Shown here: piece by piece, positions 1 to 64,000 of the stretch | How the letters are laid out: each line of letters starts with the position of its first letter | How positions within the stretch are numbered: the stretch's first letter is position 1 | Source: Pelosinus propionicus DSM 13327 | Lineage (GTDB): Bacteria; Bacillota; Negativicutes; DSM-13327 | DNA: 64,000 bases | Assembly (NCBI RefSeq): GCF_900114615.1 | Contig: NZ_FOTS01000027.1 | Span: forward strand, 1-64,000 | Reading direction: 5' to 3' | Notes under the pieces: generated by a model | The model's database searches: none | Told to the model about the DNA's origin: nothing | The model's input: only the letters and a program-made list of their open reading frames with translations | Made by a program: the position numbers and the translations under genes

Positions 1-30
1 GAAACCGTAAATTTGCTTCCCATAAAAAAT

Positions 31-90
31 ATGCTCCTTCCTTGCAATAGACAGTTTTATTATTTCAACTGTCTATTACAAGGGGAGCAT
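31..90 (-). terminator. Imperfect inverted repeat, likely terminator downstream of the chemoreceptor gene
   Basis: Two arms of 22-24 nt (ATGCTCC...ATAGACAG and its complement) surround a 14-nt AT-rich loop. Read on the minus strand, the hairpin is followed by a run of T (ATTTTTTATG), as in an intrinsic terminator. It lies about 160 bp beyond the stop of the leftward chemoreceptor gene. I see no other gene in bases 1-248. Confidence 0.5.
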
Positions 91-248
91 ATCAGGTAAT
101 TAGCGGCTTTCCTCTTTTTTCAAAAATTGGGATTTAGATGAGGAGCGAACCTCAATCTTGCATATCCCACTTTTATTTGATCATCGTATGGGTGGCTTCA
201 TGTTCTTGCTCCAAATCTTGCTGTCGGCGCAAAAAAGCATTTCGTTTT

Positions 249-2228
249 TCAAGTTTGGAAGAACCGTACGGTTTCTTGCAAATTTTGCGCCATTTTAGCC
301 ATATTCTTACTGGCACAGGCAACTTCATGTATGGAAGCCGACTGCTGCTCGGTGGCCGCTGATACCGACTCGGCTTCAACGGCCGACTGCTTACTCAAAT
401 CATTAATCCGATGTACAGAGGATACTATCTGCTGACTACCTATCTCCATCTGCTGCATAGCATCGGAAATCTCCATGATTTGTTCGGCTACCTGCGTGAC
501 GATCTCGTCGATTTCCTTGAAGGATCTACCGGCATCTTTCACCGCTTGAGCCCCCAGACTTACTTCACGAGTACCGCTGCTCATAGCGGTTACCGCTTTA
601 GCCGTTTCCCTTTGTATTTCTCCAATGAGCGTGGCAATCTGTTTTGCTGCATCTTCCGATTGTTCCGCCAATTTTCGAACCTCATCAGCCACAACGGCAA
701 AGCCACGACCTTGCTCCCCGGCCCGTGCCGCTTCGATCGCAGCATTAAGCGCCAAAAGATTCGTTTGTCCGGCAATGCCGGCAATAGTCTCGACAATTTG
801 TCCTATTTCTTTGGACCGCTCTCCCAAATTAGCTACTAGATTAGCTGAAGTGTTTACGGTTTCCTCTATCAATCCCATTTGGCTGACCGCCTTATTGATG
901 GATTGATCACTCACCTTCGCTTTTCCAGCCGCTTGAGAGGTTTTCTCCACCACATGATTAGCATCTACAGCCATCTGTTGGATATTACCGGAAATCTTAT
1001 GAACCACCGCTACTGTATTTTCTATGGCACTCAACTGCTGATCTGCTCCCATGGCAATATGGGAAATTGACCCCGCAACTTGCGTGGATGCCTCTGCTGA
1101 TTCTTGCGCGCTAGCCGTCAGTTGTTCCGAAGAGGCCGCAACCTGTTCAGCGCTGCCATTCACCTCTACAATCAAATTACGCAGGTTATGCACCATTTTA
1201 TTAAAACCTCTAGCCAAATCAGCAACCTCATCCTTTCCTCGAATCACCGCCTGCACGGTAAGATTGCCGTCCGATACCACATTAACCTGTGCAGCCAACT
1301 CTTCCACCGGCTGAACAATGCGCTTGGCTGTAAAGAATGTCACTAGAACGATGAGCAGAATTGCTACTATGGTAATACCGATAAACATCCACCTGAGGGT
1401 AACCAGCGGCTTATTTACAACCTCTTCCGGCACACAGATAGCCAACACCCAACCAGTGGAGGGAATCTTTTGATGTATCATTATGATATCAGTATTATTA
1501 AGGCGATAATTGATAAAGCCTTGGTCTTTGCCTAACATCGTTTTGGCCTGCTCTGCCAGGTCCTTCAACTTAGGATCCGTCAAGAAATTGGCATTTACCA
1601 GTTCAGGATTAGGATGAGCCAGAATGATGCCCTTGTTGTCAATTAAATAAGCATAGCCATTGCCGTTAATGGTAATGTTTTTTACCGTATCCACCAACGT
1701 TTCCAGAAAAAAATCCACAGCAAGAACGCCCTTAAGCTGACCGCTGGCATTCATCATCGGCACCCCCACCGATACTGCCATCTTATTGGTCTGCACATCC
1801 AGATATGGATCATTAATACTTAAACTACCCTTTCTTACGGTCTCAGCATACCAAGGACGTGAGCGGGGATCATAGGTAGCTGGAGGAATCCATCCATCGC
1901 CATCAACATGTGCACCATCAGCCGCGCCGTAGTACAAAGCGGACAGATCTTTATCCACGTTTTTGTAGCCTGCCACCATAGGTACGGTTATTTTATTGTC
2001 GCCATTAAGCGTTTGCAACGTACCAAGCTTCATTTCCAGCATTTTTGTCTTAGCAATCATCCATCCATCCATCTTGTTCACATGAGCATTAATACTCTCG
2101 GTCATTTCCCGCTTGATGCCATTATCCACTTGCTCCTTGGCGAATAGATAGCCTCCTAAGGATACGAACAGCAAAACTCCAAATGTCGACAGGGAAAAAA
2201 TTAAAGTTAGCTTTCCTCTTAGTTTCAA
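249..2228 (-). CDS. Methyl-accepting chemotaxis protein with dCACHE sensor
   Basis: This is a membrane chemoreceptor that binds a small ligand outside the cell and controls the CheA kinase inside. A first membrane helix at about residues 7-29 is followed by an extracellular double-CACHE region (about 35-275, with a typical SRPWY segment), a second helix (about 281-303), a HAMP linker, and a long cytoplasmic coiled coil. The signalling tip is clear: [20 protein letters not shown]. The 659-residue length is normal. The gene lies downstream of the hydroxyproline island on the same strand but behind a terminator, so it is probably its own unit. dCACHE receptors often sense amino acids, so a ligand related to the neighbouring catabolic genes is possible but not shown. 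The protein ends RFFQT; a one-base shift would read RFFKL and continue for about 26 codons. Confidence 0.95.
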
Positions 2229-2292
2229 CGCACATCACCCCTTATTTTAAATATACCTGAAAACTTATGACCATGTGCTCTCGTTTTTAAAG

Positions 2293-2328
2293 AAAAACAG
2301 GAGCACACTTATATCTACTCCTGTTTTT
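2293..2328. terminator. Bidirectional intrinsic terminator between proC and the chemoreceptor gene
   Basis: An 11-bp perfect stem, AAAAACAGGAG paired with CTCCTGTTTTT, has a 14-nt loop and a T-run on each strand. It lies beyond the proC stop and separates the catabolic operon from the chemoreceptor gene. Confidence 0.8.
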
Positions 2329-2461
2329 AAATCTGAATTATATTCAATTGCCTTAACTAAATGACATTAGGCTAAGCTGGAATGTCTAAATATAGCAGTT
2401 GTCTGCTTGCAAAAGCTCTGTTTGCACCCCTTTTCAGATGCCTAAAAATAGTCAGAGAACC

Positions 2462-3265
2462 TTATTCGATAGAATTAGCCTTCTTGACAGCGGCAGTAAC
2501 CGATGTCATTAAAGCTGCTGCTAAGCCCTCCTGCTCAAGCGATTTTAATGCCTCAATCGTCACTCCTCCTGGAGATGTCATCTCATCAACCTTTACTGCC
2601 GGATGAGCACCGGTCACATCAAGTACCTGCGCTACGCCTAACATATTCTTAATAATAATGTTGCGTGCCTCCCTACGGCTAAAACCTACATATACGCCAG
2701 CGTTTATTAACCCCTCTACCGTTTTGTATATCCAAAGCGGACCTGAACAACTAAAGGCGGTAAAGGTATCGAACATATTTTCTGCGATATACATCGTCTG
2801 ACCTAATGCGTTTAGAATCGCTGTGACGACTTCCTTATCATTATCGTCAAGGTTAGCATTTACGCAAGCAGCACTATGACCATTGCCAGACTGAATAAGA
2901 GTATTAGGCATCACACGCAGTACTTTTTTATCACTGCCAACCTGACTCTCTAGGGTTGCAATTGTGACACCGGCGGCGATTGACAGTACGATCGTCTTTT
3001 CGTTAATAAGTTCCTTAAGCACCTTGGTAACGCTTGGTACTTGCGGTGGATTTACAGCTATAATAATCACATCCGCTTCCTTTATAGCCGCAGTTGCATC
3101 TGTAAGAGCAAAGACGCCATAGGTGCTGGACAGATATTCACAACGCGCTGGGAATAGCTCGCTTACTGTGATGTTTTTCGGAGTAGCTACCCCATTGTTA
3201 AGTAGTCCTCTCATTATACCTTCCGCCATGTTGCCGCCACCACAAAAAACAATTTTCTTATTCAT
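2462..3265 (-). CDS. proC: Pyrroline-5-carboxylate reductase
   Basis: This enzyme reduces 1-pyrroline-5-carboxylate to L-proline with NAD(P)H in the cytoplasm. The N-terminus carries the dinucleotide-binding loop FCGGGNMAEGI. The C-terminus carries the family signature MTSPGGVTIEALKSLEQ, part of the all-alpha dimer domain. Its 267 residues match the usual ProC length. It is the last gene of the ortA-ortB unit, 93 bp after ortB, and is followed by a terminator. In hydroxyproline-using clostridia a ProC reduces the product of the dehydratase HypD. Its place here may mean proline is made or handled alongside hydroxyproline, or that it removes a cyclic imine by-product. Family assignment is firm; the metabolic role in this cluster is inference. 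Confidence 0.93.
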   Translation of the reverse strand: MNKKIVFCGGGNMAEGIMRGLLNNGVATPKNITVSELFPARCEYLSSTYGVFALTDATAAIKEADVIIIAVNPPQVPSVTKVLKELINEKTIVLSIAAGVTIATLESQVGSDKKVLRVMPNTLIQSGNGHSAACVNANLDDNDKEVVTAILNALGQTMYIAENMFDTFTAFSCSGPLWIYKTVEGLINAGVYVGFSRREARNIIIKNMLGVAQVLDVTGAHPAVKVDEMTSPGGVTIEALKSLEQEGLAAALMTSVTAAVKKANSIE

Positions 3266-3358
3266 ATATAACTCTCCTTCTCCTAATAAATTTTTTTTTA
3301 AAAAATTGCCTTATAAATTTCCATCGTTATTAGATCATATTCAATAGTCAATGTAAAT

Positions 3359-4774
3359 TTACTTTAATTCTAAAGTCCTTTTCACAAACTCTTCATTAGT
3401 CTTAGTTTCTTCTATTAAGAATCTCATGTCTTCTGCTGTTAAATCTTTTGGATCAACGCCGCTCTTCTTACAAGCCTTTTTGATCATTGACTGTCTGAAA
3501 CGATTAATATCAGCTTCCTGATGCTTGATATATCCAGGATTCTTTGGAAGTATAATGTTTTCACCTGGCTTATCTTCTTTTGCAGGATCACCAAACTTGA
3601 TTTCTATTCCATTTTCTCTCGCAAAAGTAAGCTGTGGCTGAATGTGTTTACCTGCTCCTGTGTATTCAGTTTCGCTGACTACGAGGACTGCATCTTCTGG
3701 AAGTTCCTGAGCCAATGAGAATGCTGCAGCTAATGCAGTATTTCCTGCCGGTCCTCTTTCGATACCTTCCAGGTTAGCCAGAGCTTCAGTCATGTACATA
3801 ACTTCCCCCTGGGTAATAGTTACATAACGATCCGTATAACGAAGAGTTCTTGTTGCCGCACGAGGAACGTCGGACAGATCAGGGTCGGTCGTATGAGGAA
3901 CAGCGAAACCAGTATGTCCTGTCGTACAAGACTTTCTATTGAACTGGGAATCAGAAGCCATGTGAAGACCCGTAAGATCAATAGCTGCAGCTACCATCTG
4001 CGTGTTCGCGCAGCCTGCTTTCATAATTCCACGGGCTGTTCCTGTAATCATGCCGCCCCCTGCAGTTGTGCAAACAACCATATCCGGATCTTTTCCCACA
4101 AATTCGCGGCACTGCATAGCAATTTCGTATCCGAGTGTTTCAATACCTGCTATACCGAACGGTGAATACAGAGAAGCGTTAAAATATCCTGTATCCTCCA
4201 TAATTGACAGAAATGAGTAGAATAATTCAGGCCCTACGGTGAGCTGAACTACTTCGGCACCGTATGCTTCACACGCTCTTGCTTTTTCAACGATTTCAGG
4301 CTGACCCACTCCTCTTGAGTCATAGCACTCCTGTACAATGATGCACTCTAATCCCTGCATAGCCGCCTGAGATGCCACTGCTGCACCATAATTGCCGGAA
4401 GTAGCTGCCATAACCCCCTTGTAGCCTAACTTCTTTGCGTGAGCAACTGCACAAGCCGCTCTTCTTGCCTTGAAGCTTCCGGAAGCATTAGCCGCTTCGT
4501 CTTTTGCAAAAATTCTCGCACCATATCCTGGTTTTGCATATTTTCTTGCAAGTTCGGTCAAGTTTCTTAGTTCCAGAAGCGGAGTATTACCAACACCGGT
4601 TCTAGATTGAATTTTTGTAATTTCATCTAATGTATAATTTGTAGCATTCATCAATGCTTCATAATCGAATGCCACTGAACCTGACTCGAATTCCTGATAG
4701 TCAAGTCCGAGTGCTGTCTTCATGATATCATTGGCTCTTCCCATTACGGAATCATAATCTTTTGCTAAAGCCAT
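3359..4774 (-). CDS. ortB: 2-amino-4-oxopentanoate thiolase, PLP-binding large subunit
   Basis: With OrtA this subunit cleaves 2-amino-4-oxopentanoate with CoA to alanine and acetyl-CoA, the last step of the clostridial ornithine pathway. It is a fold-type II PLP enzyme related to threonine synthase. The Schiff-base lysine is K102 in GSFKARR, a substrate loop TSGNYGAA lies near 124, and a glycine-rich phosphate loop is TTAGGGMITG. The 471-residue length fits OrtB of amino-acid fermenters. Its start overlaps the ortA stop by one base (TAATG), so translation is likely coupled. No ornithine aminomutase or diaminopentanoate dehydrogenase lies nearby, so here the substrate probably comes from hydroxyproline ring opening by the glycyl radical enzyme upstream. 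Confidence 0.9.
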   Translation of the reverse strand: MALAKDYDSVMGRANDIMKTALGLDYQEFESGSVAFDYEALMNATNYTLDEITKIQSRTGVGNTPLLELRNLTELARKYAKPGYGARIFAKDEAANASGSFKARRAACAVAHAKKLGYKGVMAATSGNYGAAVASQAAMQGLECIIVQECYDSRGVGQPEIVEKARACEAYGAEVVQLTVGPELFYSFLSIMEDTGYFNASLYSPFGIAGIETLGYEIAMQCREFVGKDPDMVVCTTAGGGMITGTARGIMKAGCANTQMVAAAIDLTGLHMASDSQFNRKSCTTGHTGFAVPHTTDPDLSDVPRAATRTLRYTDRYVTITQGEVMYMTEALANLEGIERGPAGNTALAAAFSLAQELPEDAVLVVSETEYTGAGKHIQPQLTFARENGIEIKFGDPAKEDKPGENIILPKNPGYIKHQEADINRFRQSMIKKACKKSGVDPKDLTAEDMRFLIEETKTNEEFVKRTLELK

Positions 4775-5076
4775 TATTTGTCACCTCCAAACATGATCTC
4801 TCTCAGCTGCCTGTCAATCTCTATGAATTCGGGTACAAACTTGCCATAACTGTGTGTATAGTAAGGTCCTTCTTCGATGAGAGTTCCCTTTACCATACGG
4901 TTAGCTGCCGTCTTTACTGTTACTTTCTCACCGATATTAGCGGATTCATCCTGCAGGAATCCTTTCGTCCACTGCTGAAGGTCACATTTCTGCGTATCTT
5001 CAGGAAGTCTGGCAGTTCTTTCTGCCGCCTTAAGTACTATTGAATGAATGCGCACCCAATCGCCTCTTTTAGCCAT
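4774..5076 (-). CDS. ortA: 2-amino-4-oxopentanoate thiolase, small subunit
   Basis: This small partner of OrtB has 100 residues, as expected for OrtA. It begins AKRGDWVRIHS and ends in a GPYYTHSYGKFVPEF segment typical of the family, with no other recognisable domain. It pairs with OrtB in the CoA-dependent cleavage of 2-amino-4-oxopentanoate. The gene sits 33 bp after the B12 mutase gene and overlaps ortB by one base, with an AGGAG-type ribosome site. I rely on size, the family-like sequence and strict pairing with ortB; the small subunit has no catalytic signature that I can point to. Confidence 0.87.
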   Translation of the reverse strand: MAKRGDWVRIHSIVLKAAERTARLPEDTQKCDLQQWTKGFLQDESANIGEKVTVKTAANRMVKGTLIEEGPYYTHSYGKFVPEFIEIDRQLREIMFGGDK

Positions 5077-5109
5077 TTTGTTTCTCTCCTTTGAAATTAT
5101 TGATATCAG

Positions 5110-6861
5110 CTATTTATATGAAGCAATAACATCTACGATTGTATCTACATTATTATCGGCGTTAATGCCCATTTCTCTGAGCATATCGGAGACATCAACC
5201 GGAATGTCGCTGCCGCCAACAGGCTCATTAAGGCGACCGCCCATCAGTACATGGATGCCCTCAAGATTTGCTTCCTTCAAACTTATCAAAAGGTCTTTGC
5301 CGAAGCTGTATGCCATGCCGTTATATGTGCCTAACGCAATCACATTGCTGCCTGTTTCAATAAGTGTATCGGCAATCTCCGCGATCGACACTGTTGTCCC
5401 AAGGTCAAATACGTTAGCACCGGCCTTTTTTATTACATTCTTTATTATTTCTTTACCGAATTCATGAACATCTGTTGAGCCCACAACAACATTCATGCCT
5501 GTCAATGGTCCCGTTTCTTCAAATTTTTGCCTGGAAATTACATCATCCTGAATCTTACTTATTGTCTGGATAATACTTGTCGGACGGATAGGCACTCTGC
5601 CCCTCATGGCATTTTTGTCACCTGCCCCGACACCAAATGCCACTTCAAGCTGTTCAGGACCAATAGCCTTAAGCACCCCCGTAATCTGGCCGGCATGATT
5701 AATATCTATACCCAAATCATCCAAAGCATTAATGACTCTTTCAAAGAAAATGTTTCCGCCTGTTACCAATATCTCAGCTTCGGAATTTATCTTTTCCCAA
5801 TTAATGAACTTCTCATAATAGGGGGCCTTTTCCATCATCATATCCACCGCACAATGCGCTTCTATCATTTCCTCTGCAGATGGTATTCTTATTGCTTCGG
5901 TCAAAGGTACGGGGGCAATCGCGTATCCACTAGGATATTTCATCTGGCAAATAATATCTGCCAGGGAATACGAACAAAGTGCTCCATAATTTCTCGATAT
6001 ATCCGTGCCATAGTCTATTGTATTGCCATTAATAAAAGAGCCGGGAGTACCATATTTATCAATCATCCCCATCGCCCTATTAAAGACGATACGAAGTACA
6101 GAATCACTGAATAAATTGCCATAGGTATGAGCCACTCTTCCTCCCAAAAGCTCTTCCGCTATATATCTTTCCAGCTTGGCCCATCCTACAAGGTTTGCAA
6201 CATCGTGGAACTGCGCACCATAACCATCATCTAAGTTGCAGTGCAGCACAGCACCCGCATCTTTAAATTCAGCCATTATCGCTATGGCCTTCATGTAATT
6301 TTCGGTACGATAAAGCTCTAGGTCGAGACCCGGATATTCATAAGTAAAATACTGAGCAAGGTTTCCAATGGCTGTAACACCAGCCCGAAGTCCACTAACT
6401 GTATTTTCCACTGAATTTAAAGAGCCGATCATATGATCCCCAAGGTGTGGCTGTACAGGTACAACCTGGCCGAGAGCATTCCATTCTTCCTGCGTCTGAA
6501 AAATAAGGCTGCCTCCTGCTTGGAATTTATTGCGATATTCTTTAGGCACACCCATGACCCAGTCCAGAGCCACGCCCAGACGGTCTATAAAAGAGCCTGC
6601 TCTTTCCAGCCCCTTGTATACTGTCTTAAAGCCTTGCTCCGTCGCCGACCAGGAGTTCCATCCAATGACAGAGTGCTTCATGAGCTTTCCGGCCTTTATC
6701 ATGTTGCGCTTATACTCTGCCTCGGATTTAACACCATGCTTTTTCATAAACAAGGTTTCTCCAATGGAAAACTCTGATGCAATTTTTTTTGCATCACCCA
6801 GAACGGACTGCATATCCGGCAATTCCTTCTCATTAAATCTTCTTTTTATTTGAATATCCAT
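5110..6861 (-). CDS. Adenosylcobalamin-dependent mutase, glutamate-mutase-like, with fused B12-binding domain
   Basis: The protein looks like glutamate (methylaspartate) mutase with the catalytic E and cobalamin-binding S parts in one chain of 583 residues; in glutamate mutase they are usually separate (about 480 and 137). Residues about 60-445 resemble the TIM-barrel E subunit. Residues about 455-583 form the cobalamin domain with the base-off motif DVHEFG (D464, H466, G469), then GTYNG and LMGGRLNE in place of the usual later loops. No PLP-binding insert like that of ornithine 4,5-aminomutase is visible. It is 14 bp behind a mutL gene, its expected reactivation partner, and directly precedes ortAB. 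The substrate is unknown to me: the described hydroxyproline C-N lyase route does not need a carbon-skeleton mutase. The ribosome site AAGGAG lies 8 nt before the ATG. Confidence 0.85.
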   Translation of the reverse strand: MDIQIKRRFNEKELPDMQSVLGDAKKIASEFSIGETLFMKKHGVKSEAEYKRNMIKAGKLMKHSVIGWNSWSATEQGFKTVYKGLERAGSFIDRLGVALDWVMGVPKEYRNKFQAGGSLIFQTQEEWNALGQVVPVQPHLGDHMIGSLNSVENTVSGLRAGVTAIGNLAQYFTYEYPGLDLELYRTENYMKAIAIMAEFKDAGAVLHCNLDDGYGAQFHDVANLVGWAKLERYIAEELLGGRVAHTYGNLFSDSVLRIVFNRAMGMIDKYGTPGSFINGNTIDYGTDISRNYGALCSYSLADIICQMKYPSGYAIAPVPLTEAIRIPSAEEMIEAHCAVDMMMEKAPYYEKFINWEKINSEAEILVTGGNIFFERVINALDDLGIDINHAGQITGVLKAIGPEQLEVAFGVGAGDKNAMRGRVPIRPTSIIQTISKIQDDVISRQKFEETGPLTGMNVVVGSTDVHEFGKEIIKNVIKKAGANVFDLGTTVSIAEIADTLIETGSNVIALGTYNGMAYSFGKDLLISLKEANLEGIHVLMGGRLNEPVGGSDIPVDVSDMLREMGINADNNVDTIVDVIASYK

Positions 6862-6875
6862 ACCAAATGCTCCTT

Positions 6876-8279
6876 TTAAGTCAATCTAAGGCTTCTCTTC
6901 ATTATGGAAATGGCTGCATCTTCATCATATTTACGAAGAAGACCTGCGGCAAAAAAAACATAGTCATGATCCATCAAGGTACTAATCCTTTCGGGAAGTA
7001 ATATATGACCCGTTTCCGATGCATCTGCTCTCACATTTTCCAATATGGGGAAAGGATTTTCTTCATTAACGATAATTCCACCAGTTCCTATAATTGTTTT
7101 TATTTCCGTAAGGTTTTTACCACGCTGTACTAAACAGCAGCCATCATTAAATTCTTTTGCCACATAACCCGCATGACGTCTGGCAGAAATGTTCACTGCA
7201 CTGCATGCAATCTGATAGTCTATGATCTTTTCCCTGCTGTCATCAGCTATATAATCTTTACAGATGATGCGTTTCTCTATTGCTTCCTTAAGAAAGGTTT
7301 CAGATATACCACACCTTTCGGCAAGATTTTTTTCTCCTAATTCTCTTGTAAGACATATAGAGGATTCTCTCATTCCCATATCTCCTTCTACCGTCCTTTT
7401 GGCAAAAGGCTCAGGTGACCCTATACATTTTGCACCTTGAAAGCTTTTATTTTCGATATATGAATAAATATCTGTCGTTGCTCCGCCAATATCAGCCAGC
7501 ATAAAAGAACCGATACCTATTTCATTTTTTGTACCACGGCACAAAAGCGCTCCTGCCGAAAGCACTGCTGCAGGTGTCGGAATGATAGGTGCATCCATTT
7601 CTTTTTGCACAGAGCCTATACCCTTCATATTGGTGATTCTGTTCATAAACAAATTTCGAATTATGTCCGCTGTAGGCTCTATATTTAAAGAGCCTATAAC
7701 AGGCATTATATTTTCAGCTAAAAAACATTCTTTACCTTTGTTCATAAATATCTTTCTTATCTCTTGAGCCACAAAGGAGTTACCTGCATAGATTACGGGA
7801 ATTGCTAATTTGCTTTCGCTTAATACTGTTGCATTGTGGAGCAAACCATGCGTATTTCCACCTTCATATCCACCACACAAAAGGAGTATCTCAGCCCCTG
7901 CATCTTCTATTTCCTCCAGATCTTTTCCGGAAATAAGGCCGTTCATACTGAATACTATTTTTGCACCAGCGCTGAAACTGGCATTTCTGCCAGCTTCAAC
8001 ACTTACAGCCTTAGTTAGTCCCACTACAGCCATTCTCAGGCCACCTGCGGCACTGCTTGTAGCAAGTTTTAACGCAGATTTAAAATTCTCATGACCAATT
8101 GCAGTCCTTGCAGCATCAAAACACTGGCAAAGACCGATTGCCGCATCAGTATGCACCGTAGAAGGAAACTTATCGGTGGCAACAACTTTGCGTTCCCCTA
8201 TATTAACACACACCATCTTCGTATAGGTGCTTCCAAAATCCACAAGAATAGCAAATTTCAGAGTTAATCCTCTCTCCAT
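6876..8279 (-). CDS. MutL/GlmL-type reactivating ATPase for a B12-dependent mutase
   Basis: This is an actin-fold ATPase of the family encoded beside glutamate mutase and ornithine aminomutase genes, thought to repair or reload the cobalamin enzyme. Visible signatures are the phosphate-1 loop DFGSTYTK near the N-terminus, SSAAGGLRM at about 75, ADIGGATTDIYS (phosphate-2 loop) at about 262, and RTVEGDMGMR. It is 467 residues long, normal for the family. The gene lies 14 bp upstream of the fused mutase gene, so the two form a pair. It is unrelated to the DNA mismatch protein MutL. The start follows an AGGAGAGAG ribosome site; a start a few codons later cannot be excluded. Confidence 0.88.
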   Translation of the reverse strand: MERGLTLKFAILVDFGSTYTKMVCVNIGERKVVATDKFPSTVHTDAAIGLCQCFDAARTAIGHENFKSALKLATSSAAGGLRMAVVGLTKAVSVEAGRNASFSAGAKIVFSMNGLISGKDLEEIEDAGAEILLLCGGYEGGNTHGLLHNATVLSESKLAIPVIYAGNSFVAQEIRKIFMNKGKECFLAENIMPVIGSLNIEPTADIIRNLFMNRITNMKGIGSVQKEMDAPIIPTPAAVLSAGALLCRGTKNEIGIGSFMLADIGGATTDIYSYIENKSFQGAKCIGSPEPFAKRTVEGDMGMRESSICLTRELGEKNLAERCGISETFLKEAIEKRIICKDYIADDSREKIIDYQIACSAVNISARRHAGYVAKEFNDGCCLVQRGKNLTEIKTIIGTGGIIVNEENPFPILENVRADASETGHILLPERISTLMDHDYVFFAAGLLRKYDEDAAISIMKRSLRLT

Positions 8280-8299
8280 AATATCTACTCTCTCCTAAT

Positions 8300-8332
8300 C
8301 TTTAAGCCAGTATTAAAAATACCAGCTTAAAG
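8300..8332 (-). other. Stem-loop in the mutL 5' leader
   Basis: On the minus strand a 15-bp stem (CTTTAAGC... with two G-U pairs) closes a TTT loop just upstream of the mutL ribosome site. No T-run follows it, so it looks more like an RNA processing or stability element than a terminator. It may mark a transcript boundary between the permease gene and mutL. Confidence 0.35.
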
Positions 8333-8444
8333 ATGTAGTTTTTAATAATTTTTCCAATTTTCGGAAAAATATTGATAGAATAATATTACCTCAACAAATG
8401 CAAGTAAAGGCATGGCGTTGCATTCTTTAAACTATTGCGGATAT

Positions 8445-9590
8445 TTATTCAGCAATATCGTCCATTGAAGTATTCACGGATGCTTTTTTACATTTGTAAG
8501 GGAAAGCATCCTTGTTGATAAACTCCTTGTAGATAATAAAGCCGATTAAGGCAATCGCAATATAACCGGAAATCGGGTACAGGATATTTGCCAGCTGGTC
8601 AAAAGGCAGCAGCGTACCAAAGAACATACCGACTACGGTTAAACAAACAGCAAGCAGATTGAATTTCTTAGTTTTGTCTTCAGCAAATTTTCTAGTAACA
8701 AGCAACAATAAGGAAGCAACCGCCGAATAAATACACAAAACAATTATCGGTGCAAAAACCTTAGTTAAAAAAGGAGCAACCGATTTGGCAATGGCCAATG
8801 TAGGCACTTGCTGACCTCTAATAAGATCCAAATAAACCACTTCTGCGATAGTCAGCAAGCTAAGTACGACACAAGTTGCGAAGACACCTAAGATCGCTCC
8901 CATTCTTGCTTCTTTTACACTCTGACATACTTGCCCGCTGACAATAAAGAATGTAATGCCATAGATAAGACCCAATAATGCCCATAAGACGGCTGACCAT
9001 GGCCAGATACTAGTTATCTGCTTGAACCCTGCTTGCGAGACAAGCACACTGTTAGTAGCTAGCACGTCCGGATTTCCCGCAATAGTACCTAAGGCATAAA
9101 AACCAATGATAGATAGAAATACAATTTTAATCGGTCCGATAACACCGATGACATCAAGCAGTTTTTGAATACCTAATATGGCTGTTAAACAGGCTAAGAT
9201 AGCGACAAAATAAGTACCTGTACTTGTCGAAACCCCGTAATATTGGTGAATTGTCGCACCAGCACCTGCCATCATAACAACATAACTGCAATAGCTTAAT
9301 ACTACCGTAAACCACAAATATACCTGCCCGATATGTTTACCGCAATAATATTCAAAAACATCATAAGGATTATCAAATTGCTCTCTTTGTCCTGTCCCAT
9401 ATAAGACATATCCCATAAACATTAAAAGCAACATATAGAGTATATTTATTGCCATACCTTTAAAAGCTCCGTGTGTTGCTGCAAATTGCATAGCTTCTTG
9501 TCCGGTTGCTACCCCAGAACCAATCCAAAATGCACAGAATGCTCCCGCAATTATACATACTTTTTTCCAACTGACCGCTTGGTTTTCCAT
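8445..9590 (-). CDS. YkvI-family membrane transporter, probable amino-acid or hydroxyproline uptake
   Basis: This is a polytopic inner-membrane protein of 381 residues with about ten or eleven hydrophobic segments, beginning WKKVCIIAGAFCAFWIGSG. The glycine-rich first helix with a following TGQE motif is the pattern of the YkvI group (APC superfamily, COG3949), whose members are annotated only as putative transporters. It stands between the radical lyase gene and mutL, so import of the island's substrate is the obvious guess, but specificity cannot be read from the sequence. The charged C-terminal tail (about 360-381) is cytoplasmic. A 278-bp gap precedes it and a 165-bp gap follows, so it may be transcribed partly on its own. 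Confidence 0.75.
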   Translation of the reverse strand: MENQAVSWKKVCIIAGAFCAFWIGSGVATGQEAMQFAATHGAFKGMAINILYMLLLMFMGYVLYGTGQREQFDNPYDVFEYYCGKHIGQVYLWFTVVLSYCSYVVMMAGAGATIHQYYGVSTSTGTYFVAILACLTAILGIQKLLDVIGVIGPIKIVFLSIIGFYALGTIAGNPDVLATNSVLVSQAGFKQITSIWPWSAVLWALLGLIYGITFFIVSGQVCQSVKEARMGAILGVFATCVVLSLLTIAEVVYLDLIRGQQVPTLAIAKSVAPFLTKVFAPIIVLCIYSAVASLLLLVTRKFAEDKTKKFNLLAVCLTVVGMFFGTLLPFDQLANILYPISGYIAIALIGFIIYKEFINKDAFPYKCKKASVNTSMDDIAE

Positions 9591-9747
9591 AGTTGCATCT
9601 CCTCTTTTTTAATATTGTTTTTCAATTTTAAAGTACCCAATAAGAATACGATTAACCTTTATAGAAGTTATTGAAAATATAGATGGGAGTATCCAGCAAT
9701 GCCCCGTATCTCGTTTGATGGACAGTATAAACAGACAGAAAACTGCA

Positions 9748-9773
9748 AGAGGCAGTACAGAGGAGCTGCCTCT
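9748..9773 (-). terminator. Stem-loop downstream of the radical lyase gene
   Basis: AGAGGCAG pairs with CTGCCTCT across a 10-nt loop. On the minus strand it is followed by GCAGTTTTCTG, only a weak T-run. It could weaken read-through from the lyase gene into the permease gene or protect the 3' end. Apart from this, the 9591-9868 gap shows nothing I can name. Confidence 0.35.
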
Positions 9774-9868
9774 CTTATAGAGTAAATGCGCCTTAATGAT
9801 CATTTCCCGCTTATGGAAATCCAGTTGAGGTCATAAATGCCGCCGCATCGCAGCTGTAGCTTCATCCA

Positions 9869-12223
9869 CTATAAGGTTTGCTGAAGGGTTCTAGCAATAA
9901 TGTTATCCTGAATATCCTTTTCAAGATCAACGAAGTAAGCAGAGTAGCCTGCTACACGAACCAAAATATTACGATGGGACTGCGGATCCTTTTGAGCGGC
10001 ACGAAGTGTTTCATCATCGACTATATTCACCTGAATGTGCTGCCCCCTCTGATTGAAGAAAGTGCGGACAACAGTCTCTAATATATCTAATCCCTTTTCT
10101 CCTTTAGTGATAGCAGGGTCAAAACGTTGATTAACCAGCACACCGCTCTGTGGAATTAATGGATCAAGTGCAGATATGGAATTTACAACTGCAGTAGGTC
10201 CGTTTACGTCCATTCCAATCATAGGTGAAGCATTGTCTGCAAGGTCCGTAAAAGCAAGTCTTCCATCCGGCGTTGCTCCGATCAAGCGTCCCAGTACAAC
10301 GTTATAAGATTGAGAAGCGATAACAGTAGTGAACTGACCATCACGACCATCTCTGTACTGTACTACCTGCTCATTGCAAAGATCAGCAAGCCAATGTGCA
10401 TATTCATCTACTGAATCAATATTGTTGCCGTACTTTGGTGCCTTGTTGATCAAAAGCTGACGCATATTTTCCTTGCCCTCGAAGTTAGTCTCCAAAAGCT
10501 TCACAAGTTCAGACATCGTTAAGTATTTCTTATCAAATACGCACTCTTCAATTGCAGCCAGCGAGTCAGCAACATTAGCAACGCCTGATATAGCAACAGC
10601 GGAATAGCGATGTTCTGCCCCCTTACGTTGAAGAATTCTCCCCTTCTCGATGCACCCATAGGTGAAGCATGAGGCAGTTACAGTAGGCAAAGCATGTGCA
10701 TGACACGATATGATTCTGTTAAAAAGTACGATAAACTTCTTCATGAAGAACGCTTGCTGCGTCTCATATGCATCCATGAGTTGCTTAACGGAAGTAAATG
10801 TTGTAACGTCACCGGTACGTGGTCCGATTTGAACCTTGGTAACAGGATCCACTCCGTTATTCATAGTGATTTCGAATACCTTAATTGGATTGAAATATCC
10901 GGCATTGGACTGGAAGTCAGTAATTCCGGGAACGCTTGGCTCGATGCATCCGCAAATACCCCAGTCTCTGGCTTCTTTTAGCGTGTGACCTAATGTCAAA
11001 AGATGGGAAATATTTGTGCTATCATTAAAGAAAGCAGGATGGCTTCCACCCTTTCTGGCTACGGCCAGGGCCAAACGGAAGGTATCTTGATTTACGCCAT
11101 CGTGGTACCGGAATGAAACGCAAGGCTCTTTCGTTTGCAAATCATCCATGCAGTGAAGTATGGCGTTTGTAAGTTCGTTGCAGCCGTCCTTTCCGTCAGG
11201 AAGTACACCGCCAATCATCATATGGATCCAAAGCGGGCACCCTGGATAAGCCTGTGATTCACGATTGGTTCGCAGCACCCAAAGTTCTCCGAATTTAAGC
11301 TTAAACTCATGAATAACATCGGCAATAAAGGCTTCACTTACACCATTTTCTAAATCCTTCTTATAGAAAGGGTACATGTACTGATCGAAACGACCGATGC
11401 AGTGATCCCCGCCGTTTACTTCCATCATTAATGCAAGATGTGTAAACCATACGAACTGTGCAGCCTGCTGAAAGTTCTGCGGTGGATTCTCAGGAACCAC
11501 ACGGCAGTTTTCCGCCATAGCAAGGAGCTGTGCCTTTCTTTCGCTATCTGAGCACTCCCCAGCCATTTTTTCTGCTAAGTCAGCATATCGGTGAGCAAAT
11601 TTGATAATTGCTTCCATTACAATGATCATGCTCTGCCATGTAATCTGCTTTTCCATGGTGTCGATATCCATATCTTCCAACGCAGCGATGTTTTCCTTGC
11701 ACTTATCGATATAGTAACGGTAACCTCTGTGAACCATATCGTAATAGGCAGGAGCATGGTTCATAGTGGACAGGTTGGATACACCCTTGGTAAAGATGCC
11801 GATGTTAATCATGGTATTCATATCGGCATCAACCAAAGCCCCGGTCAGATCTCCAAAGGTTCTGCCCTTCCAGGCTTCAACAATTGTTCTTAGCTCGTCT
11901 TTTTCGCCAGGAATGAACTTGAAATGATCTGAGCTTCTCGTATCAATCGTTTCCAGATCATCATATAACCATGCAGTTACTTCGGGATAAATAGGGACCG
12001 CGTGCAAGCGGGATGCCAAATGTCCGGCTAAAACAGAATCATCATCGATGAAAATTTTCTTATTTTCTAGTACATATTGAAATGATTTTGCCCTTCTAAG
12101 TATGAATGGCTCCATGGATGGCTCGCTATAGAATTTTGTTATTAAGCGTGCACGGTCCAGACAAATTTCAGCAGGCGTATTGCGTACCTTTTCACTTAGT
12201 CTAAATATTCTTTCCGAAATCAT
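9869..12223 (-). CDS. hplG: Glycyl radical enzyme, probable trans-4-hydroxy-D-proline C-N lyase (HplG type)
   Basis: This is a 784-residue glycyl radical eliminase. The thiyl cysteine is C426 and the catalytic acid E428 in GICGCIEP; the radical glycine is G759 in RVAGYS, 25 residues from the end. GCxEP followed by a short loop is the eliminase type (glycerol, propanediol and choline enzymes), whereas the dehydratase HypD, as I recall it, reads GCVET. Removing H from C4 of 4-hydroxyproline and cleaving C5-N would give 2-amino-4-oxopentanoate, exactly the OrtAB substrate. Epimerase, alanine racemase and alanine dehydrogenase genes nearby complete that route. The gene overlaps its activase gene by four bases (ATGA). 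The alternative is HypD-like dehydration, which the proC gene would suit. Family is certain; substrate rests mainly on context. Confidence 0.85.
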   Translation of the reverse strand: MISERIFRLSEKVRNTPAEICLDRARLITKFYSEPSMEPFILRRAKSFQYVLENKKIFIDDDSVLAGHLASRLHAVPIYPEVTAWLYDDLETIDTRSSDHFKFIPGEKDELRTIVEAWKGRTFGDLTGALVDADMNTMINIGIFTKGVSNLSTMNHAPAYYDMVHRGYRYYIDKCKENIAALEDMDIDTMEKQITWQSMIIVMEAIIKFAHRYADLAEKMAGECSDSERKAQLLAMAENCRVVPENPPQNFQQAAQFVWFTHLALMMEVNGGDHCIGRFDQYMYPFYKKDLENGVSEAFIADVIHEFKLKFGELWVLRTNRESQAYPGCPLWIHMMIGGVLPDGKDGCNELTNAILHCMDDLQTKEPCVSFRYHDGVNQDTFRLALAVARKGGSHPAFFNDSTNISHLLTLGHTLKEARDWGICGCIEPSVPGITDFQSNAGYFNPIKVFEITMNNGVDPVTKVQIGPRTGDVTTFTSVKQLMDAYETQQAFFMKKFIVLFNRIISCHAHALPTVTASCFTYGCIEKGRILQRKGAEHRYSAVAISGVANVADSLAAIEECVFDKKYLTMSELVKLLETNFEGKENMRQLLINKAPKYGNNIDSVDEYAHWLADLCNEQVVQYRDGRDGQFTTVIASQSYNVVLGRLIGATPDGRLAFTDLADNASPMIGMDVNGPTAVVNSISALDPLIPQSGVLVNQRFDPAITKGEKGLDILETVVRTFFNQRGQHIQVNIVDDETLRAAQKDPQSHRNILVRVAGYSAYFVDLEKDIQDNIIARTLQQTL

Positions 12224-13140
12224 TTAATCACTTCCCTCTCATTATTTTTCATCCAATAACATTCTTTTTTATATTTCTGAAGAATCTGATTAGCACATTT
12301 GACCAAATCATTCATTTCTTCATCTTCAGGTACTATAACACCCTTAAGGGGATACGGTTTTCCCAAAGCAGTATACTTCGGTTCACCGAAGTTGTGGTAT
12401 TGTAGAAGCTCATACTCCTTAACGGTCGGTATTGTGGAAACAAACTCTGCAATACCTTTAATATTTTCCTGAGAATTCGTGTATCCCGGAATAATTGGTG
12501 TTCTTATCGTGATCGGAGTGCCAAATTCCGAAATGCGTCTAATATTTTCTAAAATCAACTCATTACTCATTCCCGTTAAAGCTTTATGTGTTTCTGGATC
12601 GATATGCTTGATATCCATAAACATAGCATCTATATACGGCAGTGCTTCCTTAAATTCTTCAAATTGACCGTAGCCACAGCTTTCGACAACGACATTGATC
12701 CCATTATCATGGCATTTTTTTGCAATTTCCTTTAAATCTTTCGCATGTGTCAGCGGCTCTCCTCCGGAAAAAGTTACTCCTCCTCCGTATAGTGAGTAAA
12801 ACGGACGATCCTTTTCTATTTCCCTATAAAGCTCTTCAACGAAATAATCCCTTCCTACCACACGCTTAGATTCAGCATAACAGCAATCCGTACACTTAAA
12901 GCAATTTGTACAGCGGCTTCTATCTATTCTATAATCGTCTAAAATTGCCGCTTCCGGACAGACCCTCTTGCACTCACCGCAACCTATACATCTTACCGGT
13001 GACTCCATAATCTCCTGCCGATACGATTGGGATTCCGGATTGGAACACCACAAACACCTTAAGGGACAGCCTTTAAAAAATACAAGTGTTCTTAAACCGG
13101 TTCCGTCATGAATGGAGCACTTTTGGATGTTAAATATCAT
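12220..13140 (-). CDS. hplH: Glycyl radical enzyme activase, radical SAM
   Basis: This enzyme installs the glycyl radical on the adjacent lyase using S-adenosylmethionine. The radical SAM cluster ligands are C25, C29 and C32 in GCPLRCLWC. Two extra 4Fe-4S ferredoxin-like motifs follow at C51-C61 (CIGCGECKRVC) and C77-C87 (CTNCFKCTDCC), as in activases of eliminase-type enzymes. The SAM-binding TFSGGEP lies near residue 122. I chose the ATG at 13140 because an upstream in-frame extension would include the ribosome site AGGAGG itself, 10 nt before this ATG; a TTG one codon earlier is also possible. It is the first gene after a strong sigma-54 promoter and is translationally coupled to the lyase gene. 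Confidence 0.93.
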   Translation of the reverse strand: MIFNIQKCSIHDGTGLRTLVFFKGCPLRCLWCSNPESQSYRQEIMESPVRCIGCGECKRVCPEAAILDDYRIDRSRCTNCFKCTDCCYAESKRVVGRDYFVEELYREIEKDRPFYSLYGGGVTFSGGEPLTHAKDLKEIAKKCHDNGINVVVESCGYGQFEEFKEALPYIDAMFMDIKHIDPETHKALTGMSNELILENIRRISEFGTPITIRTPIIPGYTNSQENIKGIAEFVSTIPTVKEYELLQYHNFGEPKYTALGKPYPLKGVIVPEDEEMNDLVKCANQILQKYKKECYWMKNNEREVIK

Positions 13141-13175
13141 CAATAGACCGCCTCCTTCCTTTTTCAATAAATATA

Positions 13176-13192
13176 TGCAAAATACGTGCCAA
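13176..13192 (-). promoter_or_regulatory. Sigma-54 (-24/-12) promoter of the hydroxyproline operon
   Basis: The minus strand reads TTGGCACGTATTTTGCA, which matches the -24/-12 consensus, with GG and GC exactly 12 bases apart. Transcription would start near 13165, about 25 nt before the activase start codon and just upstream of its ribosome site. A sigma-54 promoter needs an ATPase activator bound upstream; none is encoded in this window. Confidence 0.85.
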
Positions 13193-13328
13193 GTCAAAAT
13201 GAGATTGAATGAGGAGGCAATTCTGGACTAAAGCAGGGATAATTGATTCCAAAAGCTCCGGAAACGATCTTCAATTATTAGTTATAAGCACGACTTATCA
13301 AGAACAAAATAGATTCTCGAGTAGTTTT

Positions 13329-13420
13329 TGACACACTTTTTCGTCATAAATAATTTCATGTGTCATTTTATATACATATGAACAGTATAGTGTATATCTC
13401 TAGATACACACTATACTGTT
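13329..13420. promoter_or_regulatory. Candidate enhancer-binding sites upstream of the hydroxyproline operon
   Basis: TGACACA (13329) and TGTGTCA (13359) form an inverted pair. They are followed by a near-perfect 40-bp palindrome at 13381-13420 with arms AACAGTATAGTGTAT and ATACACACTATACTGTT. They lie about 140-230 bp upstream of the sigma-54 promoter, the usual distance for activator sites. The same motifs recur at 16113-16248. The palindrome is followed by T residues only on the plus strand, where no gene ends, so an operator role is more likely than a terminator. The rest of 13141-13493 holds only the promoter and the repeated block. Confidence 0.55.
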
Positions 13421-13493
13421 TTTCACACTAATCAGATTTTTTAGAAGTTTGAAAATAACTAGGAGCATTTTTGGGGAAGATGGTAACAAGCTC

Positions 13494-14609
13494 CTATGCT
13501 AATACATCTGCAACCGGCGTATAAGCAAGTCCATGAGCTTCCGCAACACCTTGGAAGGTTACTTTTCCATCAAATACATTCAATCCTTTTGCCAGACCAG
13601 CATCGTCTTTCAGAGCCTGTTTCCATCCTTTTCCAGCTATTTGCAAAGCGTAGTCAAGGGTAGCATTGGTTAAAGCAAACGTAGAAGTGCGGGCTACAGC
13701 GCCAGGTATGTTAGCAACCGAGTAATGGACAACACCATGTTTTACATAGGTAGGTTCACTGTGAGTAGTAGCACGGTCAACAGTTTCTACCGAGCCGCCC
13801 TGGTCAATGGCAACATCAACGATTACTGAACCAGCTTCCATCGTCTTAACCATTTCTTCAGTAATCAGTTTAGGAGCTTTTTTACCAGGAATCAGGACAG
13901 AACCAATCAACAGGTCAGCTTCCTTTGCCCATGCGGCAATATTGTAGCTGTTGGACATAACAGTGTTCACGCGACCGCCAAAAATATCATCAAGATAGGC
14001 CAAGCGCGCCAAGGATCTGTCCAGAACGGTTACGCGTGCGCCCATACCTAAGGCCATTTTAGCCGCATTGGTACCAACGACACCGCCGCCGACGATCACT
14101 ACTTGGGCCGATTCAACACCCGGTACGCCGCCAAGTAGAATACCTTTACCACCGTTAGGTTTTTCCAAAGAAGTAGCGCCTACCTGCACTGCCATACGAC
14201 CGGCCACTTCACTCATAGGAGTTAAGAGTGGCAAAGTGTGATTCCGCTCAATGGTTTCGTAAGCGATGCCAATTACTTTTTTAGCTAAGAGTGCTTCGGT
14301 CAATTCTGGTTCAGGAGCCAGATGGAGATAGGTGAAGAGAATCTGTCCTTCATGAAATAGATCATATTCCGCCGCAAGGGGTTCCTTGACTTTCATAAGC
14401 ATTTCTGCTTGGTCAAACAACTCCTTTTTATCGGCAATAATTTGCGCGCCTGCTTCTTTATAGCTTTCATTCGAAAAACCGCTGCCCACCCCGGCATTTT
14501 CTTCTATTAACACTGTATGTCCAGCTTTTTTTAGGGCTAATGTGCCTGCTGGGGTAAGAGCTACGCGATTTTCATTGTTTTTGATTTCTTTTGCTACACC
14601 AATAATCAT
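13494..14609 (-). CDS. ald: Alanine dehydrogenase
   Basis: The enzyme oxidises L-alanine to pyruvate and ammonia with NAD+, or runs in reverse. With the start at 14609 it has 371 residues, the standard length. Key residues fall at the positions known for this family: R15 in ENRVALTP, K75 in KVKEP and H96 in LHLAPEP. The NAD-binding fold begins at about 170 with [14 protein letters not shown]. The ribosome site AAGGAGG lies in front of this ATG; a longer reading frame upstream runs through that site and is unlikely. It forms a pair with alr (69 bp gap) and would feed the alanine made by OrtAB into pyruvate, recovering NADH. Confidence 0.95.
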
Positions 14610-14678
14610 GTTTTTTTGCCTCCTTAATTTTAACAGCACCGATAAGTATTTTATTTGGCACGTTCTTTACAGACAGTA

Positions 14679-15806
14679 TCATTTGTTACGATACAGTCTG
14701 GGTACACGTTTACCGACGGTACAGACAACTTCATAGCTGATTGTACCCAGTTTAACAGCCACCTCATCAGCTGAAAGCACTGTGTCAGCAAATAAGACAG
14801 CGGTATCTCCCGGTCTTACGTCGGGAATTCCTGTAACATCAGCCATGCACTGATCCATGCAAATTCTGCCGATAAGCGGCGCTCGTTGTCCTCGGATGAG
14901 GATATCTGCTTTACCGGAAAGTAATCTTGTCCACCCATCAGCATAGCCAATCGGTAAAACAGCAACTGTTCCCGCCCGTGAAGTTATATAACTCCGACCA
15001 TAGCTGATACTAGTTCCGGCAGCAACTTCCCGCACCTGCGTTATTTGGCATTTCAGTGCCATTGCCGGTTTTAAATGAATGCATTGCGTCACTTCCGGCG
15101 ACGGCCATAAGCCATAGAGAATAATTCCCGGACGCACCATATCCAGATGAGTTTCTGGCATTTCAAGTGTTGCGGCGCTGTTCGCTATATGGCGGATGGG
15201 TATATGAAATCCTTGTGCTTCGACGGCGGCTATTGCCTGGCTAAAGTGTGCCATTTGTTCCCGGCAATAGGTTTTATCCGCGCTGTCGGCAGTAGCAAAA
15301 TGCGAAAAAATACCCTCTATTTCAATACCCGCCAAAGCCGCTACCGCCGGAATGAATACACCCGCATCACTGGGTCGTATCCCTATACGCCCCATGCCCG
15401 TATCGATCTTCACATGAACTTTTGCAATTTTTCCTGCTTCTACAGCTGCTGCCGATAAAGTTCTAGCTGCCTCCATTGAATAGATCGTCTGCGTAATATC
15501 ATGCGCAACCACTAACGTAGCTTGAGCAGTCGGTGTAAAACCCAGAACAAGAATAGGTGCAGTAATTCCGGCGCTTCGAAGTTCCAGCGCTTCATTTAAA
15601 ATAGCCACAGCCAGATAGTCTGCCCCAGCGGCCAGACTTGCATTAGCCACGGCTATAGCACCGTGACCGTAACCATCAGCCTTCACAACCGCGCAAAATT
15701 TAACTGTTGGCTTTAACAGTGTCTTAATTGCTGATACGTTGTGCTTGATTGCGGCTACATCCACCTCCGCCCATACAGGACGCGTCAATTCTTCGTCTGA
15801 CTCCAT
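14679..15806 (-). CDS. alr: Alanine racemase
   Basis: This is a PLP enzyme that interconverts L- and D-alanine. The Schiff-base lysine is K42 in VVKADGYGHGA. The second catalytic tyrosine lies in SYGRSY at about 265, and the C-terminal domain carries RICMDQCMADVT. Its 375 residues are typical. All alanine racemases can serve the cell wall, but here the gene is paired with ald and enclosed by the hydroxyproline genes. Thiolysis of the product of trans-4-hydroxy-D-proline would yield D-alanine, so Alr followed by Ald is a logical route to pyruvate. It has a strong AAGGAGG ribosome site and, upstream, a decayed copy of the sigma-54 regulatory block. Confidence 0.95.
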   Translation of the reverse strand: MESDEELTRPVWAEVDVAAIKHNVSAIKTLLKPTVKFCAVVKADGYGHGAIAVANASLAAGADYLAVAILNEALELRSAGITAPILVLGFTPTAQATLVVAHDITQTIYSMEAARTLSAAAVEAGKIAKVHVKIDTGMGRIGIRPSDAGVFIPAVAALAGIEIEGIFSHFATADSADKTYCREQMAHFSQAIAAVEAQGFHIPIRHIANSAATLEMPETHLDMVRPGIILYGLWPSPEVTQCIHLKPAMALKCQITQVREVAAGTSISYGRSYITSRAGTVAVLPIGYADGWTRLLSGKADILIRGQRAPLIGRICMDQCMADVTGIPDVRPGDTAVLFADTVLSADEVAVKLGTISYEVVCTVGKRVPRLYRNK

Positions 15807-15960
15807 GTTTCACCTCCTTGCTGTCAACTTTTTGCATTACAGATGAGATATACCTCACTCGAAGTGCACCTCAATACATAATGCAAGTTTAATGCCAACT
15901 TTATTCTCCTCTACAGATTTTGAAAGCCAAACCACTCTTTTTTTTATTTCCTTAATATAT

Positions 15961-16248
15961 ACAAAGGATGTGCTAAGTTGAAATGAGATTGAATAAAGGA
16001 TAAGTTTATACTAAAATGAGGATAATCGATGTTAAAAGTTCTCCGAAAACGATCCTCAATTACTGGTTAAAAGTGCTATTTATCAGGATCAAACATATTG
16101 GTGGATAATTTTTGACACACTTTTTTTGTCGTATTTTAGCACTCCACAAGGTAAAATTATATAAAATAATGAGGTATAATGGATTTACTTTATCACAAAA
16201 ACGTTTATTGTGTCATTTTATACACACAATAAAAATGAAAGTGTGTAT
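15961..16248. promoter_or_regulatory. Second copy of the sigma-54 regulatory block, upstream of alr and of the epimerase gene
   Basis: Bases 15969-16120 align by eye with 13186-13336 in the same orientation, sharing AATGAGATTGAAT, a central TC[CT]TCAATTA and TTTTTGACACACTTTTT. The similarity resumes at 16207 (TGTGTCATTTTATA) after about 45 extra bases in this copy. At the position of the first copy's promoter, the minus strand reads TTAGCACATCCTTTGT (15976-15961), where both invariant pairs (GG, GC) are altered. A paired motif ATACACAC (16220) and GTGTGTAT (16241) lies 93-137 bp upstream of the epimerase promoter. The rest of 15807-16436 holds an inverted TTGCATTA/TAATGCAA pair (15832, 15879) and the epimerase promoter. 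Confidence 0.6.
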
Positions 16249-16340
16249 TTTTCAACACACCTTCTTTGGGGGTTTTTATTTTTATACCGAATTATCTTAT
16301 GATGACACTGTATTCAGATGTTTTTACCTTCATTCTTTTA

Positions 16341-16357
16341 TTGGCATACTTCTTGCT
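16341..16357 (+). promoter_or_regulatory. Sigma-54 (-24/-12) promoter of the epimerase gene
   Basis: TTGGCATACTTCTTGCT has GG and GC 12 bases apart, as required for sigma-54. The start of transcription would be near 16369, about 70 nt before the ATG of the epimerase gene. Confidence 0.75.
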
Positions 16358-16401
16358 TATTTTTTATAGATAGTCATATGCATTAGGTTGATGAATATGA
16401 A

Positions 16402-16416
16402 GCGCACAACGTGCGC
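16402..16416 (+). other. Small perfect hairpin in the epimerase 5' leader
   Basis: GCGCAC and GTGCGC pair around the loop AAC, about 20 nt upstream of the start codon and just before the ribosome site. It could affect translation, but nothing more can be said. Confidence 0.3.
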
Positions 16417-16436
16417 ATGAAAGGAATGGTTATAAA

Positions 16437-17447
16437 ATGAAGGCTAGAAAACTATTTAGAACGATTGAGACACATACATTGGGACAGCCTACACGTAATG
16501 TTGTAAGTGGCTTTCGCAATATTCCGGGAAAAACCATGGCAGAAAAGTACTCCTACATGAAGGAGCATGAGGATTGGTTTCGCAAGCTATTATCTTATGA
16601 GCCTCGCGGTAGTGAAATCATGTCAGGAACTCTGATTACAGAGCCATGCACACCGGGAACAGATATTGGAGTTTTGTACTTTGAAGCAAGCGGTTGGATG
16701 CCTATGTGCGGTCACGACACCATTGGCGTGTCGGTGGCCTTGATTGAAGCTGGTCTGGTTGACGTTAAGGAGCCGATTACCTTTATCAATCTTGATACAG
16801 CCGCTGGCGTAGTAACCGTTGAAGCTACAGTAGAGGATGGAGTCGTAAAAGAGGTTTCCTTCCTTAATGCACCAGCACTGGTATTAAAACGTAATGTTGC
16901 AGTGAATACGAGAGATTTTGGAAAGCTTACCCTGGATATTTCCTGGGGCGGCAACGTATATGCAATCCTGCCGGTTGAACGTTTCGGCTTAACAATCGAG
17001 CCTCATAACTGTGGCAAACTGATCGAGATTGCACAGTCAATTGCAAAAGATATCAACGAACAGGTGGTAATTTGCCATCCGGAGCTTTCGTTCGCAGATT
17101 GCGTAACGCACGTGGAATTCTCAGGACCTCCAAAGAGCCCAGAGGCGGATATCCAAAACTGCGTAGTAGCTTTACCAAAGGTTGTAGACCGTTCCCCTTG
17201 CGGTACTGGTACCTCCGCTAAAGCAGCACTTTTATTTGACGAGGGTAAGCTTAAGGTGGGCGACAGCTTTGTTCACGAGAGTGTCATTGGTTCACTGTTT
17301 AAGTGTGAAATCGTCGAAAAAACTACAGTTGGTGGAATTACTGCTATTCGTCCAAGAATTACAGGCAATGCTTGTGTAATTGGCTTTGCTACTTGGATCT
17401 TAGATCCTAAGGATCCGTTCCCAGAAGGCTTTGTATTAGATTATTAA
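16437..17447 (+). CDS. Proline racemase family protein, probable 4-hydroxyproline 2-epimerase
   Basis: This is a cofactor-free epimerase of 336 residues acting by two cysteines. Both are present: C91 in MPMCGHDTIG and C255 in DRSPCGTGTSAK. That makes it an epimerase or racemase rather than a trans-3-hydroxyproline dehydratase, in which one cysteine is replaced. It resembles PrdF-type proline racemase throughout. In this setting the likely reaction is cis-4-hydroxy-L-proline to trans-4-hydroxy-D-proline, giving the radical lyase its substrate. Proline racemisation cannot be excluded. It is the only rightward gene of the island, with its own sigma-54 promoter, and ends before a strong hairpin. 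The ribosome site is AAAGGAA. Confidence 0.88.
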   Translation: MKARKLFRTIETHTLGQPTRNVVSGFRNIPGKTMAEKYSYMKEHEDWFRKLLSYEPRGSEIMSGTLITEPCTPGTDIGVLYFEASGWMPMCGHDTIGVSVALIEAGLVDVKEPITFINLDTAAGVVTVEATVEDGVVKEVSFLNAPALVLKRNVAVNTRDFGKLTLDISWGGNVYAILPVERFGLTIEPHNCGKLIEIAQSIAKDINEQVVICHPELSFADCVTHVEFSGPPKSPEADIQNCVVALPKVVDRSPCGTGTSAKAALLFDEGKLKVGDSFVHESVIGSLFKCEIVEKTTVGGITAIRPRITGNACVIGFATWILDPKDPFPEGFVLDY

Positions 17448-17491
17448 AATATTGATTCTGAGGTTTTATTACGACAAAAAAAATAACTTTA

Positions 17492-17558
17492 GAATTCAAT
17501 CAAAAACAAGACTGACACCGTTTTTCAAACGGTGTCAGTCTTGTTTTTGATTGAATTC
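17492..17558. terminator. Perfect 32-bp hairpin, bidirectional terminator
   Basis: Two 32-nt arms match without any mismatch around a 3-nt loop (TTC), from GAATTCAATC to its complement. On the plus strand a T-rich stretch (TTGTTTTTGATT) lies in the 3' arm, and it ends the epimerase transcript 44 bp after the stop. The right arm is also the 3' end of a transposase relic, so it may have come with an insertion sequence. Confidence 0.75.
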
Positions 17559-17694
17559 GTTCATAGTTATTAACGTGTATATATTCATCAATTAATTCAC
17601 GTGCTTTCGAACGTTCTTCCACTTGCCAACATTTTTAATACTTTATTTTCAACGACTTTAATTTGAGGTATTCACGCTTAACTTCTTTCGACAT
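17500..17694 (-). mobile_element. Relic of an IS3-family transposase
   Basis: On the minus strand, an ATG at 17694 behind an AGAGGGG site opens a short frame (SKEVKREYLKLKSLKIKY, then stop). After a frame change it continues as KARELIDEYIHVNNYERIQ then SKTRLTPFEKRC and a stop at 17500. The last part matches the typical C-terminus of IS3 OrfB transposases (DEYIxxYNxERIQxKTxLTPxE). Most of the element is gone, so this is a deletion remnant with both ends. It marks the right border of the catabolic island and hints at past transfer. Confidence 0.6.
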
Positions 17695-17960
17695 AATAAT
17701 ACCCCTCTCTGTATACTTCAATACTGAAATTCTACAGGAAGGGATACTTTTTTACAAACAGATGTCTCTAGTACTAATGGGTTTTCACAAAATACATATT
17801 TTTCAGTTTTAATCTTCTTTTTACATATTGTGGAAGTAAGAATTTCACTACTCTTTTTATTGGTGGCAATCACGATAAATTTCCAAAAACATAATATGAA
17901 TGTAGATATTATTATAAGCTATAGTGCACCGAAGGATATAATTCATTTAAGATAATATTC

Positions 17961-18074
17961 TTACTCTTTGAGTGTCCCATATAACGCCGAGTCTCCTGCA
18001 ATAAGAACATAATCACTTTTAGTTTCATTGCCTATTAAACTGTAACCCCCATCCCAAATACATTTTTTTAACAT
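17961..18074 (-). pseudogene. Short open frame of unknown origin
   Basis: A 37-codon frame starts MLKKCIWDGGY and ends ALYGTLKE. Its composition looks protein-like, but there is no ribosome site in front of the ATG, and it sits in degraded sequence between the IS relic and glmS. It may be the tail of a lost gene. Apart from this and the IS relic, I see nothing in 17559-18168. Confidence 0.2.
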
Positions 18075-18168
18075 ATTTGAAAAGGGGATTACAATTACAT
18101 ATCAAAGCAGATAGCTTTGTTCAATTTTTTTTTGCAACGCTACAAGGATAGGAGCGGTTCATCATTTA

Positions 18169-19998
18169 TTATTCTACCGTTACTGACTTCGCCAAGTTTC
18201 TTGGTTTATCTACGTCGCAGCCACGAGTTACGGCAGCGTAGTAAGCCAACAATTGAAGAGGAAGAACAGCGAGGATTGGTGCTAAGAATTTATCAGCTTT
18301 CGGAATGAAAATAGTGTGATCTACATATTTGTTGATTTGTTCATCACCCTGCTGAGCAATACCAATGACAACGGCATCACGAGCTTTGACTTCTTTGATG
18401 TTGCTGAGTGTTTTTTCGTATACATCATGCTGCGTAGCTAGAGCGATAACGGGTACGCCTTCAATGATGAGAGCTAATGTACCATGTTTCAATTCTCCGG
18501 CGGCATAGGCTTCTGCATGAATATAGGAAATTTCTTTCAGCTTCAATGCGCCTTCTAAGGCTACCGCATAATCTAAAGAACGGCCGATAAAGAATACATC
18601 TTCGTTAAAACCATATTTTTGTGCAAAGGTTTTAATGGATTCCACATCTTCTAGTATTTCATGCAATTGGGCTGGGAGATTACGCAAACCAGAGATTAGC
18701 TCACGACTGCGTTCTGCTGAAATGGTATCCCGAAGTCCAGCAATGTAGATCGCTAGCATGCTCATAAGAACAAGTTGAGTCGTATATGCTTTGGTGGAAG
18801 CTACTGCAATCTCTGGACCGGCCCAAGTATAGATAACTTGATCCGCTTCCCGAGAAATCGAAGAACCAACAACATTGGTAATTGCCAATGTCTTTGCTCC
18901 AAGACGTTTTGCTTCTTTCAAAGCCGCTAAGGTGTCTAATGTTTCACCAGATTGGCTCACCACAATGGCTAAGGTATTTTCATCCACTAAAGGAGAGCGG
19001 TAGCGGAATTCAGACGCTACGTCTACTTCAACAGGAATGCGAGACAAGGATTCAAGGTAATATTTGCCTACAAGACCAGCATTATAAGCAGTACCGCAAG
19101 CTACAACGACTATTTTCTTGATCGCTGCCATTTCTTGTTTGGTCCATTTTAGTTCATCCAAGATGATATGACTATCATCTTTTGCCAAACGGCTGGACAT
19201 GGTTTCCCGAATCGCTCTTGGCTGTTCATAGATTTCTTTGATCATGAAATGTTCATAGCCGCCTTTTTCAGCAGCTTCTGCGTCCCAGTGTACTTCAAAT
19301 ACTTTTTTCGTAATGGGCACTCCTTGACGATTCATAACCCATACAGAATCTTTAGTGACAACTGCCAATTCTCCATCACTTAAGATATAGGTTCTACGAG
19401 TGCGATTAATGATCGCTGGAATGTCAGATGCGATAAAATTCTCGCCTTCTCCTAAACCAATGACCAATGGATTGTCTTGTTTCGTGCAGATAATTTTATC
19501 TGGCTCATGTTTTGTCATAAATACTAGGGCATAGGAGCCTTCAATTTCCGATAACACTTGCTTTACTGCCGCTTCAAAGTCACCTTTGTAGTATTCTTCT
19601 ACCAAGTGAGCTACTACTTCCGTATCTGTCTCAGAAGCAAAAACATGACCTTTTGCAATGAGTTTTTCTTTTAAGTGCATGTAGTTTTCAATAATACCAT
19701 TATGCACTACAACAAAATCTCCTGAGCAGTCTGTATGAGGATGGGAGTTTACATCAGAAGGACGACCATGAGTTGCCCAGCGAGTATGTCCAATACCTAA
19801 GTTTCCAACAAGTTTATTGCTTTCTAATTTTTTTTCTAAATTTGCCAAGCGGCCTACACTTTTTTCTACATGAATCTGTGTTCCATCGAATACAGCTATT
19901 CCTGCAGAATCATAACCCCGGTATTCCAGTTTACTTAAACCATCCATCAAAAATGCTGAGGCCTGTTCAGGGCCTATATAGCCAACGATACCACACAT
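18169..19998 (-). CDS. glmS: Glutamine--fructose-6-phosphate aminotransferase (isomerising)
   Basis: It makes glucosamine-6-phosphate from fructose-6-phosphate and glutamine, the entry to UDP-GlcNAc and the cell wall. The start at 19998 gives 609 residues and places the nucleophile C2 directly after Met (MCGIVGYIG), as required for the Ntn glutaminase. The glutaminase domain fills about residues 2-220. Two SIS sugar-isomerase domains follow, with VSQSGETLDTLAAL and GRSLDYAVALEGALKLKE, and the C-terminus DKPRNLAKSVTVE is canonical. An AGGAGG ribosome site precedes this ATG; an upstream in-frame ATG would put the cysteine inside the chain. Expression is controlled by the glmS ribozyme just upstream. 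Confidence 0.98.
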   Translation of the reverse strand: MCGIVGYIGPEQASAFLMDGLSKLEYRGYDSAGIAVFDGTQIHVEKSVGRLANLEKKLESNKLVGNLGIGHTRWATHGRPSDVNSHPHTDCSGDFVVVHNGIIENYMHLKEKLIAKGHVFASETDTEVVAHLVEEYYKGDFEAAVKQVLSEIEGSYALVFMTKHEPDKIICTKQDNPLVIGLGEGENFIASDIPAIINRTRRTYILSDGELAVVTKDSVWVMNRQGVPITKKVFEVHWDAEAAEKGGYEHFMIKEIYEQPRAIRETMSSRLAKDDSHIILDELKWTKQEMAAIKKIVVVACGTAYNAGLVGKYYLESLSRIPVEVDVASEFRYRSPLVDENTLAIVVSQSGETLDTLAALKEAKRLGAKTLAITNVVGSSISREADQVIYTWAGPEIAVASTKAYTTQLVLMSMLAIYIAGLRDTISAERSRELISGLRNLPAQLHEILEDVESIKTFAQKYGFNEDVFFIGRSLDYAVALEGALKLKEISYIHAEAYAAGELKHGTLALIIEGVPVIALATQHDVYEKTLSNIKEVKARDAVVIGIAQQGDEQINKYVDHTIFIPKADKFLAPILAVLPLQLLAYYAAVTRGCDVDKPRNLAKSVTVE

Positions 19999-20044
19999 AT
20001 GGTAATTCCTCCTAAAATTCAAATACAATTCAAATCATTCTGTC

Positions 20045-20234
20045 AATCTGCCCCAGTCGCTTTGTCTTGCAAGTTACCTTGCAGTTTTGTCGCTGCTTAA
20101 CGGCCGCAGAGTGGCCGAGAGGTATCCGCTGAAAAATCTCGATAAACCTCTTCCTCGTCTGCTTAACGTCAACACGCCCTTATACAGGCTGCCACCGAGA
20201 TGTGGTACTATGTCACGCAAGCTCCAGCGCTATA
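20045..20234 (-). ncRNA. glmS ribozyme (glucosamine-6-phosphate-activated self-cleaving riboswitch)
   Basis: On the minus strand the leader of glmS reads AATTATA|GCGCTGGAGC, the conserved cleavage site, with the cut between 20231 and 20230. The core GACGAGGAAGAGGTTTATCG and CAGCGGATACCTCTCGG (about 20140-20100) agrees with the glmS consensus, and a P4 domain ends in GACTGGGGCAG. Binding of glucosamine-6-phosphate triggers cleavage and mRNA loss, giving feedback control of glmS. Its position directly before glmS makes the call secure; the exact 3' edge is approximate. Confidence 0.95.
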
Positions 20235-20295
20235 ATTTACCATTTGAGAGATCTTCTAAAATATAGTTTCCACCAATCTTCTTTGCTTTATCCAT
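20230..20295 (-). CDS. 21-codon upstream ORF ending in the glmS ribozyme cleavage site
   Basis: An ATG at 20295 follows a very strong ribosome site (GGGGGTGAGAA, 4-nt spacing). The frame reads MDKAKKIGGNY then ILEDLSNGKL and stops at TAG (20232-20230). That stop codon is cut by the ribozyme: cleavage falls between its A and G. No similarity to a known protein is evident. It could be a translated leader peptide, in which case ribosomes would reach the ribozyme 5' end, or a gene relic. The excellent ribosome site favours translation; function is unknown. Confidence 0.5.
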   Translation of the reverse strand: MDKAKKIGGNYILEDLSNGKL

Positions 20296-20323
20296 TTCTC
20301 ACCCCCTATTAATACTATACATA

Positions 20324-20353
20324 TGCAAAGGAGCACAATTGTGCTCCTTTGCA
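20324..20353. terminator. 30-bp perfect palindrome between glmM and the glmS leader
   Basis: TGCAAAGGAGCACAA is followed directly by its exact complement. It lies 35 bp beyond the glmM stop. No strong T-run follows on the minus strand, so it may be a terminator with a poor tail or a site upstream of the glmS promoter. Confidence 0.5.
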
Positions 20354-20388
20354 TTTACATTGTAATATAAAGAACGACTTTGGTCAAC

Positions 20389-21732
20389 TCATCCTTGTTC
20401 TTTTTTTACTACAGCAGCGATTTCATGTACAATCCGCTCTAGCTCTGTCATACATGGACCTTCTGCCATTACACGAATTAATTGTTCCGTACCGGAAGGA
20501 CGTACTAAAATGCGTCCATTTTCTCCTAACTGAGCATTGCCTTTCTCGATGGAGCGGCAAATCGCTTGATTTTCTTCCCAGCCGTCTTTGCTCGCTACAG
20601 AAACATTCACCAGTAATTGAGGATAACGAGTCATAACCGCTGCGAGTTCCGACATATCCTTGCCGCTCTTTTTCAAAGCTGCAATTAATTGAAGGGCTGT
20701 TAATACACCATCGCCTGTCGTACTATGTTCAGCAAAAATCACATGTCCCGACTGCTCTCCACCGAGCAGGAACGATTTTTCAAGCATCGCTTCTAGTACA
20801 TAGCGGTCGCCTACCGCTGTTACTTCGACTTTACCGCCTGCCTTTTTAATGGCTTGGTATAAACCGATATTACTCATCACTGTGGCAACTAAGGTATTAT
20901 CTTTTAGCTTATTTGCCTGTAGGCGATCTAATGCACAAATAACCATCATTTGATCTCCATCAACGATAGCACCTTTCTCATCTACCGCCAGACAGCGATC
21001 TGCATCACCATCATGGGCAATGCCAAAGTTAGCTTTATGGTGTACTACAGCTTCCTGCAGTCCTGCCATATGGGTAGAACCACAGTTTGCATTGATATTA
21101 ATGCCTGTAGGTTCATTATTAATGGTAATGACCTCAGCGCCTAATCGCTCATATACGATCGGTCCTACTTCATAAGCGGCTCCATGAGCGCAGTCTACGA
21201 CCATTTTTAATCCTTTGAAATCTACATCAACTGTACTTACCAAATAATCGATATACTCCTTTAGTAAATCATGGCGGTGCAGTATAGTGCCAACTCCATC
21301 CCCAACGGGACGCTCCATGTCTTCTTTATAGGAAGATACCAATTCTTCTAATTCATCTTCTACAGCATCAGGCAGTTTATAGCCAGACCCTGCAAAGAAT
21401 TTAATCCCGTTATCAGGATATGGGTTATGAGATGCAGAAATAACAATCCCAGCTTGGGCATTGATTTTTCCAGCCAAATAGGCTACTGCCGGTGTAGGAA
21501 CCACACCTAATAGCACTGCGTGCCCTCCTGCAGAGCAAATACCAGCTGCTAATGCAGCTTCAAGCATATGCCCTGAAACCCGTGTATCACGACCAATCAC
21601 CATGACCGGGCTAGTATGATATTCTTTACCAAAATAGGTTGTTGCTGCCCATCCTAATTTAAACGCTAATTCTGGTGTTAACTGCGCATTGGCTACTCCA
21701 CGTACGCCATCTGTTCCAAAAAGTCTCCCCAT
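20389..21732 (-). CDS. glmM: Phosphoglucosamine mutase
   Basis: It interconverts glucosamine-6-phosphate and glucosamine-1-phosphate for UDP-GlcNAc synthesis. The N-terminus MGRLFGTDGVRGVAN and the phosphoserine loop GIVISASHNPYPDNG (about residue 100) are diagnostic. The metal-binding DGDADRC, the sugar-binding GEQSGH and the phosphate loop RPSGTEQLIRVMAEG follow in order. At 447 residues it is normal length. It is the last gene of the cdaA-cdaR-FAD protein-glmM operon, an arrangement in which c-di-AMP synthase and GlmM are known to interact, and it directly precedes the glmS unit, so the two glucosamine steps are adjacent. Confidence 0.97.
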   Translation of the reverse strand: MGRLFGTDGVRGVANAQLTPELAFKLGWAATTYFGKEYHTSPVMVIGRDTRVSGHMLEAALAAGICSAGGHAVLLGVVPTPAVAYLAGKINAQAGIVISASHNPYPDNGIKFFAGSGYKLPDAVEDELEELVSSYKEDMERPVGDGVGTILHRHDLLKEYIDYLVSTVDVDFKGLKMVVDCAHGAAYEVGPIVYERLGAEVITINNEPTGININANCGSTHMAGLQEAVVHHKANFGIAHDGDADRCLAVDEKGAIVDGDQMMVICALDRLQANKLKDNTLVATVMSNIGLYQAIKKAGGKVEVTAVGDRYVLEAMLEKSFLLGGEQSGHVIFAEHSTTGDGVLTALQLIAALKKSGKDMSELAAVMTRYPQLLVNVSVASKDGWEENQAICRSIEKGNAQLGENGRILVRPSGTEQLIRVMAEGPCMTELERIVHEIAAVVKKEQG

Positions 21733-21754
21733 GTATCTTTCGTTCCTCCTTTTC

Positions 21755-23350
21755 TTAAACCTTGCTATTTTTTATTATCGAAATTGCAGAATTAAGGCCG
21801 TCAAGTGCGGCACTCATGATACCGCCAGCATAGCCGGCACCTTCTCCAATTGGATATAACCCTTTTATATTTAAAGACTGAAAATCACTGCCACGCAAGA
21901 CTCGAACTGGAGCCGATGTTCTCGTTTCTACTCCAATCATAACCGCATCAGGACTGGCAAAGCCTTTAATTTTACGTTCAAATTCTGGCAATGCTTGTGC
22001 GAGAGTATTGGTCACAAACGCAGGCAAACATTGACGCAAGTCTGCTGCCAATACACCCGGTTTATAACTGGGCTTGGTTGCAAACGTAGTGCTGCCAGTT
22101 GTCCCCGCAAGAAAATCACCTACTGTCTGCAAGGGAGCATGATAATTAGATCCGCCGCAGACAAAAGCTAATTGCTCATATTTACGCTGAAAGTTGATAC
22201 CCTCTAATACACCTCCACCAAAATCTTCCGGCGTTACATTAACAACTAAAGCACTGTTAGCCACTCCTGATGCCCTGTTGTACAGGCTCATACCATTGGT
22301 CACTACTCCTCCCGTTTCAGAGGCAGCAGCTACTACTAGGCCGCCTGGACACATGCAAAAAGAATAGGCCGTACGCCCAATATCTTTTGCATGATAAACG
22401 AGAGCATAATCGGCAGCCTTTAGCTGCGGGTGTCCCGCCGATATGCCATATTGCGATGTATCAATCACTTCTTGAGGATGTTCTATTCTCACTCCGATGG
22501 AAAAAGCTTTTGCCTCCATCGCAACTCCTTGCTTATGCAGCATCTCATAGGTATCCCGAGCGCTATGCCCAATAGCCAATAAAGCTGTACAGCAGGGTAT
22601 GTAGGTAGTCCCATTGACAACTATACCTTTTAGTTTTCCTTCTTTTTCGTCAATCGCGGTAACCTTGGCTTCAAATTCGACTCGTCCTCCTAAAGCAATA
22701 ATCTCTTGTCGAATCGATTTTACAACTTCCCGTAGTTTATCTGTACCAATATGGGGTTTATGTAAATAAGCGATTTCTTCTGGAGCTCCAGCTTTAATTA
22801 AAATATCCAGAACCTGACGCATGAGAGGATCATTGACTCGAGTGGTCAGCTTACCATCGGAAAAAGTTCCCGCTCCCCCTTCACCAAACTGCACATTGGA
22901 AATGGGATCAAACTGCCCTGTCTGCCAAAACCTACTTACATCCTTGGTTCGCTGCTCGATATTTCGTCCTCTTTCTAATAGAATCGGCTTATAACCATGC
23001 TGTGCCAAGATCAAGGCTGCCAGCATGCCAGCAGGTCCAAAACCAATTACAACTGGGGGGTGTTCTAATGTATTTTCTCCTTGCACAATTACTTCCGGCA
23101 CATATTCTTTTGCTATAGATATATCCTTATCACCTTTTAAACGTGACAATACTTGACCTTCAGGTATTGCTAGCTTCACATCTAAGGTGTAAACAAAACT
23201 AATATTGTTTTTTCGACGAGCATCCAGTGCTCGACGTATAATGACCACCTCAAGCACAGCTTGGGGTGGTACTTTAAGCTTTTTTGCCGCCAATTTATTT
23301 AATGATGTCTCATTGTCTAGCAGCACCCGCATATTAATGATCCGTAACAA
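21755..23350 (-). CDS. FAD-dependent dehydrogenase, COG2509 type
   Basis: This is a soluble flavoprotein of about 531 residues whose exact reaction is unknown. An N-terminal module of about 90 residues precedes the FAD-binding loop VIGFGPAGMLAALILAQHGY at about 100, then QFGEGGAGTFSDGKLTTR and a C-terminal GEGAGYAGGIMSAALDG, all typical of this uncharacterised oxidoreductase group. I place the start at the TTG at 23350, giving LRIINMRVLLDNE as in the family, because AAGGAG lies 9 nt before it; a GTG at 23368 is in frame but contains that site. It sits between cdaR and glmM, 33 bp after cdaR, probably cotranscribed. A role in c-di-AMP or wall metabolism is not shown. Confidence 0.85.
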   Translation of the reverse strand: MLRIINMRVLLDNETSLNKLAAKKLKVPPQAVLEVVIIRRALDARRKNNISFVYTLDVKLAIPEGQVLSRLKGDKDISIAKEYVPEVIVQGENTLEHPPVVIGFGPAGMLAALILAQHGYKPILLERGRNIEQRTKDVSRFWQTGQFDPISNVQFGEGGAGTFSDGKLTTRVNDPLMRQVLDILIKAGAPEEIAYLHKPHIGTDKLREVVKSIRQEIIALGGRVEFEAKVTAIDEKEGKLKGIVVNGTTYIPCCTALLAIGHSARDTYEMLHKQGVAMEAKAFSIGVRIEHPQEVIDTSQYGISAGHPQLKAADYALVYHAKDIGRTAYSFCMCPGGLVVAAASETGGVVTNGMSLYNRASGVANSALVVNVTPEDFGGGVLEGINFQRKYEQLAFVCGGSNYHAPLQTVGDFLAGTTGSTTFATKPSYKPGVLAADLRQCLPAFVTNTLAQALPEFERKIKGFASPDAVMIGVETRTSAPVRVLRGSDFQSLNIKGLYPIGEGAGYAGGIMSAALDGLNSAISIIKNSKV

Positions 23351-23383
23351 CGATTTTCGCTCCTTCACCTTGCCATTTTTCTA

Positions 23384-24307
23384 TTATTGCTGCTTAATTA
23401 CAGCAATATTCACTTTTATCGTTTTTTTGCTATAGGTAACACCTTCGCGTGCCTGCAGTTTTCCTTCTACTTCTACATCTTTATCAATTCCATCCAAGCT
23501 AATCGGTTCGGTGTACACTGCATCAACTTTATCTATGACTTGCCGATCACCGCTAATCTCTATTTTGTTTGGGTTCGTAATAATTTGCTTTAGGGCAGTA
23601 TCTTTTGCTAGCTGCCCTATGACATTAGGTTTAATATCAACCGTTTTTTTAGCAATCGTAGGAACTAAAAACAAAGAAACATACATACTATTCGGTTTCA
23701 TTTGCAGACCTTCTCCTACGCCCTTGCCATTGTGATCTAATAACTTCAAGGGAACGGCTAAGGTGAAATCAGCACTTTTTCCTGCCACATCCACATAGGC
23801 TACTGCTTTAGCTGCTGTTTCTAACAAACCTTTTGGGCCCACCACAACGACAGTTTGGGAGCTGTAAGTAATTTTGTCTACAAGAATATCAGCAGGAGGT
23901 GCACCGCTTAATTTCACTTCCACAGGCACTTGCCGGCTGACAATGCTGTCTAAGTGAAAGGTAATCGGATCTGGACTGACTTCTACTACTTCAATGCTTG
24001 TAGGAATCGTAGTATGCACTTTTGCAGTATTAACGCCTTCTGATAAACCTTTTAAATCTACGTATGATTTTATATCCTGTTTCGCAAGTCCGGCAATCAC
24101 TGTCCTTGGTCCACGCACTCTGATACGAATCGAGTCAGGGACATCTACTGCTACAACAGTACTGGAAAGATTCCGTACTTCCAGAGGAATCTCCATATTA
24201 ATTTCTACAGGAGGATTTTGTTCATTCATTACGAAAATCCATAAAATAATTGCACAAATGAGTGCTATGATCTTCGCTGTCATGTTTTTCTTTGGAAGTC
24301 TATCCAT
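23384..24307 (-). CDS. cdaR: YbbR-domain regulator of diadenylate cyclase
   Basis: CdaR modulates the c-di-AMP synthase CdaA. One N-terminal membrane helix (about residues 11-27, KIIALICAIILWIFVMN) anchors an extracellular chain made of about three YbbR repeats, with recurring patterns such as VDVPDSIRIRVRGP and VVVVGPKGLLETA. It has 307 residues from the ATG at 24307. I chose this start because it overlaps the cdaA stop (TAATG) and follows GGAGG; a start six codons earlier lies inside cdaA. Gene order cdaA-cdaR-glmM is highly conserved in Firmicutes. Confidence 0.93.
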   Translation of the reverse strand: MDRLPKKNMTAKIIALICAIILWIFVMNEQNPPVEINMEIPLEVRNLSSTVVAVDVPDSIRIRVRGPRTVIAGLAKQDIKSYVDLKGLSEGVNTAKVHTTIPTSIEVVEVSPDPITFHLDSIVSRQVPVEVKLSGAPPADILVDKITYSSQTVVVVGPKGLLETAAKAVAYVDVAGKSADFTLAVPLKLLDHNGKGVGEGLQMKPNSMYVSLFLVPTIAKKTVDIKPNVIGQLAKDTALKQIITNPNKIEISGDRQVIDKVDAVYTEPISLDGIDKDVEVEGKLQAREGVTYSKKTIKVNIAVIKQQ

Positions 24308-25125
24308 TATGAATACTGCCTCCAATTCAAAAAGTTGCCGAAGGTATGATTTTTATTGCTGAACAGCGGGCGTATTTTTTCTTTTAATAACTCTGCATCC
24401 AGATCTCGCACCAATCTCCCACCCCGGGCTAAGGAAATAATTCCTGTTTCTTCACTCACGATCACCACTGCAGCATCTGACTGTTCCGTAATGCCAATCG
24501 CCGCTCTATGCCTTGTTCCCAATTCTTTATTGAGACTTCGATCTTCCGTTAGCGGCAGTAGGCAGCCTGCTGCCATAATTCGACTTCCCCTTAAGATGGC
24601 TGCCCCATCATGCATAGGGGTATTAGGAATAAAAATATTAATTAAGAACTCATTGGAAACCAGACCATCTACTTTGATCCCGGTTTCAATATAATCACTA
24701 AGACCAGTTTCCCTCTCTAGTACAATAAGAGCGCCAATTTTATTTTTCGCCAGTACAGCTACTGCTTTTCCTAGTTCATCTAATAGGTTTTCTTGTTCTT
24801 GCTCATCTAAAAATACACTTTTTTTAAATAAATTTCCTCGACCTAGTTGTTCTAATGCACGTCTAAGCTCTGGTTGAAAAACAATCGGCAAGGCTACCAA
24901 AACGACTGTCATGGTTTTGTTCAATAACCAGTTAATCACATTAAGTCCCAGCCATTTGCTGATAACCGTGGCAATCAAAAGTACAATGAGTCCTTTCAGT
25001 AAAGCCAAGGCTCTTGTGTCGCGGATCATGACATACAGCTTATACAAAACAAAAGCCACTATGATCATATCCAAAAGATCTAATAAGCTAATCGTAGAAA
25101 TAATTCCTTGAATTTGTAGCAACAT
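24307..25125 (-). CDS. cdaA: Diadenylate cyclase
   Basis: This membrane enzyme makes the second messenger c-di-AMP from two ATP. Three hydrophobic helices fill about residues 15-85. The DAC domain follows, with both active-site motifs intact: DGA at 173 (TPMHDGAAI) and RHR at 205-207 (GTRHRAAIG). The 272-residue length is standard. It is first in the operon, overlapping cdaR by one base, and an AGGAG ribosome site precedes the ATG. c-di-AMP controls potassium and osmolyte transport and wall turgor in this phylum. Confidence 0.97.
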   Translation of the reverse strand: MLLQIQGIISTISLLDLLDMIIVAFVLYKLYVMIRDTRALALLKGLIVLLIATVISKWLGLNVINWLLNKTMTVVLVALPIVFQPELRRALEQLGRGNLFKKSVFLDEQEQENLLDELGKAVAVLAKNKIGALIVLERETGLSDYIETGIKVDGLVSNEFLINIFIPNTPMHDGAAILRGSRIMAAGCLLPLTEDRSLNKELGTRHRAAIGITEQSDAAVVIVSEETGIISLARGGRLVRDLDAELLKEKIRPLFSNKNHTFGNFLNWRQYS

Positions 25126-25225
25126 ACGCCAAACTCCTCATCATAATCGTAAGAATAATAACAATAAATATTAATTTATTCTACCCAATATTAGAGAAAA
25201 CCTTTAATATTTCCCCTTATAAATA

Positions 25226-25263
25226 AAAAAATAATACCTCTAGATGTCAGAGGTATTATTTTT
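25226..25263. terminator. Intrinsic terminator of ilvE
   Basis: AATAATACCTCT pairs with AGAGGTATTATT around a 7-nt loop, with A-run and T-run on either side, so it works in both directions. It lies 23 bp beyond the ilvE stop and insulates the cdaA operon. Confidence 0.88.
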
Positions 25264-25285
25264 GGCAATTTCTTCGTATTTTAAT

Positions 25286-26359
25286 CTATAATTTTGTTAC
25301 TTCATCAACCCAGCCTAACGTATCTTCTACTTTACCATATTGTATGCCTGTCACCGTATTAAACAGCTTTTTGGCAAAATCGCCTGTCTGATTTTGATTG
25401 ATCGTAATTTTTTTACCTTTCCATGACAATTCTCCAACAGGAGAAATAACAGCTGCCGTTCCTGTGCCGAAAACCTCTTCCAGCTGTCCTTTCTCATGAG
25501 CTGCAAAAACTTCTTCCACGGAAATACGGCGTTCCGAAACTTTTATCCCCCACGATTTGGCTAACTCTAATACGGTTCTTCTTGTCATACCGCCTAAAAT
25601 ACTGCCTACTAAGTCAGGGGTAATTAATTCTCCATTGATCTTAAAGAAGATATTCATGGTACCGACTTCTTCAATGTACTTACGTTCCACAGCATCTAGC
25701 CATAAAACTTGAGCAAAGCCCTCTTTTTTCGCTTCTTCTTGTGCTCTTAGGCTCATAGCATAATTGGCAGGAGTTTTTGCTTCCCCTAAACCACCTAGCG
25801 TCGCACGTACATATTTATCTTCCACTTTAATGCTTACAGGATCGAATCCAGCAGCATAGTAAGCACCTACTGGTGATAACAAAATAAATAATTTATAGGT
25901 ATCCGAAACCTTTACGCCTACATAGGGATCCGTAGCGATAATGAAAGGTCTGATATATAAAGCTGTACCGACTTTTGTTGGTACCCATGCTTTATCAACT
26001 TCAATGACCTTCTTTAATCCCTCGGTCACCACGTCTATATCAATATTCGGAATACACAGCGCATCTGCAGAACGATTAAAACGTGCCAAATAATCCTTTG
26101 TACGGAAAATAATAATTCGACCATCATCTGTACGAAAGGCTTTCATTCCTTCAAAGATAGCTTGCCCATAATGAAAAACCATTGCCGCCGGCAAAACAGA
26201 ATATTCATTATAAGGAATAACGGCCGGATTATGCCAGCCATTTTGGGGATCATAATCCATTGTAAACATATGGTCGGTAAAATATTTACCAAACCCCAGC
26301 TGTTCCTCAGGTGGCATTACCCCAAGTGTATTGCTTTTTGTAAATGCGATCTCAGTCAT
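25286..26359 (-). CDS. ilvE: Branched-chain-amino-acid aminotransferase
   Basis: This PLP fold-type IV enzyme performs the last step of leucine, isoleucine and valine synthesis with glutamate as donor. The length from 26359 is 357 residues, typical of the longer (type II) class. Visible motifs include FHYGQAIFEGMKAFR, the PLP lysine in GEAKTPANYAMSL with the preceding GGLG, and EVGTMNIFF. The start is the ATG at 26359, behind AAGGAGG; a longer frame would include that site. The leader contains a hairpin with a T-run and an ORF rich in Val and Leu, suggesting attenuation. It stands alone between argH and the cdaA operon. Confidence 0.96.
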   Translation of the reverse strand: MTEIAFTKSNTLGVMPPEEQLGFGKYFTDHMFTMDYDPQNGWHNPAVIPYNEYSVLPAAMVFHYGQAIFEGMKAFRTDDGRIIIFRTKDYLARFNRSADALCIPNIDIDVVTEGLKKVIEVDKAWVPTKVGTALYIRPFIIATDPYVGVKVSDTYKLFILLSPVGAYYAAGFDPVSIKVEDKYVRATLGGLGEAKTPANYAMSLRAQEEAKKEGFAQVLWLDAVERKYIEEVGTMNIFFKINGELITPDLVGSILGGMTRRTVLELAKSWGIKVSERRISVEEVFAAHEKGQLEEVFGTGTAAVISPVGELSWKGKKITINQNQTGDFAKKLFNTVTGIQYGKVEDTLGWVDEVTKL

Positions 26360-26459
26360 AGTAGAGTGCCTCCTTATCATTTAAGAAAAAATGCTGGTAG
26401 TCCTTTTTACTCACAAAAACGCATAGGACTACCAGCATACTGCGCCTTTGCAGTTCCAT
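26352..26459 (-). CDS. Candidate ilvE leader peptide
   Basis: A 35-codon frame begins MELQRRS and continues MLVVLCVFVSKKD. It is rich in Val and Leu codons, has AGGAAG 6 nt before the ATG, and overlaps the ilvE start by eight bases (its TGA lies inside ilvE). Codons 8-12 (Met, Leu, Val, Val, Leu) lie exactly in the 5' arm of the hairpin at 26391-26438. The pattern suggests translational sensing of branched-chain amino acids. It could be chance, because the frame runs through the whole hairpin. Confidence 0.4.
   Translation of the reverse strand: MELQRRSMLVVLCVFVSKKDYQHFFLNDKEALYYD
26391..26438 (-). terminator. Hairpin with T-run before ilvE, possible attenuator
   Basis: Thirteen bases, ATGCTGGTAGTCC, pair perfectly with GGACTACCAGCAT across a 22-nt loop. 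Six T residues follow on the minus strand, just before the ilvE ribosome site. No T-box sequence (AGGGTGG-ACCGCG type) is present. Confidence 0.65.
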
Positions 26460-26540
26460 GATTCTTCCTGTAAATCAAATAAGATACTTTACTATGTAAA
26501 GAAGAAAGACCTCACAGACATCAACTTCTTAATGCAACAG

Positions 26541-26616
26541 GCAGACCCTTAGTCATCGTAATGGATTTAAAGAAAATAACTATTTTCTTTGTCCAAAATC
26601 GATTTACAGGGTCTGC
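26541..26616. terminator. Two-level palindrome downstream of argH
   Basis: Outer arms GCAGACCCT/AGGGTCTGC enclose an inner hairpin AAAGAAAATA/TATTTTCTTT with a 2-nt loop. It lies 24 bp past the argH stop and probably ends the arginine transcript, although the tail is not a classic T-run. The 26440-26639 stretch holds nothing else apparent. Confidence 0.5.
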
Positions 26617-26639
26617 AAAATTGCTTTAATTTATGGTTA

Positions 26640-28055
26640 TTATATATTGCCTTTTGTATACATGTCAAGTACACTTTGTTGCTTTATCAATATATCTTGT
26701 GCTACCGTAAATTGCTGTTTCACTCCAGTGGACGATGTTCCGCCATAAGAATTCCGAGCATCTACACAGGTTTCCACTTTTATAGCTTCCAGAATATCAC
26801 TTTCAAACAGAGGGGAAAATTCTTTAAACTCCGCTAAGGATAAGTCCATCAGCCACTTATTGGCACTCAGGCAATAAGCCACGGACTTTCCTACGACTTC
26901 ATGAGCCTGTCTAAATGGCAAACCTTTTTTCACCAAATAATCAGCCATGTCCGTAGCATTGGAAAAATCATTGCTCACGGCTGCTCTCATGACCTTTTGA
27001 TTGACTTTCATCGCTCTTAGCATTGAGGCATATACACTTAAGCTAAATTTTAATGTATCAATGGTATCAAACATACCTTCTTTGTCTTCCTGCAAATCTT
27101 TATTATAGGCTAATGGCAGACCTTTCGCAGTGGTTAATAAGGCCATTAAATGACCAAAAACCCGCCCGGTTTTCCCACGGACCAATTCTGCCACATCGGG
27201 GTTCTTCTTCTGCGGCATAATGCTAGAGCCAGTACAATGACTATCATCTAATTCAATAAAGGAAAACTCTGTTGAAGACCATAAAATAATCTCTTCACTG
27301 ATTCGACTAAGGTGCATCATGAGAATGGAGGCAAAAGATAAGAACTCTAAAATATAGTCTCGGTCACTCACGGCATCCATACTATTTTCATATACTTGAC
27401 TAAACTTAAGCTGCTGTGCCACAAAGTGTCTGTCTATGGGAAAAGTCGTACCAGCCAACGCTCCTGCTCCTAATGGCAAAATGTCTGTTCCTTCCCAAAC
27501 GCCTTTTAGCCGTCTAAAGTCACGAGTTAACATAGAGAAATACGCCATCATATGATGAGAGAAAAGAATCGGTTGTGCTCTTTGCAGATGGGTATAGCCA
27601 GGCATAACCACATCTTGGTATTTTTGTGCTATTTCCACAATCGCCTGCTGCAAATCCTGCAGCAAGGTACCAATCGCTCCAATTTCATGTTTTAAATACA
27701 TATGAGTATCTAAAGCAACTTGATCATTGCGGCTGCGGGCTGTATGAAGTTTTCCTCCCACTGCTCCAATACGGTCTGTTAAGCGCTTCTCTATATTCAT
27801 ATGTATGTCTTCCAAGGATATTTCAAAACTAAAATTTCCAGCTTCAATATCCGCTAATATAGTTTTAAGACCTTCAATAATCGTATCTGCTTCTTCGTTA
27901 GCAATAATGCCGCACTTTGCCAGCATGGTCGCATGAGCAATACTGCCGGCAATGTCTTCAGCGTACATACGCTGATCAAAAGAAATGGAGGAGGTAAATT
28001 CCTCCACCATTACATCTGTATTTTTGGCAAATCTACCGCCCCACAATTTACTCAT
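26640..28055 (-). CDS. argH: Argininosuccinate lyase
   Basis: It splits argininosuccinate into arginine and fumarate, the last step of arginine synthesis. At 471 residues it is a little longer than many homologues. The fumarase/aspartase-superfamily signature [12 protein letters not shown] contains the catalytic serine loop, and the N-terminus [11 protein letters not shown] is characteristic, as is [13 protein letters not shown] near 110. It is the last gene of the arginine operon and overlaps argG by four bases (ATGA). Confidence 0.98.
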
Positions 28056-29266
28056 TTCTTGTCCGCCTCTTTCAACATTAACGCTCTTACTTTTAATGGT
28101 AAGCCGAAAAGATTAATAAAGCCTTCTGCATCTTTTTGGTTATATACTTCATCACGACCAAAGGTTACAAATCCTTCATGGTACAGAGAATAAGGAGATG
28201 TTGCTCCGGCACTGATAATATTGCCTTTATATAATTTCAGGCGAACCGTACCTGTCACGGTCAGCTGTGTGGAATCAACAAATGCATCTAAGGCTTCTTT
28301 TAGTGGAGAAAACCACATGCCGTCATATACCAATTCTGCATAACGAATAGCTACTTGCTCTTTGTAATGCATAGTTGCCCGATCCAGTGTTAAATATTCT
28401 AATTCCCGGTGAGCATAGTATAAAATGGATCCGCCTGGATTTTCGTATACACCGCGAGATTTCATTCCAACTAAACGATTTTCCAGGATATCCGTAATAC
28501 CGATACCATGCTCGGCACCAAGGATATTGAGCTTTTCTAATAAGGCAACGGCATCCAATTTCTCACCATCAACAGCTACCGGAATTCCTTTTTCAAAGCA
28601 AATGTCTACATACGCTGCTTTGTCTGGTGCACTTTCTGGCGTTCTCGTCACCATGTACACATCGTCCATCGGTGCATTCGCTGGATTTTCTAAGTCTGCA
28701 CCTTCATGGCTTAAATGCCAGATATTGCGATCCATACTGTAAGGACGGCTTTTGGCAACAGGAATCGGAATGTTGTGTTTTTCTGCATAATCAAAGGCAT
28801 CTTCACGGGAACGAATATCCCATAGTCTCCAAGGAGCTATAATTTTTAAATGCGGTGCCAATGCTTTTACGGTAAGCTCAAAGCGTACCTGGTCGTTACC
28901 TTTACCGGTAGCACCATGAGCAATAGCATCAGCTCCCTCTTTTTCGGCAATGGCTACTAGGGCTTTTGCGATAATTGGTCTTGCAAAAGAAGTACCTAAC
29001 AGGTATTTTCCTTCATATACTGCGCCTGCCTTCAAAGTTGGCCACACATAGCTTTCTACGAATTCTTTCTTTAAATCTTCGATATATACCTTACTAGCTC
29101 CAGACTTAAGTGCTTTATCGTGTACAGGTGCTAATTCATCCCCTTGACCAACATCTGCACACATAGCAATTACTTCGCAGTTATAGTTTTCTTTCAGCCA
29201 CGGAATGATAACAGAAGTATCCAATCCTCCGGAATACGCCAATACTACTTTTTTAATTTCACTCAT
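28052..29266 (-). CDS. argG: Argininosuccinate synthase
   Basis: It joins citrulline and aspartate with ATP to form argininosuccinate. The PP-loop [11 protein letters not shown] starts at residue 10, and [13 protein letters not shown] and the [12 protein letters not shown] segment are typical. The 404-residue length is standard. It lies 28 bp behind argF in the arginine operon and overlaps argH, so both are made together. Confidence 0.98.
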
Positions 29267-29294
29267 CTTTGTAATCCCCCTTATGTAACATTTT

Positions 29295-30242
29295 CTATTT
29301 TCCCATTAATAATACCATAATTGCTTTTTGTACATGCAAACGATTTTCAGCCTGATCAAAAACAACGGATTGTTTACTTTCCAGAACGTCTTCCGTAATT
29401 TCTTCTCCTCTATGAGCTGGCAGGCAGTGTAAAACGATGGCATCTTTTTTTGCAACATTCATTACCTCTTGATTGATCTGATAATTAACAAAAACTTCTC
29501 GTCTGTCTTCCTGTTCGATCTCCTTGCCCATACTAGCCCATACATCAGTATACAGCACATCTGCATCTTTAGCAGCTTCAAGAGGATCTTCACACAGCAC
29601 AATCTTACTGCCAGTCGCAGCTGCAACGGTTAAGGCCTCGGCTACAATGGCAGCATCCGGTTCATAGCCTTTTGGTGTAGCAATGGAAATATCCATCCCC
29701 ACTTTTGCACAAGCCTGCAATAAGGAATTTACCATATTGTTGCCATCACCAATATAAACCATCTTTAAACCTTGCAATGTTCCTTTATGCTCTAAGACCG
29801 TAAATATATCTGTCAAGGCTTGGCAAGGATGCATCAGATCTGTGAGAGCATTAATGACTGGTATCGTAGCAAACTGAGCCAGTTCGATCACTTCATCATG
29901 GGAAAAAGTACGAATCATGATACCATCTACATACCGCGACAATACGCGGGCAGTATCTTTGACAGGTTCCCCTCGGCCAATTTGCATGTCATTAGCATTT
30001 AAAAATAACGCTGCACCGCCTAGCTGCCACATACCTACTTCAAACGAGACTCTGGTACGGGTCGATGCTTTTTGAAAGATCATCCCCAGCGTTTTTCCTT
30101 TTAGCAAATGATGCTGCTCACCGTTTTTCAACTGTGTTTTTAATGTTTTAGCCAAGTTCATTATGTCATTGATCTCTTTTGCTGACAAATCATGAATAGA
30201 TAATAAATCTTTCACCTCTATACCCACAACAATAACCCCCAT
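29295..30242 (-). CDS. argF: Ornithine carbamoyltransferase
   Basis: It makes citrulline from ornithine and carbamoyl phosphate. The carbamoyl-phosphate loop STRTRVSFE, the HPCQALTD motif and the C-terminal [11 protein letters not shown] identify it. At 315 residues it is normal length. The first residues are uncertain: the ATG at 30242 or a GTG a few codons later could be used, as neither has a clear ribosome site. It is 44 bp after argD. A catabolic role is less likely because the whole biosynthetic set surrounds it and no arginine deiminase gene is near. Confidence 0.96.
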
Positions 30243-30286
30243 ACATAGCTATATCATCCTTGCAATATAACTTTTTCTTTTTATTC

Positions 30287-31477
30287 TTATAATTCCGCCA
30301 GTACTGCATCCAGCACTGCCAGCACCTCATCCACATGAGCTCGTTCAATGTTAAGCGGTGGAACAAATCGTAATACATCACCTGCGGTGCAGTTGATAAT
30401 CACACCTTTTGTTAAGCAAGTATTTACAATATCTCTGCCAGGAAGAGTTAACTGCGCCCCGAGCATCAGACCTTTCCCACGGACCTGGGTAATCAGTTTA
30501 GGATACTTCGCTTGTAAAACCAGTAAGCCTTTTTCAAAATAGTTTCCTAATTCTTTCGCATTTGCCAGTAATCCCTCTTCCTCAATCGCCAATAAGACAG
30601 CATTGGCAGCTGCACAAGCCAGTGGATTGCCGCCAAAGGTGGAACCATGGTCACCGCTGGTAAAAACAGAAGCTACTTTATCACTGGCAATAAATGCACC
30701 AATAGGCACGCCGCCGCCTAAGCCTTTTGCTAATGTAACAATATCAGGGACAATTCCGTATTGCTCATAAGCAAACATCGTACCAGTACGTCCCATACCT
30801 GTTTGGATCTCATCAAGTATAAGCAGTATTTCCTTTTCATCACACAGCTGACGTACTTGCTTCAAATACGTTTCATCCGGCATGTTGATGCCGCCCTCTC
30901 CTTGAATGGGTTCAAGAAGAATCGCACAAGTTTTTTCCGTTATAGCCCCTTTAAGGGCTTCTATATCATTAAAAGGCACATAGCTAAAGCCGCCAGGTAA
31001 CGGTTCATACCCTTTCTGATATTTAGGCTGGGCAGTAGCAGTAAGAGTTGCTAAGGTCCGTCCATGAAAACAATGCTGAGCACTAATAATCTCGATTTTA
31101 TTTGGATTTATTTTTTTTGCATACTTACGCGCGAGTTTAATGGCACCTTCATTGGCTTCGGCACCGCTGTTCGCCATAAATACTTTCCCCATACCACTGA
31201 CTTTTGCTAAACTTTCCACCAATTTTGCCTGCACTTCTGTGTAGTACAAATTGGAGCAATGAATCAGTTTCCCAGCCTGCTGGCTAATGGCTGCCACTAA
31301 AGCAGGATGCCCATGCCCCAGCACATTTACTGCGATACCAGCTAAGAAATCTAAATATTTCTTACCATCATTATCATACACATATGGACCTTCTCCGTGT
31401 GACAATACGATACCATAACGAGCAAATACCGGCATGTAATTGTCATCAACGGTTTGAATAATCTCTTGTGTTTTCAT
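30287..31477 (-). CDS. argD: Acetylornithine aminotransferase
   Basis: This class III PLP aminotransferase converts N-acetylglutamate semialdehyde to N-acetylornithine. The PLP lysine lies in VTLAKGLGGGVPIGA, preceded by ILDEIQTGMGRTG (PLP-binding Asp), and the substrate loop NSGAEANEGAIKLAR is present. It has 396 residues, as usual. Position between argB and argF supports the biosynthetic role over other omega-aminotransferases. Confidence 0.96.
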   Translation of the reverse strand: MKTQEIIQTVDDNYMPVFARYGIVLSHGEGPYVYDNDGKKYLDFLAGIAVNVLGHGHPALVAAISQQAGKLIHCSNLYYTEVQAKLVESLAKVSGMGKVFMANSGAEANEGAIKLARKYAKKINPNKIEIISAQHCFHGRTLATLTATAQPKYQKGYEPLPGGFSYVPFNDIEALKGAITEKTCAILLEPIQGEGGINMPDETYLKQVRQLCDEKEILLILDEIQTGMGRTGTMFAYEQYGIVPDIVTLAKGLGGGVPIGAFIASDKVASVFTSGDHGSTFGGNPLACAAANAVLLAIEEEGLLANAKELGNYFEKGLLVLQAKYPKLITQVRGKGLMLGAQLTLPGRDIVNTCLTKGVIINCTAGDVLRFVPPLNIERAHVDEVLAVLDAVLAEL

Positions 31478-31507
31478 ATCGTTACGCCATCCTTCATATC
31501 AAACTTT

Positions 31508-32392
31508 TTATTTTACAACCTGTGTACCGATACCTTGGGAAGTGAATATTTCAAGTAATATGGAATGAGGCTGTCTTCCGTCAATAATATGTGTTTTCCC
31601 AGTGCCACCCTGCAGTGCTTTGATGCATGTTTCAACCTTAGGAATCATGCCGCCGCCAATACGTCCTTGAGCAATCATTTGCTGGGCTTCTTCAAGTGAC
31701 AAAGAAGAAATAAATGAGCTTTTATCTTGATAATCACGATAAATCCCTTCTACATCCGTTAACATTAATAGTTTCTCGGCCCCTAGGGCACCTGCAACTT
31801 CACCCGCCACGTAATCGGCATTAATGTTGTAGCTTTCACCGTTTTTCCCTACTCCAATCGGTGCAATGACTGGAATATAGTCACTGTCAATAAGGGTATT
31901 CAGGATGTTCGTGTTGATTGATTCTACTTCACCGACAAACCCAATGTCTACCATACTGACTCTGCCATTTTCATGTACTTCAGCAAAATGTTTTTTTGCG
32001 AGTATCAAATTCGCATCTTTCCCGCTTAAACCGACTGCTTTAGATCCGTGTTGATTTAACAAATTTACAATTTCCGTATTAATTTTACCGACAAGTACCA
32101 TTTCTGCAATGGATACGGTTTCTTCATCCGTTACTCTAAGACCACTAATAAACTCTGTTTTTTTACCGAATTTATTTAAGACACTCGTAATCTCTGGACC
32201 GCCGCCATGAACAACAATGGGTCGCATTCCTACATATTTTAATAACGTAATATCTTGAATTACACTATTCTTTAATTCATTATTAATCATGGCATTACCG
32301 CCATATTTAATTACCACTGTTTTTCCATAGAAGTCCTGTATATATGGCAAGGTTTCAATTAATACCGCAGCAGTTTCCAAGGAATTTTTCAC
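31508..32392 (-). CDS. argB: Acetylglutamate kinase
   Basis: It phosphorylates N-acetylglutamate in the amino-acid-kinase fold. The N-terminal KYGGNAM and VVHGGGPEI loops bind phosphate, and GKINTEIV with the C-terminal GIGTQV are typical. It has 294 residues. An N-terminal helix (about 1-18) of the kind seen in arginine-inhibited hexameric forms is present, so feedback inhibition by arginine is likely. It lies 12 bp after argJ. Confidence 0.97.
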   Translation of the reverse strand: MKNSLETAAVLIETLPYIQDFYGKTVVIKYGGNAMINNELKNSVIQDITLLKYVGMRPIVVHGGGPEITSVLNKFGKKTEFISGLRVTDEETVSIAEMVLVGKINTEIVNLLNQHGSKAVGLSGKDANLILAKKHFAEVHENGRVSMVDIGFVGEVESINTNILNTLIDSDYIPVIAPIGVGKNGESYNINADYVAGEVAGALGAEKLLMLTDVEGIYRDYQDKSSFISSLSLEEAQQMIAQGRIGGGMIPKVETCIKALQGGTGKTHIIDGRQPHSILLEIFTSQGIGTQVVK

Positions 32393-32404
32393 ATTTCTAC
32401 CTCC

Positions 32405-33610
32405 TTATGTATGGTATTCTCCGTTAATTTTTACATATTCATACGAAAAATCACAAGTCCACATCGTAGCTTCAGCTTGACCTAATCCTAAGTCAACAAC
32501 GACTCTAATATCATGCTCAGCCATAATCTTTTTTAATTCAAATTCGTCAATGGGAGCGCCCAGACCTTGTTTCACAATGGTCAAATTACCAATGGACAAG
32601 GATATCTTAGTAGGATCTGCCGCTGCTTCTGAATAACCTACTGCACATAAAATGCGTCCCCAATTGGCATCTTCTCCAAAGAATGCCGTCTTAACCAAAG
32701 GTGATTTCGCAATCGCCATGGCAGTCTTTTTTGCATCGGCAAAACTGGCAGCCCCTCTTACATTCAGTTCCAAGAACTTAGTTGCACCTTCACCATCAAC
32801 GACAATTTGTTTTGCTAAAAAAATACATACTTCTGTTAGTATTTTTTTAAAGGTAGTATATTCTTTATCCTGAGTCTCGATTTGTTTATTGCCAGCCAAG
32901 CCATTTGCAAGTACAGTTGCCATATCATTTGTACTAGTATCTCCATCTACAGAGATCATATTAAAGGATACATTCACAGCATCCGTCAATGCTTGTTTTA
33001 GCAGTTCTGGAGCAATAGCAGCATCCGTTGTAATAAAAGACAGCATTGTAGCCATATTCGGATGAATCATTCCTGATCCCTTAGCAATACCAGCAATGCG
33101 CACAGGCACACCGCCTAACTCAAATTCATAAGCACAATGCTTTTGAAATGTATCCGTAGTCATAATAGCCAAGGTAGAATAATCTTGTTCATCTGGACCT
33201 AATTGAGCCACTGCATTTTTAATGCCGGCTGTTACTTTGTCCATTGGCAGTGTCACTCCAATAATTCCTGTAGATGCCACTAGAACATCTTCCTTTGGAA
33301 TACTCAGAAGATCGGCTGTAAGTTGAGCCATCTCATTGGCATCAGAAAGTCCTTGTTCACCCGTGCAGGCATTAGCACATCCCGAATTGACAACAATTGC
33401 AGAAGCAATACCACTTTCAAATGCTAAACGAGATACAGCTACAGGAGCTGCTGCCATAGTATTAGTCGTACATACGCCTGCCACGCTGGCAGGTACTGTA
33501 CTATAAATGACTGCGACATCATGTTTACCGCTCTTTTTTATCCCTGCCTGTACTCCAGCAGCCTTAAATCCTTTCGGTGCTGTAATACCGCCTTTAATTT
33601 CTGTATACAT
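32405..33610 (-). CDS. argJ: Bifunctional ornithine acetyltransferase / N-acetylglutamate synthase
   Basis: It recycles the acetyl group from acetylornithine to glutamate; many members also use acetyl-CoA. It self-cleaves before the catalytic threonine in HPNMATMLSF (between A and T at about residue 190), giving alpha and beta chains. The N-terminus has the usual TAPKGFKAAGV and the C-terminus YVKINGEYHT. At 401 residues it is typical. Because argJ is present, no separate argE or argA is required. Confidence 0.97.
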   Translation of the reverse strand: MYTEIKGGITAPKGFKAAGVQAGIKKSGKHDVAVIYSTVPASVAGVCTTNTMAAAPVAVSRLAFESGIASAIVVNSGCANACTGEQGLSDANEMAQLTADLLSIPKEDVLVASTGIIGVTLPMDKVTAGIKNAVAQLGPDEQDYSTLAIMTTDTFQKHCAYEFELGGVPVRIAGIAKGSGMIHPNMATMLSFITTDAAIAPELLKQALTDAVNVSFNMISVDGDTSTNDMATVLANGLAGNKQIETQDKEYTTFKKILTEVCIFLAKQIVVDGEGATKFLELNVRGAASFADAKKTAMAIAKSPLVKTAFFGEDANWGRILCAVGYSEAAADPTKISLSIGNLTIVKQGLGAPIDEFELKKIMAEHDIRVVVDLGLGQAEATMWTCDFSYEYVKINGEYHT

Positions 33611-33643
33611 GTTTATGAGACCTCCTTATATTTCCAGTTTAAA

Positions 33644-34675
33644 TCAAGGGTACAATGCAACTTGCTTTAAGCCGCTGCCTTCGTCAAAGCCAAACATCAC
33701 ATTCAAATTTTGTACAGCCTGGCCCGCTGCACCTTTGACTAGATTATCAATCGCCGATACTACAATCACTCGGTTGGTGCGAGAATCAATGTGCCAGCCT
33801 AAGTCACAAAAGTTAGACCCTCTCGTATTCTTCACAGCAGGATAACCGCCTCTTCCTAAGAGCCTAACAAAGAATTCTTGACCATACATTTCATAAAACG
33901 CCTGATCGACGTCTTCTGGTTTTATTCCTTCTTGTAAAGTAGCATAGCAGGTACTTAAGATTCCTCGTGACATCGGAATCAAGTGAGGTGTGAAACTGAT
34001 TAGAGACTCCTGACCCGAAATCTCCGCTAATGCTTGTTCAATCTCAGGTGTATGGCGATGCCCTCCGACATTATAAGCTTTTAGATTCTCAGACATCTCT
34101 GCCATATGAACATTTAGACTGAGTCCGCGTCCTGCACCAGAAACACCTGATTTAGCATCTACCACAATATTTTTAGTATCAATTAAGTGAGCTTTTGCTA
34201 AAGGAGCCAGGGCTAAAATACTAGCCGTAGTATAACATCCTGCATTACCTACGATACTAGCCGCTTTGATTTGCTGACGATATAATTCTGTCAGTCCGTA
34301 TACTGCTCCGGAATTACGGTGTGTATGCTCTACTTTATACCAGGCTTCATATATGGATTCATTACGAAAACGATAATCAGCCCCTAAATCGATCACTTTT
34401 ATACCTTGCTCTGCCAATGGTCTGCCAATTGCCATAGCATGACCATGAGGCAAACCAATAAATACCGCCTGGCTATCAGCAAATTGATTCAGATCGTTCA
34501 TACTCGTTAATTTTTTATCATAAAAACCTGCCAGATGAGGAAATAGGTCTGCAATACTCGTACCCGTATGACTTTCTGAGGTAATTGCAGCAACCTCTAC
34601 TTCTGGATGATTGCTTAAAATACGTAATAATTCTGCTCCAGCATACCCTGTTGCGCCAATAACACTTACTTTCAT
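33644..34675 (-). CDS. argC: N-acetyl-gamma-glutamyl-phosphate reductase
   Basis: This NADPH-dependent reductase opens the operon. The N-terminal loop VIGATGYAGAELLRIL binds the cofactor, and the catalytic cysteine is in VGNAGCYTTASILALAP at about 147. It has 343 residues. It follows a near-consensus sigma-A promoter with a short leader and the ribosome site AAGGGGGG. All genes for glutamate to arginine except carbamoyl phosphate synthase follow in one leftward run. Confidence 0.97.
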   Translation of the reverse strand: MKVSVIGATGYAGAELLRILSNHPEVEVAAITSESHTGTSIADLFPHLAGFYDKKLTSMNDLNQFADSQAVFIGLPHGHAMAIGRPLAEQGIKVIDLGADYRFRNESIYEAWYKVEHTHRNSGAVYGLTELYRQQIKAASIVGNAGCYTTASILALAPLAKAHLIDTKNIVVDAKSGVSGAGRGLSLNVHMAEMSENLKAYNVGGHRHTPEIEQALAEISGQESLISFTPHLIPMSRGILSTCYATLQEGIKPEDVDQAFYEMYGQEFFVRLLGRGGYPAVKNTRGSNFCDLGWHIDSRTNRVIVVSAIDNLVKGAAGQAVQNLNVMFGFDEGSGLKQVALYP

Positions 34676-34700
34676 TACCGTCCCCCCTTATAATGTTATA

Positions 34701-34730
34701 ATTATACATTACTCATGCATAATGATGCAA
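34701..34730 (-). promoter_or_regulatory. Sigma-A promoter of the arg operon with candidate ArgR site
   Basis: TTGCAT, an 18-bp spacer and TATAAT lie 25-55 bp upstream of argC. The spacer and -35 contain overlapping inverted repeats such as TGCATCATTATGCA and TTATGCATGAGTAATGTATAA, which resemble AT-rich ARG boxes. Repression by ArgR is inference. Confidence 0.7.
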
Positions 34731-34826
34731 TATTTTTTTTACAATACTGGCTCTTATTTTTCAATTGCTTCACAATGATCTTGTCCACTTTATTATTCTC
34801 AATCATTATAAAATAATGATTGGATT

Positions 34827-37130
34827 CTACCTTTTTTCATCGCAAGCTTTCATGATCTCACAGAACTTTTCGATAAGCTCAGGATCAAATTGTGTTCCAG
34901 CACAACGTTTTAGTTCTTTCATTGCCTTTTCATGAGACATCGCTTTCCGATAAGGGCGATCATTGGTCATCGCATCATAGGCATCGGCAATTGCAAGTAT
35001 ACGGCATTCAATGGGAATATCTTCACCTGCAATTCCTAATGGATAGCCAGTGCCATCCCACCATTCCTGATGCTTTAAAATCCAATCGGCAATCGAAGTA
35101 AGATCCGGTGCGGATAAAGCAATCCGCTGACCAATTTCACAATGCCTTCGCATTTCCATTGCTTCCGCAGGAGTAAGCGGCTCTTCCTTCATTAAGATTT
35201 TCTCTGCTATACCGACCTTCCCAATATCATGAAATTGAGCTAAAAGGCGCATATCACTTATTTTTCTTTCTGATAGACCAACTGACTTAGCAAGATTTGA
35301 CACCATATCCTGCAGACGGTCTCCATGACCATCGATAATAAAATCCCGAGCTGCCAGCAGATTGACAACTTTTTGCACAATTGCGCTCCGTGCCTTTTGT
35401 CCGCGGTGCAGCTTTTCACGATACATGTTATTATCGGCTTCTTTAAACAGCTCTCTCATCGTCATCGAAGGTCCGCTGCTGATAGCAAATCCGATCGATA
35501 GACTTACAGGTACATCCTGATTTGATTCATTATTCAGCCGGATTCCATTTTTTAATCGTTCACAAGCTTCTTCCATATGCTCTCTTGTAATATTCTCCAT
35601 GATTACAACAAATTCATCACCACCGACTCTTGATACAACATCACTGTCGCGAAAACTATTCTTAAAGATATTGGCAGCATTAATAAGCATTTGGTCGCCG
35701 CTTTCATGCCCTAATGTATCATTGACTAATTTTAAGCCGTCCAAATCACATACCATTAAGCCGACAGACCCACTGCGGCGTATGTCTAAGCGACGTATTT
35801 CTTCTTCAAAATAGGATCTGGCATATAGTCCGGTAAGTGAATCATGGAAGGTCACATAACGCAAGCGCTCTTCCGTTTTCTTGCGTTCTGATATATCATG
35901 AGCAATAATAAAAAAGAATTGTTTGGTTCGCAAACCAATAAGAGTCATGCGAACTTCAACATCCCTAATTTCTCCATTGGCTAGGCGATGTTTGAACTCC
36001 CACTGTCCGCTTTTTTCCTGAAATGCTTTTGCAAGTACATCTCTAATTTCATCTATGGAAAGAAGATTTAGATGGGTGATCTTCATTTGTTTAAACTTTT
36101 CTAGTGAATATCCATAGAATTTTTGAGCTGCTTCATTAGCATCTAGAATATCATATGTCTCCGGATCGACAAGATACATAATGACTTCTTGTTTGGTAAA
36201 CATTTGCCTAAATTGCTCTTCGCTTTCAATCAAGCTTTCTTCACTGCAATGCAGGGATGTCTGGACTTCTCGAGAATAAATTAAAAACCATACTAAGGCA
36301 GCTGAGCAAATTGCTAGAAACCCTCCAATCAGCCAAATCCAGATAAAGGCTGGGCTATGTCTTTCCCAGCCTTTAGTCGGCACAGCAGCTAACTGCCAAA
36401 GTCCATTGGCAACTTTCACATTTACAATCACGGGGTTATCTAAGAAGACTCCTTCTTCTCCCCAAAATACTCCCCCTTCTTTACCAAGCCCATCACGACC
36501 ACGTATAGCAAACTTCAGCATAGATGACTGATCATATAGTCCGGCTTCTGCAAACAACCGATCTTGAGACAAGGCTAGGCTAACCTGTCCCCAATAAACC
36601 GCTTCTGTTTTGCCTTGGGGAGTCCAATAAATGGGAGTACGACTAATAAGTCCTACTCCACCTTCGATCAGTTGAATGGGACCTGCAATGATCATACTTC
36701 TACTCTCTATCACCTGCTGCAACGTTTTATTTTGATCTGGCAGTAAAGACAAATCGATGCCGATCATCTTTTCGTTACCATCCAATGGATAGATATGAGT
36801 AATTTTATTGTTCTGAATTAAGCTAAAATTATTTATTCCAGAAAGTTGAGGCATAAATTCTGCACCAAACCGATTCACCTCTTCTTGGGTAATCTTGTGC
36901 TGTGGATCCATCTCAAGGTGAGTCAATATAAAAGCAATGAGTCCCTTTTCAAGAAACAGCCTTGAATGCAATCCACCTTCTAATCTAGCCTGGCTAGCTC
37001 TCAACTGACCTAACACTTCTGCCCGGACCTTTTCTTGATATTGCTGTTGTTCACTCTTTGTAAAAACATACACGCCAAAAAGAATGGTAGCCATAGTTAG
37101 GAAAGCTAAAAAAGAAGCTTTTAGTTTCAT
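34827..37130 (-). CDS. Membrane signalling protein: sensor, PAS, GGDEF and HD-GYP domains
   Basis: A large receptor of 767 residues that may both make and break c-di-GMP. An N-terminal helix (about 5-23) and a second at about 262-284 enclose an extracellular sensor of about 235 residues, CHASE-like. Then come PAS (about 305-420), GGDEF (about 425-585, motif SRVGGDEFVV intact) and HD-GYP (about 590-760, with HDIGKVGI and EWWDGTGYP intact). Both catalytic motifs look functional, so the balance between the two activities is open. The start is the ATG at 37130 behind GGAGG; a GTG four codons upstream precedes the site. No operon partner; the arg operon promoter follows. Confidence 0.93.
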   Translation of the reverse strand: MKLKASFLAFLTMATILFGVYVFTKSEQQQYQEKVRAEVLGQLRASQARLEGGLHSRLFLEKGLIAFILTHLEMDPQHKITQEEVNRFGAEFMPQLSGINNFSLIQNNKITHIYPLDGNEKMIGIDLSLLPDQNKTLQQVIESRSMIIAGPIQLIEGGVGLISRTPIYWTPQGKTEAVYWGQVSLALSQDRLFAEAGLYDQSSMLKFAIRGRDGLGKEGGVFWGEEGVFLDNPVIVNVKVANGLWQLAAVPTKGWERHSPAFIWIWLIGGFLAICSAALVWFLIYSREVQTSLHCSEESLIESEEQFRQMFTKQEVIMYLVDPETYDILDANEAAQKFYGYSLEKFKQMKITHLNLLSIDEIRDVLAKAFQEKSGQWEFKHRLANGEIRDVEVRMTLIGLRTKQFFFIIAHDISERKKTEERLRYVTFHDSLTGLYARSYFEEEIRRLDIRRSGSVGLMVCDLDGLKLVNDTLGHESGDQMLINAANIFKNSFRDSDVVSRVGGDEFVVIMENITREHMEEACERLKNGIRLNNESNQDVPVSLSIGFAISSGPSMTMRELFKEADNNMYREKLHRGQKARSAIVQKVVNLLAARDFIIDGHGDRLQDMVSNLAKSVGLSERKISDMRLLAQFHDIGKVGIAEKILMKEEPLTPAEAMEMRRHCEIGQRIALSAPDLTSIADWILKHQEWWDGTGYPLGIAGEDIPIECRILAIADAYDAMTNDRPYRKAMSHEKAMKELKRCAGTQFDPELIEKFCEIMKACDEKR

Positions 37131-37302
37131 CTTCGCCTCCACAACAATTTATAGTCTCTGCTGTCATTTAAAACAAAATAATAAGTCACGACGTTTGATA
37201 AAATGAATTAGCTCCGCGTATAAGCTCTATTTTCGACAATTTTCCCCAAAACCCTGCGTTCATCTCAAGCAAAAAAAGTTGTATTATTCTTAATTAAAAG
37301 TA

Positions 37303-37331
37303 AGGAACCACTCCTACGCAGAGTAGTTCCT
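37303..37331. terminator. Stem-loop downstream of the YbaK-like gene
   Basis: AGGAACCACTC pairs with GAGTAGTTCCT with one mismatch; on the minus strand a loose T-rich tail (TTACTTTTAATT) follows. It lies about 130 bp past the ybaK-like stop. The remainder of 37131-37459 shows nothing else clear. Confidence 0.5.
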
Positions 37332-37459
37332 AATCTGAAATTTATCATATGTAACATACAATAAATTAAAGTATCCATGTTTCATACTTTATATCAACTA
37401 CTAGCCATTATTATACAATATCTTCCTAAGCAATGACAAATATAAGTATATAAATCCAT

Positions 37460-37918
37460 TCAACAACAAACGTCGATAACCTTAGCTCCTGTAATTTCAC
37501 ATAATCGATCTGGACTCACGGGCAAGGCAGAATTATCAGTCCCTGCAGCTGCATAGACTATATCAAAATCCCATAAACTTTTATCGAGAAACAATGGTAT
37601 CTCACTGATTAGCCCTATCGGCGATACTCCTCCTGGTAAAAAACCGGTTGCCTCTTCTACTTTCTGCGCATCTGCAAAACGAATTTTTTTAACTTCTAAT
37701 TCTGTGGCTAATTTCTTTGTGTTGATCTTTTTATCGCCACAGGTTACTACCAATACAGGTTGTCCATCTGCAAGAAACACCAAGGTTTTAGCAATTTGTG
37801 CAGGTGTGACTCCTAAGGCCTGAGCAGCTAAATCCGCTGTATGGGTACTTGTTTCAAATAAAATGATTTGTAAATCAGGATAGCGACTTACAAATTCTCT
37901 AACACGTTCTAATGACAT
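37460..37918 (-). CDS. YbaK/ProX-type aminoacyl-tRNA deacylase
   Basis: This small cytoplasmic protein of 152 residues belongs to the family that hydrolyses mischarged tRNAs such as Cys-tRNA(Pro) or Ala-tRNA(Pro). Family features are the early TSTHTADLAAQALGV, the strand KTLVFLADGQPVLVVTCGD with the lysine of the active site, and FLPGGVSPIGL. It stands as a single gene on the minus strand with its own flanking hairpins. Exact tRNA preference cannot be told from sequence. Confidence 0.85.
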   Translation of the reverse strand: MSLERVREFVSRYPDLQIILFETSTHTADLAAQALGVTPAQIAKTLVFLADGQPVLVVTCGDKKINTKKLATELEVKKIRFADAQKVEEATGFLPGGVSPIGLISEIPLFLDKSLWDFDIVYAAAGTDNSALPVSPDRLCEITGAKVIDVCC

Positions 37919-38031
37919 CGCTTTTTCTCCCCTTTATAAGCAATAACACAAAGAAGCATCGAAATATATTTTAAAATGCTGCATTTCTGCTTTATATTGT
38001 ATCATATACCTTTATTTTCATTATAGCAAAT

Positions 38032-38058
38032 ACTCTATAATCTAAAAGATTATAGAGT
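38032..38058. terminator. Perfect 11-bp hairpin after the LigB-like gene
   Basis: ACTCTATAATC pairs with GATTATAGAGT around a 5-nt loop, 37 bp past the stop of the LigB-like gene. The tail on the minus strand is only moderately T-rich. Confidence 0.6.
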
Positions 38059-38094
38059 ATTTATCCGACCTTTATATAGTTGATAAATTTATCT

Positions 38095-38946
38095 TCAAGG
38101 TTTTGCACTTGGTGTCTCTTTTGGCTTGTGTTGAAGAGTGATTAAAGATACACCATAGCCAATCCCCAAAGGCGCTTCGTAGGATAGTGTTTCACCAGCC
38201 GCATTCAATCCACCTACTACTCCCATTATAAAAAAGATCGAACGCAAGCTGCACTCTTTCGCAGCAGCTACTACTTCTCTGTCCATCTGTAATAGTGCTT
38301 TTATATTTAACTTTTCAACTGCTTCCATGACCTTGAGATCAAACTCTCGCCCCTTGGCATTTAATTCACCATCTACTGATCCGCAATGAGACAGGTTTCC
38401 AGATGCAACCACTGCAACTCGTTTATCAACAGAACCAATCGCTGCTTGCACCGCTTTACCAAAGGTATATACTTCTTCATAGGATAACATCCCTACTGAG
38501 ATATGTACTAATTGCCCCTTAAAACCAGCTTTTGTCAAGTAATACAACGGTACGAGTGCTCCACGGTCTAACTCTAAACGGATTCCTTTATTTTTAGCTT
38601 CATCATCCGTCAACTCCACGATATTCACACCTAAACGATCAGCTTTTTTTAAGATGTGCCGAACCAGTAAACCATCTGTTTCAAATCCTAGAACAAGATC
38701 AGGGGCACCAAAAGCGGCAAAGCTCCCCTTCAGTCTAGGATGAACACTGATACTTACAGCATCTTCAAAGGAAGGACCATGAGGCGTAATTAAAATAATG
38801 GTTTGAGGGTTGCATTCCTTAATTTTTTTTGCAGCTTCTACAGCAGCCGCAACAGTATTTTTTATTTTATCCAGCTCACTATTCCCCACCTCAGGAATCA
38901 TACTAGAAGGATGAGGCATTAGAGCACAAATTTCTAGATTTTTCAT
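38095..38946 (-). CDS. LigB/MEMO-like protein without the usual AMMECR1 domain
   Basis: A 283-residue protein of the class III extradiol dioxygenase fold. MPHPSSMIPEVG at the N-terminus, ITPHGPSF at about 53 and SGNLSHC at about 182 are the metal-site regions. In many clostridia this domain is followed by an AMMECR1 domain in one chain of about 460 residues (AmmeMemoRadiSam system). Here the protein ends shortly after the first domain (PLGIGYGVSLITLQ) with a charged tail, and a hairpin follows, so the second domain is absent rather than frameshifted. Reaction and substrate unknown. It stands alone. Confidence 0.78.
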   Translation of the reverse strand: MKNLEICALMPHPSSMIPEVGNSELDKIKNTVAAAVEAAKKIKECNPQTIILITPHGPSFEDAVSISVHPRLKGSFAAFGAPDLVLGFETDGLLVRHILKKADRLGVNIVELTDDEAKNKGIRLELDRGALVPLYYLTKAGFKGQLVHISVGMLSYEEVYTFGKAVQAAIGSVDKRVAVVASGNLSHCGSVDGELNAKGREFDLKVMEAVEKLNIKALLQMDREVVAAAKECSLRSIFFIMGVVGGLNAAGETLSYEAPLGIGYGVSLITLQHKPKETPSAKP

Positions 38947-39039
38947 ATAACTGCTCCCTTTCGTCTTTAGAAAATACTAATGATTTGAATCTACCATAAT
39001 TTTTAAACCTCCAAAAAACCTTCCTAACACTACTCTTCT

Positions 39040-39762
39040 TTATCTTTCCGCATTTTTATAGAAATGATACGCCAATGCTTTTGCAATATTCTCCACCATT
39101 TTTTGTTGATATTGAGCATCTGCCAATAAAGAGGCTTCTTCCTTATTGGTTAAATATCCTGCTTCAACTAACACACCTGGTATATTGATTTCATTCAATA
39201 ACAAAATATGCAAATCCTCTTTTATCTGGCGTTTATTTCCTGGAGGAAAGTCTTTTAGTACGTACTGCAATTTTGTTGCCAAAGCCTTACTCATTTCAAA
39301 TTTAGGATTATAAAATACTTGTGCCCCCGACAAACTACCTCCTCGATAGGCATTACAATGAATGCTTACATACAGTTCAGCACCTGAATGATTAATAATC
39401 TTAGCACGCTCTAATAAATCATTGCGTTTACCGCCCTTACCTTTTGTGTAATAATCTATATCCGTTTCTCTTGTCAACACAACCTTTGCTCCATGCTCCT
39501 GCAAAAGGTTCGCTAATTTTGTCGAAATAATTAGGGTTATTTCTTTTTCATCTACGTTATTCGCATTTGCACCACTATCAATACCACCATGCCCAGGATC
39601 AATTGCAATCGTATGCCCAGCCAATACTGACATGTCCACATTTTCAAAATCATCACCTATTATATACTGCATTGCTAAAAAGTGAAGTACAACCATGGTA
39701 ACGCTTAACATAATGACTCTCTTCACACTGGCTTTTCGAACTGTAATGAGTCTCATATACAC
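39040..39762 (-). CDS. cwlD: N-acetylmuramoyl-L-alanine amidase of the CwlD type
   Basis: In spore-formers CwlD, with PdaA, makes muramic-delta-lactam in the spore cortex. An N-terminal membrane or signal segment (about residues 15-35) is followed by an Amidase_3 domain. Zinc ligands are visible in AIDPGHGGIDSGA (His), KEITLII (Glu), SIHCNAYRG (His), and the catalytic Glu in VLVEAGYLTN. About 240 residues is the CwlD length. Candidate starts are a GTG at 39762 (six bases behind GGGAG) or the ATG at 39756; a TTG at 39768 touches the ribosome site. It is divergent from the transglycosylase gene. Confidence 0.85.
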   Translation of the reverse strand: MYMRLITVRKASVKRVIMLSVTMVVLHFLAMQYIIGDDFENVDMSVLAGHTIAIDPGHGGIDSGANANNVDEKEITLIISTKLANLLQEHGAKVVLTRETDIDYYTKGKGGKRNDLLERAKIINHSGAELYVSIHCNAYRGGSLSGAQVFYNPKFEMSKALATKLQYVLKDFPPGNKRQIKEDLHILLLNEINIPGVLVEAGYLTNKEEASLLADAQYQQKMVENIAKALAYHFYKNAER

Positions 39763-39803
39763 GAACAACTCCCTACTATCAAAACTCCTCTTTCCGATGA
39801 ATA

Positions 39804-39851
39804 AGCCGCTCTAAGACTCTCCAAATTTACTAGTGAGAATTAAGAGCGGCT
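39804..39851. other. Hairpin between divergent cwlD and the transglycosylase gene
   Basis: AGCCGCTCT pairs with AGAGCGGCT and a shorter CTC/GAG helix lies inside. Both flanking genes start on either side, so it may be an operator or part of a leader rather than a terminator. Confidence 0.3.
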
Positions 39852-40025
39852 AACTCCCAGGATAAGTGTGACTAAGATTGGTAACGAAGTTGGCACTCTA
39901 TCACCAATTAAGTCTTCTTTCTATCCTTATGCTTCGTATTTTAGAATTATACAAGGAAAAGCGCATATAGCCAAACACCATATAGTAAGGTAAAATAACA
40001 CTAACGAGATAGAAGGAGGCTACCA

Positions 40026-40790
40026 ATGAGGTTTCGTAGATTGATATTGCTCTCGATACTATTATTTGCTTTATCCTTTGGATGGGCTGGCGGCACCGAT
40101 TACATAACAGGACTTCTTCCTGCGATTCCATCATCCCAAAAAATAACGACTCATTTTGCAAGTTCATGGGAGCGCACCTACCGTATGATTGCCCTAAAAA
40201 GTGCTGTCAATGAAAAACTTAATAAGTCAAATTATATCACCATACAATATATCCCTCTGGCTATGCAGCAAAGTATTATTGCAGTTGAAGACAACCGATT
40301 TTACCGCCATTATGGCTTTGATATTGAAGGCATCCTGCGCGCTATGCTAGTCAATATGCAATCAGGCGGCTTCTCTGAAGGAGGCAGTACGATTACGCAG
40401 CAGCTGATTAAGAACTTATTTCTTACCCAAGAAAAAACCTATGGACGCAAGGCTGAAGAATTTTTTCTCGCCATGAATATGGAATTGCGGTATTCAAAGG
40501 AAGAAATCTTAGAAATGTATCTAAATACGATTTACTTTGGATCTGGTGCTTATGGTATCGGAGATGCTGCAAAAATCTACTTTGACAAAGCGCCTGTTAA
40601 TCTAACCTTAGCCGAATGTTCTTTATTAGCAGGTCTTCCCACTGCTCCTTCCCTGAATTCACCATACGTAGATTTTAATGCGGCAAAGCAAAGACAAGCC
40701 ATCGTGCTGTCTGCAATGGCACGCCAAGGATATATCGGTACCCAAACAGCAGAAGAAGCAAGGCTTACTCCGATTAAACTTGCGAAATAA
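40026..40790 (+). CDS. Monofunctional peptidoglycan transglycosylase (GT51)
   Basis: It polymerises glycan strands from lipid II at the outer face of the membrane. One N-terminal membrane helix (about residues 5-22) is followed by the GT51 domain only, giving 254 residues. Catalytic glutamate in IAVEDNRFYRHYGFD at about 92, then GGSTITQQLIKNLFL, the RKAEEFFLAMNMELRYSKEE helix and ILEMYLNTIYFG with the second glutamate region are all intact. There is no transpeptidase domain, as in MtgA. The ribosome site is AAGGAGG. It is one of the few rightward genes in the window and ends at a bidirectional terminator. Confidence 0.93.
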   Translation: MRFRRLILLSILLFALSFGWAGGTDYITGLLPAIPSSQKITTHFASSWERTYRMIALKSAVNEKLNKSNYITIQYIPLAMQQSIIAVEDNRFYRHYGFDIEGILRAMLVNMQSGGFSEGGSTITQQLIKNLFLTQEKTYGRKAEEFFLAMNMELRYSKEEILEMYLNTIYFGSGAYGIGDAAKIYFDKAPVNLTLAECSLLAGLPTAPSLNSPYVDFNAAKQRQAIVLSAMARQGYIGTQTAEEARLTPIKLAK

Positions 40791-40874
40791 TTGATGCTTT
40801 TTACATTACTCTCTGCAATCAGCAAAATAAGAAACTAAACAATATTAACTATGCTTTTAAATTTATACTTTCAA

Positions 40875-40901
40875 AAAAAAGAGGCCAATGGCCTCTTTTT
40901 T
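40875..40901. terminator. Bidirectional terminator between convergent genes
   Basis: AAAAAAGAGGCC and GGCCTCTTTTTT pair around AAT. It serves the transglycosylase gene from the left and overlaps the end of the secreted-protein gene from the right. Confidence 0.9.
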
Positions 40902-41556
40902 AATTGAAATAATTTTTGATCGGTTTCCACTCTGGATTGCTTGTATCCATATTGTCATGTACTGTCGTGCGGGAAGCGCGCTCAATAACAAATTCTCTAA
41001 TATATGTATCTTCATTAATATTCTCAATATCTTTAATCAGACGCCCTTCATCTTGGACGTTGAAGGCAAGCAAAGTATAATATTTACCACCTGACAACTC
41101 TCTAATAAGTATGCCCATACCTACAGGAGACTCCCCTTCTTGGAAGTTTCGGCTTATTGAGCTGTGCGTTGCAAAGAAATTAGCTTTTGGTGCCTTTGTC
41201 AAAGCGTATACTTCTGGAAAGTATAATTTAAACTCTTTAATTGTAATTGGCATATCTGGGGTAAACCGTTGCGCAGCCACTACTGCATCAGACTTATTGT
41301 TTGCATACATAACTTCCATCTGTACGCCTATTCCATGGCGACTAAAGGAATACCGATAGGAAGCAGCTTTTGCCTTTTTAAAACCTTTTTCTTCCCAATC
41401 AGCTCTTGTCCACAACTGATTATCAGAATCAATCACTAATCGATAATCTCCATATTGTTGCTGAATCGAAACCTTGTTGTCATCCAAGCTGGCAAAAGCT
41501 ACGCTTGAAAGCATCAACAACATTGAAAAAACTAGCATTGTTATGATTTTTTTCAT
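40900..41556 (-). CDS. Secreted protein of unknown function
   Basis: A clear signal peptide (KKIITMLVFSMLLMLSSVAFA, residues 2-22) with an Ala-X-Ala cleavage site is followed by about 195 residues of mixed alpha/beta sequence without a family I recognise. The mature part holds many aromatic and charged residues and no cysteine. It is monocistronic, starting with AGGGG before the ATG and ending inside the convergent terminator. A role in the envelope or medium can be inferred only from the signal sequence. Confidence 0.8.
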   Translation of the reverse strand: MKKIITMLVFSMLLMLSSVAFASLDDNKVSIQQQYGDYRLVIDSDNQLWTRADWEEKGFKKAKAASYRYSFSRHGIGVQMEVMYANNKSDAVVAAQRFTPDMPITIKEFKLYFPEVYALTKAPKANFFATHSSISRNFQEGESPVGMGILIRELSGGKYYTLLAFNVQDEGRLIKDIENINEDTYIREFVIERASRTTVHDNMDTSNPEWKPIKNYFN

Positions 41557-41783
41557 AAACGAACCCCTCTCACTCTTATATCATTACTCTTTATTATTAT
41601 ACCTTTCCTATCAAAGTTCCTGCTCAATCACAGAAAAACACCTCATACTCCCTTTTTCTTTTATTGTCAGTGTCTGACCAACATATAATGTATTTCCAGG
41701 AGTTTTTCCTTTTTTAATTGTGATCTTTTGGATAGAAAAATATCCGATACAAAAGATCATAAAGATTTTACTATCATCAACAG

Positions 41784-41824
41784 AAAAAAACTGCCTCACT
41801 TTTGCAAAAGCAAGGCAGCTTTTT
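41784..41824 (-). terminator. Intrinsic terminator of the 32-residue membrane protein gene
   Basis: CTGCCT and CTTTT pair with AAAAG and AGGCAG around a GC loop with a small internal mismatch. On the minus strand seven T residues follow. It lies 24 bp after the small gene to its right, supporting that gene as transcribed. Confidence 0.75.
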
Positions 41825-41847
41825 AATATTACGATCCAATGCTGTCT

Positions 41848-41946
41848 TTAAACGCGATCCGAATGAGTTAGCCAATAGATACACAAAGCAGCTACTACAA
41901 TGATAATGCAACCTACTTCAAGCGCATCAGGCACATCCAGCCACAT
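41848..41946 (-). CDS. Small single-span membrane protein, 32 residues
   Basis: The ATG at 41946 follows a strong GGAGGG site at 7-nt spacing. The product starts MWLDVPDALEVG, has one hydrophobic segment (CIIIVVAALCIYWL, about residues 13-26) and ends THSDRV. A terminator follows directly. Size, ribosome site, hydrophobic helix and terminator together support a real gene. No function recognised. Confidence 0.6.
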   Translation of the reverse strand: MWLDVPDALEVGCIIIVVAALCIYWLTHSDRV

Positions 41947-42150
41947 TTTCTTCCCTCCATTATTTTTCGATACTCTTTTCATATACATACTTTGTTTAGC
42001 ATTTTTTTATAACATAATCTTCAAATAGAAAAGACAGAAACTAGGCCGGGGGTCAATCATTTTAAAAGGTATCGTTAGCACTCTCTTTTTAAAGAAGTGC
42101 CGTATAAAGTAAGCAAGTTTATTGCATGCTAATTGAAAAGGAGTATTATT

Positions 42151-42291
42151 ATGCTTTCTGCCAGTAGTGACTCTAAATATATAAAATGTGATTCTTGCGG
42201 CCAAGCTAGAGAATGTTATGTGCAATTTGAACACAATAATGAACAGGCATTATGTGTCTACTGTTTATCTGCTATATATTGCTATTTATAA
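42151..42291 (+). CDS. Small zinc-ribbon-like protein, 46 residues
   Basis: The ATG at 42151 follows AAAAGGAG at 7-nt spacing. Two cysteine pairs, KCDSCGQ (C13, C16) and CVYCLS (C35, C38), with extra cysteines at 22 and 44, suggest a zinc ribbon. A strong terminator begins three bases after the stop. The gene has no neighbour in its transcript. Such mini zinc ribbons are often regulators or adaptors, but no function can be named. Confidence 0.65.
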   Translation: MLSASSDSKYIKCDSCGQARECYVQFEHNNEQALCVYCLSAIYCYL

Positions 42292-42293
42292 AT

Positions 42294-42331
42294 GAAAAAC
42301 GAACCGCGTTCTGATAAGCGGTTCGTTTTTC
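42294..42331. terminator. Strong bidirectional terminator
   Basis: GAAAAACGAACCGC pairs perfectly with GCGGTTCGTTTTTC over 14 bp around a 10-nt loop. It ends the small zinc-ribbon gene. Confidence 0.9.
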
Positions 42332-42449
42332 ATTTTTACTTAATTGGTATTATGGTATCACTCCATAAAGGTTATAATGACTCGGTACAAAATAATCTCT
42401 CTTGCATATATTAGAGTGTTAATGCAAAAGGATTAGGAGGGAAAAAGCA

Positions 42450-42707
42450 ATGAATTGTAATATCGTCCATTGTGGTATTGCCTCAGGAATTCCAAATCTT
42501 GAAGAGTTAGAAAAGAAGGCTTGTAAAACGATTGAATTTCCTAGGCTAGCTACAACAACTGGTAATTCAATTGCATTGTTCACAATGCTAGTCTTAAAAG
42601 AAATTCTTAAGCAGCAAGCTATGAATCCAATTGATAATTTGACTAATATTCTTGCAATTTCCAGTAGTATCGCTGATTTAAACAGCAGTATAAAGATCAT
42701 TCAATAG
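42450..42707 (+). CDS. Small protein of unknown function, 85 residues
   Basis: It has a good ribosome site (TAGGAGGG, 10 nt before the ATG) and a terminator 20-90 bp downstream. The sequence begins MNCNIVHCGIASGIP, has two or three amphipathic helices (about 16-80) and no membrane segment or known motif. Two cysteines (C3, C8) are near the N-terminus. It is a single-gene transcript among other small genes. I do not recognise the family. Confidence 0.7.
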   Translation: MNCNIVHCGIASGIPNLEELEKKACKTIEFPRLATTTGNSIALFTMLVLKEILKQQAMNPIDNLTNILAISSSIADLNSSIKIIQ

Positions 42708-42730
42708 AAAAATAGTATCTACTAATTCAG

Positions 42731-42800
42731 GTACTACACCTCCTGAAAAGCGCTGAGTATCTTTTTCGATACAGTCTTGCTTTCTGGAGGAGTTTTTTTT
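42731..42800 (+). terminator. Branched terminator after the 85-residue protein gene
   Basis: An outer helix CACCTCCTGAAAAGC with GCTTTCTGGAGGAGT and an inner GTATC/GATAC hairpin are followed by eight T residues on the plus strand. Confidence 0.75.
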
Positions 42801-42812
42801 GTAAACAGGATA

Positions 42813-43448
42813 TTAAAACTTAAATCCCGCACCAATATAAGCAGCCGATTGGCTGCCTGCCAATTGATAAGCCCCAACCCTTCCAAAATTGCTAGTGTAA
42901 CCGATACCCGGCTCTATCCTGCCTTGCGTGAACATTGCACCTACTGTAATTACATTTTGCCTAGTGAGATCAATGGTAGGGATCTCAGCTTTAATTACGA
43001 TTGTGCTATTTTGTCTTAAATCGATCATATTCTTTTCAAATACAAATTTTTCGTCTTCTGTTTTATCAAACTTACCGATTCTGCCATTTATCATATACAT
43101 AAAATTTTGTTTGCCAAGATCAAATTTACCGTCTAACTTTACAGGGTTTGCGCCCGGCGTATCTTTATCAGCTGGTACTACTAATACCTCCTTCACTTCT
43201 CCAGGTAAATAAACTGTTTCTCCTGGAATATATTGAAACTTAGAATCTGTAATTGTCTTTATCGTTTCCCTAATGCCAGGAGGTTTACTTCTTTCTATTG
43301 CCAAGGCTTGTCTATCGCTTTCTCCCAAGATATAACCTAGCGTTAATCCAGTAACGTTGCCAGTAAGCAATGAAACAACGGCAACAATTATAAGAATCGT
43401 AAGGGGATATTTAGATTCTTTCAAAGCTATTTCTTCTTTCTCGTTCAT
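42813..43448 (-). CDS. Single-pass membrane protein of unknown function
   Basis: The 211-residue product starts at the ATG at 43448, behind GGGAGGGAG; a longer frame runs through that site. One membrane helix lies at about 17-40 (TILIIVAVVSLLTGN), followed by a soluble part with a VYLPGEVKEVLVVP segment and a C-terminal glycine-rich region ending AAYIGAGFKF. A terminal phenylalanine after alternating residues recalls an outer-membrane beta signal, but the rest is not barrel-like. Prophage-type assembly proteins with an N-terminal helix can look similar. No family assigned. Confidence 0.7.
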   Translation of the reverse strand: MNEKEEIALKESKYPLTILIIVAVVSLLTGNVTGLTLGYILGESDRQALAIERSKPPGIRETIKTITDSKFQYIPGETVYLPGEVKEVLVVPADKDTPGANPVKLDGKFDLGKQNFMYMINGRIGKFDKTEDEKFVFEKNMIDLRQNSTIVIKAEIPTIDLTRQNVITVGAMFTQGRIEPGIGYTSNFGRVGAYQLAGSQSAAYIGAGFKF

Positions 43449-43639
43449 GCTATCTCCCTCCCTGGTCCTCATGTAAAACTGTCTTTCCTCTTATTATATG
43501 ATTGCAATCACCGTTAGCTACCTCAAGGATAAACCGATTGCATAAGGATTACATAGCAAAAGGTACCAATATTTTTTAGACTACATACACTATAATATGG
43601 AGTTTACGAAATGTTACTTTATTACATGGAGGTGATCGT

Positions 43640-43786
43640 ATGATTATTGATTTCGATGATCGAAAATTCAAAAGTGAAGTTAAAAGTATTGCCAAAAAAT
43701 ATGGGGCAAAGTCTAGCGATGCAGAAATGGTTGCATCAATGGCTTTATCGATTGTAATTAAATCCAGCAAACCTGTAAAGCAATAA
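43640..43786 (+). CDS. Small hypothetical protein, 48 residues
   Basis: The ATG at 43640 follows ATGGAGGTGATCGT, a near-ideal ribosome site, and a terminator begins 11 bp after the stop. The product starts MIIDFDDRKFKSEVK, is helical and charged, and has a conserved-looking KKYGAKSSDAEMVASMALS stretch. It resembles the size and style of short Firmicute proteins of unknown role. Confidence 0.65.
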   Translation: MIIDFDDRKFKSEVKSIAKKYGAKSSDAEMVASMALSIVIKSSKPVKQ

Positions 43787-43796
43787 ATTTATTTTC

Positions 43797-43829
43797 AGCA
43801 AGCAAAATATATTTGCTTGCTGTTTTTTT
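43797..43829 (+). terminator. Intrinsic terminator of the 48-residue protein gene
   Basis: CAGCAAGCAAA pairs with TTTGCTTGCTG around a 5-nt AT loop, followed by seven T residues. Confidence 0.9.
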
Positions 43830-43844
43830 ATACCCCTTAGTTAT

Positions 43845-43886
43845 AAAAATCACCATCTACCAGTTAAGGCAGATGGTGATTTTTTT
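43845..43886. terminator. Terminator of the second chemoreceptor gene
   Basis: AAAAATCACCATCT pairs with AGATGGTGATTTTT around a 12-nt loop; T-runs on both strands. It lies 46 bp past the stop of the leftward chemoreceptor gene. Confidence 0.88.
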
Positions 43887-43931
43887 CTTGAATGGCAAGA
43901 ATGCAAGTCTAAGGAGGTATAAATCTTAGGC

Positions 43932-45647
43932 TTAAATTTGAAATCTACTAACAGCTTCACGAAGATCCATTGCTAATTGGGCTAACGCTTGACTGGATGA
44001 AGCAATTTCTTCCATAGATGCCGATTGTTCTTCCGTTGCAGCTGATACAGTCTGCGCCTCTCCAGCTGCCTTCTTACTTAGTTCATCAATTTGCTTCACC
44101 GACTCGACAATTTGATGACTCCCAATAGCCATTTGCTCAATGGCTGCAGATATTTCTCTTGTTTGATCTGATACGTTGCTTACCATAGCTGCGATTTCCC
44201 GAAATGCTTTACCAGACTCATTGACTACTTCTGCTCCCAACTTGACCTCTCGTGTACCATTATCCATAGCTACTACCGCTTCGTCAGTTTCACTCTGAAT
44301 TTCACCAATCAATGTGGCGATTTGCTTGGCTGCATCTTGTGATTGTTCTGCAAGCTTACGTACTTCTTCTGCAACCACGGCAAAACCACGTCCTTGTTCT
44401 CCTGCCCGAGCAGCTTCAATAGCAGCATTTAAAGCTAATAAGTTTGTCTGGCCAGCAATGCCAGATATGGTATCTACAATCTGTCCAATCTCCTTAGACC
44501 GTTCTCCCAATTTGACTACTACCTGAGCTGAAGCAGTAACAGTACGTTCAATAGAAGACATCTGGTTTACTGCTTTATCTACGGACTTATTACCTTCTTT
44601 TGCTTTGTCAGCTGCCTGAGTTGTTTGTCCAGCTACTTCATTGGCATTGGTAGCAACCTGCTGAATACTGGCGGATATTTGCTGTACAACCGCAGATGTA
44701 TTATTGGCTGCATGTACCTGTTCTTCAGCACCATTAGCAACATCGGTAATGGACACAGCAACTTGGTTTGCCGCCAGCGCTGACTGATCTGCACTCGCTG
44801 TCAGCTCTTCAGAAGATGCTGCCAATTGCTCAGACGACTCACTAACACGTTTCATCAAATTGCGCAGGGAATTTCGCATATCTGCCAAGGCATTCGCCAC
44901 TTGACCAATTTCATCTTTCCTAAGCAAATTCTGATTCTTGTCACGAAAATCACCAGCTGCTAATTCTTTGCAAAATAGTACCATTGCATTTAAGGGAGTT
45001 GTTATAATTTTAGTTATATACCATCCACTCAATCCTAATACCATAAAGGACACAAAAATAATCCCAAATACAATATGTGTTGCTCTTTCAAATGCCTCCT
45101 TATTGTCAGCATTGTTTTTCTGTGACATTTCAACACAATATTTAGAGAGATCAATGAGCCTATCTTGAGCATCTGTTGCTAATGGTTCCACACTAGCAAC
45201 ATATAATGCATAGGCTTCAGCATTTCTGTTTTGCATTGACAACTCCATAACCTTATTTCTGCCTTCGCGATATTTTTGCATAGATGTCTTAATTCCGGAC
45301 ACTTTTTCCTTAGCTTTAGCATCTAAATTAACTTTTTCAATTTCTGCAAAGTTATTATTAAATCCGTCTACTCGACCTTCTATCGTCTTTTTTAACTCTT
45401 GATTTTTTTTGTCGTCCGTGGTGATCATCAACTCTATTACTGCTCCATTGACCTTGTTAATATGAGCACGATTTTCATTAATAAGCCCTATTGGTATTAA
45501 CTGGTTCGCATACATAGCATTCATATCTGCATTAGATTGTTGAAGATAATAATATCCTGTGTACCCAACTGCCCCCATAAATAGCAATGCAATAATGACT
45601 AATATACTTAATTTAAAGCTTACTTTGATGTTATTAAAAAAGTTCAT
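43932..45647 (-). CDS. Methyl-accepting chemotaxis protein with four-helix-bundle sensor
   Basis: The receptor has 571 residues. An N-terminal helix (about 11-31) starts a periplasmic four-helix-bundle (4HB-MCP) region to about 188, then a second membrane helix (about 189-211), HAMP (about 213-265) and a long signalling coiled coil with [20 protein letters not shown] at the tip. The signalling half is nearly identical to that of the other receptor in this window, while the sensors are unrelated, the usual pattern of domain exchange. Single gene. Ligand unknown. Confidence 0.95.
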
Positions 45648-45724
45648 TTTACTATCTCCCTTATCATGTTATAAACGCTTAGTATCTAGCCAACTACTCA
45701 ATTGGGGAATTCCGTTTTGAAAAC

Positions 45725-45919
45725 CTAACGATTTATACCACTCACTTGGCCTTTATGACACATCTCTTCATTCATCAAGGAAGAAAACGATAACCACAAG
45801 CAACGTATGTAATCTTTATCATTTCTAATGCGCTTTAATATATGATCCCATCCATTCTGGCATTCCAATGTCAGTAATCCATAAATGTATGACGACACTA
45901 TATATGCGAGAGACTTTAT
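45725..45919 (-). pseudogene. Possible gene remnant, 64 codons
   Basis: A minus-strand frame without a good start reads SLAYIVSSYIYGLL then CQNGWDHILKRIRNDKDYIR and ends KGQVSGINR. Its composition looks like a real protein tail, but it lacks an ATG and a ribosome site. It may be what is left of a gene upstream of the chemoreceptor. Confidence 0.22.
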
Positions 45920-46437
45920 TTAGTAAAAACAACAAAGCAATTATCAAATAACAAAATATTCTGAATATATTTTCGTCTTCAAATTCTCAATAACAGGACA
46001 AATTAACCAGTGGCATTACCCGTCCACGTAATGTAAATATACTATCAACATGAGAGTAAGAATTAGACATTTACTCTCTTACCTTAGCATATACTCCCAT
46101 AATTCACTTTACCAACTATAAAATCTACAATTTAAAATTTGTTTGTATTCGCCTCTAATAAAATTCCTTTTTTCTTATTCATCACTTCATTCTTAAACCA
46201 CCTCCATTTTTATTTGTTTGCTTGCTTGCATCATTTTGTGACTTCTCTTTGAAAGAAATAACCATGCTCCATGAATTGGATTCCTAAGTATTAAATTAAT
46301 TAATTATTCGACAAAATAGTTTGAACACCTCTAAATTTTGATAATTCTTTTACCAGAGATTAACATGATCAGTTTTTAAAACTACTAGAGAATGTATTAT
46401 AATAATTCATTTTGTGACTAAAAATCATACTCCTTGT

Positions 46438-46517
46438 CAAACGGGAGGTTTGCACTGAGTCATAAGCCATTATTACTAGCAGCGTCTAAAGACTGACTCC
46501 GGCTTTGTCATTTTTTA
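46438..46517. other. Structured element of unknown kind in a 1.35-kb gene-free region
   Basis: CAAAC-GGGAG-GTTTG forms a small hairpin; a wider helix TGAGTCA/TGACTC follows with an inner GTCTAAAGAC hairpin, and TTTTTT comes after GGCTTTGTCA on the plus strand. It is the only GC-richer block in 45648-46951, where I find no credible gene. It does not match the c-di-GMP, SAM, TPP or T-box consensus that I know. Confidence 0.3.
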
Positions 46518-46951
46518 CTATCTCTCAAAGGATATTTCCCCTTTAGAGTCATTATACTCTCATACACTTAATTTAAATATGAATAATGCAAATAAGAGTA
46601 CCATTTACAGTTTTTAAAATTATGTAGATTTATTGTCTAAAGTATAGTATACAATCATATTCTGAAAAAAACCTGAAAAGAATACTGGTTGACCTAGCTA
46701 TTCGAAAATAAAGCCGCTTGACTCTCACTCAGCAATCAATCGGACATAACTGCTTTGGTCACTACTGAAAGTACAGACACTGATAAGATATTGAAGAGCT
46801 AAGAAAAGTCTATAACCCAAAAAGTTTATACCCACAAGACAATAAAACAGCTTGTAGATGCAATAAATTTAATATAATTTGTCTATTTTACGTCTATTGT
46901 TTGTCTATTGCGCTTTGTTTTTAGTCAGTTTAATCCAAATTTGTACAGCAA

Positions 46952-46985
46952 AAAGCCCCAAGAACACTGGGTTCTTGGGGGCTTT
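46952..46985. terminator. Terminator of rplM-rpsI
   Basis: AAAGCCCCAAGAAC pairs with GTTCTTGGGGGCTTT with one bulge; on the minus strand TTTTTG follows. It begins 15 bp after the rpsI stop. Confidence 0.9.
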
Positions 46986-46999
46986 CCATTTCGTTAATA

Positions 47000-47392
47000 T
47001 TAACGTTTGGAGAACTGAGACGCTTTACGCGCTTTCTTCAAACCATATTTACGACGCTCTTTTTCACGAGGGTCACGAGTAAGGAATCCAGCCTTTTTCA
47101 AAGATGGACGATACTCAGCATCAACTTTAAGTAATGCACGAGAAATACCGTGACGAACTGCGCCAGCTTGTCCTGAAGGACCGCCGCCCTCCACTTTAAT
47201 TAACACATTGTATTTGCCAAGAGTTTCTGTCAAATTAAGGGGTTGTTTTACAATAAGTTCTAATGTTTTGCGACCAAAATATTCTGCGATAGTACGGTCG
47301 TTAACTAGAATATTGCCTTCACCCGGAACCAGACGAACTCTGGCAACCGAGGTTTTTCTGCGACCTGTGCCGTAGTAAGTAACCAATGCCAT
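47000..47392 (-). CDS. rpsI: 30S ribosomal protein S9
   Basis: S9 has 130 residues with the conserved [16 protein letters not shown] start, [19 protein letters not shown] in the middle and the C-terminal tail [18 protein letters not shown], whose last Lys-Arg contacts the P-site tRNA. It lies 21 bp after rplM, the invariant partner, and is followed by a terminator. Confidence 0.99.
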
Positions 47393-47413
47393 AATATGTT
47401 CCTCCTTTCCGGA

Positions 47414-47851
47414 TTATCTTACGTTAATTTCTAATACTTCTGGTAATTGTGCAGCATGCGGATGCTCAGCACCACGATATACTTGCAACTTACGATACAT
47501 TTGACGACCAAGGCGGTTCTTAGGTAACATACCCCTAATAGCCAGCTCAAGCACTCTTTCTGGTTTGTCTGCAAGCATTTTACCAGCAGTAATGAATGTA
47601 GTTCCACCTACATAACCAGAATGACGGAAATATGTTTTTTGTACTAACTTTTTACCAGTTAATGCTACTTTATCAGCGTTGATGACGATAACATGGTCAC
47701 CGGTATCAACATGCGGAGTAAATGTTGGTTTATGTTTGCCGCGAAGAACTTTTGCTACTTCGGCAGCTAATCTACCTAAAGTTTTACCTTCAGCATCTAC
47801 AACATACCACTTACGTTCTATGGTGGCAGCATTTGCCATAAATGTTTTCAT
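47414..47851 (-). CDS. rplM: 50S ribosomal protein L13
   Basis: L13 has 145 residues and begins [29 protein letters not shown]. The family core [17 protein letters not shown] and [20 protein letters not shown] is complete. It starts behind AGGAGG and is transcribed from a consensus-like promoter about 100 bp upstream. The leader contains a small hairpin (CTTCCG/CGGAGC) that could be an L13-type autoregulatory leader, though I cannot confirm this. Confidence 0.99.
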
Positions 47852-47948
47852 GCGATATACCTCCTTGTCACAACATTACAAAAAAAATTGATTTTGTTTC
47901 CTTGAGCTCCGGGGCTAACGGAAGTCATGGCATAAATCTCATAAAAAC

Positions 47949-47977
47949 ATTGTATTAAATTACCTGGACAATGTCAA
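47949..47977 (-). promoter_or_regulatory. Sigma-A promoter of rplM-rpsI
   Basis: TTGACA, a 17-bp spacer and TACAAT lie about 100 bp before rplM on the minus strand. It gives the two ribosomal protein genes their own start, independent of truA. Confidence 0.85.
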
Positions 47978-48030
47978 GGAATATCGGCATGTAAATTCAC
48001 TTTTTTTTGAGTTATCCACAGTTTATTAGA

Positions 48031-48765
48031 TTAATAAAGTACTTCTTTGAGATATAATCCATGTGCTGGCGCCGTTGCCCCCGCTTTCTTCCGATCCCGC
48101 CCTTCGAGAATCGTCTTAAATCCATCATTTGTAGTCCTTCCTAAGCCTACATTCACTAGTGTGCCTGTTAAGTTACGCACCATATGGTACAAGAAACCAT
48201 TTCCCCAAAAAGATAATTCTAATATTTTACCCTGCAGCTGGCATCCAACCTCCATTATTGTGCGAACTGGACTAACAGACGATCCACCAGAAGCACGGAA
48301 GGCTGAAAAATCATGAGTTCCCACAATGATTTGCATTGCATTTTCCATAGCTGATATGTCTAAGGTTTGAGGAATCGTCCAAATCATATTTCGCCAAAAG
48401 GGATTCGGTACTGTATGCTGATAAATTTTATAAACGTAGATTTTACTTTTAGCACTAAACTGCGCATCAAAGCTATCAGGAACTTCTTCTGCATGGGTAA
48501 CTACAATATCGTAAGGCAGTACCTTTCTTGATGCAATTACAATGCGATCTACAGGGATTGTGCAGCTAGTTTTAAAATTGACTACCTGACCATAAGCATG
48601 AACACCGGCATCTGTTCTGCCTGCCATGTGAATCCTAAATGTGTGGCCAAATACTTTTGCCAATTTATCTTCTAATACTTGCTGTATACCAATCGCATTT
48701 GTCTGACGCTGAAAACCATGATACCCTGTACCATCATAAGCCAATGTCAATTTAATATTACGCAT
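48031..48765 (-). CDS. truA: tRNA pseudouridine(38-40) synthase
   Basis: TruA modifies uridines 38-40 in the tRNA anticodon arm. The catalytic aspartate is in MAGRTDAGVHAYGQ at about 52. The N-terminus NIKLTLAYDGTGYHGFQRQ and the later FRASGGSS and NGFLYHMVRNLTGTLV are diagnostic. It has 244 residues. It usually follows ecfT directly; here helD lies between. It precedes rplM, which has its own promoter. Confidence 0.98.
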   Translation of the reverse strand: MRNIKLTLAYDGTGYHGFQRQTNAIGIQQVLEDKLAKVFGHTFRIHMAGRTDAGVHAYGQVVNFKTSCTIPVDRIVIASRKVLPYDIVVTHAEEVPDSFDAQFSAKSKIYVYKIYQHTVPNPFWRNMIWTIPQTLDISAMENAMQIIVGTHDFSAFRASGGSSVSPVRTIMEVGCQLQGKILELSFWGNGFLYHMVRNLTGTLVNVGLGRTTNDGFKTILEGRDRKKAGATAPAHGLYLKEVLY

Positions 48766-48818
48766 ATTTATACACTCCGTTACTTACTATATAACTTAAC
48801 GAGAATATTTAAAAATAT

Positions 48819-48901
48819 AGAGGACGCATAGCCGCTTACGCAGACACAGAGAACATAAGAGGTCTATATCTTTATGTTCTCTGTGCATTTCTGGGTCCTC
48901 T
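48819..48901. terminator. Long composite palindrome after helD
   Basis: Outer arms AGAGGAC/GTCCTCT enclose a 14-bp helix CACAGAGAACATAA/TTATGTTCTCTGTG, followed on the minus strand by TATATTTTTAAA. It ends the helD transcript 26 bp past its stop. Its size and layered arms resemble a dispersed repeat (REP or MITE-like) as much as a simple terminator. Confidence 0.7.
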
Positions 48902-48926
48902 GCATTTATTCATGAATTTCAATTTT

Positions 48927-51134
48927 TCACTTTAACAAAGATGTAAGGTTCCCCTGATATAGGATATGTAAATAATATAGGGGTCGAGATAATGCCACGT
49001 AGAGTAACTTGGCATCGAAACTATTGTTTTTAAATTCTTTATCCGATGCATTCCACATAATCACACCATCAAATTCTAATCCTTTTGCCAAACTCACTGG
49101 AAGTATGGAGATACCTCCTTGATAGGAAAGGGTATCGCTAGTAATTAAATGCAATTCTTCATCATTTTCCTCTTGCTGCAGAGCATGATATAAAGAAACG
49201 CTGTCGCTCTCCATTTTTGTGATAATTCCAATAGACTTACACTCTTGCTCTTTAAACCTTCGAATAACATCTCGAATCGCTAATAATGCTTCCTTTTCTG
49301 TACTCACTTGCTGATATATGGGATCTTGACCAATTTCATAAACGGGAATAGCAGCAGAGTGTCCTCTAGGCATTACTTTGTTAAAACATTCCACAATTTC
49401 CCGTGCCGATCGATAGCTGTAATTTACTTCACGATAAATCGATTTCACGTCAGAAAAGACCTCTTTCATCACGACCTGCCAACTATCAATACTGCGATAC
49501 TCTGTAATTCCTTGGGATAGGTCCCCCATGATGGTGAAAGAACTATTCCTTGATAGCATTTTAAGAATCATAAATTCGAAAGCATTTAAATCCTGTGCCT
49601 CATCTACTACAATATGTTCAAATTTTGCAATGTGATTCCAGCCATTTACTAGATAAGATAGATAGCAAATTGGACCTAAGTCTTCTCTCTCTACCTTTCC
49701 CTCTTGTAATATGCCACTAGAGTATTCTGTGATAAAAGTATTGTCTAATTTTTTATTCTTTAACACTTTAAATATACTCTTATTACTAAAAACCTCTCTG
49801 TAACAAGTGCTAATATCGTCGCAAGACCATTTTTGAAAATGACTTGCCAGAAATTGCGTCCCGTTCTGAGAATATTGTTCATAGGTTTTATCTGTATTAC
49901 CCCTCTTGCGCTTCTGCTCTATTTCTAATACTTCTAAGAAATTTCGCACCCTAAACTTAATATAACCACTTAATGCTTTTACACGCTCATTATAGGATGT
50001 ATTAAGCATATTGCCTTGCATAAAATTTTCAATTTGCTGCTCTTTTGTAATCAATAATTTTTGATCAAACAACAGAATATCTTTTAACTTTAGGCAGAAT
50101 TTCTCAATTTTTTTATCCATCCAAGCATCTAATACTTTCACAAATTCCAATGATCCCTTTAATCGGGCAACTGCCTCTAACTGATCGCGCCGGCTGTCTT
50201 TTATCTTATTTTCCAAAAACAGATGTGCTTTCTCATCTAGGTGCAAAGAGAATGTCGTCTGGGTTATTTCATGTACTACATCAATAAATGTCTGCTGCCT
50301 TACATCATCTGCATCAATCTCTGGCAGCAGTTCACAAATATAATCTAAGAATAATTTGTTCGGTGCAATGACCATCATTTTCTGTGGGTCTAATTTTTCA
50401 TTATAAAGCAAATACGATAGTCGATGCAGACCAATGGTGCTTTTACCTGAACCAGCAACCCCTTGGATAATAATCACTTGATGTAATGTTTCCCGAATAA
50501 TTTTATTTTGTTCCGCACGGATGGAAGTTACAATGTCTTTTAGCTTATTACCAGTACCTTGCAGCAGCCTTTCCGTTAAAAAGGGGTCGGCAAGCAAGGC
50601 CTCCTTTTTAGGATCAGCCAATTGATCAAAAATATAATCGTCAGATATTTTTTGCAAAATGCCTTCTACTATTTTGTATTGTCTCTTTAAATTCACGTCA
50701 CCGCTATAATGGTATTTTCCTAGAACATCGTAACTAGCACGTCCATCTTGGCATTCATAGAAAATCGTTGCCACAGGGTCGCGCCAGTCAAATACTAAAA
50801 TATCTTTTACGGTAAGAATATCCAGCCGGCTGATTTTAACCCGTCCTATATAGAAACTCTCATAGTCCTTTGCATCATCATCTTTAAAATCTACACGACC
50901 AAAATACGGACTTGACAGCGCCTCTTTCATATCAAAAATCTTTTCCGCATGATCATGTTTCATCATGGAATGAACATAGGTACTAATTTGATCCTTATGC
51001 TCCAATGACACACGCATTTGCGCAGTACGCTTATCAATATCCTCTTCCAAAGATCTAATGATTTGATTCATCTCTTCTAACGTATAATCCAAGTGCTGTT
51101 TTTCTAAGGCATAATCCGGATGATCCTTAACCAT
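48927..51134 (-). CDS. helD: HelD-type superfamily 1 helicase, RNA polymerase recycling factor
   Basis: HelD proteins use ATP to release stalled RNA polymerase. The chain has 735 residues. An N-terminal coiled coil (about 5-60) fits the part that enters the polymerase channel. Walker A is IQGVAGSGKSTIGLHRL at about 225, Walker B HIVVDEAQDLN at about 530, and the later ILPVSLAKGLEFDGVI and YVALSRPLYYLHILY are UvrD-like motifs. The start is the ATG at 51134 behind AGGAGG; a longer frame with a TTG start covers that site. The gene interrupts the usual ecfT-truA order, probably as its own unit with the palindrome as terminator. Confidence 0.9.
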   Translation of the reverse strand: MVKDHPDYALEKQHLDYTLEEMNQIIRSLEEDIDKRTAQMRVSLEHKDQISTYVHSMMKHDHAEKIFDMKEALSSPYFGRVDFKDDDAKDYESFYIGRVKISRLDILTVKDILVFDWRDPVATIFYECQDGRASYDVLGKYHYSGDVNLKRQYKIVEGILQKISDDYIFDQLADPKKEALLADPFLTERLLQGTGNKLKDIVTSIRAEQNKIIRETLHQVIIIQGVAGSGKSTIGLHRLSYLLYNEKLDPQKMMVIAPNKLFLDYICELLPEIDADDVRQQTFIDVVHEITQTTFSLHLDEKAHLFLENKIKDSRRDQLEAVARLKGSLEFVKVLDAWMDKKIEKFCLKLKDILLFDQKLLITKEQQIENFMQGNMLNTSYNERVKALSGYIKFRVRNFLEVLEIEQKRKRGNTDKTYEQYSQNGTQFLASHFQKWSCDDISTCYREVFSNKSIFKVLKNKKLDNTFITEYSSGILQEGKVEREDLGPICYLSYLVNGWNHIAKFEHIVVDEAQDLNAFEFMILKMLSRNSSFTIMGDLSQGITEYRSIDSWQVVMKEVFSDVKSIYREVNYSYRSAREIVECFNKVMPRGHSAAIPVYEIGQDPIYQQVSTEKEALLAIRDVIRRFKEQECKSIGIITKMESDSVSLYHALQQEENDEELHLITSDTLSYQGGISILPVSLAKGLEFDGVIMWNASDKEFKNNSFDAKLLYVALSRPLYYLHILYQGNLTSLLK

Positions 51135-51287
51135 ATAGCCTCCTGCTTTTACTTTACGTATCGTATCATTGTTCAAAAGTCAATTTTACAAGAATCTTTT
51201 AACATGAAGCATTACGAAGGGATCCATTGTATTTCTACTTCGCATCTCCATAGTTCAAGCATGCTTTTTTTATTTTTCTTTTGTCCG

Positions 51288-52091
51288 CTACTTACTATAT
51301 ATCCTCACTGCAATTAGTATTCCAATGATAATGCCTAGCACTCCGTATGCCAGCCAATCTCTTGTTGTAATTTGAAGCTCTTTCATACGAGTTCTCTGAT
51401 GTCCACCTCGGTAGCATCTGGCCTCCATAGCAGTAGCCAGTTCATCCGCGCGGCGAAATGCACTAATAAACAGCGGAACAAGTAAAGGAATCATATTCCG
51501 TGCACGGCGCAATATATTTCCTGATGTAAAATCTGCTCCTCTGGCCATTTGCGCTTTCATGATTTTATCTGTTTCTTCCAGCAGCGTTGGAATAAAACGA
51601 AGAGCAATGGTCATCATCATAGCCAATTCGTGTGCAGGTAGACCTATCTTCTTAAAAGGATTAAGCAAACGTTCAATGCCGTCTGTCAACGCAATGGGGG
51701 AAGTGGTAAACGTCAATAAAGAAGAAACAACAATTAAAAAGACAAGTCTGATTGTCATAAATAGTCCTTGCCGGACGCCTTCCTGGGTCGCCGCTAATGG
51801 ACCAATCTTATAGATAATACTCCCTGGCGTAGTAAAAATATGAATCAGTAAGGTCAATATAATAATAATCCATAATGGCTTTAAGGATCGTAAAATCATA
51901 GTAGGAGGTATTGCCGCCAATGCAATGATAGATACAATAAAGGCAGCTAATATGCTATAAGCCTGGTAGTTTTCCGCCAGAAAAATACTGCTGATAAATA
52001 ATATCGTACTAATAATCTTTGTGCGAGGGTCCAGTAAATGAAGTATAGAATTACCGGGAAAATACTGTCCCAGCATAATATCCGTTAGCAA
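51288..52091 (-). CDS. ecfT: Energy-coupling factor transporter, transmembrane protein EcfT
   Basis: EcfT links the two ATPases to exchangeable substrate-binding S proteins that import vitamins and metals. It has 267 residues, with five or more membrane helices and the two cytoplasmic coupling motifs of the family (LMKAQMARGADF at about 187, then TAMEARCYRGG at about 232; the A-R-G / A-R-C pattern). It follows ecfA2 by one base. No S component lies in this window, as expected for a shared group II module. Confidence 0.95.
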   Translation of the reverse strand: MLTDIMLGQYFPGNSILHLLDPRTKIISTILFISSIFLAENYQAYSILAAFIVSIIALAAIPPTMILRSLKPLWIIIILTLLIHIFTTPGSIIYKIGPLAATQEGVRQGLFMTIRLVFLIVVSSLLTFTTSPIALTDGIERLLNPFKKIGLPAHELAMMMTIALRFIPTLLEETDKIMKAQMARGADFTSGNILRRARNMIPLLVPLFISAFRRADELATAMEARCYRGGHQRTRMKELQITTRDWLAYGVLGIIIGILIAVRIYSK

Positions 52092-52092
52092 G

Positions 52093-52950
52093 TTAACCCC
52101 TCCTTACGGCTTTATATACATTTTGAGCAGCAGCAGCAATATCAGTTAATGAGCTATCAATGTCTAAGCCCCGTTGTTTAAATTGATTCATTAATAAAGT
52201 AAGGGGAGGTACATCCACACCTGCTTCTTTTAACTGGTCTTGATGATGAGAGAAAATCTCTTTTGGTTTTCCATCTAAGAAAATTTCGCCTTTATTCATA
52301 ACAATCAAGCGATTCGCCATACGTGCAACATCTTCCATGTTATGTGAAACTAGGACTACGGTAATCCCTGTAGCCTGATGTAAATTCATGATTTGCCCAA
52401 AGATTTCATCCCGTCCACGTGGGTCAAGTCCTGCCGAGGGCTCATCTAAAACTAAATATTTTGGATCTAAAGCAATCACACCCGCAATGGCAACCCGCCT
52501 CATTTGCCCTCCACTTAGTTGAAACGGCGTACGTTTTGCAAATTTATCAAAATCAAGACCAACAAATTTCAGAGCATTTTTTACTCTACGATCAAGTTCC
52601 TCTTCCATCACTCCTAGATTACGAGGACCAAAAGCAATGTCTTCATATACACTTTCTTCAAATAGTTGGTGTTCGGGATATTGAAACACCATACCTACAC
52701 TTCGTTTGGCATTTCGTGCAGTTTCTCCCTTTTCATGTATATTCTGTCCATCTATCTGCACCATACCTGACGAAGGTTTTAATAGACCATTTAAGTGCTG
52801 CACTAATGTTGATTTACCAGAACCAGTATGTCCAATAACCCCAACAAATTCGCCTTGCTTTATCTCAAGATTGATCTTTTTGATTGCTGCCTTTTCAAAT
52901 GGGGTCTTTGACATATAAGTATAAGTAACATCTTGTAATCTTATGGACAT
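52093..52950 (-). CDS. ecfA2: Energy-coupling factor ATPase EcfA2
   Basis: An ABC ATPase of 285 residues. Walker [17 protein letters not shown] (about 37), Q-loop [13 protein letters not shown], signature [13 protein letters not shown], Walker [14 protein letters not shown] and switch histidine VSHNMEDVA are all intact. It overlaps ecfA1 by ten bases. The pair forms the heterodimeric motor of the ECF transporter. Confidence 0.96.
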
Positions 52951-53774
52951 ACCGCCACCACCAATTCTGAATCTGTAATAATGTCTTCTGGTATTTTTAT
53001 ATCAAGCTGACGTAACCGATATGCAAATTCCGCCGCTACAGGCACGTCTAGGCCTAATTCTTTTAAACGATTCACTTGACTAAAGATTGTCTTTGGCACG
53101 CCTTCCATAACGACTTTTCCTTGCCCCATAACAATGACACGATCTGCGGCTACGGCTTCTTCCATAAAATGCGTAATATATACTACGGTTATATTCTGTT
53201 CACGATGCAGTCTGAGCACTGTCGATAGAACTTCTTGTCTCCCCTGAGGATCAAGCATCGCTGTCGGTTCGTCTAAGACCAAACAGCTAGAGCGCATAGC
53301 TAATACTCCAGCAATTGCCACTCGTTGCTTTTGTCCACCTGATAATAAGTGTGGACTATGCTGCCGATACTCTTCCATACCTACATCTTTCAATGCTTCC
53401 GCTACTCGACTTCTAATTTCTGTTGGAGGCACCCCTAAGTTTTCCGGGCCAAAAGCAACATCTTCCTCTACTAAGGTAGCAACTATTTGATTGTCTGGAT
53501 TTTGAAATACCATTCCAACCGATTGCCTAATTTCCCAAAGATTCTCTTGGTCCTTGGTATCCATCCCATTGATAAAACAGTGACCGCTTGAAGGGATCAA
53601 TAGTGCGTTCAGATGCTTTGCTAATGTGGATTTACCTGATCCGTTGGTACCAATAATAGCGACAAACTCGCCTTTTTCTATCGCTATATTTATATGATCA
53701 AGTGCCTTTACCTCTTCGCCCTCATGGGCAAGGTACGTATGGCACATATCTTTCACTGTTATTAACTCTCCCAT
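52941..53774 (-). CDS. ecfA1: Energy-coupling factor ATPase EcfA1
   Basis: An ABC ATPase of 277 residues with Walker [18 protein letters not shown]-loop [19 protein letters not shown], signature [14 protein letters not shown], Walker [14 protein letters not shown] and [10 protein letters not shown]. The Q-loop VFQNPDNQ is typical of A1. It opens the ecf operon, behind an AAGGGG site and a structured leader of about 110 nt that sits between it and the rplQ terminator. Confidence 0.96.
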
Positions 53775-53809
53775 ATCGCGTTACCCCTTTATATGTAAAA
53801 AATCATTTA

Positions 53810-53920
53810 TTGAACCACGTCTAGGCAAAGTGCACAAAGTTTTTACACTAGGGGTTACCTGTCACTTTTTCGTGTATCCTTTATGTACCGCAATAGCGGT
53901 ATCGTGCCTTTGTGGTTCAA
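53810..53920 (-). ncRNA. Candidate structured leader RNA of the ecf operon
   Basis: TTGAACCAC and GTGGTTCAA close a 111-nt region that contains a perfect hairpin TACCGC-TATT-GCGGTA and further complementary words (CACAAAG with CTTTGTG; GGTAACCCC). After the closing helix the minus strand reads ATAAATGATTTTTT, as in a terminator, and ecfA1 starts 36 nt beyond the 3' arm. This layout suits an attenuator or riboswitch. I do not recognise a known class. Confidence 0.4.
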
Positions 53921-53955
53921 TTTTTTTATAACTCATTTCAATCATATAGAAATAA

Positions 53956-53978
53956 AGACGGCCTTAAAAGGCCGCCTT
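53956..53978. terminator. Terminator of the ribosomal super-operon
   Basis: GCGGCCTT and AAGGCCGT pair around a TT loop on the minus strand, followed by CTTTATTT. It lies about 70 bp beyond the rplQ stop. Confidence 0.75.
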
Positions 53979-53996
53979 CTCTATAAACCACAATAA

Positions 53997-54034
53997 CCAG
54001 GCGACGAGGCCAAGTATATGCCTTTGTCACCTGG
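53997..54034. other. Second hairpin just after rplQ
   Basis: CCAGGCGACGAGGC pairs with GCCTTTGTCACCTGG with G-T and single mismatches, 15 bp past the rplQ stop. It lacks a T-run, so it may protect the mRNA end or act with the next hairpin. Confidence 0.5.
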
Positions 54035-54048
54035 CCCAATTGCAAACG

Positions 54049-54387
54049 TTAGACCAATTCCAATATTACCATTGGTGCAGCATCGCCACGACGCGGTCCC
54101 AATTTCATAATACGGGTATAACCGCCTTGACGATCAGCATATTTAGGGGCAATCACGTCAAACAATTTTGTAACTACTTCTTCATCCATGAGGCTTGATA
54201 ACACTTGACGGCGAGCATGTAAGTCACCGCGCTTAGCCAAAGTAATCATCTTTTCAGCAAGACCATTAATTTCTTTCGCTTTAGCTTCTGTTGTTTCAAT
54301 ACGCTCGTATGCAAAGAAGGAAGTCAAGATGCTGCGAAACAGCGCTTTACGTGCGCTAGAGTCTCGTCCTAACTTTCTATAGCCCAT
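54049..54387 (-). CDS. rplQ: 50S ribosomal protein L17
   Basis: L17 has 112 residues and begins [19 protein letters not shown], the family signature; it ends [11 protein letters not shown]. It is the last gene of the alpha operon, 12 bp after rpoA, before two hairpins. Confidence 0.99.
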
Positions 54388-54399
54388 TTTCTTCCCTCC

Positions 54400-55359
54400 C
54401 TATTCTTCCTCTTCACTAAGCCCTAAGCCTAGCTCGATTAATTTTTTCTTCACTTCTTCCATTGATTTACGACCAAGGTTACGAACCTTCATCATATCAT
54501 CTTCGGATTTTTGTACCAAGTCCGCGACTGTATTAATTCCTGCCCGCTTCAAGCAGTTATAAGAACGTACTGACAGATCCAGATCTTCAATTGTCATATC
54601 CATGATTTTTGAATTTCCTTCTTCTACAACTTCAGTAAAAGTACCATCAATACTATCTTCTTCAGGGATTATACCTGCAAGATTCTGAAATAGCTTCAAA
54701 TGAGCAACCATAATACTAGCAGATTTACTTACAGCCTCTTCTGGTCTAATACTTCCATCCGTCCATACTTCCAGAGTTAATTTATCGTAATCAGTAACGT
54801 TCCCGACACGAGTATCAGTGATCTGATAGTTAACTCTCTGAATGGGTGAAAAAATGGAGTCAATCGGAATTATACCGATCACATGATCAGGCTTTTTGTT
54901 CTTGTCTCCAGGAACATAACCCCGACCACGCTCTACGGTGATTTCCATTTTTAGCGATCCACTAGCATCAACTGTCGCCAAATGTAATTCGGGATTTAGA
55001 ACTTCAATATCAGGGTCAACAAGAAGATCTCCTGCCGTGACTTCCCCTTCAGTCAATCGTTCAATTCTCAAAGTCTTTGGTTCATCATTGTGCATTTTTA
55101 GACGCAATGTTTTTAAATTCAGGATAATGTCGGTAACGTCTTCCCGAACACCTGGAATAGTAGAAAACTCATGAAGAACACCTTCGATTTTAACCGCTGT
55201 AATTGCGGCCCCCTGCAGGGAGGACAGCAATATACGGCGTAAACTGTTACCAAGAGTAGTACCATAACCACGTTCTAGTGGTTCACATACAAACTTGCCA
55301 TATCGATTGTCTTCACTTAGTTCTACAATTTCAATCTTCGGTTTTTCGATTTCGATCAT
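54400..55359 (-). CDS. rpoA: RNA polymerase subunit alpha
   Basis: Alpha has 319 residues in two domains. The N-terminal domain (about 1-230) dimerises and binds beta and beta-prime, with [22 protein letters not shown]. The C-terminal domain (about 250-319) contacts promoter DNA and activators, with [17 protein letters not shown]-type helices and [15 protein letters not shown]. It lies between rpsD and rplQ as in all Firmicutes. Confidence 0.99.
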
Positions 55360-55448
55360 CTGGAAAAACCCTCCTCTTTGCGTACGATTAAGTTACGCCA
55401 TACCCACGGTTGAGGGCAAAATGCGGATTATCTTCAAAATCACTTTGA

Positions 55449-56084
55449 TTATCTGGAGTATAATTCGACAATCAAATGCTCTTGAATTGGTGTATCAATT
55501 TCCTCACGAGTGGGGTAACGCAATACTGTACCATTCATTACCTCTTGAGTTGGTCTTTCCAACCAAGGTGCCACTGTTTTGTGAGCAAGAGATTCTGTAA
55601 TTTCTTTAATTAATGGTGAATCTTTACTGGTTTCATGAACCGCAATAACATCACCAGGCTTAATTAAATAAGATGGAATGTCTACTCTTTTTCCATTAAC
55701 AGTGAAATGTCTGTGGGTAACCAATTGTCTAGCTTGTGTACGGCTTGCCGCAAAACCAAGACGGTATACCACATTATCCAGACGTCTTTCTAACAATACC
55801 AGCAAGTTTTCACCAGTAATGCCTTTTTGACGATCTGCTTTGTCAAAATAGGAACGGAATTGAGTTTCCAAAATTCCATAAACGCGACGTGCTTTTTGTT
55901 TTTCTCGTAGTTGAACACCATACTCGGAAACTTTTTTGCGAGTTTGGCCTTGGCCATGTTGACCAGGTGCATACGCACGTTTACCTACTGAACATTTATC
56001 CGTGTAGCATCTTTCGCCTTTAAGATATAACTTTGTGCCTTCACGACGGCATTGTCTACAAACAGGTCCTGTATATCTAGCCAT
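55449..56084 (-). CDS. rpsD: 30S ribosomal protein S4
   Basis: S4 binds 16S rRNA early in assembly. The 211-residue protein is the zinc-binding form: C9, C12 (CRQC) and C26, C31 (CYTDKC) are present. The S4 RNA-binding domain with [23 protein letters not shown] is at about 99-120. It follows rpsK closely, and a gap of about 90 bp separates it from rpoA. Confidence 0.99.
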
Positions 56085-56110
56085 GTATATTTAACACCTC
56101 CCGAAACTTC

Positions 56111-56503
56111 TTATACTCTTCTACGCTTAGGTGGACGGCATCCATTATGAGGTACAGGCGTGCAATCTTTGATAGAACTTACTTCTAATCCAGATGCCTG
56201 TAGTGATCTAATGGCTGCTTCCCGACCTGAGCCAGGTCCTTTTACAAAAACTTCAACTTGTTTTAATCCATGCTCCATTGCAGCTTTAGCAGCTGTTTCT
56301 GCTGCCATTTGCGCAGCAAATGGAGTACTTTTACGGGAACCTCTAAATCCAAGTCCACCCGCACTAGCCCAAGACAAAACATTACCCTTTGTATCGGAAA
56401 TAGTCACAATCGTATTATTAAAAGTAGAACGAATATGTGCTTGACCATGCTCAATATTCTTACGTTCTTTTCTTTTTGGTCTAATAACTTTCTTAGCAAC
56501 CAA
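56111..56503 (-). CDS. rpsK: 30S ribosomal protein S11
   Basis: S11 has 130 residues, with [31 protein letters not shown] and the C-terminal [21 protein letters not shown]. It lies 17 bp after rpsM. Confidence 0.99.
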
Positions 56504-56520
56504 TCTTTATCCCTCCTCTA

Positions 56521-56892
56521 CTACTTTTTCTTTTTCGCTCCAACAGTCCGCTTTGGACCTTTACGGGTGCGGGCATTCGTCTTAGTACGTTGACCACGTA
56601 CAGGAAGACCCATACGGTGACGTTTACCACGGTAACATCCAATTTCAATTAGACGTTTAATATTGAGTGCTTGTTCACGGCGTAAGTCGCCTTCTACTCT
56701 ATGGTTTTTATCAATTGCTTCACGCAATTTCACAACTTCTTCTTCTGTTAAATCGCGTGTACGTGTATCAGGATTAATCCCAGTTGCTGCCAAGATTTCC
56801 TTGGAAGTTGTAAGACCAATACCAAAAATGTATGTTAAAGAGATCTCGATTCTTTTATCACGCGGTAAATCTATTCCGGCAATACGTGCCAT
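56521..56892 (-). CDS. rpsM: 30S ribosomal protein S13
   Basis: S13 has 123 residues and starts [21 protein letters not shown]. The basic tail [19 protein letters not shown] reaches the P site. It follows rpmJ by 14 bp. Confidence 0.99.
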
Positions 56893-56906
56893 CTATAGTA
56901 CACCTC

Positions 56907-57044
<138 letters not shown>

Positions 57045-57100
57045 TCACGAACTCGCGCTCTTCGATTGTGCTACCGAAAGCATCTTACCTTACGAATCCG

Positions 57101-57319
57101 CTATTTGAAACGGTAGGTAATACGGCCACGCTTTAAGTCATAAGGCGTAAGCTCTACAGTTACTCTATCCCCAGGTAAAATCCGGATAAAGTTCATGCGG
57201 ATTTTACCTGAGACATGCGCCAATACGACATGCTCATTTTCCAGTTTAACCTGGAACATAGCATTAGGCAAGGCTTCGACAACCGTACCTTCAACCTCAA
57301 TTACATCTTGCTTGGACAC
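57101..57319 (-). CDS. infA: Translation initiation factor IF-1
   Basis: A 72-residue OB-fold protein ([20 protein letters not shown] then RIRPGDRV-like [25 protein letters not shown]). It blocks the A site during initiation. It follows the KOW protein gene by 24 bp. Confidence 0.99.
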
Positions 57320-57343
57320 GAGATATCCCTCCTAGTCCGCTTA

Positions 57344-57628
57344 TCACAGATTCTCTGGCTTGTATAAAACCTGAATGGCATGGCGAACTTCTTCATCCGT
57401 AACTTTTGTGCCAGTTTGAATCTTATCCGCCACACTTTTGGCAATAGAATTAAGAACATTAACATGCCGGATATTTTTACGCTTAGGATTCATTATTTTT
57501 CGATCTCTGCCGTTGACCAGCAAGAGATTTTTATTATTTTGGACCCCAACCACAAGATAGATTTGCATCTCATCTCTTCCGGCAATACTAGTAACAAGTT
57601 GACCCATTGATATATTCACGACTGACAC
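57344..57628 (-). CDS. KOW-domain RNA-binding protein, L14E/L27E-like
   Basis: A 94-residue protein with an N-terminal KOW-type beta domain (MGQLVTSIAGRDEMQIYLVVG, about residues 8-60) and a helical tail. This family is encoded between map and infA in many Firmicutes and is thought to bind RNA or ribosomes. The start is a GTG at 57628, 8 nt behind GGAGG; the ATG at codon 8 is an alternative. Function is not defined. Confidence 0.88.
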   Translation of the reverse strand: MSVVNISMGQLVTSIAGRDEMQIYLVVGVQNNKNLLLVNGRDRKIMNPKRKNIRHVNVLNSIAKSVADKIQTGTKVTDEEVRHAIQVLYKPENL

Positions 57629-57640
57629 CAGAGCTGCCTC

Positions 57641-58387
57641 CTATAACTTAGTTAGAATCTCCGGCTTACCGTCAGTGATGGCAATCGAATGTTCAAAGTG
57701 CGCTGAGCGCTTGCCGTCAAGAGTTACAACCGTCCAACCATCGTCAAGTGTCTTTACTTCATACGTGCCCAGATTGACCATTGGCTCAATAGCCAACGTC
57801 ATACCAGCTTTTAATCGTGGCCCACGGCCAGGATCGCCATAATTGGGAACCTGTGGATCTTCATGCATACTCCGGCCAATTCCATGCCCAACATAATCAC
57901 GCACTACACCAAAACCATGCTGTTCTGCGTGAACCTGGACGGCATGAGAAATGTCACTGAGACGATTACCGATGATAGCTTGCTCAATCCCTTTATACAA
58001 AGACTCTTCAGTAACATCCAAAAGTTTTTGTACTTCGGCATCAATTTCACCAACACCTACTGTAATCGCGGCATCTCCATTGTATCCATTTATTACCGCT
58101 CCAATATCAATACTAACATTATCTCCAGATTTTAACTTTCTTAATCCTGGAATGCCATGTACGACTTCTTCATTTATTGAAGAACAAATATTTCCTGTAA
58201 AGCCATGGTATCCTTTAAAGGCAGGAACCGCACCACGACCTTTAATATATTCTTCGGCTATTCTGTCCAGATCTAGCGTAGTGACTCCGGGTTTAGCGGC
58301 TTTTTTAACCTCAACCAACGTTTCGGCCACTATTTTACCTGCATCACGCAAGTAATTAATTTCTCGCTCTGATTTAAGGATGATCAT
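57641..58387 (-). CDS. map: Methionine aminopeptidase type I
   Basis: It removes the N-terminal Met from new proteins. The 248-residue chain holds the five metal ligands in GDAAIT-type segments: [14 protein letters not shown] (two Asp), [14 protein letters not shown] (His), and the Glu residues in AIEPMVNLG and HFEHSIAI. It follows adk by two bases. No N-terminal zinc extension. Confidence 0.98.
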
Positions 58388-58389
58388 AC

Positions 58390-59052
<663 letters not shown>

Positions 59053-60309
59053 CTACTTCATAAAGCCTTGATAGTGGCGCATTAAAACGATCGCCTCTAT
59101 TTGCTTCATAGTGTCAAGTGCCACGCCTACCACAATTAAGAGGGCGGTACCGCCAAAATTTAACCCTGGAATATTTGTCACAGCTGCAATAAAGTTCGGC
59201 AGTATGGCAATACCTGCAAGAAAAATGGAACCTGCAAGGGTGATTCTGGTCATAACTCGATCCAAATAATCAGCAGTCGGTTTACCCGGGCGCAGTCCTG
59301 GAATAAAACCACCGTATTTTTTCATGTTCTCTGCCATATCCGATATGTTCAAAGTAACCGCAGTATAGAAATACGTGAAGAAAATAATGAGCAGCGCATA
59401 CAAGAATGTTTGTAGCGGTGTCCCCCACGCAAACCATCCTGCCACAGTTTTTACCCAGGAAATATCAACAAACTGGGCAATAGTTACTGGAAACATCAGC
59501 ACGGATGACGCAAAGATTATTGGTATAACTCCCGCTTGATTAACTTTCAGCGGGATGTGAGTAGAATGACCACCATAAGTTTTACGACCAACTACTCGTT
59601 TAGCATATTGCACCGGAATTCTTCTTTGACCTTGTGTTATGGCAATTACCAAAACAATCATGGCCAAGGCAATAATTGCGAATAACAATACATTGAAAAT
59701 ATTAATGGTACCTGCGGTCAGATATTGATATAACATATACAAACCATCAGGCAATCTGGATACAATCCCGGCAAAGATAATCAGCGAAATGCCATTACCA
59801 ATACCTTTCTCAGTAATTTGCTCTCCAAGCCACATTAGGAAAGTAGTTCCTGCCGTAAGTGTCAATGCAATCAATAACGTAGAAGCAACGCCTGGATTAA
59901 TAATTGCGGCTTTTAGTCCAATTGCCATACCAATTGCTTGAATAAATCCGAGAAGAACGGTGCCGTAACGAGTAATTTGTGTTAACTTTTTACGACCTTC
60001 TTCGCCTTCTTTAGACCATTGCTCAAAAGTTGGAACCACAATAGTAATCAGCTGCATAATAATCGAAGCATTAATATAGGGTGTGATACTCATTGCAAAG
60101 ATGGAAAACTTACTCAATGCTCCACCAGAAAACAAATCTAACAAGCCAAATAAGTTACCGCTGGTAAACATTTGTTCAATAACAGAAACATCGACTCCAG
60201 GAACTGGAATATGCGTACCAGCTCTGAATACTAAAAACATGGCTAGGGTAAAAACTACCTTTTGTCTAAGCTCAGTGATCTTTAGTATGTTGGACAGAGC
60301 AGAAAGCAC
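59053..60309 (-). CDS. secY: Protein translocase subunit SecY
   Basis: SecY forms the membrane channel for protein export. Its 418 residues have ten membrane helices. GTHIPVPGVDVS lies after the first helix, the cytoplasmic loop RRIPVQYAKRVVGRK (SecA and ribosome contact) is present, and GGFIPGLRPGKPT precedes helix nine. It directly abuts rplO (stop and start adjacent), consistent with coupled translation. Confidence 0.99.
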   Translation of the reverse strand: MLSALSNILKITELRQKVVFTLAMFLVFRAGTHIPVPGVDVSVIEQMFTSGNLFGLLDLFSGGALSKFSIFAMSITPYINASIIMQLITIVVPTFEQWSKEGEEGRKKLTQITRYGTVLLGFIQAIGMAIGLKAAIINPGVASTLLIALTLTAGTTFLMWLGEQITEKGIGNGISLIIFAGIVSRLPDGLYMLYQYLTAGTINIFNVLLFAIIALAMIVLVIAITQGQRRIPVQYAKRVVGRKTYGGHSTHIPLKVNQAGVIPIIFASSVLMFPVTIAQFVDISWVKTVAGWFAWGTPLQTFLYALLIIFFTYFYTAVTLNISDMAENMKKYGGFIPGLRPGKPTADYLDRVMTRITLAGSIFLAGIAILPNFIAAVTNIPGLNFGGTALLIVVGVALDTMKQIEAIVLMRHYQGFMK

Positions 60310-60750
60310 TTAGACCACCTCGACTTTTCCGCCAGCTGCCTGAATTTTTTCTTCAGCTGACTTGGTAAAGCCATTAGCAATCACTGTAAGTGATTTAGTC
60401 AGTTCGCCATTGCCCAAAATACGTACGCCGTCACGAACGTTTTTCAAAATACCACTTTCGATTAAAGCTACAGGGTCAACCACTGCACCATCTTCAAATC
60501 GATTCAAGTCAGAAATGTTTACTTCTGCATAGTCTTTTCCAAATTTATTGTAAAAGCCACGTTTTGGTAATCTACGATAAAGAGGCATTTGGCCACCCTC
60601 AAAACCAGCGCGAACACCGCCGCCAGCACGAGAATTTTGACCTTTATGTCCTTTACCTGAGGTTTTACCAAGACCTGAACCCAAGCCGCGACCTACACGA
60701 GTGCGGACTTTCTTTGAACCAGGCGCAGGAGCTAATTCATGTAATTTCAT
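60310..60750 (-). CDS. rplO: 50S ribosomal protein L15
   Basis: L15 has 146 residues and starts [21 protein letters not shown]. The glycine-rich extension [16 protein letters not shown] reaches into 23S rRNA. It lies between rpmD and secY. Confidence 0.99.
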
Positions 60751-60769
60751 TATTAGCGCCTCCTCTCAA

Positions 60770-60955
60770 TTAGTCTTGTATTTCTTCAACTGTTACAAGA
60801 TGCTCCACTTTACGAACCATGCCGCGAATCACTGGAGTGTCATCTTGCGTTACAAAAGTATTTGTTTTCTTAAGCCCCAGAGCCTTTACAGTAGCTCGTT
60901 GATCTTCTGGTCTGCCGATCAGGCTTCTGGTAAGAGTGATTTTGAGTTTTGACAT
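60770..60955 (-). CDS. rpmD: 50S ribosomal protein L30
   Basis: A 61-residue protein, [20 protein letters not shown] then [12 protein letters not shown], the short bacterial L30. It follows rpsE by 13 bp. Confidence 0.98.
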
Positions 60956-60968
60956 TGTAAATTCCTCC

Positions 60969-61469
60969 TTAACCCAAAAGTTCCTGAACGGTTTTACCGC
61001 GAAGTGCGGCTACTTCTTCAGCACGTTTCAATTGCTTCAAACCTGTTAAAGTAGCACGTACCATGTTATTAGCATTAGAAGAACCAAGGGATTTCGTTAA
61101 GATATCATGAATCCCGGCAAGTTCAAGTACCGCACGTGCTGGACCACCAGCAATAACACCAGTACCTTCTGATGCAGGTTTCATAAATACTTTACCGGCA
61201 CCAAATACGCCGAGAATTTGATGTGGAATCGTAGTGCCTACCAAAGGAACATTAATTAAGTTCTTTTTAGCATCTTCCACACCTTTTCTGATTGCTTCCG
61301 GTACTTCGCCAGCTTTACCTAAACCAGCACCAACGTGACCATTTTCGTCACCAACAACAACTAGCGCACTAAAGGAAAAACGGCGACCGCCTTTTACTAC
61401 TTTAGCAACCCTATTTATGAATACAACTTTCTCTTTCAAATCGAGAGCTGTATAATCAATTCTGGACAT
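60969..61469 (-). CDS. rpsE: 30S ribosomal protein S5
   Basis: S5 has 166 residues. The N-terminal double-stranded RNA-binding part has [20 protein letters not shown], and the [18 protein letters not shown] and [19 protein letters not shown] blocks are conserved. It is involved in decoding accuracy. Confidence 0.99.
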
Positions 61470-61487
61470 TCATTTACCTCCTTTTGC

Positions 61488-61850
61488 TTAAAATTCCAGC
61501 CCTGCTTCACGCGCTGCCTGGGCCAAAGCTGCTACTCTACCATGATAAATGTAACCACCACGGTCAAATACCACTTTGTTAATTCCTTTTGCCAAAGCAC
61601 GTGATGCAACTGCTGCACCTACAGCCTTAGCTGCTTCTATATTACCGCCATACGTTACGCCAAGATCTTTATCCATAGTGCTAGCTGCGACTAAAGTAGT
61701 ACCAGTAACATCATCAATGATTTGAGCATACATATGACTTAGGCTACGAAATACGTTCAAACGTGGTCTTGCTGCAGTACCTGAAACAAGCTTACGTACA
61801 CGTAAATGACGTTTTTGCCTAGCTTTATTTTTAATCCCTTTACGAAGCAA
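61488..61850 (-). CDS. rplR: 50S ribosomal protein L18
   Basis: L18 binds 5S rRNA. It contains [23 protein letters not shown] and ends [15 protein letters not shown] place the start at the TTG at 61850, giving 120 residues as usual, because AAGGAG lies 8 nt before it; a GTG six codons earlier overlaps that site. It lies between rplF and rpsE. Confidence 0.95.
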
Positions 61851-61876
61851 AGTGGTCACTCCTTTCACTTAAAATC

Positions 61877-62428
61877 TTACTTCTTACCTTTACCGCCTGC
61901 TTTACCTACTTTACGGCGAACAACTTCACCCTCATAACGAACACCTTTGCCTTTGTATGGTTCAGGTTCTCTATATTTACGGATTTTAGCTGCTAATGCG
62001 CCAACTTCTTCTTTGTTGATGCCAGAAACAACAATTTTATTGGGAGCTGGAACATCAAGGGTCATTCCTTCAGGAGCCGCAACTTCTAATGGATGAGAAA
62101 AACCTAATGTTAAAGCTACATTTTTACCAGCTTTCGCTGCTCTGTAACCAACGCCGACAATTTCAAGAGTTTTAGTGAAACCTTGGGTAACACCAACCAC
62201 CATATTTGACAGCAAAGTACGGGTTAAGCCATGTAATGATCTATGCTCTTTTTCATCTGAAGGCCTTTTTACAACAAGGGTATTGTCTTCAAGTTCCAAT
62301 ATCATATCTTTATGAATGGCACGAGTCAATTCGCCTTTAGGGCCCTTTACAGATACCTGATTGCTATCGCCAATCGTAACAGTTACGCCAGCAGGGATAG
62401 CAATCGGCATTCTACCGATTCTTGACAT
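61877..62428 (-). CDS. rplF: 50S ribosomal protein L6
   Basis: L6 has 183 residues in two similar domains. The N-terminus [14 protein letters not shown] and the C-terminal [19 protein letters not shown] are diagnostic. It follows rpsH by 24 bp. Confidence 0.99.
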
Positions 62429-62452
62429 ATGTGCACCTCCTTAACTACAAAA

Positions 62453-62851
62453 TTACCAGACGAAAGCTAATACTTCGCCGCCAAGTCCTTCGCGACGAGC
62501 TTGCTTATCAGTCATTATTCCTTTGGAAGTTGAAATAATTGCAACCCCAAGGCCGCCCAACACGCGGGGCATTTGATCTTTTCTTGCATAAACACGTAAT
62601 CCTGGTTTAGAAATACGTTTAATGCCAGTAATTACCTTTTCACGATTAGGTCCATATTTTAAACTTGCTCTTAATACACCTTGCTTATCATCTTTAACAA
62701 TTTCGAAATCCTTAATAAATCCCTCTGATTTCAAAAGCTGCGCAATTGCTTGCTTAATTTTTGAGGCAGGAATTTCTACTTTATCATGATAAACCGAGTT
62801 TGCATTACGAATACGAGTAAGCATATCTGCAATTGGATCGGTCATTACCAT
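62453..62851 (-). CDS. rpsH: 30S ribosomal protein S8
   Basis: S8 has 132 residues, starting [20 protein letters not shown] and ending [15 protein letters not shown]. It binds the central domain of 16S rRNA and often represses its operon in other bacteria. Confidence 0.99.
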
Positions 62852-62875
62852 TTAACATTACCTCCTTCCTGTAAT

Positions 62876-63061
62876 CTACCAGCTAGCCTTAGTTATCCCA
62901 GGAATGACACCTTTATAGCTCAATTCCCTAAAACAAATACGGCACATTTCAAATTTACGTAAATAACCATGTGGACGACCGCAAACTTTACATCTATTGT
63001 ACTTACGTACGCTAAATTTAGGTTCAAGTTTCCATTTTTCAATTAACGCTTTCTTGGCCAC
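62876..63061 (-). CDS. rpsZ: 30S ribosomal protein S14, zinc type
   Basis: A 61-residue protein with two CxxC pairs, CKVCGR and CRICFR, the zinc-binding (type Z) S14. It lies 14 bp after rplE. Confidence 0.98.
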
Positions 63062-63075
63062 GAGTGTCCCTCCTT

Positions 63076-63615
63076 TTACGCACTGAACGGCATGCCCATT
63101 AGCTTTAACAGTTCGCGTGCCTCTTCATCCGTTTTAGCTGTGGTTACGATAATAATATCCATCCCACGAACTTTATCAACCTTTTCATACTCAATTTCAG
63201 GGAAAATCAATTGTTCTTTAATACCCATGGTATAGTTGCCACGACCATCAAAGGATTTTGGGCTAACACCGCGGAAATCGCGAACACGTGGTAATGCAAT
63301 GTTTAGTAATTTATCTAAAAACTCATACATACGTTGTCCACGCAGGGTAACTTTAGCGCCAATTGGCATACCTTCACGGATTTTAAATGCTGCAATTGAT
63401 TTTTTTGCACGGGTTACTACTGGCTTTTGACCGGCAATAATCGTCATATCGTTAATGGCAACATCTAGGACTTTAGGATTGCTTACTGCTTCCCCTACGC
63501 CCATATTTAGAACCACTTTTTCAATTTTAGGGATTTCCATAATGTTTTTATAGCCAAATTTTTCCATTAAGCCTTTAGCTACTTCATCACTATATTTTTC
63601 TTTCATTCTGGACAA
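63076..63615 (-). CDS. rplE: 50S ribosomal protein L5
   Basis: L5 has 179 residues, with [19 protein letters not shown] near the N-terminus and the [19 protein letters not shown] block. It binds 5S rRNA and contacts the P-site tRNA. It follows rplX by 25 bp. Confidence 0.99.
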
Positions 63616-63640
63616 GTGTCGTTACCTCCTTTCTGCGTGA

Positions 63641-63973
63641 TTATTTATCGATTATTTCGCCACATTTTTTACAAGTACGAGCTGACGCTCCGCTTGCAAG
63701 TGACGTTTTCTTAATACGGGTTGGCTGATCGCAAGCTGGACACACCAGCATTACTTTTGCTGAATGTAGCGGAGCTTCTTTTACAATAATACCACCTTGA
63801 GGCAAGTTCTGTGAAGGCTTAGTATGACGTTTTACTGTGTTTAATCCTTCAACTACAACTTTGCTCTTTTTAGGTAATGCTTGAATGATTTTGCCGGTTT
63901 TCCCTTTATCTTTACCAGACAAAACTACGATCTTATCGCCTTTTTTGACGTGTAGTTTTTTCGCTTCTGACAT
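63641..63973 (-). CDS. rplX: 50S ribosomal protein L24
   Basis: L24 has 110 residues with the KOW start [20 protein letters not shown]. The C-terminus carries two cysteine pairs (CPAC, CKKC), a zinc site found in a subset of bacteria. The rest of the operon (rplN and upstream) lies beyond the window edge. Confidence 0.98.
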
Positions 63974-64000
63974 CCCGGATACCTCCTAACTTAGATTACT

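Follow-up and report, generated by a model that had tools for sequence, protein, structure and literature searches.

A fused cobalamin-dependent enzyme in a hydroxyproline island of Pelosinus propionicus, a possible B12-dependent equivalent of glycyl-radical HypD

Genes of the hydroxyproline island

The window studied here, i.e., the whole 64,000-nucleotide stretch from contig NZ_FOTS01000027.1 of Pelosinus propionicus DSM 13327, carries on its minus strand the gene of a fused enzyme of the adenosylcobalamin (AdoCbl) type (positions 5110 to 6861; 583 residues, ATG start) and, 14 bp upstream, that of its dedicated MutL/GlmL-family reactivase (6876 to 8279, minus strand; 467 residues). The latter matches PF13941 at full length (430 bits over 450 positions), in agreement with the MutL pairing proposed in the initial annotation of this DNA. 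Directly downstream of the fused gene, as also stated there, lie the genes of the small (OrtA; 4774 to 5076, minus strand) and large (OrtB; 3359 to 4774, minus strand) subunits of 2-amino-4-oxopentanoate (AKP) thiolase, both scoring above their NCBIfam cut-offs (NF040739, 127 bits against 70; NF040741, 797 bits against 550), and the co-directional gene run of the island is closed by ProC, a pyrroline-5-carboxylate reductase (2462 to 3265, minus strand; TIGR00112, 222 bits, cut-off 197). On the other side, again on the minus strand, are found a 381-residue transporter with no Pfam or NCBIfam match (8445 to 9590), whose family also adjoins mutase genes at loci L025, L048, L049, L055 and L062; HplG, the glycyl radical enzyme trans-4-hydroxy-D-proline C-N lyase (9869 to 12223), aligned over its whole length with the solved HplG 7vua (1160 bits over residues 1-783); the radical SAM activating enzyme of HplG (12220 to 13197; TIGR02494, 334 bits); and an alanine dehydrogenase for a product of AKP cleavage (Ald; 13494 to 14639) and an alanine racemase (Alr; 14679 to 15806), these two named from reading the sequence. 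On the plus strand (16437 to 17447) lies a HypE-like member of the proline racemase superfamily, with a Cys-Cys pair and Ser at site 1, assigned to the 4-hydroxyproline 2-epimerase type by a published residue rule (PMC4364671). The fused mutase and MutL share an operon with HplG, OrtA, OrtB and ProC, and, together with the activase, Ald, Alr and the epimerase, these genes confirm the hydroxyproline island recognized earlier.

To our knowledge, the published HplG pathway needs no B12 step. The genome encodes three MutL proteins, and the other two adjoin GlmE and OraE: a complete GlmS-GlmL-GlmE-methylaspartate ammonia-lyase operon (GlmE, 768 bits) is located elsewhere, and a complete OrtB-OraS-OraE-MutL operon on another contig. 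The fused enzyme is therefore a third MutL-served enzyme of the mutase fold and, as had been supposed, not a characterised glutamate mutase. In Levilactobacillus cerevisiae and genome G1254, the sole MutL is the one beside the fused mutase, and GlmE is absent.

Architecture and fold of the fused enzyme

The protein comprises a TIM barrel (residues ~1-450) followed by a GlmS-like B12 domain (~455-583). The cobalamin motif DVHEFG reported before is indeed present in the latter at residues 464-469, D464 and H466 being invariant, and G469 nearly so, across 26 diverse homologues. Residues H63, H139, N167, H207, N209, D211, H245, N280 and R325 are conserved among the clades linked to ProC. The B12 domain matches PF02310 in Pfam (E=9.5e-7) and, far short of the cut-off, the NCBIfam model of methylaspartate mutase S (E=1.8e-12); since its NF002612 score is 47 bits against a cut-off of 110, it is not an equivalog. 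Known Pfam and NCBIfam families are matched by the C-terminal domain only: sequence and profile searches with barrel residues 1-450 gave no match in Pfam, NCBIfam or PDB, no E-domain match to PF06368 (Met_asp_mut_E) was obtained in Pfam at E<=0.001, and no mutase-domain profile of the methylmalonyl-CoA type matched in Pfam or NCBIfam, the B12 domain alone matching IcmF. Nothing was found in phage records. Family members are currently annotated as 'cobalamin-dependent protein' or 'hypothetical', and no description of the family was found in a literature search that left out the original HplG paper; the fused mutase is a member of a family described by no curated database.

The AlphaFold model has a pLDDT of about 87 (86.6). 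With its E domain, the first PDB match in Foldseek was glutamate mutase E (1cb7_B; E=2.7e-10, TM 0.57/0.53, 14% identity), and lysine 5,6-aminomutase was also matched (E=6.8e-6); the whole chain matched methylmalonyl-CoA mutase, ornithine aminomutase and GlmE, the top matches all being AdoCbl mutases. Direct sequence and profile searches with the E domain were empty (hhalign probability against GlmE, 0.2-0.3%), and the relationship is visible by structure comparison only. The initial description as glutamate-mutase-like thus stands at the level of fold but not of sequence family, and the single chain with both an E and an S part is right as architecture, although the Met_asp_mut_E model does not recognise the E part. 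As modelled, the protein has a class-I AdoCbl architecture, with a substrate barrel and a predicted base-off/His-on B12 domain in one chain.

Like GlmES/GlmL, the fused mutase combines a GlmS-like B12 domain with DxHxxG, an E-type barrel fold and a MutL/GlmL partner; it differs from GlmES in its E-then-S single chain, its 14% identical E domain, the lack of PF06368 and its other gene partners. Unlike in glutamate mutase, Glu171 and Lys326 of GlmE appear to be missing in alignments with strands 4-8 in register, which are at the edge of reliability: two of the three alignments place Gly166 opposite Glu171, strands 1-3 (with the claw arginines) are not reliably alignable, and, of the three GlmE residues, Glu330 alone has a counterpart, the invariant E322. 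D-ornithine 4,5-aminomutase (OraSE/Or-4) shares the MutL-family partner and the OrtAB link, but is larger (about 733 + 139 residues versus 583). Only the B12 Rossmann domain is alignable with OraE (hhalign 92%), the E domain not, so that no counterpart of the remaining OraE is seen; the fused mutase itself has no OraE-like sequence with a PLP site, and no OraS lies beside it. The methylmalonyl-CoA mutase family resembles it in whole-chain fold and in having a barrel and then a B12 domain in one chain, but differs in sequence (11-15% identity) and in using a MeaB-type chaperone instead of MutL.

Gene neighbours among relatives

The neighbourhood sample comprised 28 relatives with at least 35% identity, and the family as a whole is found among genes for hydroxyproline breakdown in bacteria from gut and soil, across several phyla, including gut anaerobes, a beer lactobacillus and aerobic rhizobia. 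HplG and/or OrtAB are common to seven relatives, the HplG pathway (7vua) occupying the same island as the mutase in six relatives as well as in the window, and ortAB follows immediately downstream of the mutase gene at L005, L006, L007 and L020, as it does in the window. At most loci (21 of 28), however, the HplG/OrtAB pair is absent from view, and HplG-OrtAB clusters without the mutase exist. The specific coupling to 2-amino-4-oxopentanoate and OrtAB suggested in the initial annotation finds no support in these loci, nor in the rhizobial ones, with neither nearby; the outcome comes close to the pattern that the annotation had itself named as counting against the coupling, co-occurrence data in which the mutase is unrelated to ortAB and hplG, although the clade of the window does share the island.

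ProC is more recurrent, at 14 of the 28 loci, and a proline racemase/hydroxyproline epimerase (ProRac) occurs at 11; among the 21 loci with no HplG/OrtAB pair in view, the figures are 8 and 4. Levilactobacillus cerevisiae and Pelethocola share the arrangement TauE-ProC-ProRac-GntR-MutL-MUT, and no HypD/HplG-class enzyme was found genome-wide in either. ProC is absent from three of five mutase-less HplG loci (L090-L092), and the two that have it belong to genomes with the mutase elsewhere. At L093, L094 and L096, ProC accompanies HplG or hydroxyproline clusters with no mutase, and may thus mark proline metabolism generally. A 4-hydroxybutyryl-CoA dehydratase with its Cys/His ligands adjoins the mutase at L022, L061 and L062, the last two also having an aminotransferase and a 2-oxoacid:ferredoxin oxidoreductase as neighbours. 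L049, suggested by gene size to be another such locus, was discarded, its protein being unrelated. Emergencia timonensis has up to four mutase paralogues, an Emergencia copy has MttB methyltransferases and a BCCT transporter as neighbours, and L012, L014 and L016 hold nothing but a transporter, MutL and the mutase.

Homologues from aerobic rhizobia (33-36% identity) also keep company with ProC, with neither OrtAB nor a glycyl radical enzyme nearby. The GntR-ProC-MUT genes of Phyllobacterium zundukense run divergently from a neighbouring cluster that is complete for aerobic hydroxyproline use, with an epimerase of the Ser-Cys type, a type shown in published work to be 4HypE (PMC4113996); in Neorhizobium and Shinella, ProC lies within 1-7 kb of the mutase. 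Rhizobial and Firmicute ProCs are nearly unrelated (no match, or 21-24%), which suggests independent recruitment.

Proposed reaction and its alternatives

The recurrence of ProC and of proline racemase/hydroxyproline epimerase points to the proline ring and delta1-pyrroline-5-carboxylate (P5C) more than to AKP; likewise, the 4-hydroxybutyryl-CoA dehydratase, aminotransferase and 2-oxoacid:ferredoxin oxidoreductase fit a C5-oxygenated C5 amino acid, e.g., glutamate semialdehyde/P5C, and not AKP. From these neighbours we propose, with somewhat less than even confidence, that the fused enzyme may be an AdoCbl-dependent dehydratase of a hydroxyproline isomer that makes P5C, a B12 counterpart of HypD. 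Its own MutL would maintain its activity, and its substrate would be an amino acid with the proline ring, most probably one of the 4-hydroxyproline stereoisomers, which uptake and the epimerase would provide. Hydrogen abstraction at C5 by the 5'-deoxyadenosyl radical and loss of water from C4 would yield P5C, in equilibrium with glutamate semialdehyde, for ProC to reduce to proline; HplG would send another stereoisomer to AKP and OrtAB in a parallel branch. HypD similarly converts hydroxyproline to P5C ahead of ProC, in a similar genomic setting, but is a glycyl radical enzyme, unrelated as a protein and with another cofactor. Since a true HypD is already encoded on another contig of this genome (1486 bits, catalytic residues kept), the fused enzyme would here need a different isomer. 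Against the dehydratase reading stand the 12 of 28 loci with neither ProC nor ProRac, the racemases of L018 and L023, which are proline racemase-like with Phe at site 1, and the nearest fold, that of a carbon-skeleton mutase; we know of no eliminase on the glutamate-mutase-type fold, known to us for carbon-skeleton and amino mutases only. The fuller proposition, i.e., the first B12 enzyme on the proline ring, an AdoCbl P5C-forming hydroxyproline dehydratase with a glutamate-mutase-type fold and a third class of MutL client, is put forward with slightly greater reserve.

The main rival, unlikely though serious, is a glutamate-mutase-type carbon-skeleton mutase, or a PLP-free amine migration, on a proline-related or C5 amino acid, the product passing later through ProC, OrtAB or a transaminase. 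An E-domain fold closest to GlmE and lysine 5,6-aminomutase, a B12 domain closest to GlmS and a MutL partner, as for glutamate mutase and ornithine aminomutase, all favour it, yet the apparent loss of two of the three GlmE residues, at the limit of alignment noted above, speaks against it, and no chemically sensible rearrangement linking the recurrent partners was found. A 1,2-shift of AKP to glutamate semialdehyde was considered and dropped, being energetically poor and because the mutase occurs at loci with no AKP-forming enzyme in view.

One and the same reaction, that of glycerol dehydratase, has B12 and glycyl-radical versions. This precedent, and the HplG and/or OrtAB genes of seven relatives, with ortAB directly downstream in several, would suit a B12-dependent C-N lyase with an HplG-like outcome, converting a hydroxyproline isomer to AKP for OrtAB; it is nevertheless improbable, as OrtAB is missing from view in most relatives and in all rhizobial ones, and neither ProC nor 4-hydroxybutyryl-CoA dehydratase has an AKP role. 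We give equally little credence to a positional or stereo-isomerase (e.g., a 3-OH/4-OH shift or C4 inversion) that would prepare the hydroxyproline isomers used by HplG, HypD or the epimerase: it would agree with the recurrence beside epimerases and several HplG-like enzymes and with the Emergencia timonensis paralogues, but isomerisation alone leaves ProC, 4-hydroxybutyryl-CoA dehydratase and the transporter-MutL-mutase loci without explanation. The initial reading, a B12 step feeding a second substrate into OrtAB or processing an OrtAB by-product, has the direct adjacency in the window clade in its favour, and is rendered very improbable by the 21 loci with no HplG/OrtAB pair in view and the mutase-less HplG-OrtAB clusters. 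Finally, that this is the glutamate mutase of the genome can practically be dismissed despite the GlmS-like B12 domain and GlmL-family partner, given the genuine GlmE, GlmS, GlmL and methylaspartate ammonia-lyase elsewhere and an E domain with no PF06368 match and an hhalign probability of 0.2% to GlmE.

Hydroxyproline ranks among the major amino acids of both collagen and plant cell walls, and the anaerobic entry points known to us are two glycyl radical enzymes. If the dehydratase reading is true, bacteria without these enzymes, such as the beer Levilactobacillus and aerobic rhizobia, could use hydroxyproline, which could serve them to regenerate NAD(P), and its use would be tied to cobalamin supply. 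A MutL-served AdoCbl family would also be added, and the glutamate-mutase fold, confined as far as we know to carbon-skeleton and amino mutases, would possibly gain a new type of reaction, elimination.

Fold and family of the fused mutase

The 583-residue fused mutase (5110-6861, minus strand), which adjoins the gene of its MutL reactivase (6876-8279, minus strand), ends in a 125-residue B12 domain nearest to GlmS, and the motif DVHEFG lies in this domain at residues 464-469 of the protein, as reported in the initial annotation. For residues 1-450, searches of Pfam, NCBIfam and the PDB sequences returned no match, and profiles built from 19 or 26 homologues did not change this. The earlier view of this protein as the undescribed part of the window holds. 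A confident AlphaFold model (pLDDT 86.6, pTM 0.86) resembled methylmalonyl-CoA mutase, ornithine aminomutase and GlmE over the whole chain in structure comparison, and the barrel alone was closest to glutamate mutase E (E=2.7e-10, TM 0.57, 14% identity), followed by lysine 5,6-aminomutase. Because the barrel matches in structure but its sequence and profile searches were empty, the term "glutamate-mutase-like" is true of the fold and untrue of the family. A partial alignment to the GlmE active site suggests that Glu171 and Lys326 are missing; Glu330 pairs with the invariant Glu322 of the fused mutase, and the three arginines were unplaceable.

Elsewhere, the same genome carries a complete, genuine GlmS-GlmL-GlmE-methylaspartate ammonia-lyase operon (contig 79, 53000-62000) and a complete OrtB-OraS-OraE-MutL operon for ornithine aminomutase (contig 84, 7000-22000), some of these names being assigned by reading the sequence; exactly three MutL genes are present, each adjoining one of the three enzymes. 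The fused mutase is neither the glutamate nor the ornithine mutase of this bacterium, and orthology to a characterised glutamate mutase was not found. Further, GlmE was not found in the genomes of Levilactobacillus cerevisiae (G389) and G1254, whose sole MutL is the one beside the fused mutase. We are highly confident that this protein belongs to the AdoCbl-type radical enzymes, that its MutL is dedicated to it, and that it falls outside every characterised family.

Gene neighbourhoods and hydroxyproline enzymes

The minus-strand order in the window is alanine racemase, alanine dehydrogenase (both named by reading the sequence), HplG activase, HplG, transporter, MutL, fused mutase, OrtA, OrtB and ProC. 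The HplG route reportedly runs from cis-4-hydroxy-L-proline through trans-4-hydroxy-D-proline and 2-amino-4-oxopentanoate (AKP) to D-alanine and acetyl-CoA, and is said to require neither the fused mutase, its MutL nor ProC (pyrroline-5-carboxylate reductase). HplG matched its solved structure 7vua over the full length (1160 bits), and OrtA, OrtB and ProC each scored above curated cut-offs; the transporter (8445-9590, minus strand) matched no Pfam or NCBIfam family, and members of its family lie next to the mutase gene at five further loci. Upstream of this run, in divergent orientation, lies a proline-racemase-family gene, whose product is assigned to the hydroxyproline-epimerase type by its residues, since both catalytic cysteines are kept and site 1 holds Ser in the position of Phe in proline racemases (PMC4364671). 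An ordinary glmS ribozyme (20044-20242, minus strand) precedes glmS (18169-20028).

In a set of 28 relatives (identity 35% or higher) that counts the window and treats rhizobia separately, ProC was in view of the mutase in 14 loci, a proline racemase/hydroxyproline epimerase (ProRac) in 11, and HplG and/or OrtAB in 7, absences being soft because some contigs are short. For ProC, the naive probability is 5e-17 at an assumed, generous background of 2% per locus, and is weaker in truth given shared ancestry. The 21 loci without the HplG/OrtAB pair in view had ProC in 8 and ProRac in 4; with 21 of 28 relatives lacking the pair and 14 having ProC, the proposal of OrtAB as the partner of the mutase is probably wrong. 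The L. cerevisiae and Pelethocola loci share the order TauE transporter-ProC-ProRac-GntR-MutL-mutase, and a search throughout both genomes returned zero HypD/HplG-class enzymes. The mutase-MutL pair was accompanied by nothing but a sodium symporter in L012, L014 and L016, and by nothing but the window-type transporter in other loci.

ProC is not exclusive to the mutase, because it occurs without an adjacent mutase in two HplG clusters (L093, L094) and the Shinella hydroxyproline cluster (L096); it was absent from three other HplG clusters without a nearby mutase (L090-L092), and the S. meliloti hydroxyproline cluster (L095) has neither gene. Of the 18 genomes with a mutase that were checked for HypD, 5 had a hit above cut-off. 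The window genome also encodes HypD (contig 29, 3227-5602), with catalytic residues and activase, on a different contig from HplG; judging from these genes, both anaerobic routes known for hydroxyproline seem to be in use in this bacterium. HypD and mutase in one genome would therefore need different isomers. The gut bacterium Emergencia timonensis (L007, L015, L055, L064, L092, L093) combines four fused mutases with eight glycyl radical enzymes that resemble HplG (58-77% identity).

Distribution and gene clusters of relatives

The family is rare, being found in 3/380 genomes of the window's class, 10/297 of the Emergencia order, and 4/391 and 1/201 of further groups; a species-genome collection added 20 loci, and eight records of rhizobial plasmids held full-length homologues (33-36% identity). 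Plasmid-borne partial remnants occur in Rhizobium lentis (NZ_CP071455.1, 546561-547247, 39% of length) and R. gallicum (NZ_CP092345.1, 35234-35329, 6%). In Tissierella sp. P1, frameshifts break both mutase and MutL, which looks like sequencing error because neighbouring genes are intact. The tree separates three branches: Firmicute mutases linked to ProC, those of rhizobia, and a distant group B (25-30% identity; L026, L050-L054). In group B, a hydantoinase-A-like ATPase of about 560-670 residues replaces MutL beside each mutase, with an aldehyde dehydrogenase and EamA transporter also adjoining at some loci; this group may represent a different B12 enzyme served by a new type of reactivase.

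In Phyllobacterium zundukense, GntR-ProC-mutase diverges from an aerobic hydroxyproline cluster that is complete, with genes for an ABC transporter, a DapA-like protein, an FAD oxidoreductase, an aldehyde dehydrogenase and a Ser-Cys racemase. A Ser-Cys member of the superfamily has been demonstrated to be a 4-hydroxyproline epimerase (PMC4113996). The P. zundukense ProC scored above the NF005063 cut-off, and its BLAST similarity to the window ProC was undetectable; in Neorhizobium and Shinella, ProC lies 1-7 kb from the mutase. Furthermore, mutase relatives cluster with 4-hydroxybutyryl-CoA dehydratase, iron-sulfur ligands kept, in L022 (with a thiolase), L061 and L062 (both with an aminotransferase and 2-oxoacid:ferredoxin oxidoreductase; L061 also with glutamate dehydrogenase). 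A DUF362 protein and, in part, a D-2-hydroxyacid dehydrogenase and a glycyl radical enzyme that shares 42% identity with HplG also occur there. These three gene sets would lead from a five-carbon amino acid oxygenated at C5 to crotonyl-CoA, for which glutamate semialdehyde fits after reduction and AKP does not, and look like an undescribed five-carbon amino acid fermentation. We read the rhizobial and dehydratase-linked loci as independent pointers to delta1-pyrroline-5-carboxylate (P5C) as the product.

At one Emergencia locus (L064), two MttB-superfamily methyltransferases and a BCCT (betaine) transporter flank mutase-ProC-ProRac, which suggests demethylation of (hydroxy)proline betaine, with hydroxyproline betaines as the source. 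Taken together, the fused mutase probably acts on a proline-ring substrate within hydroxyproline catabolism; more tentatively, it may be a hydroxyproline dehydratase forming P5C.
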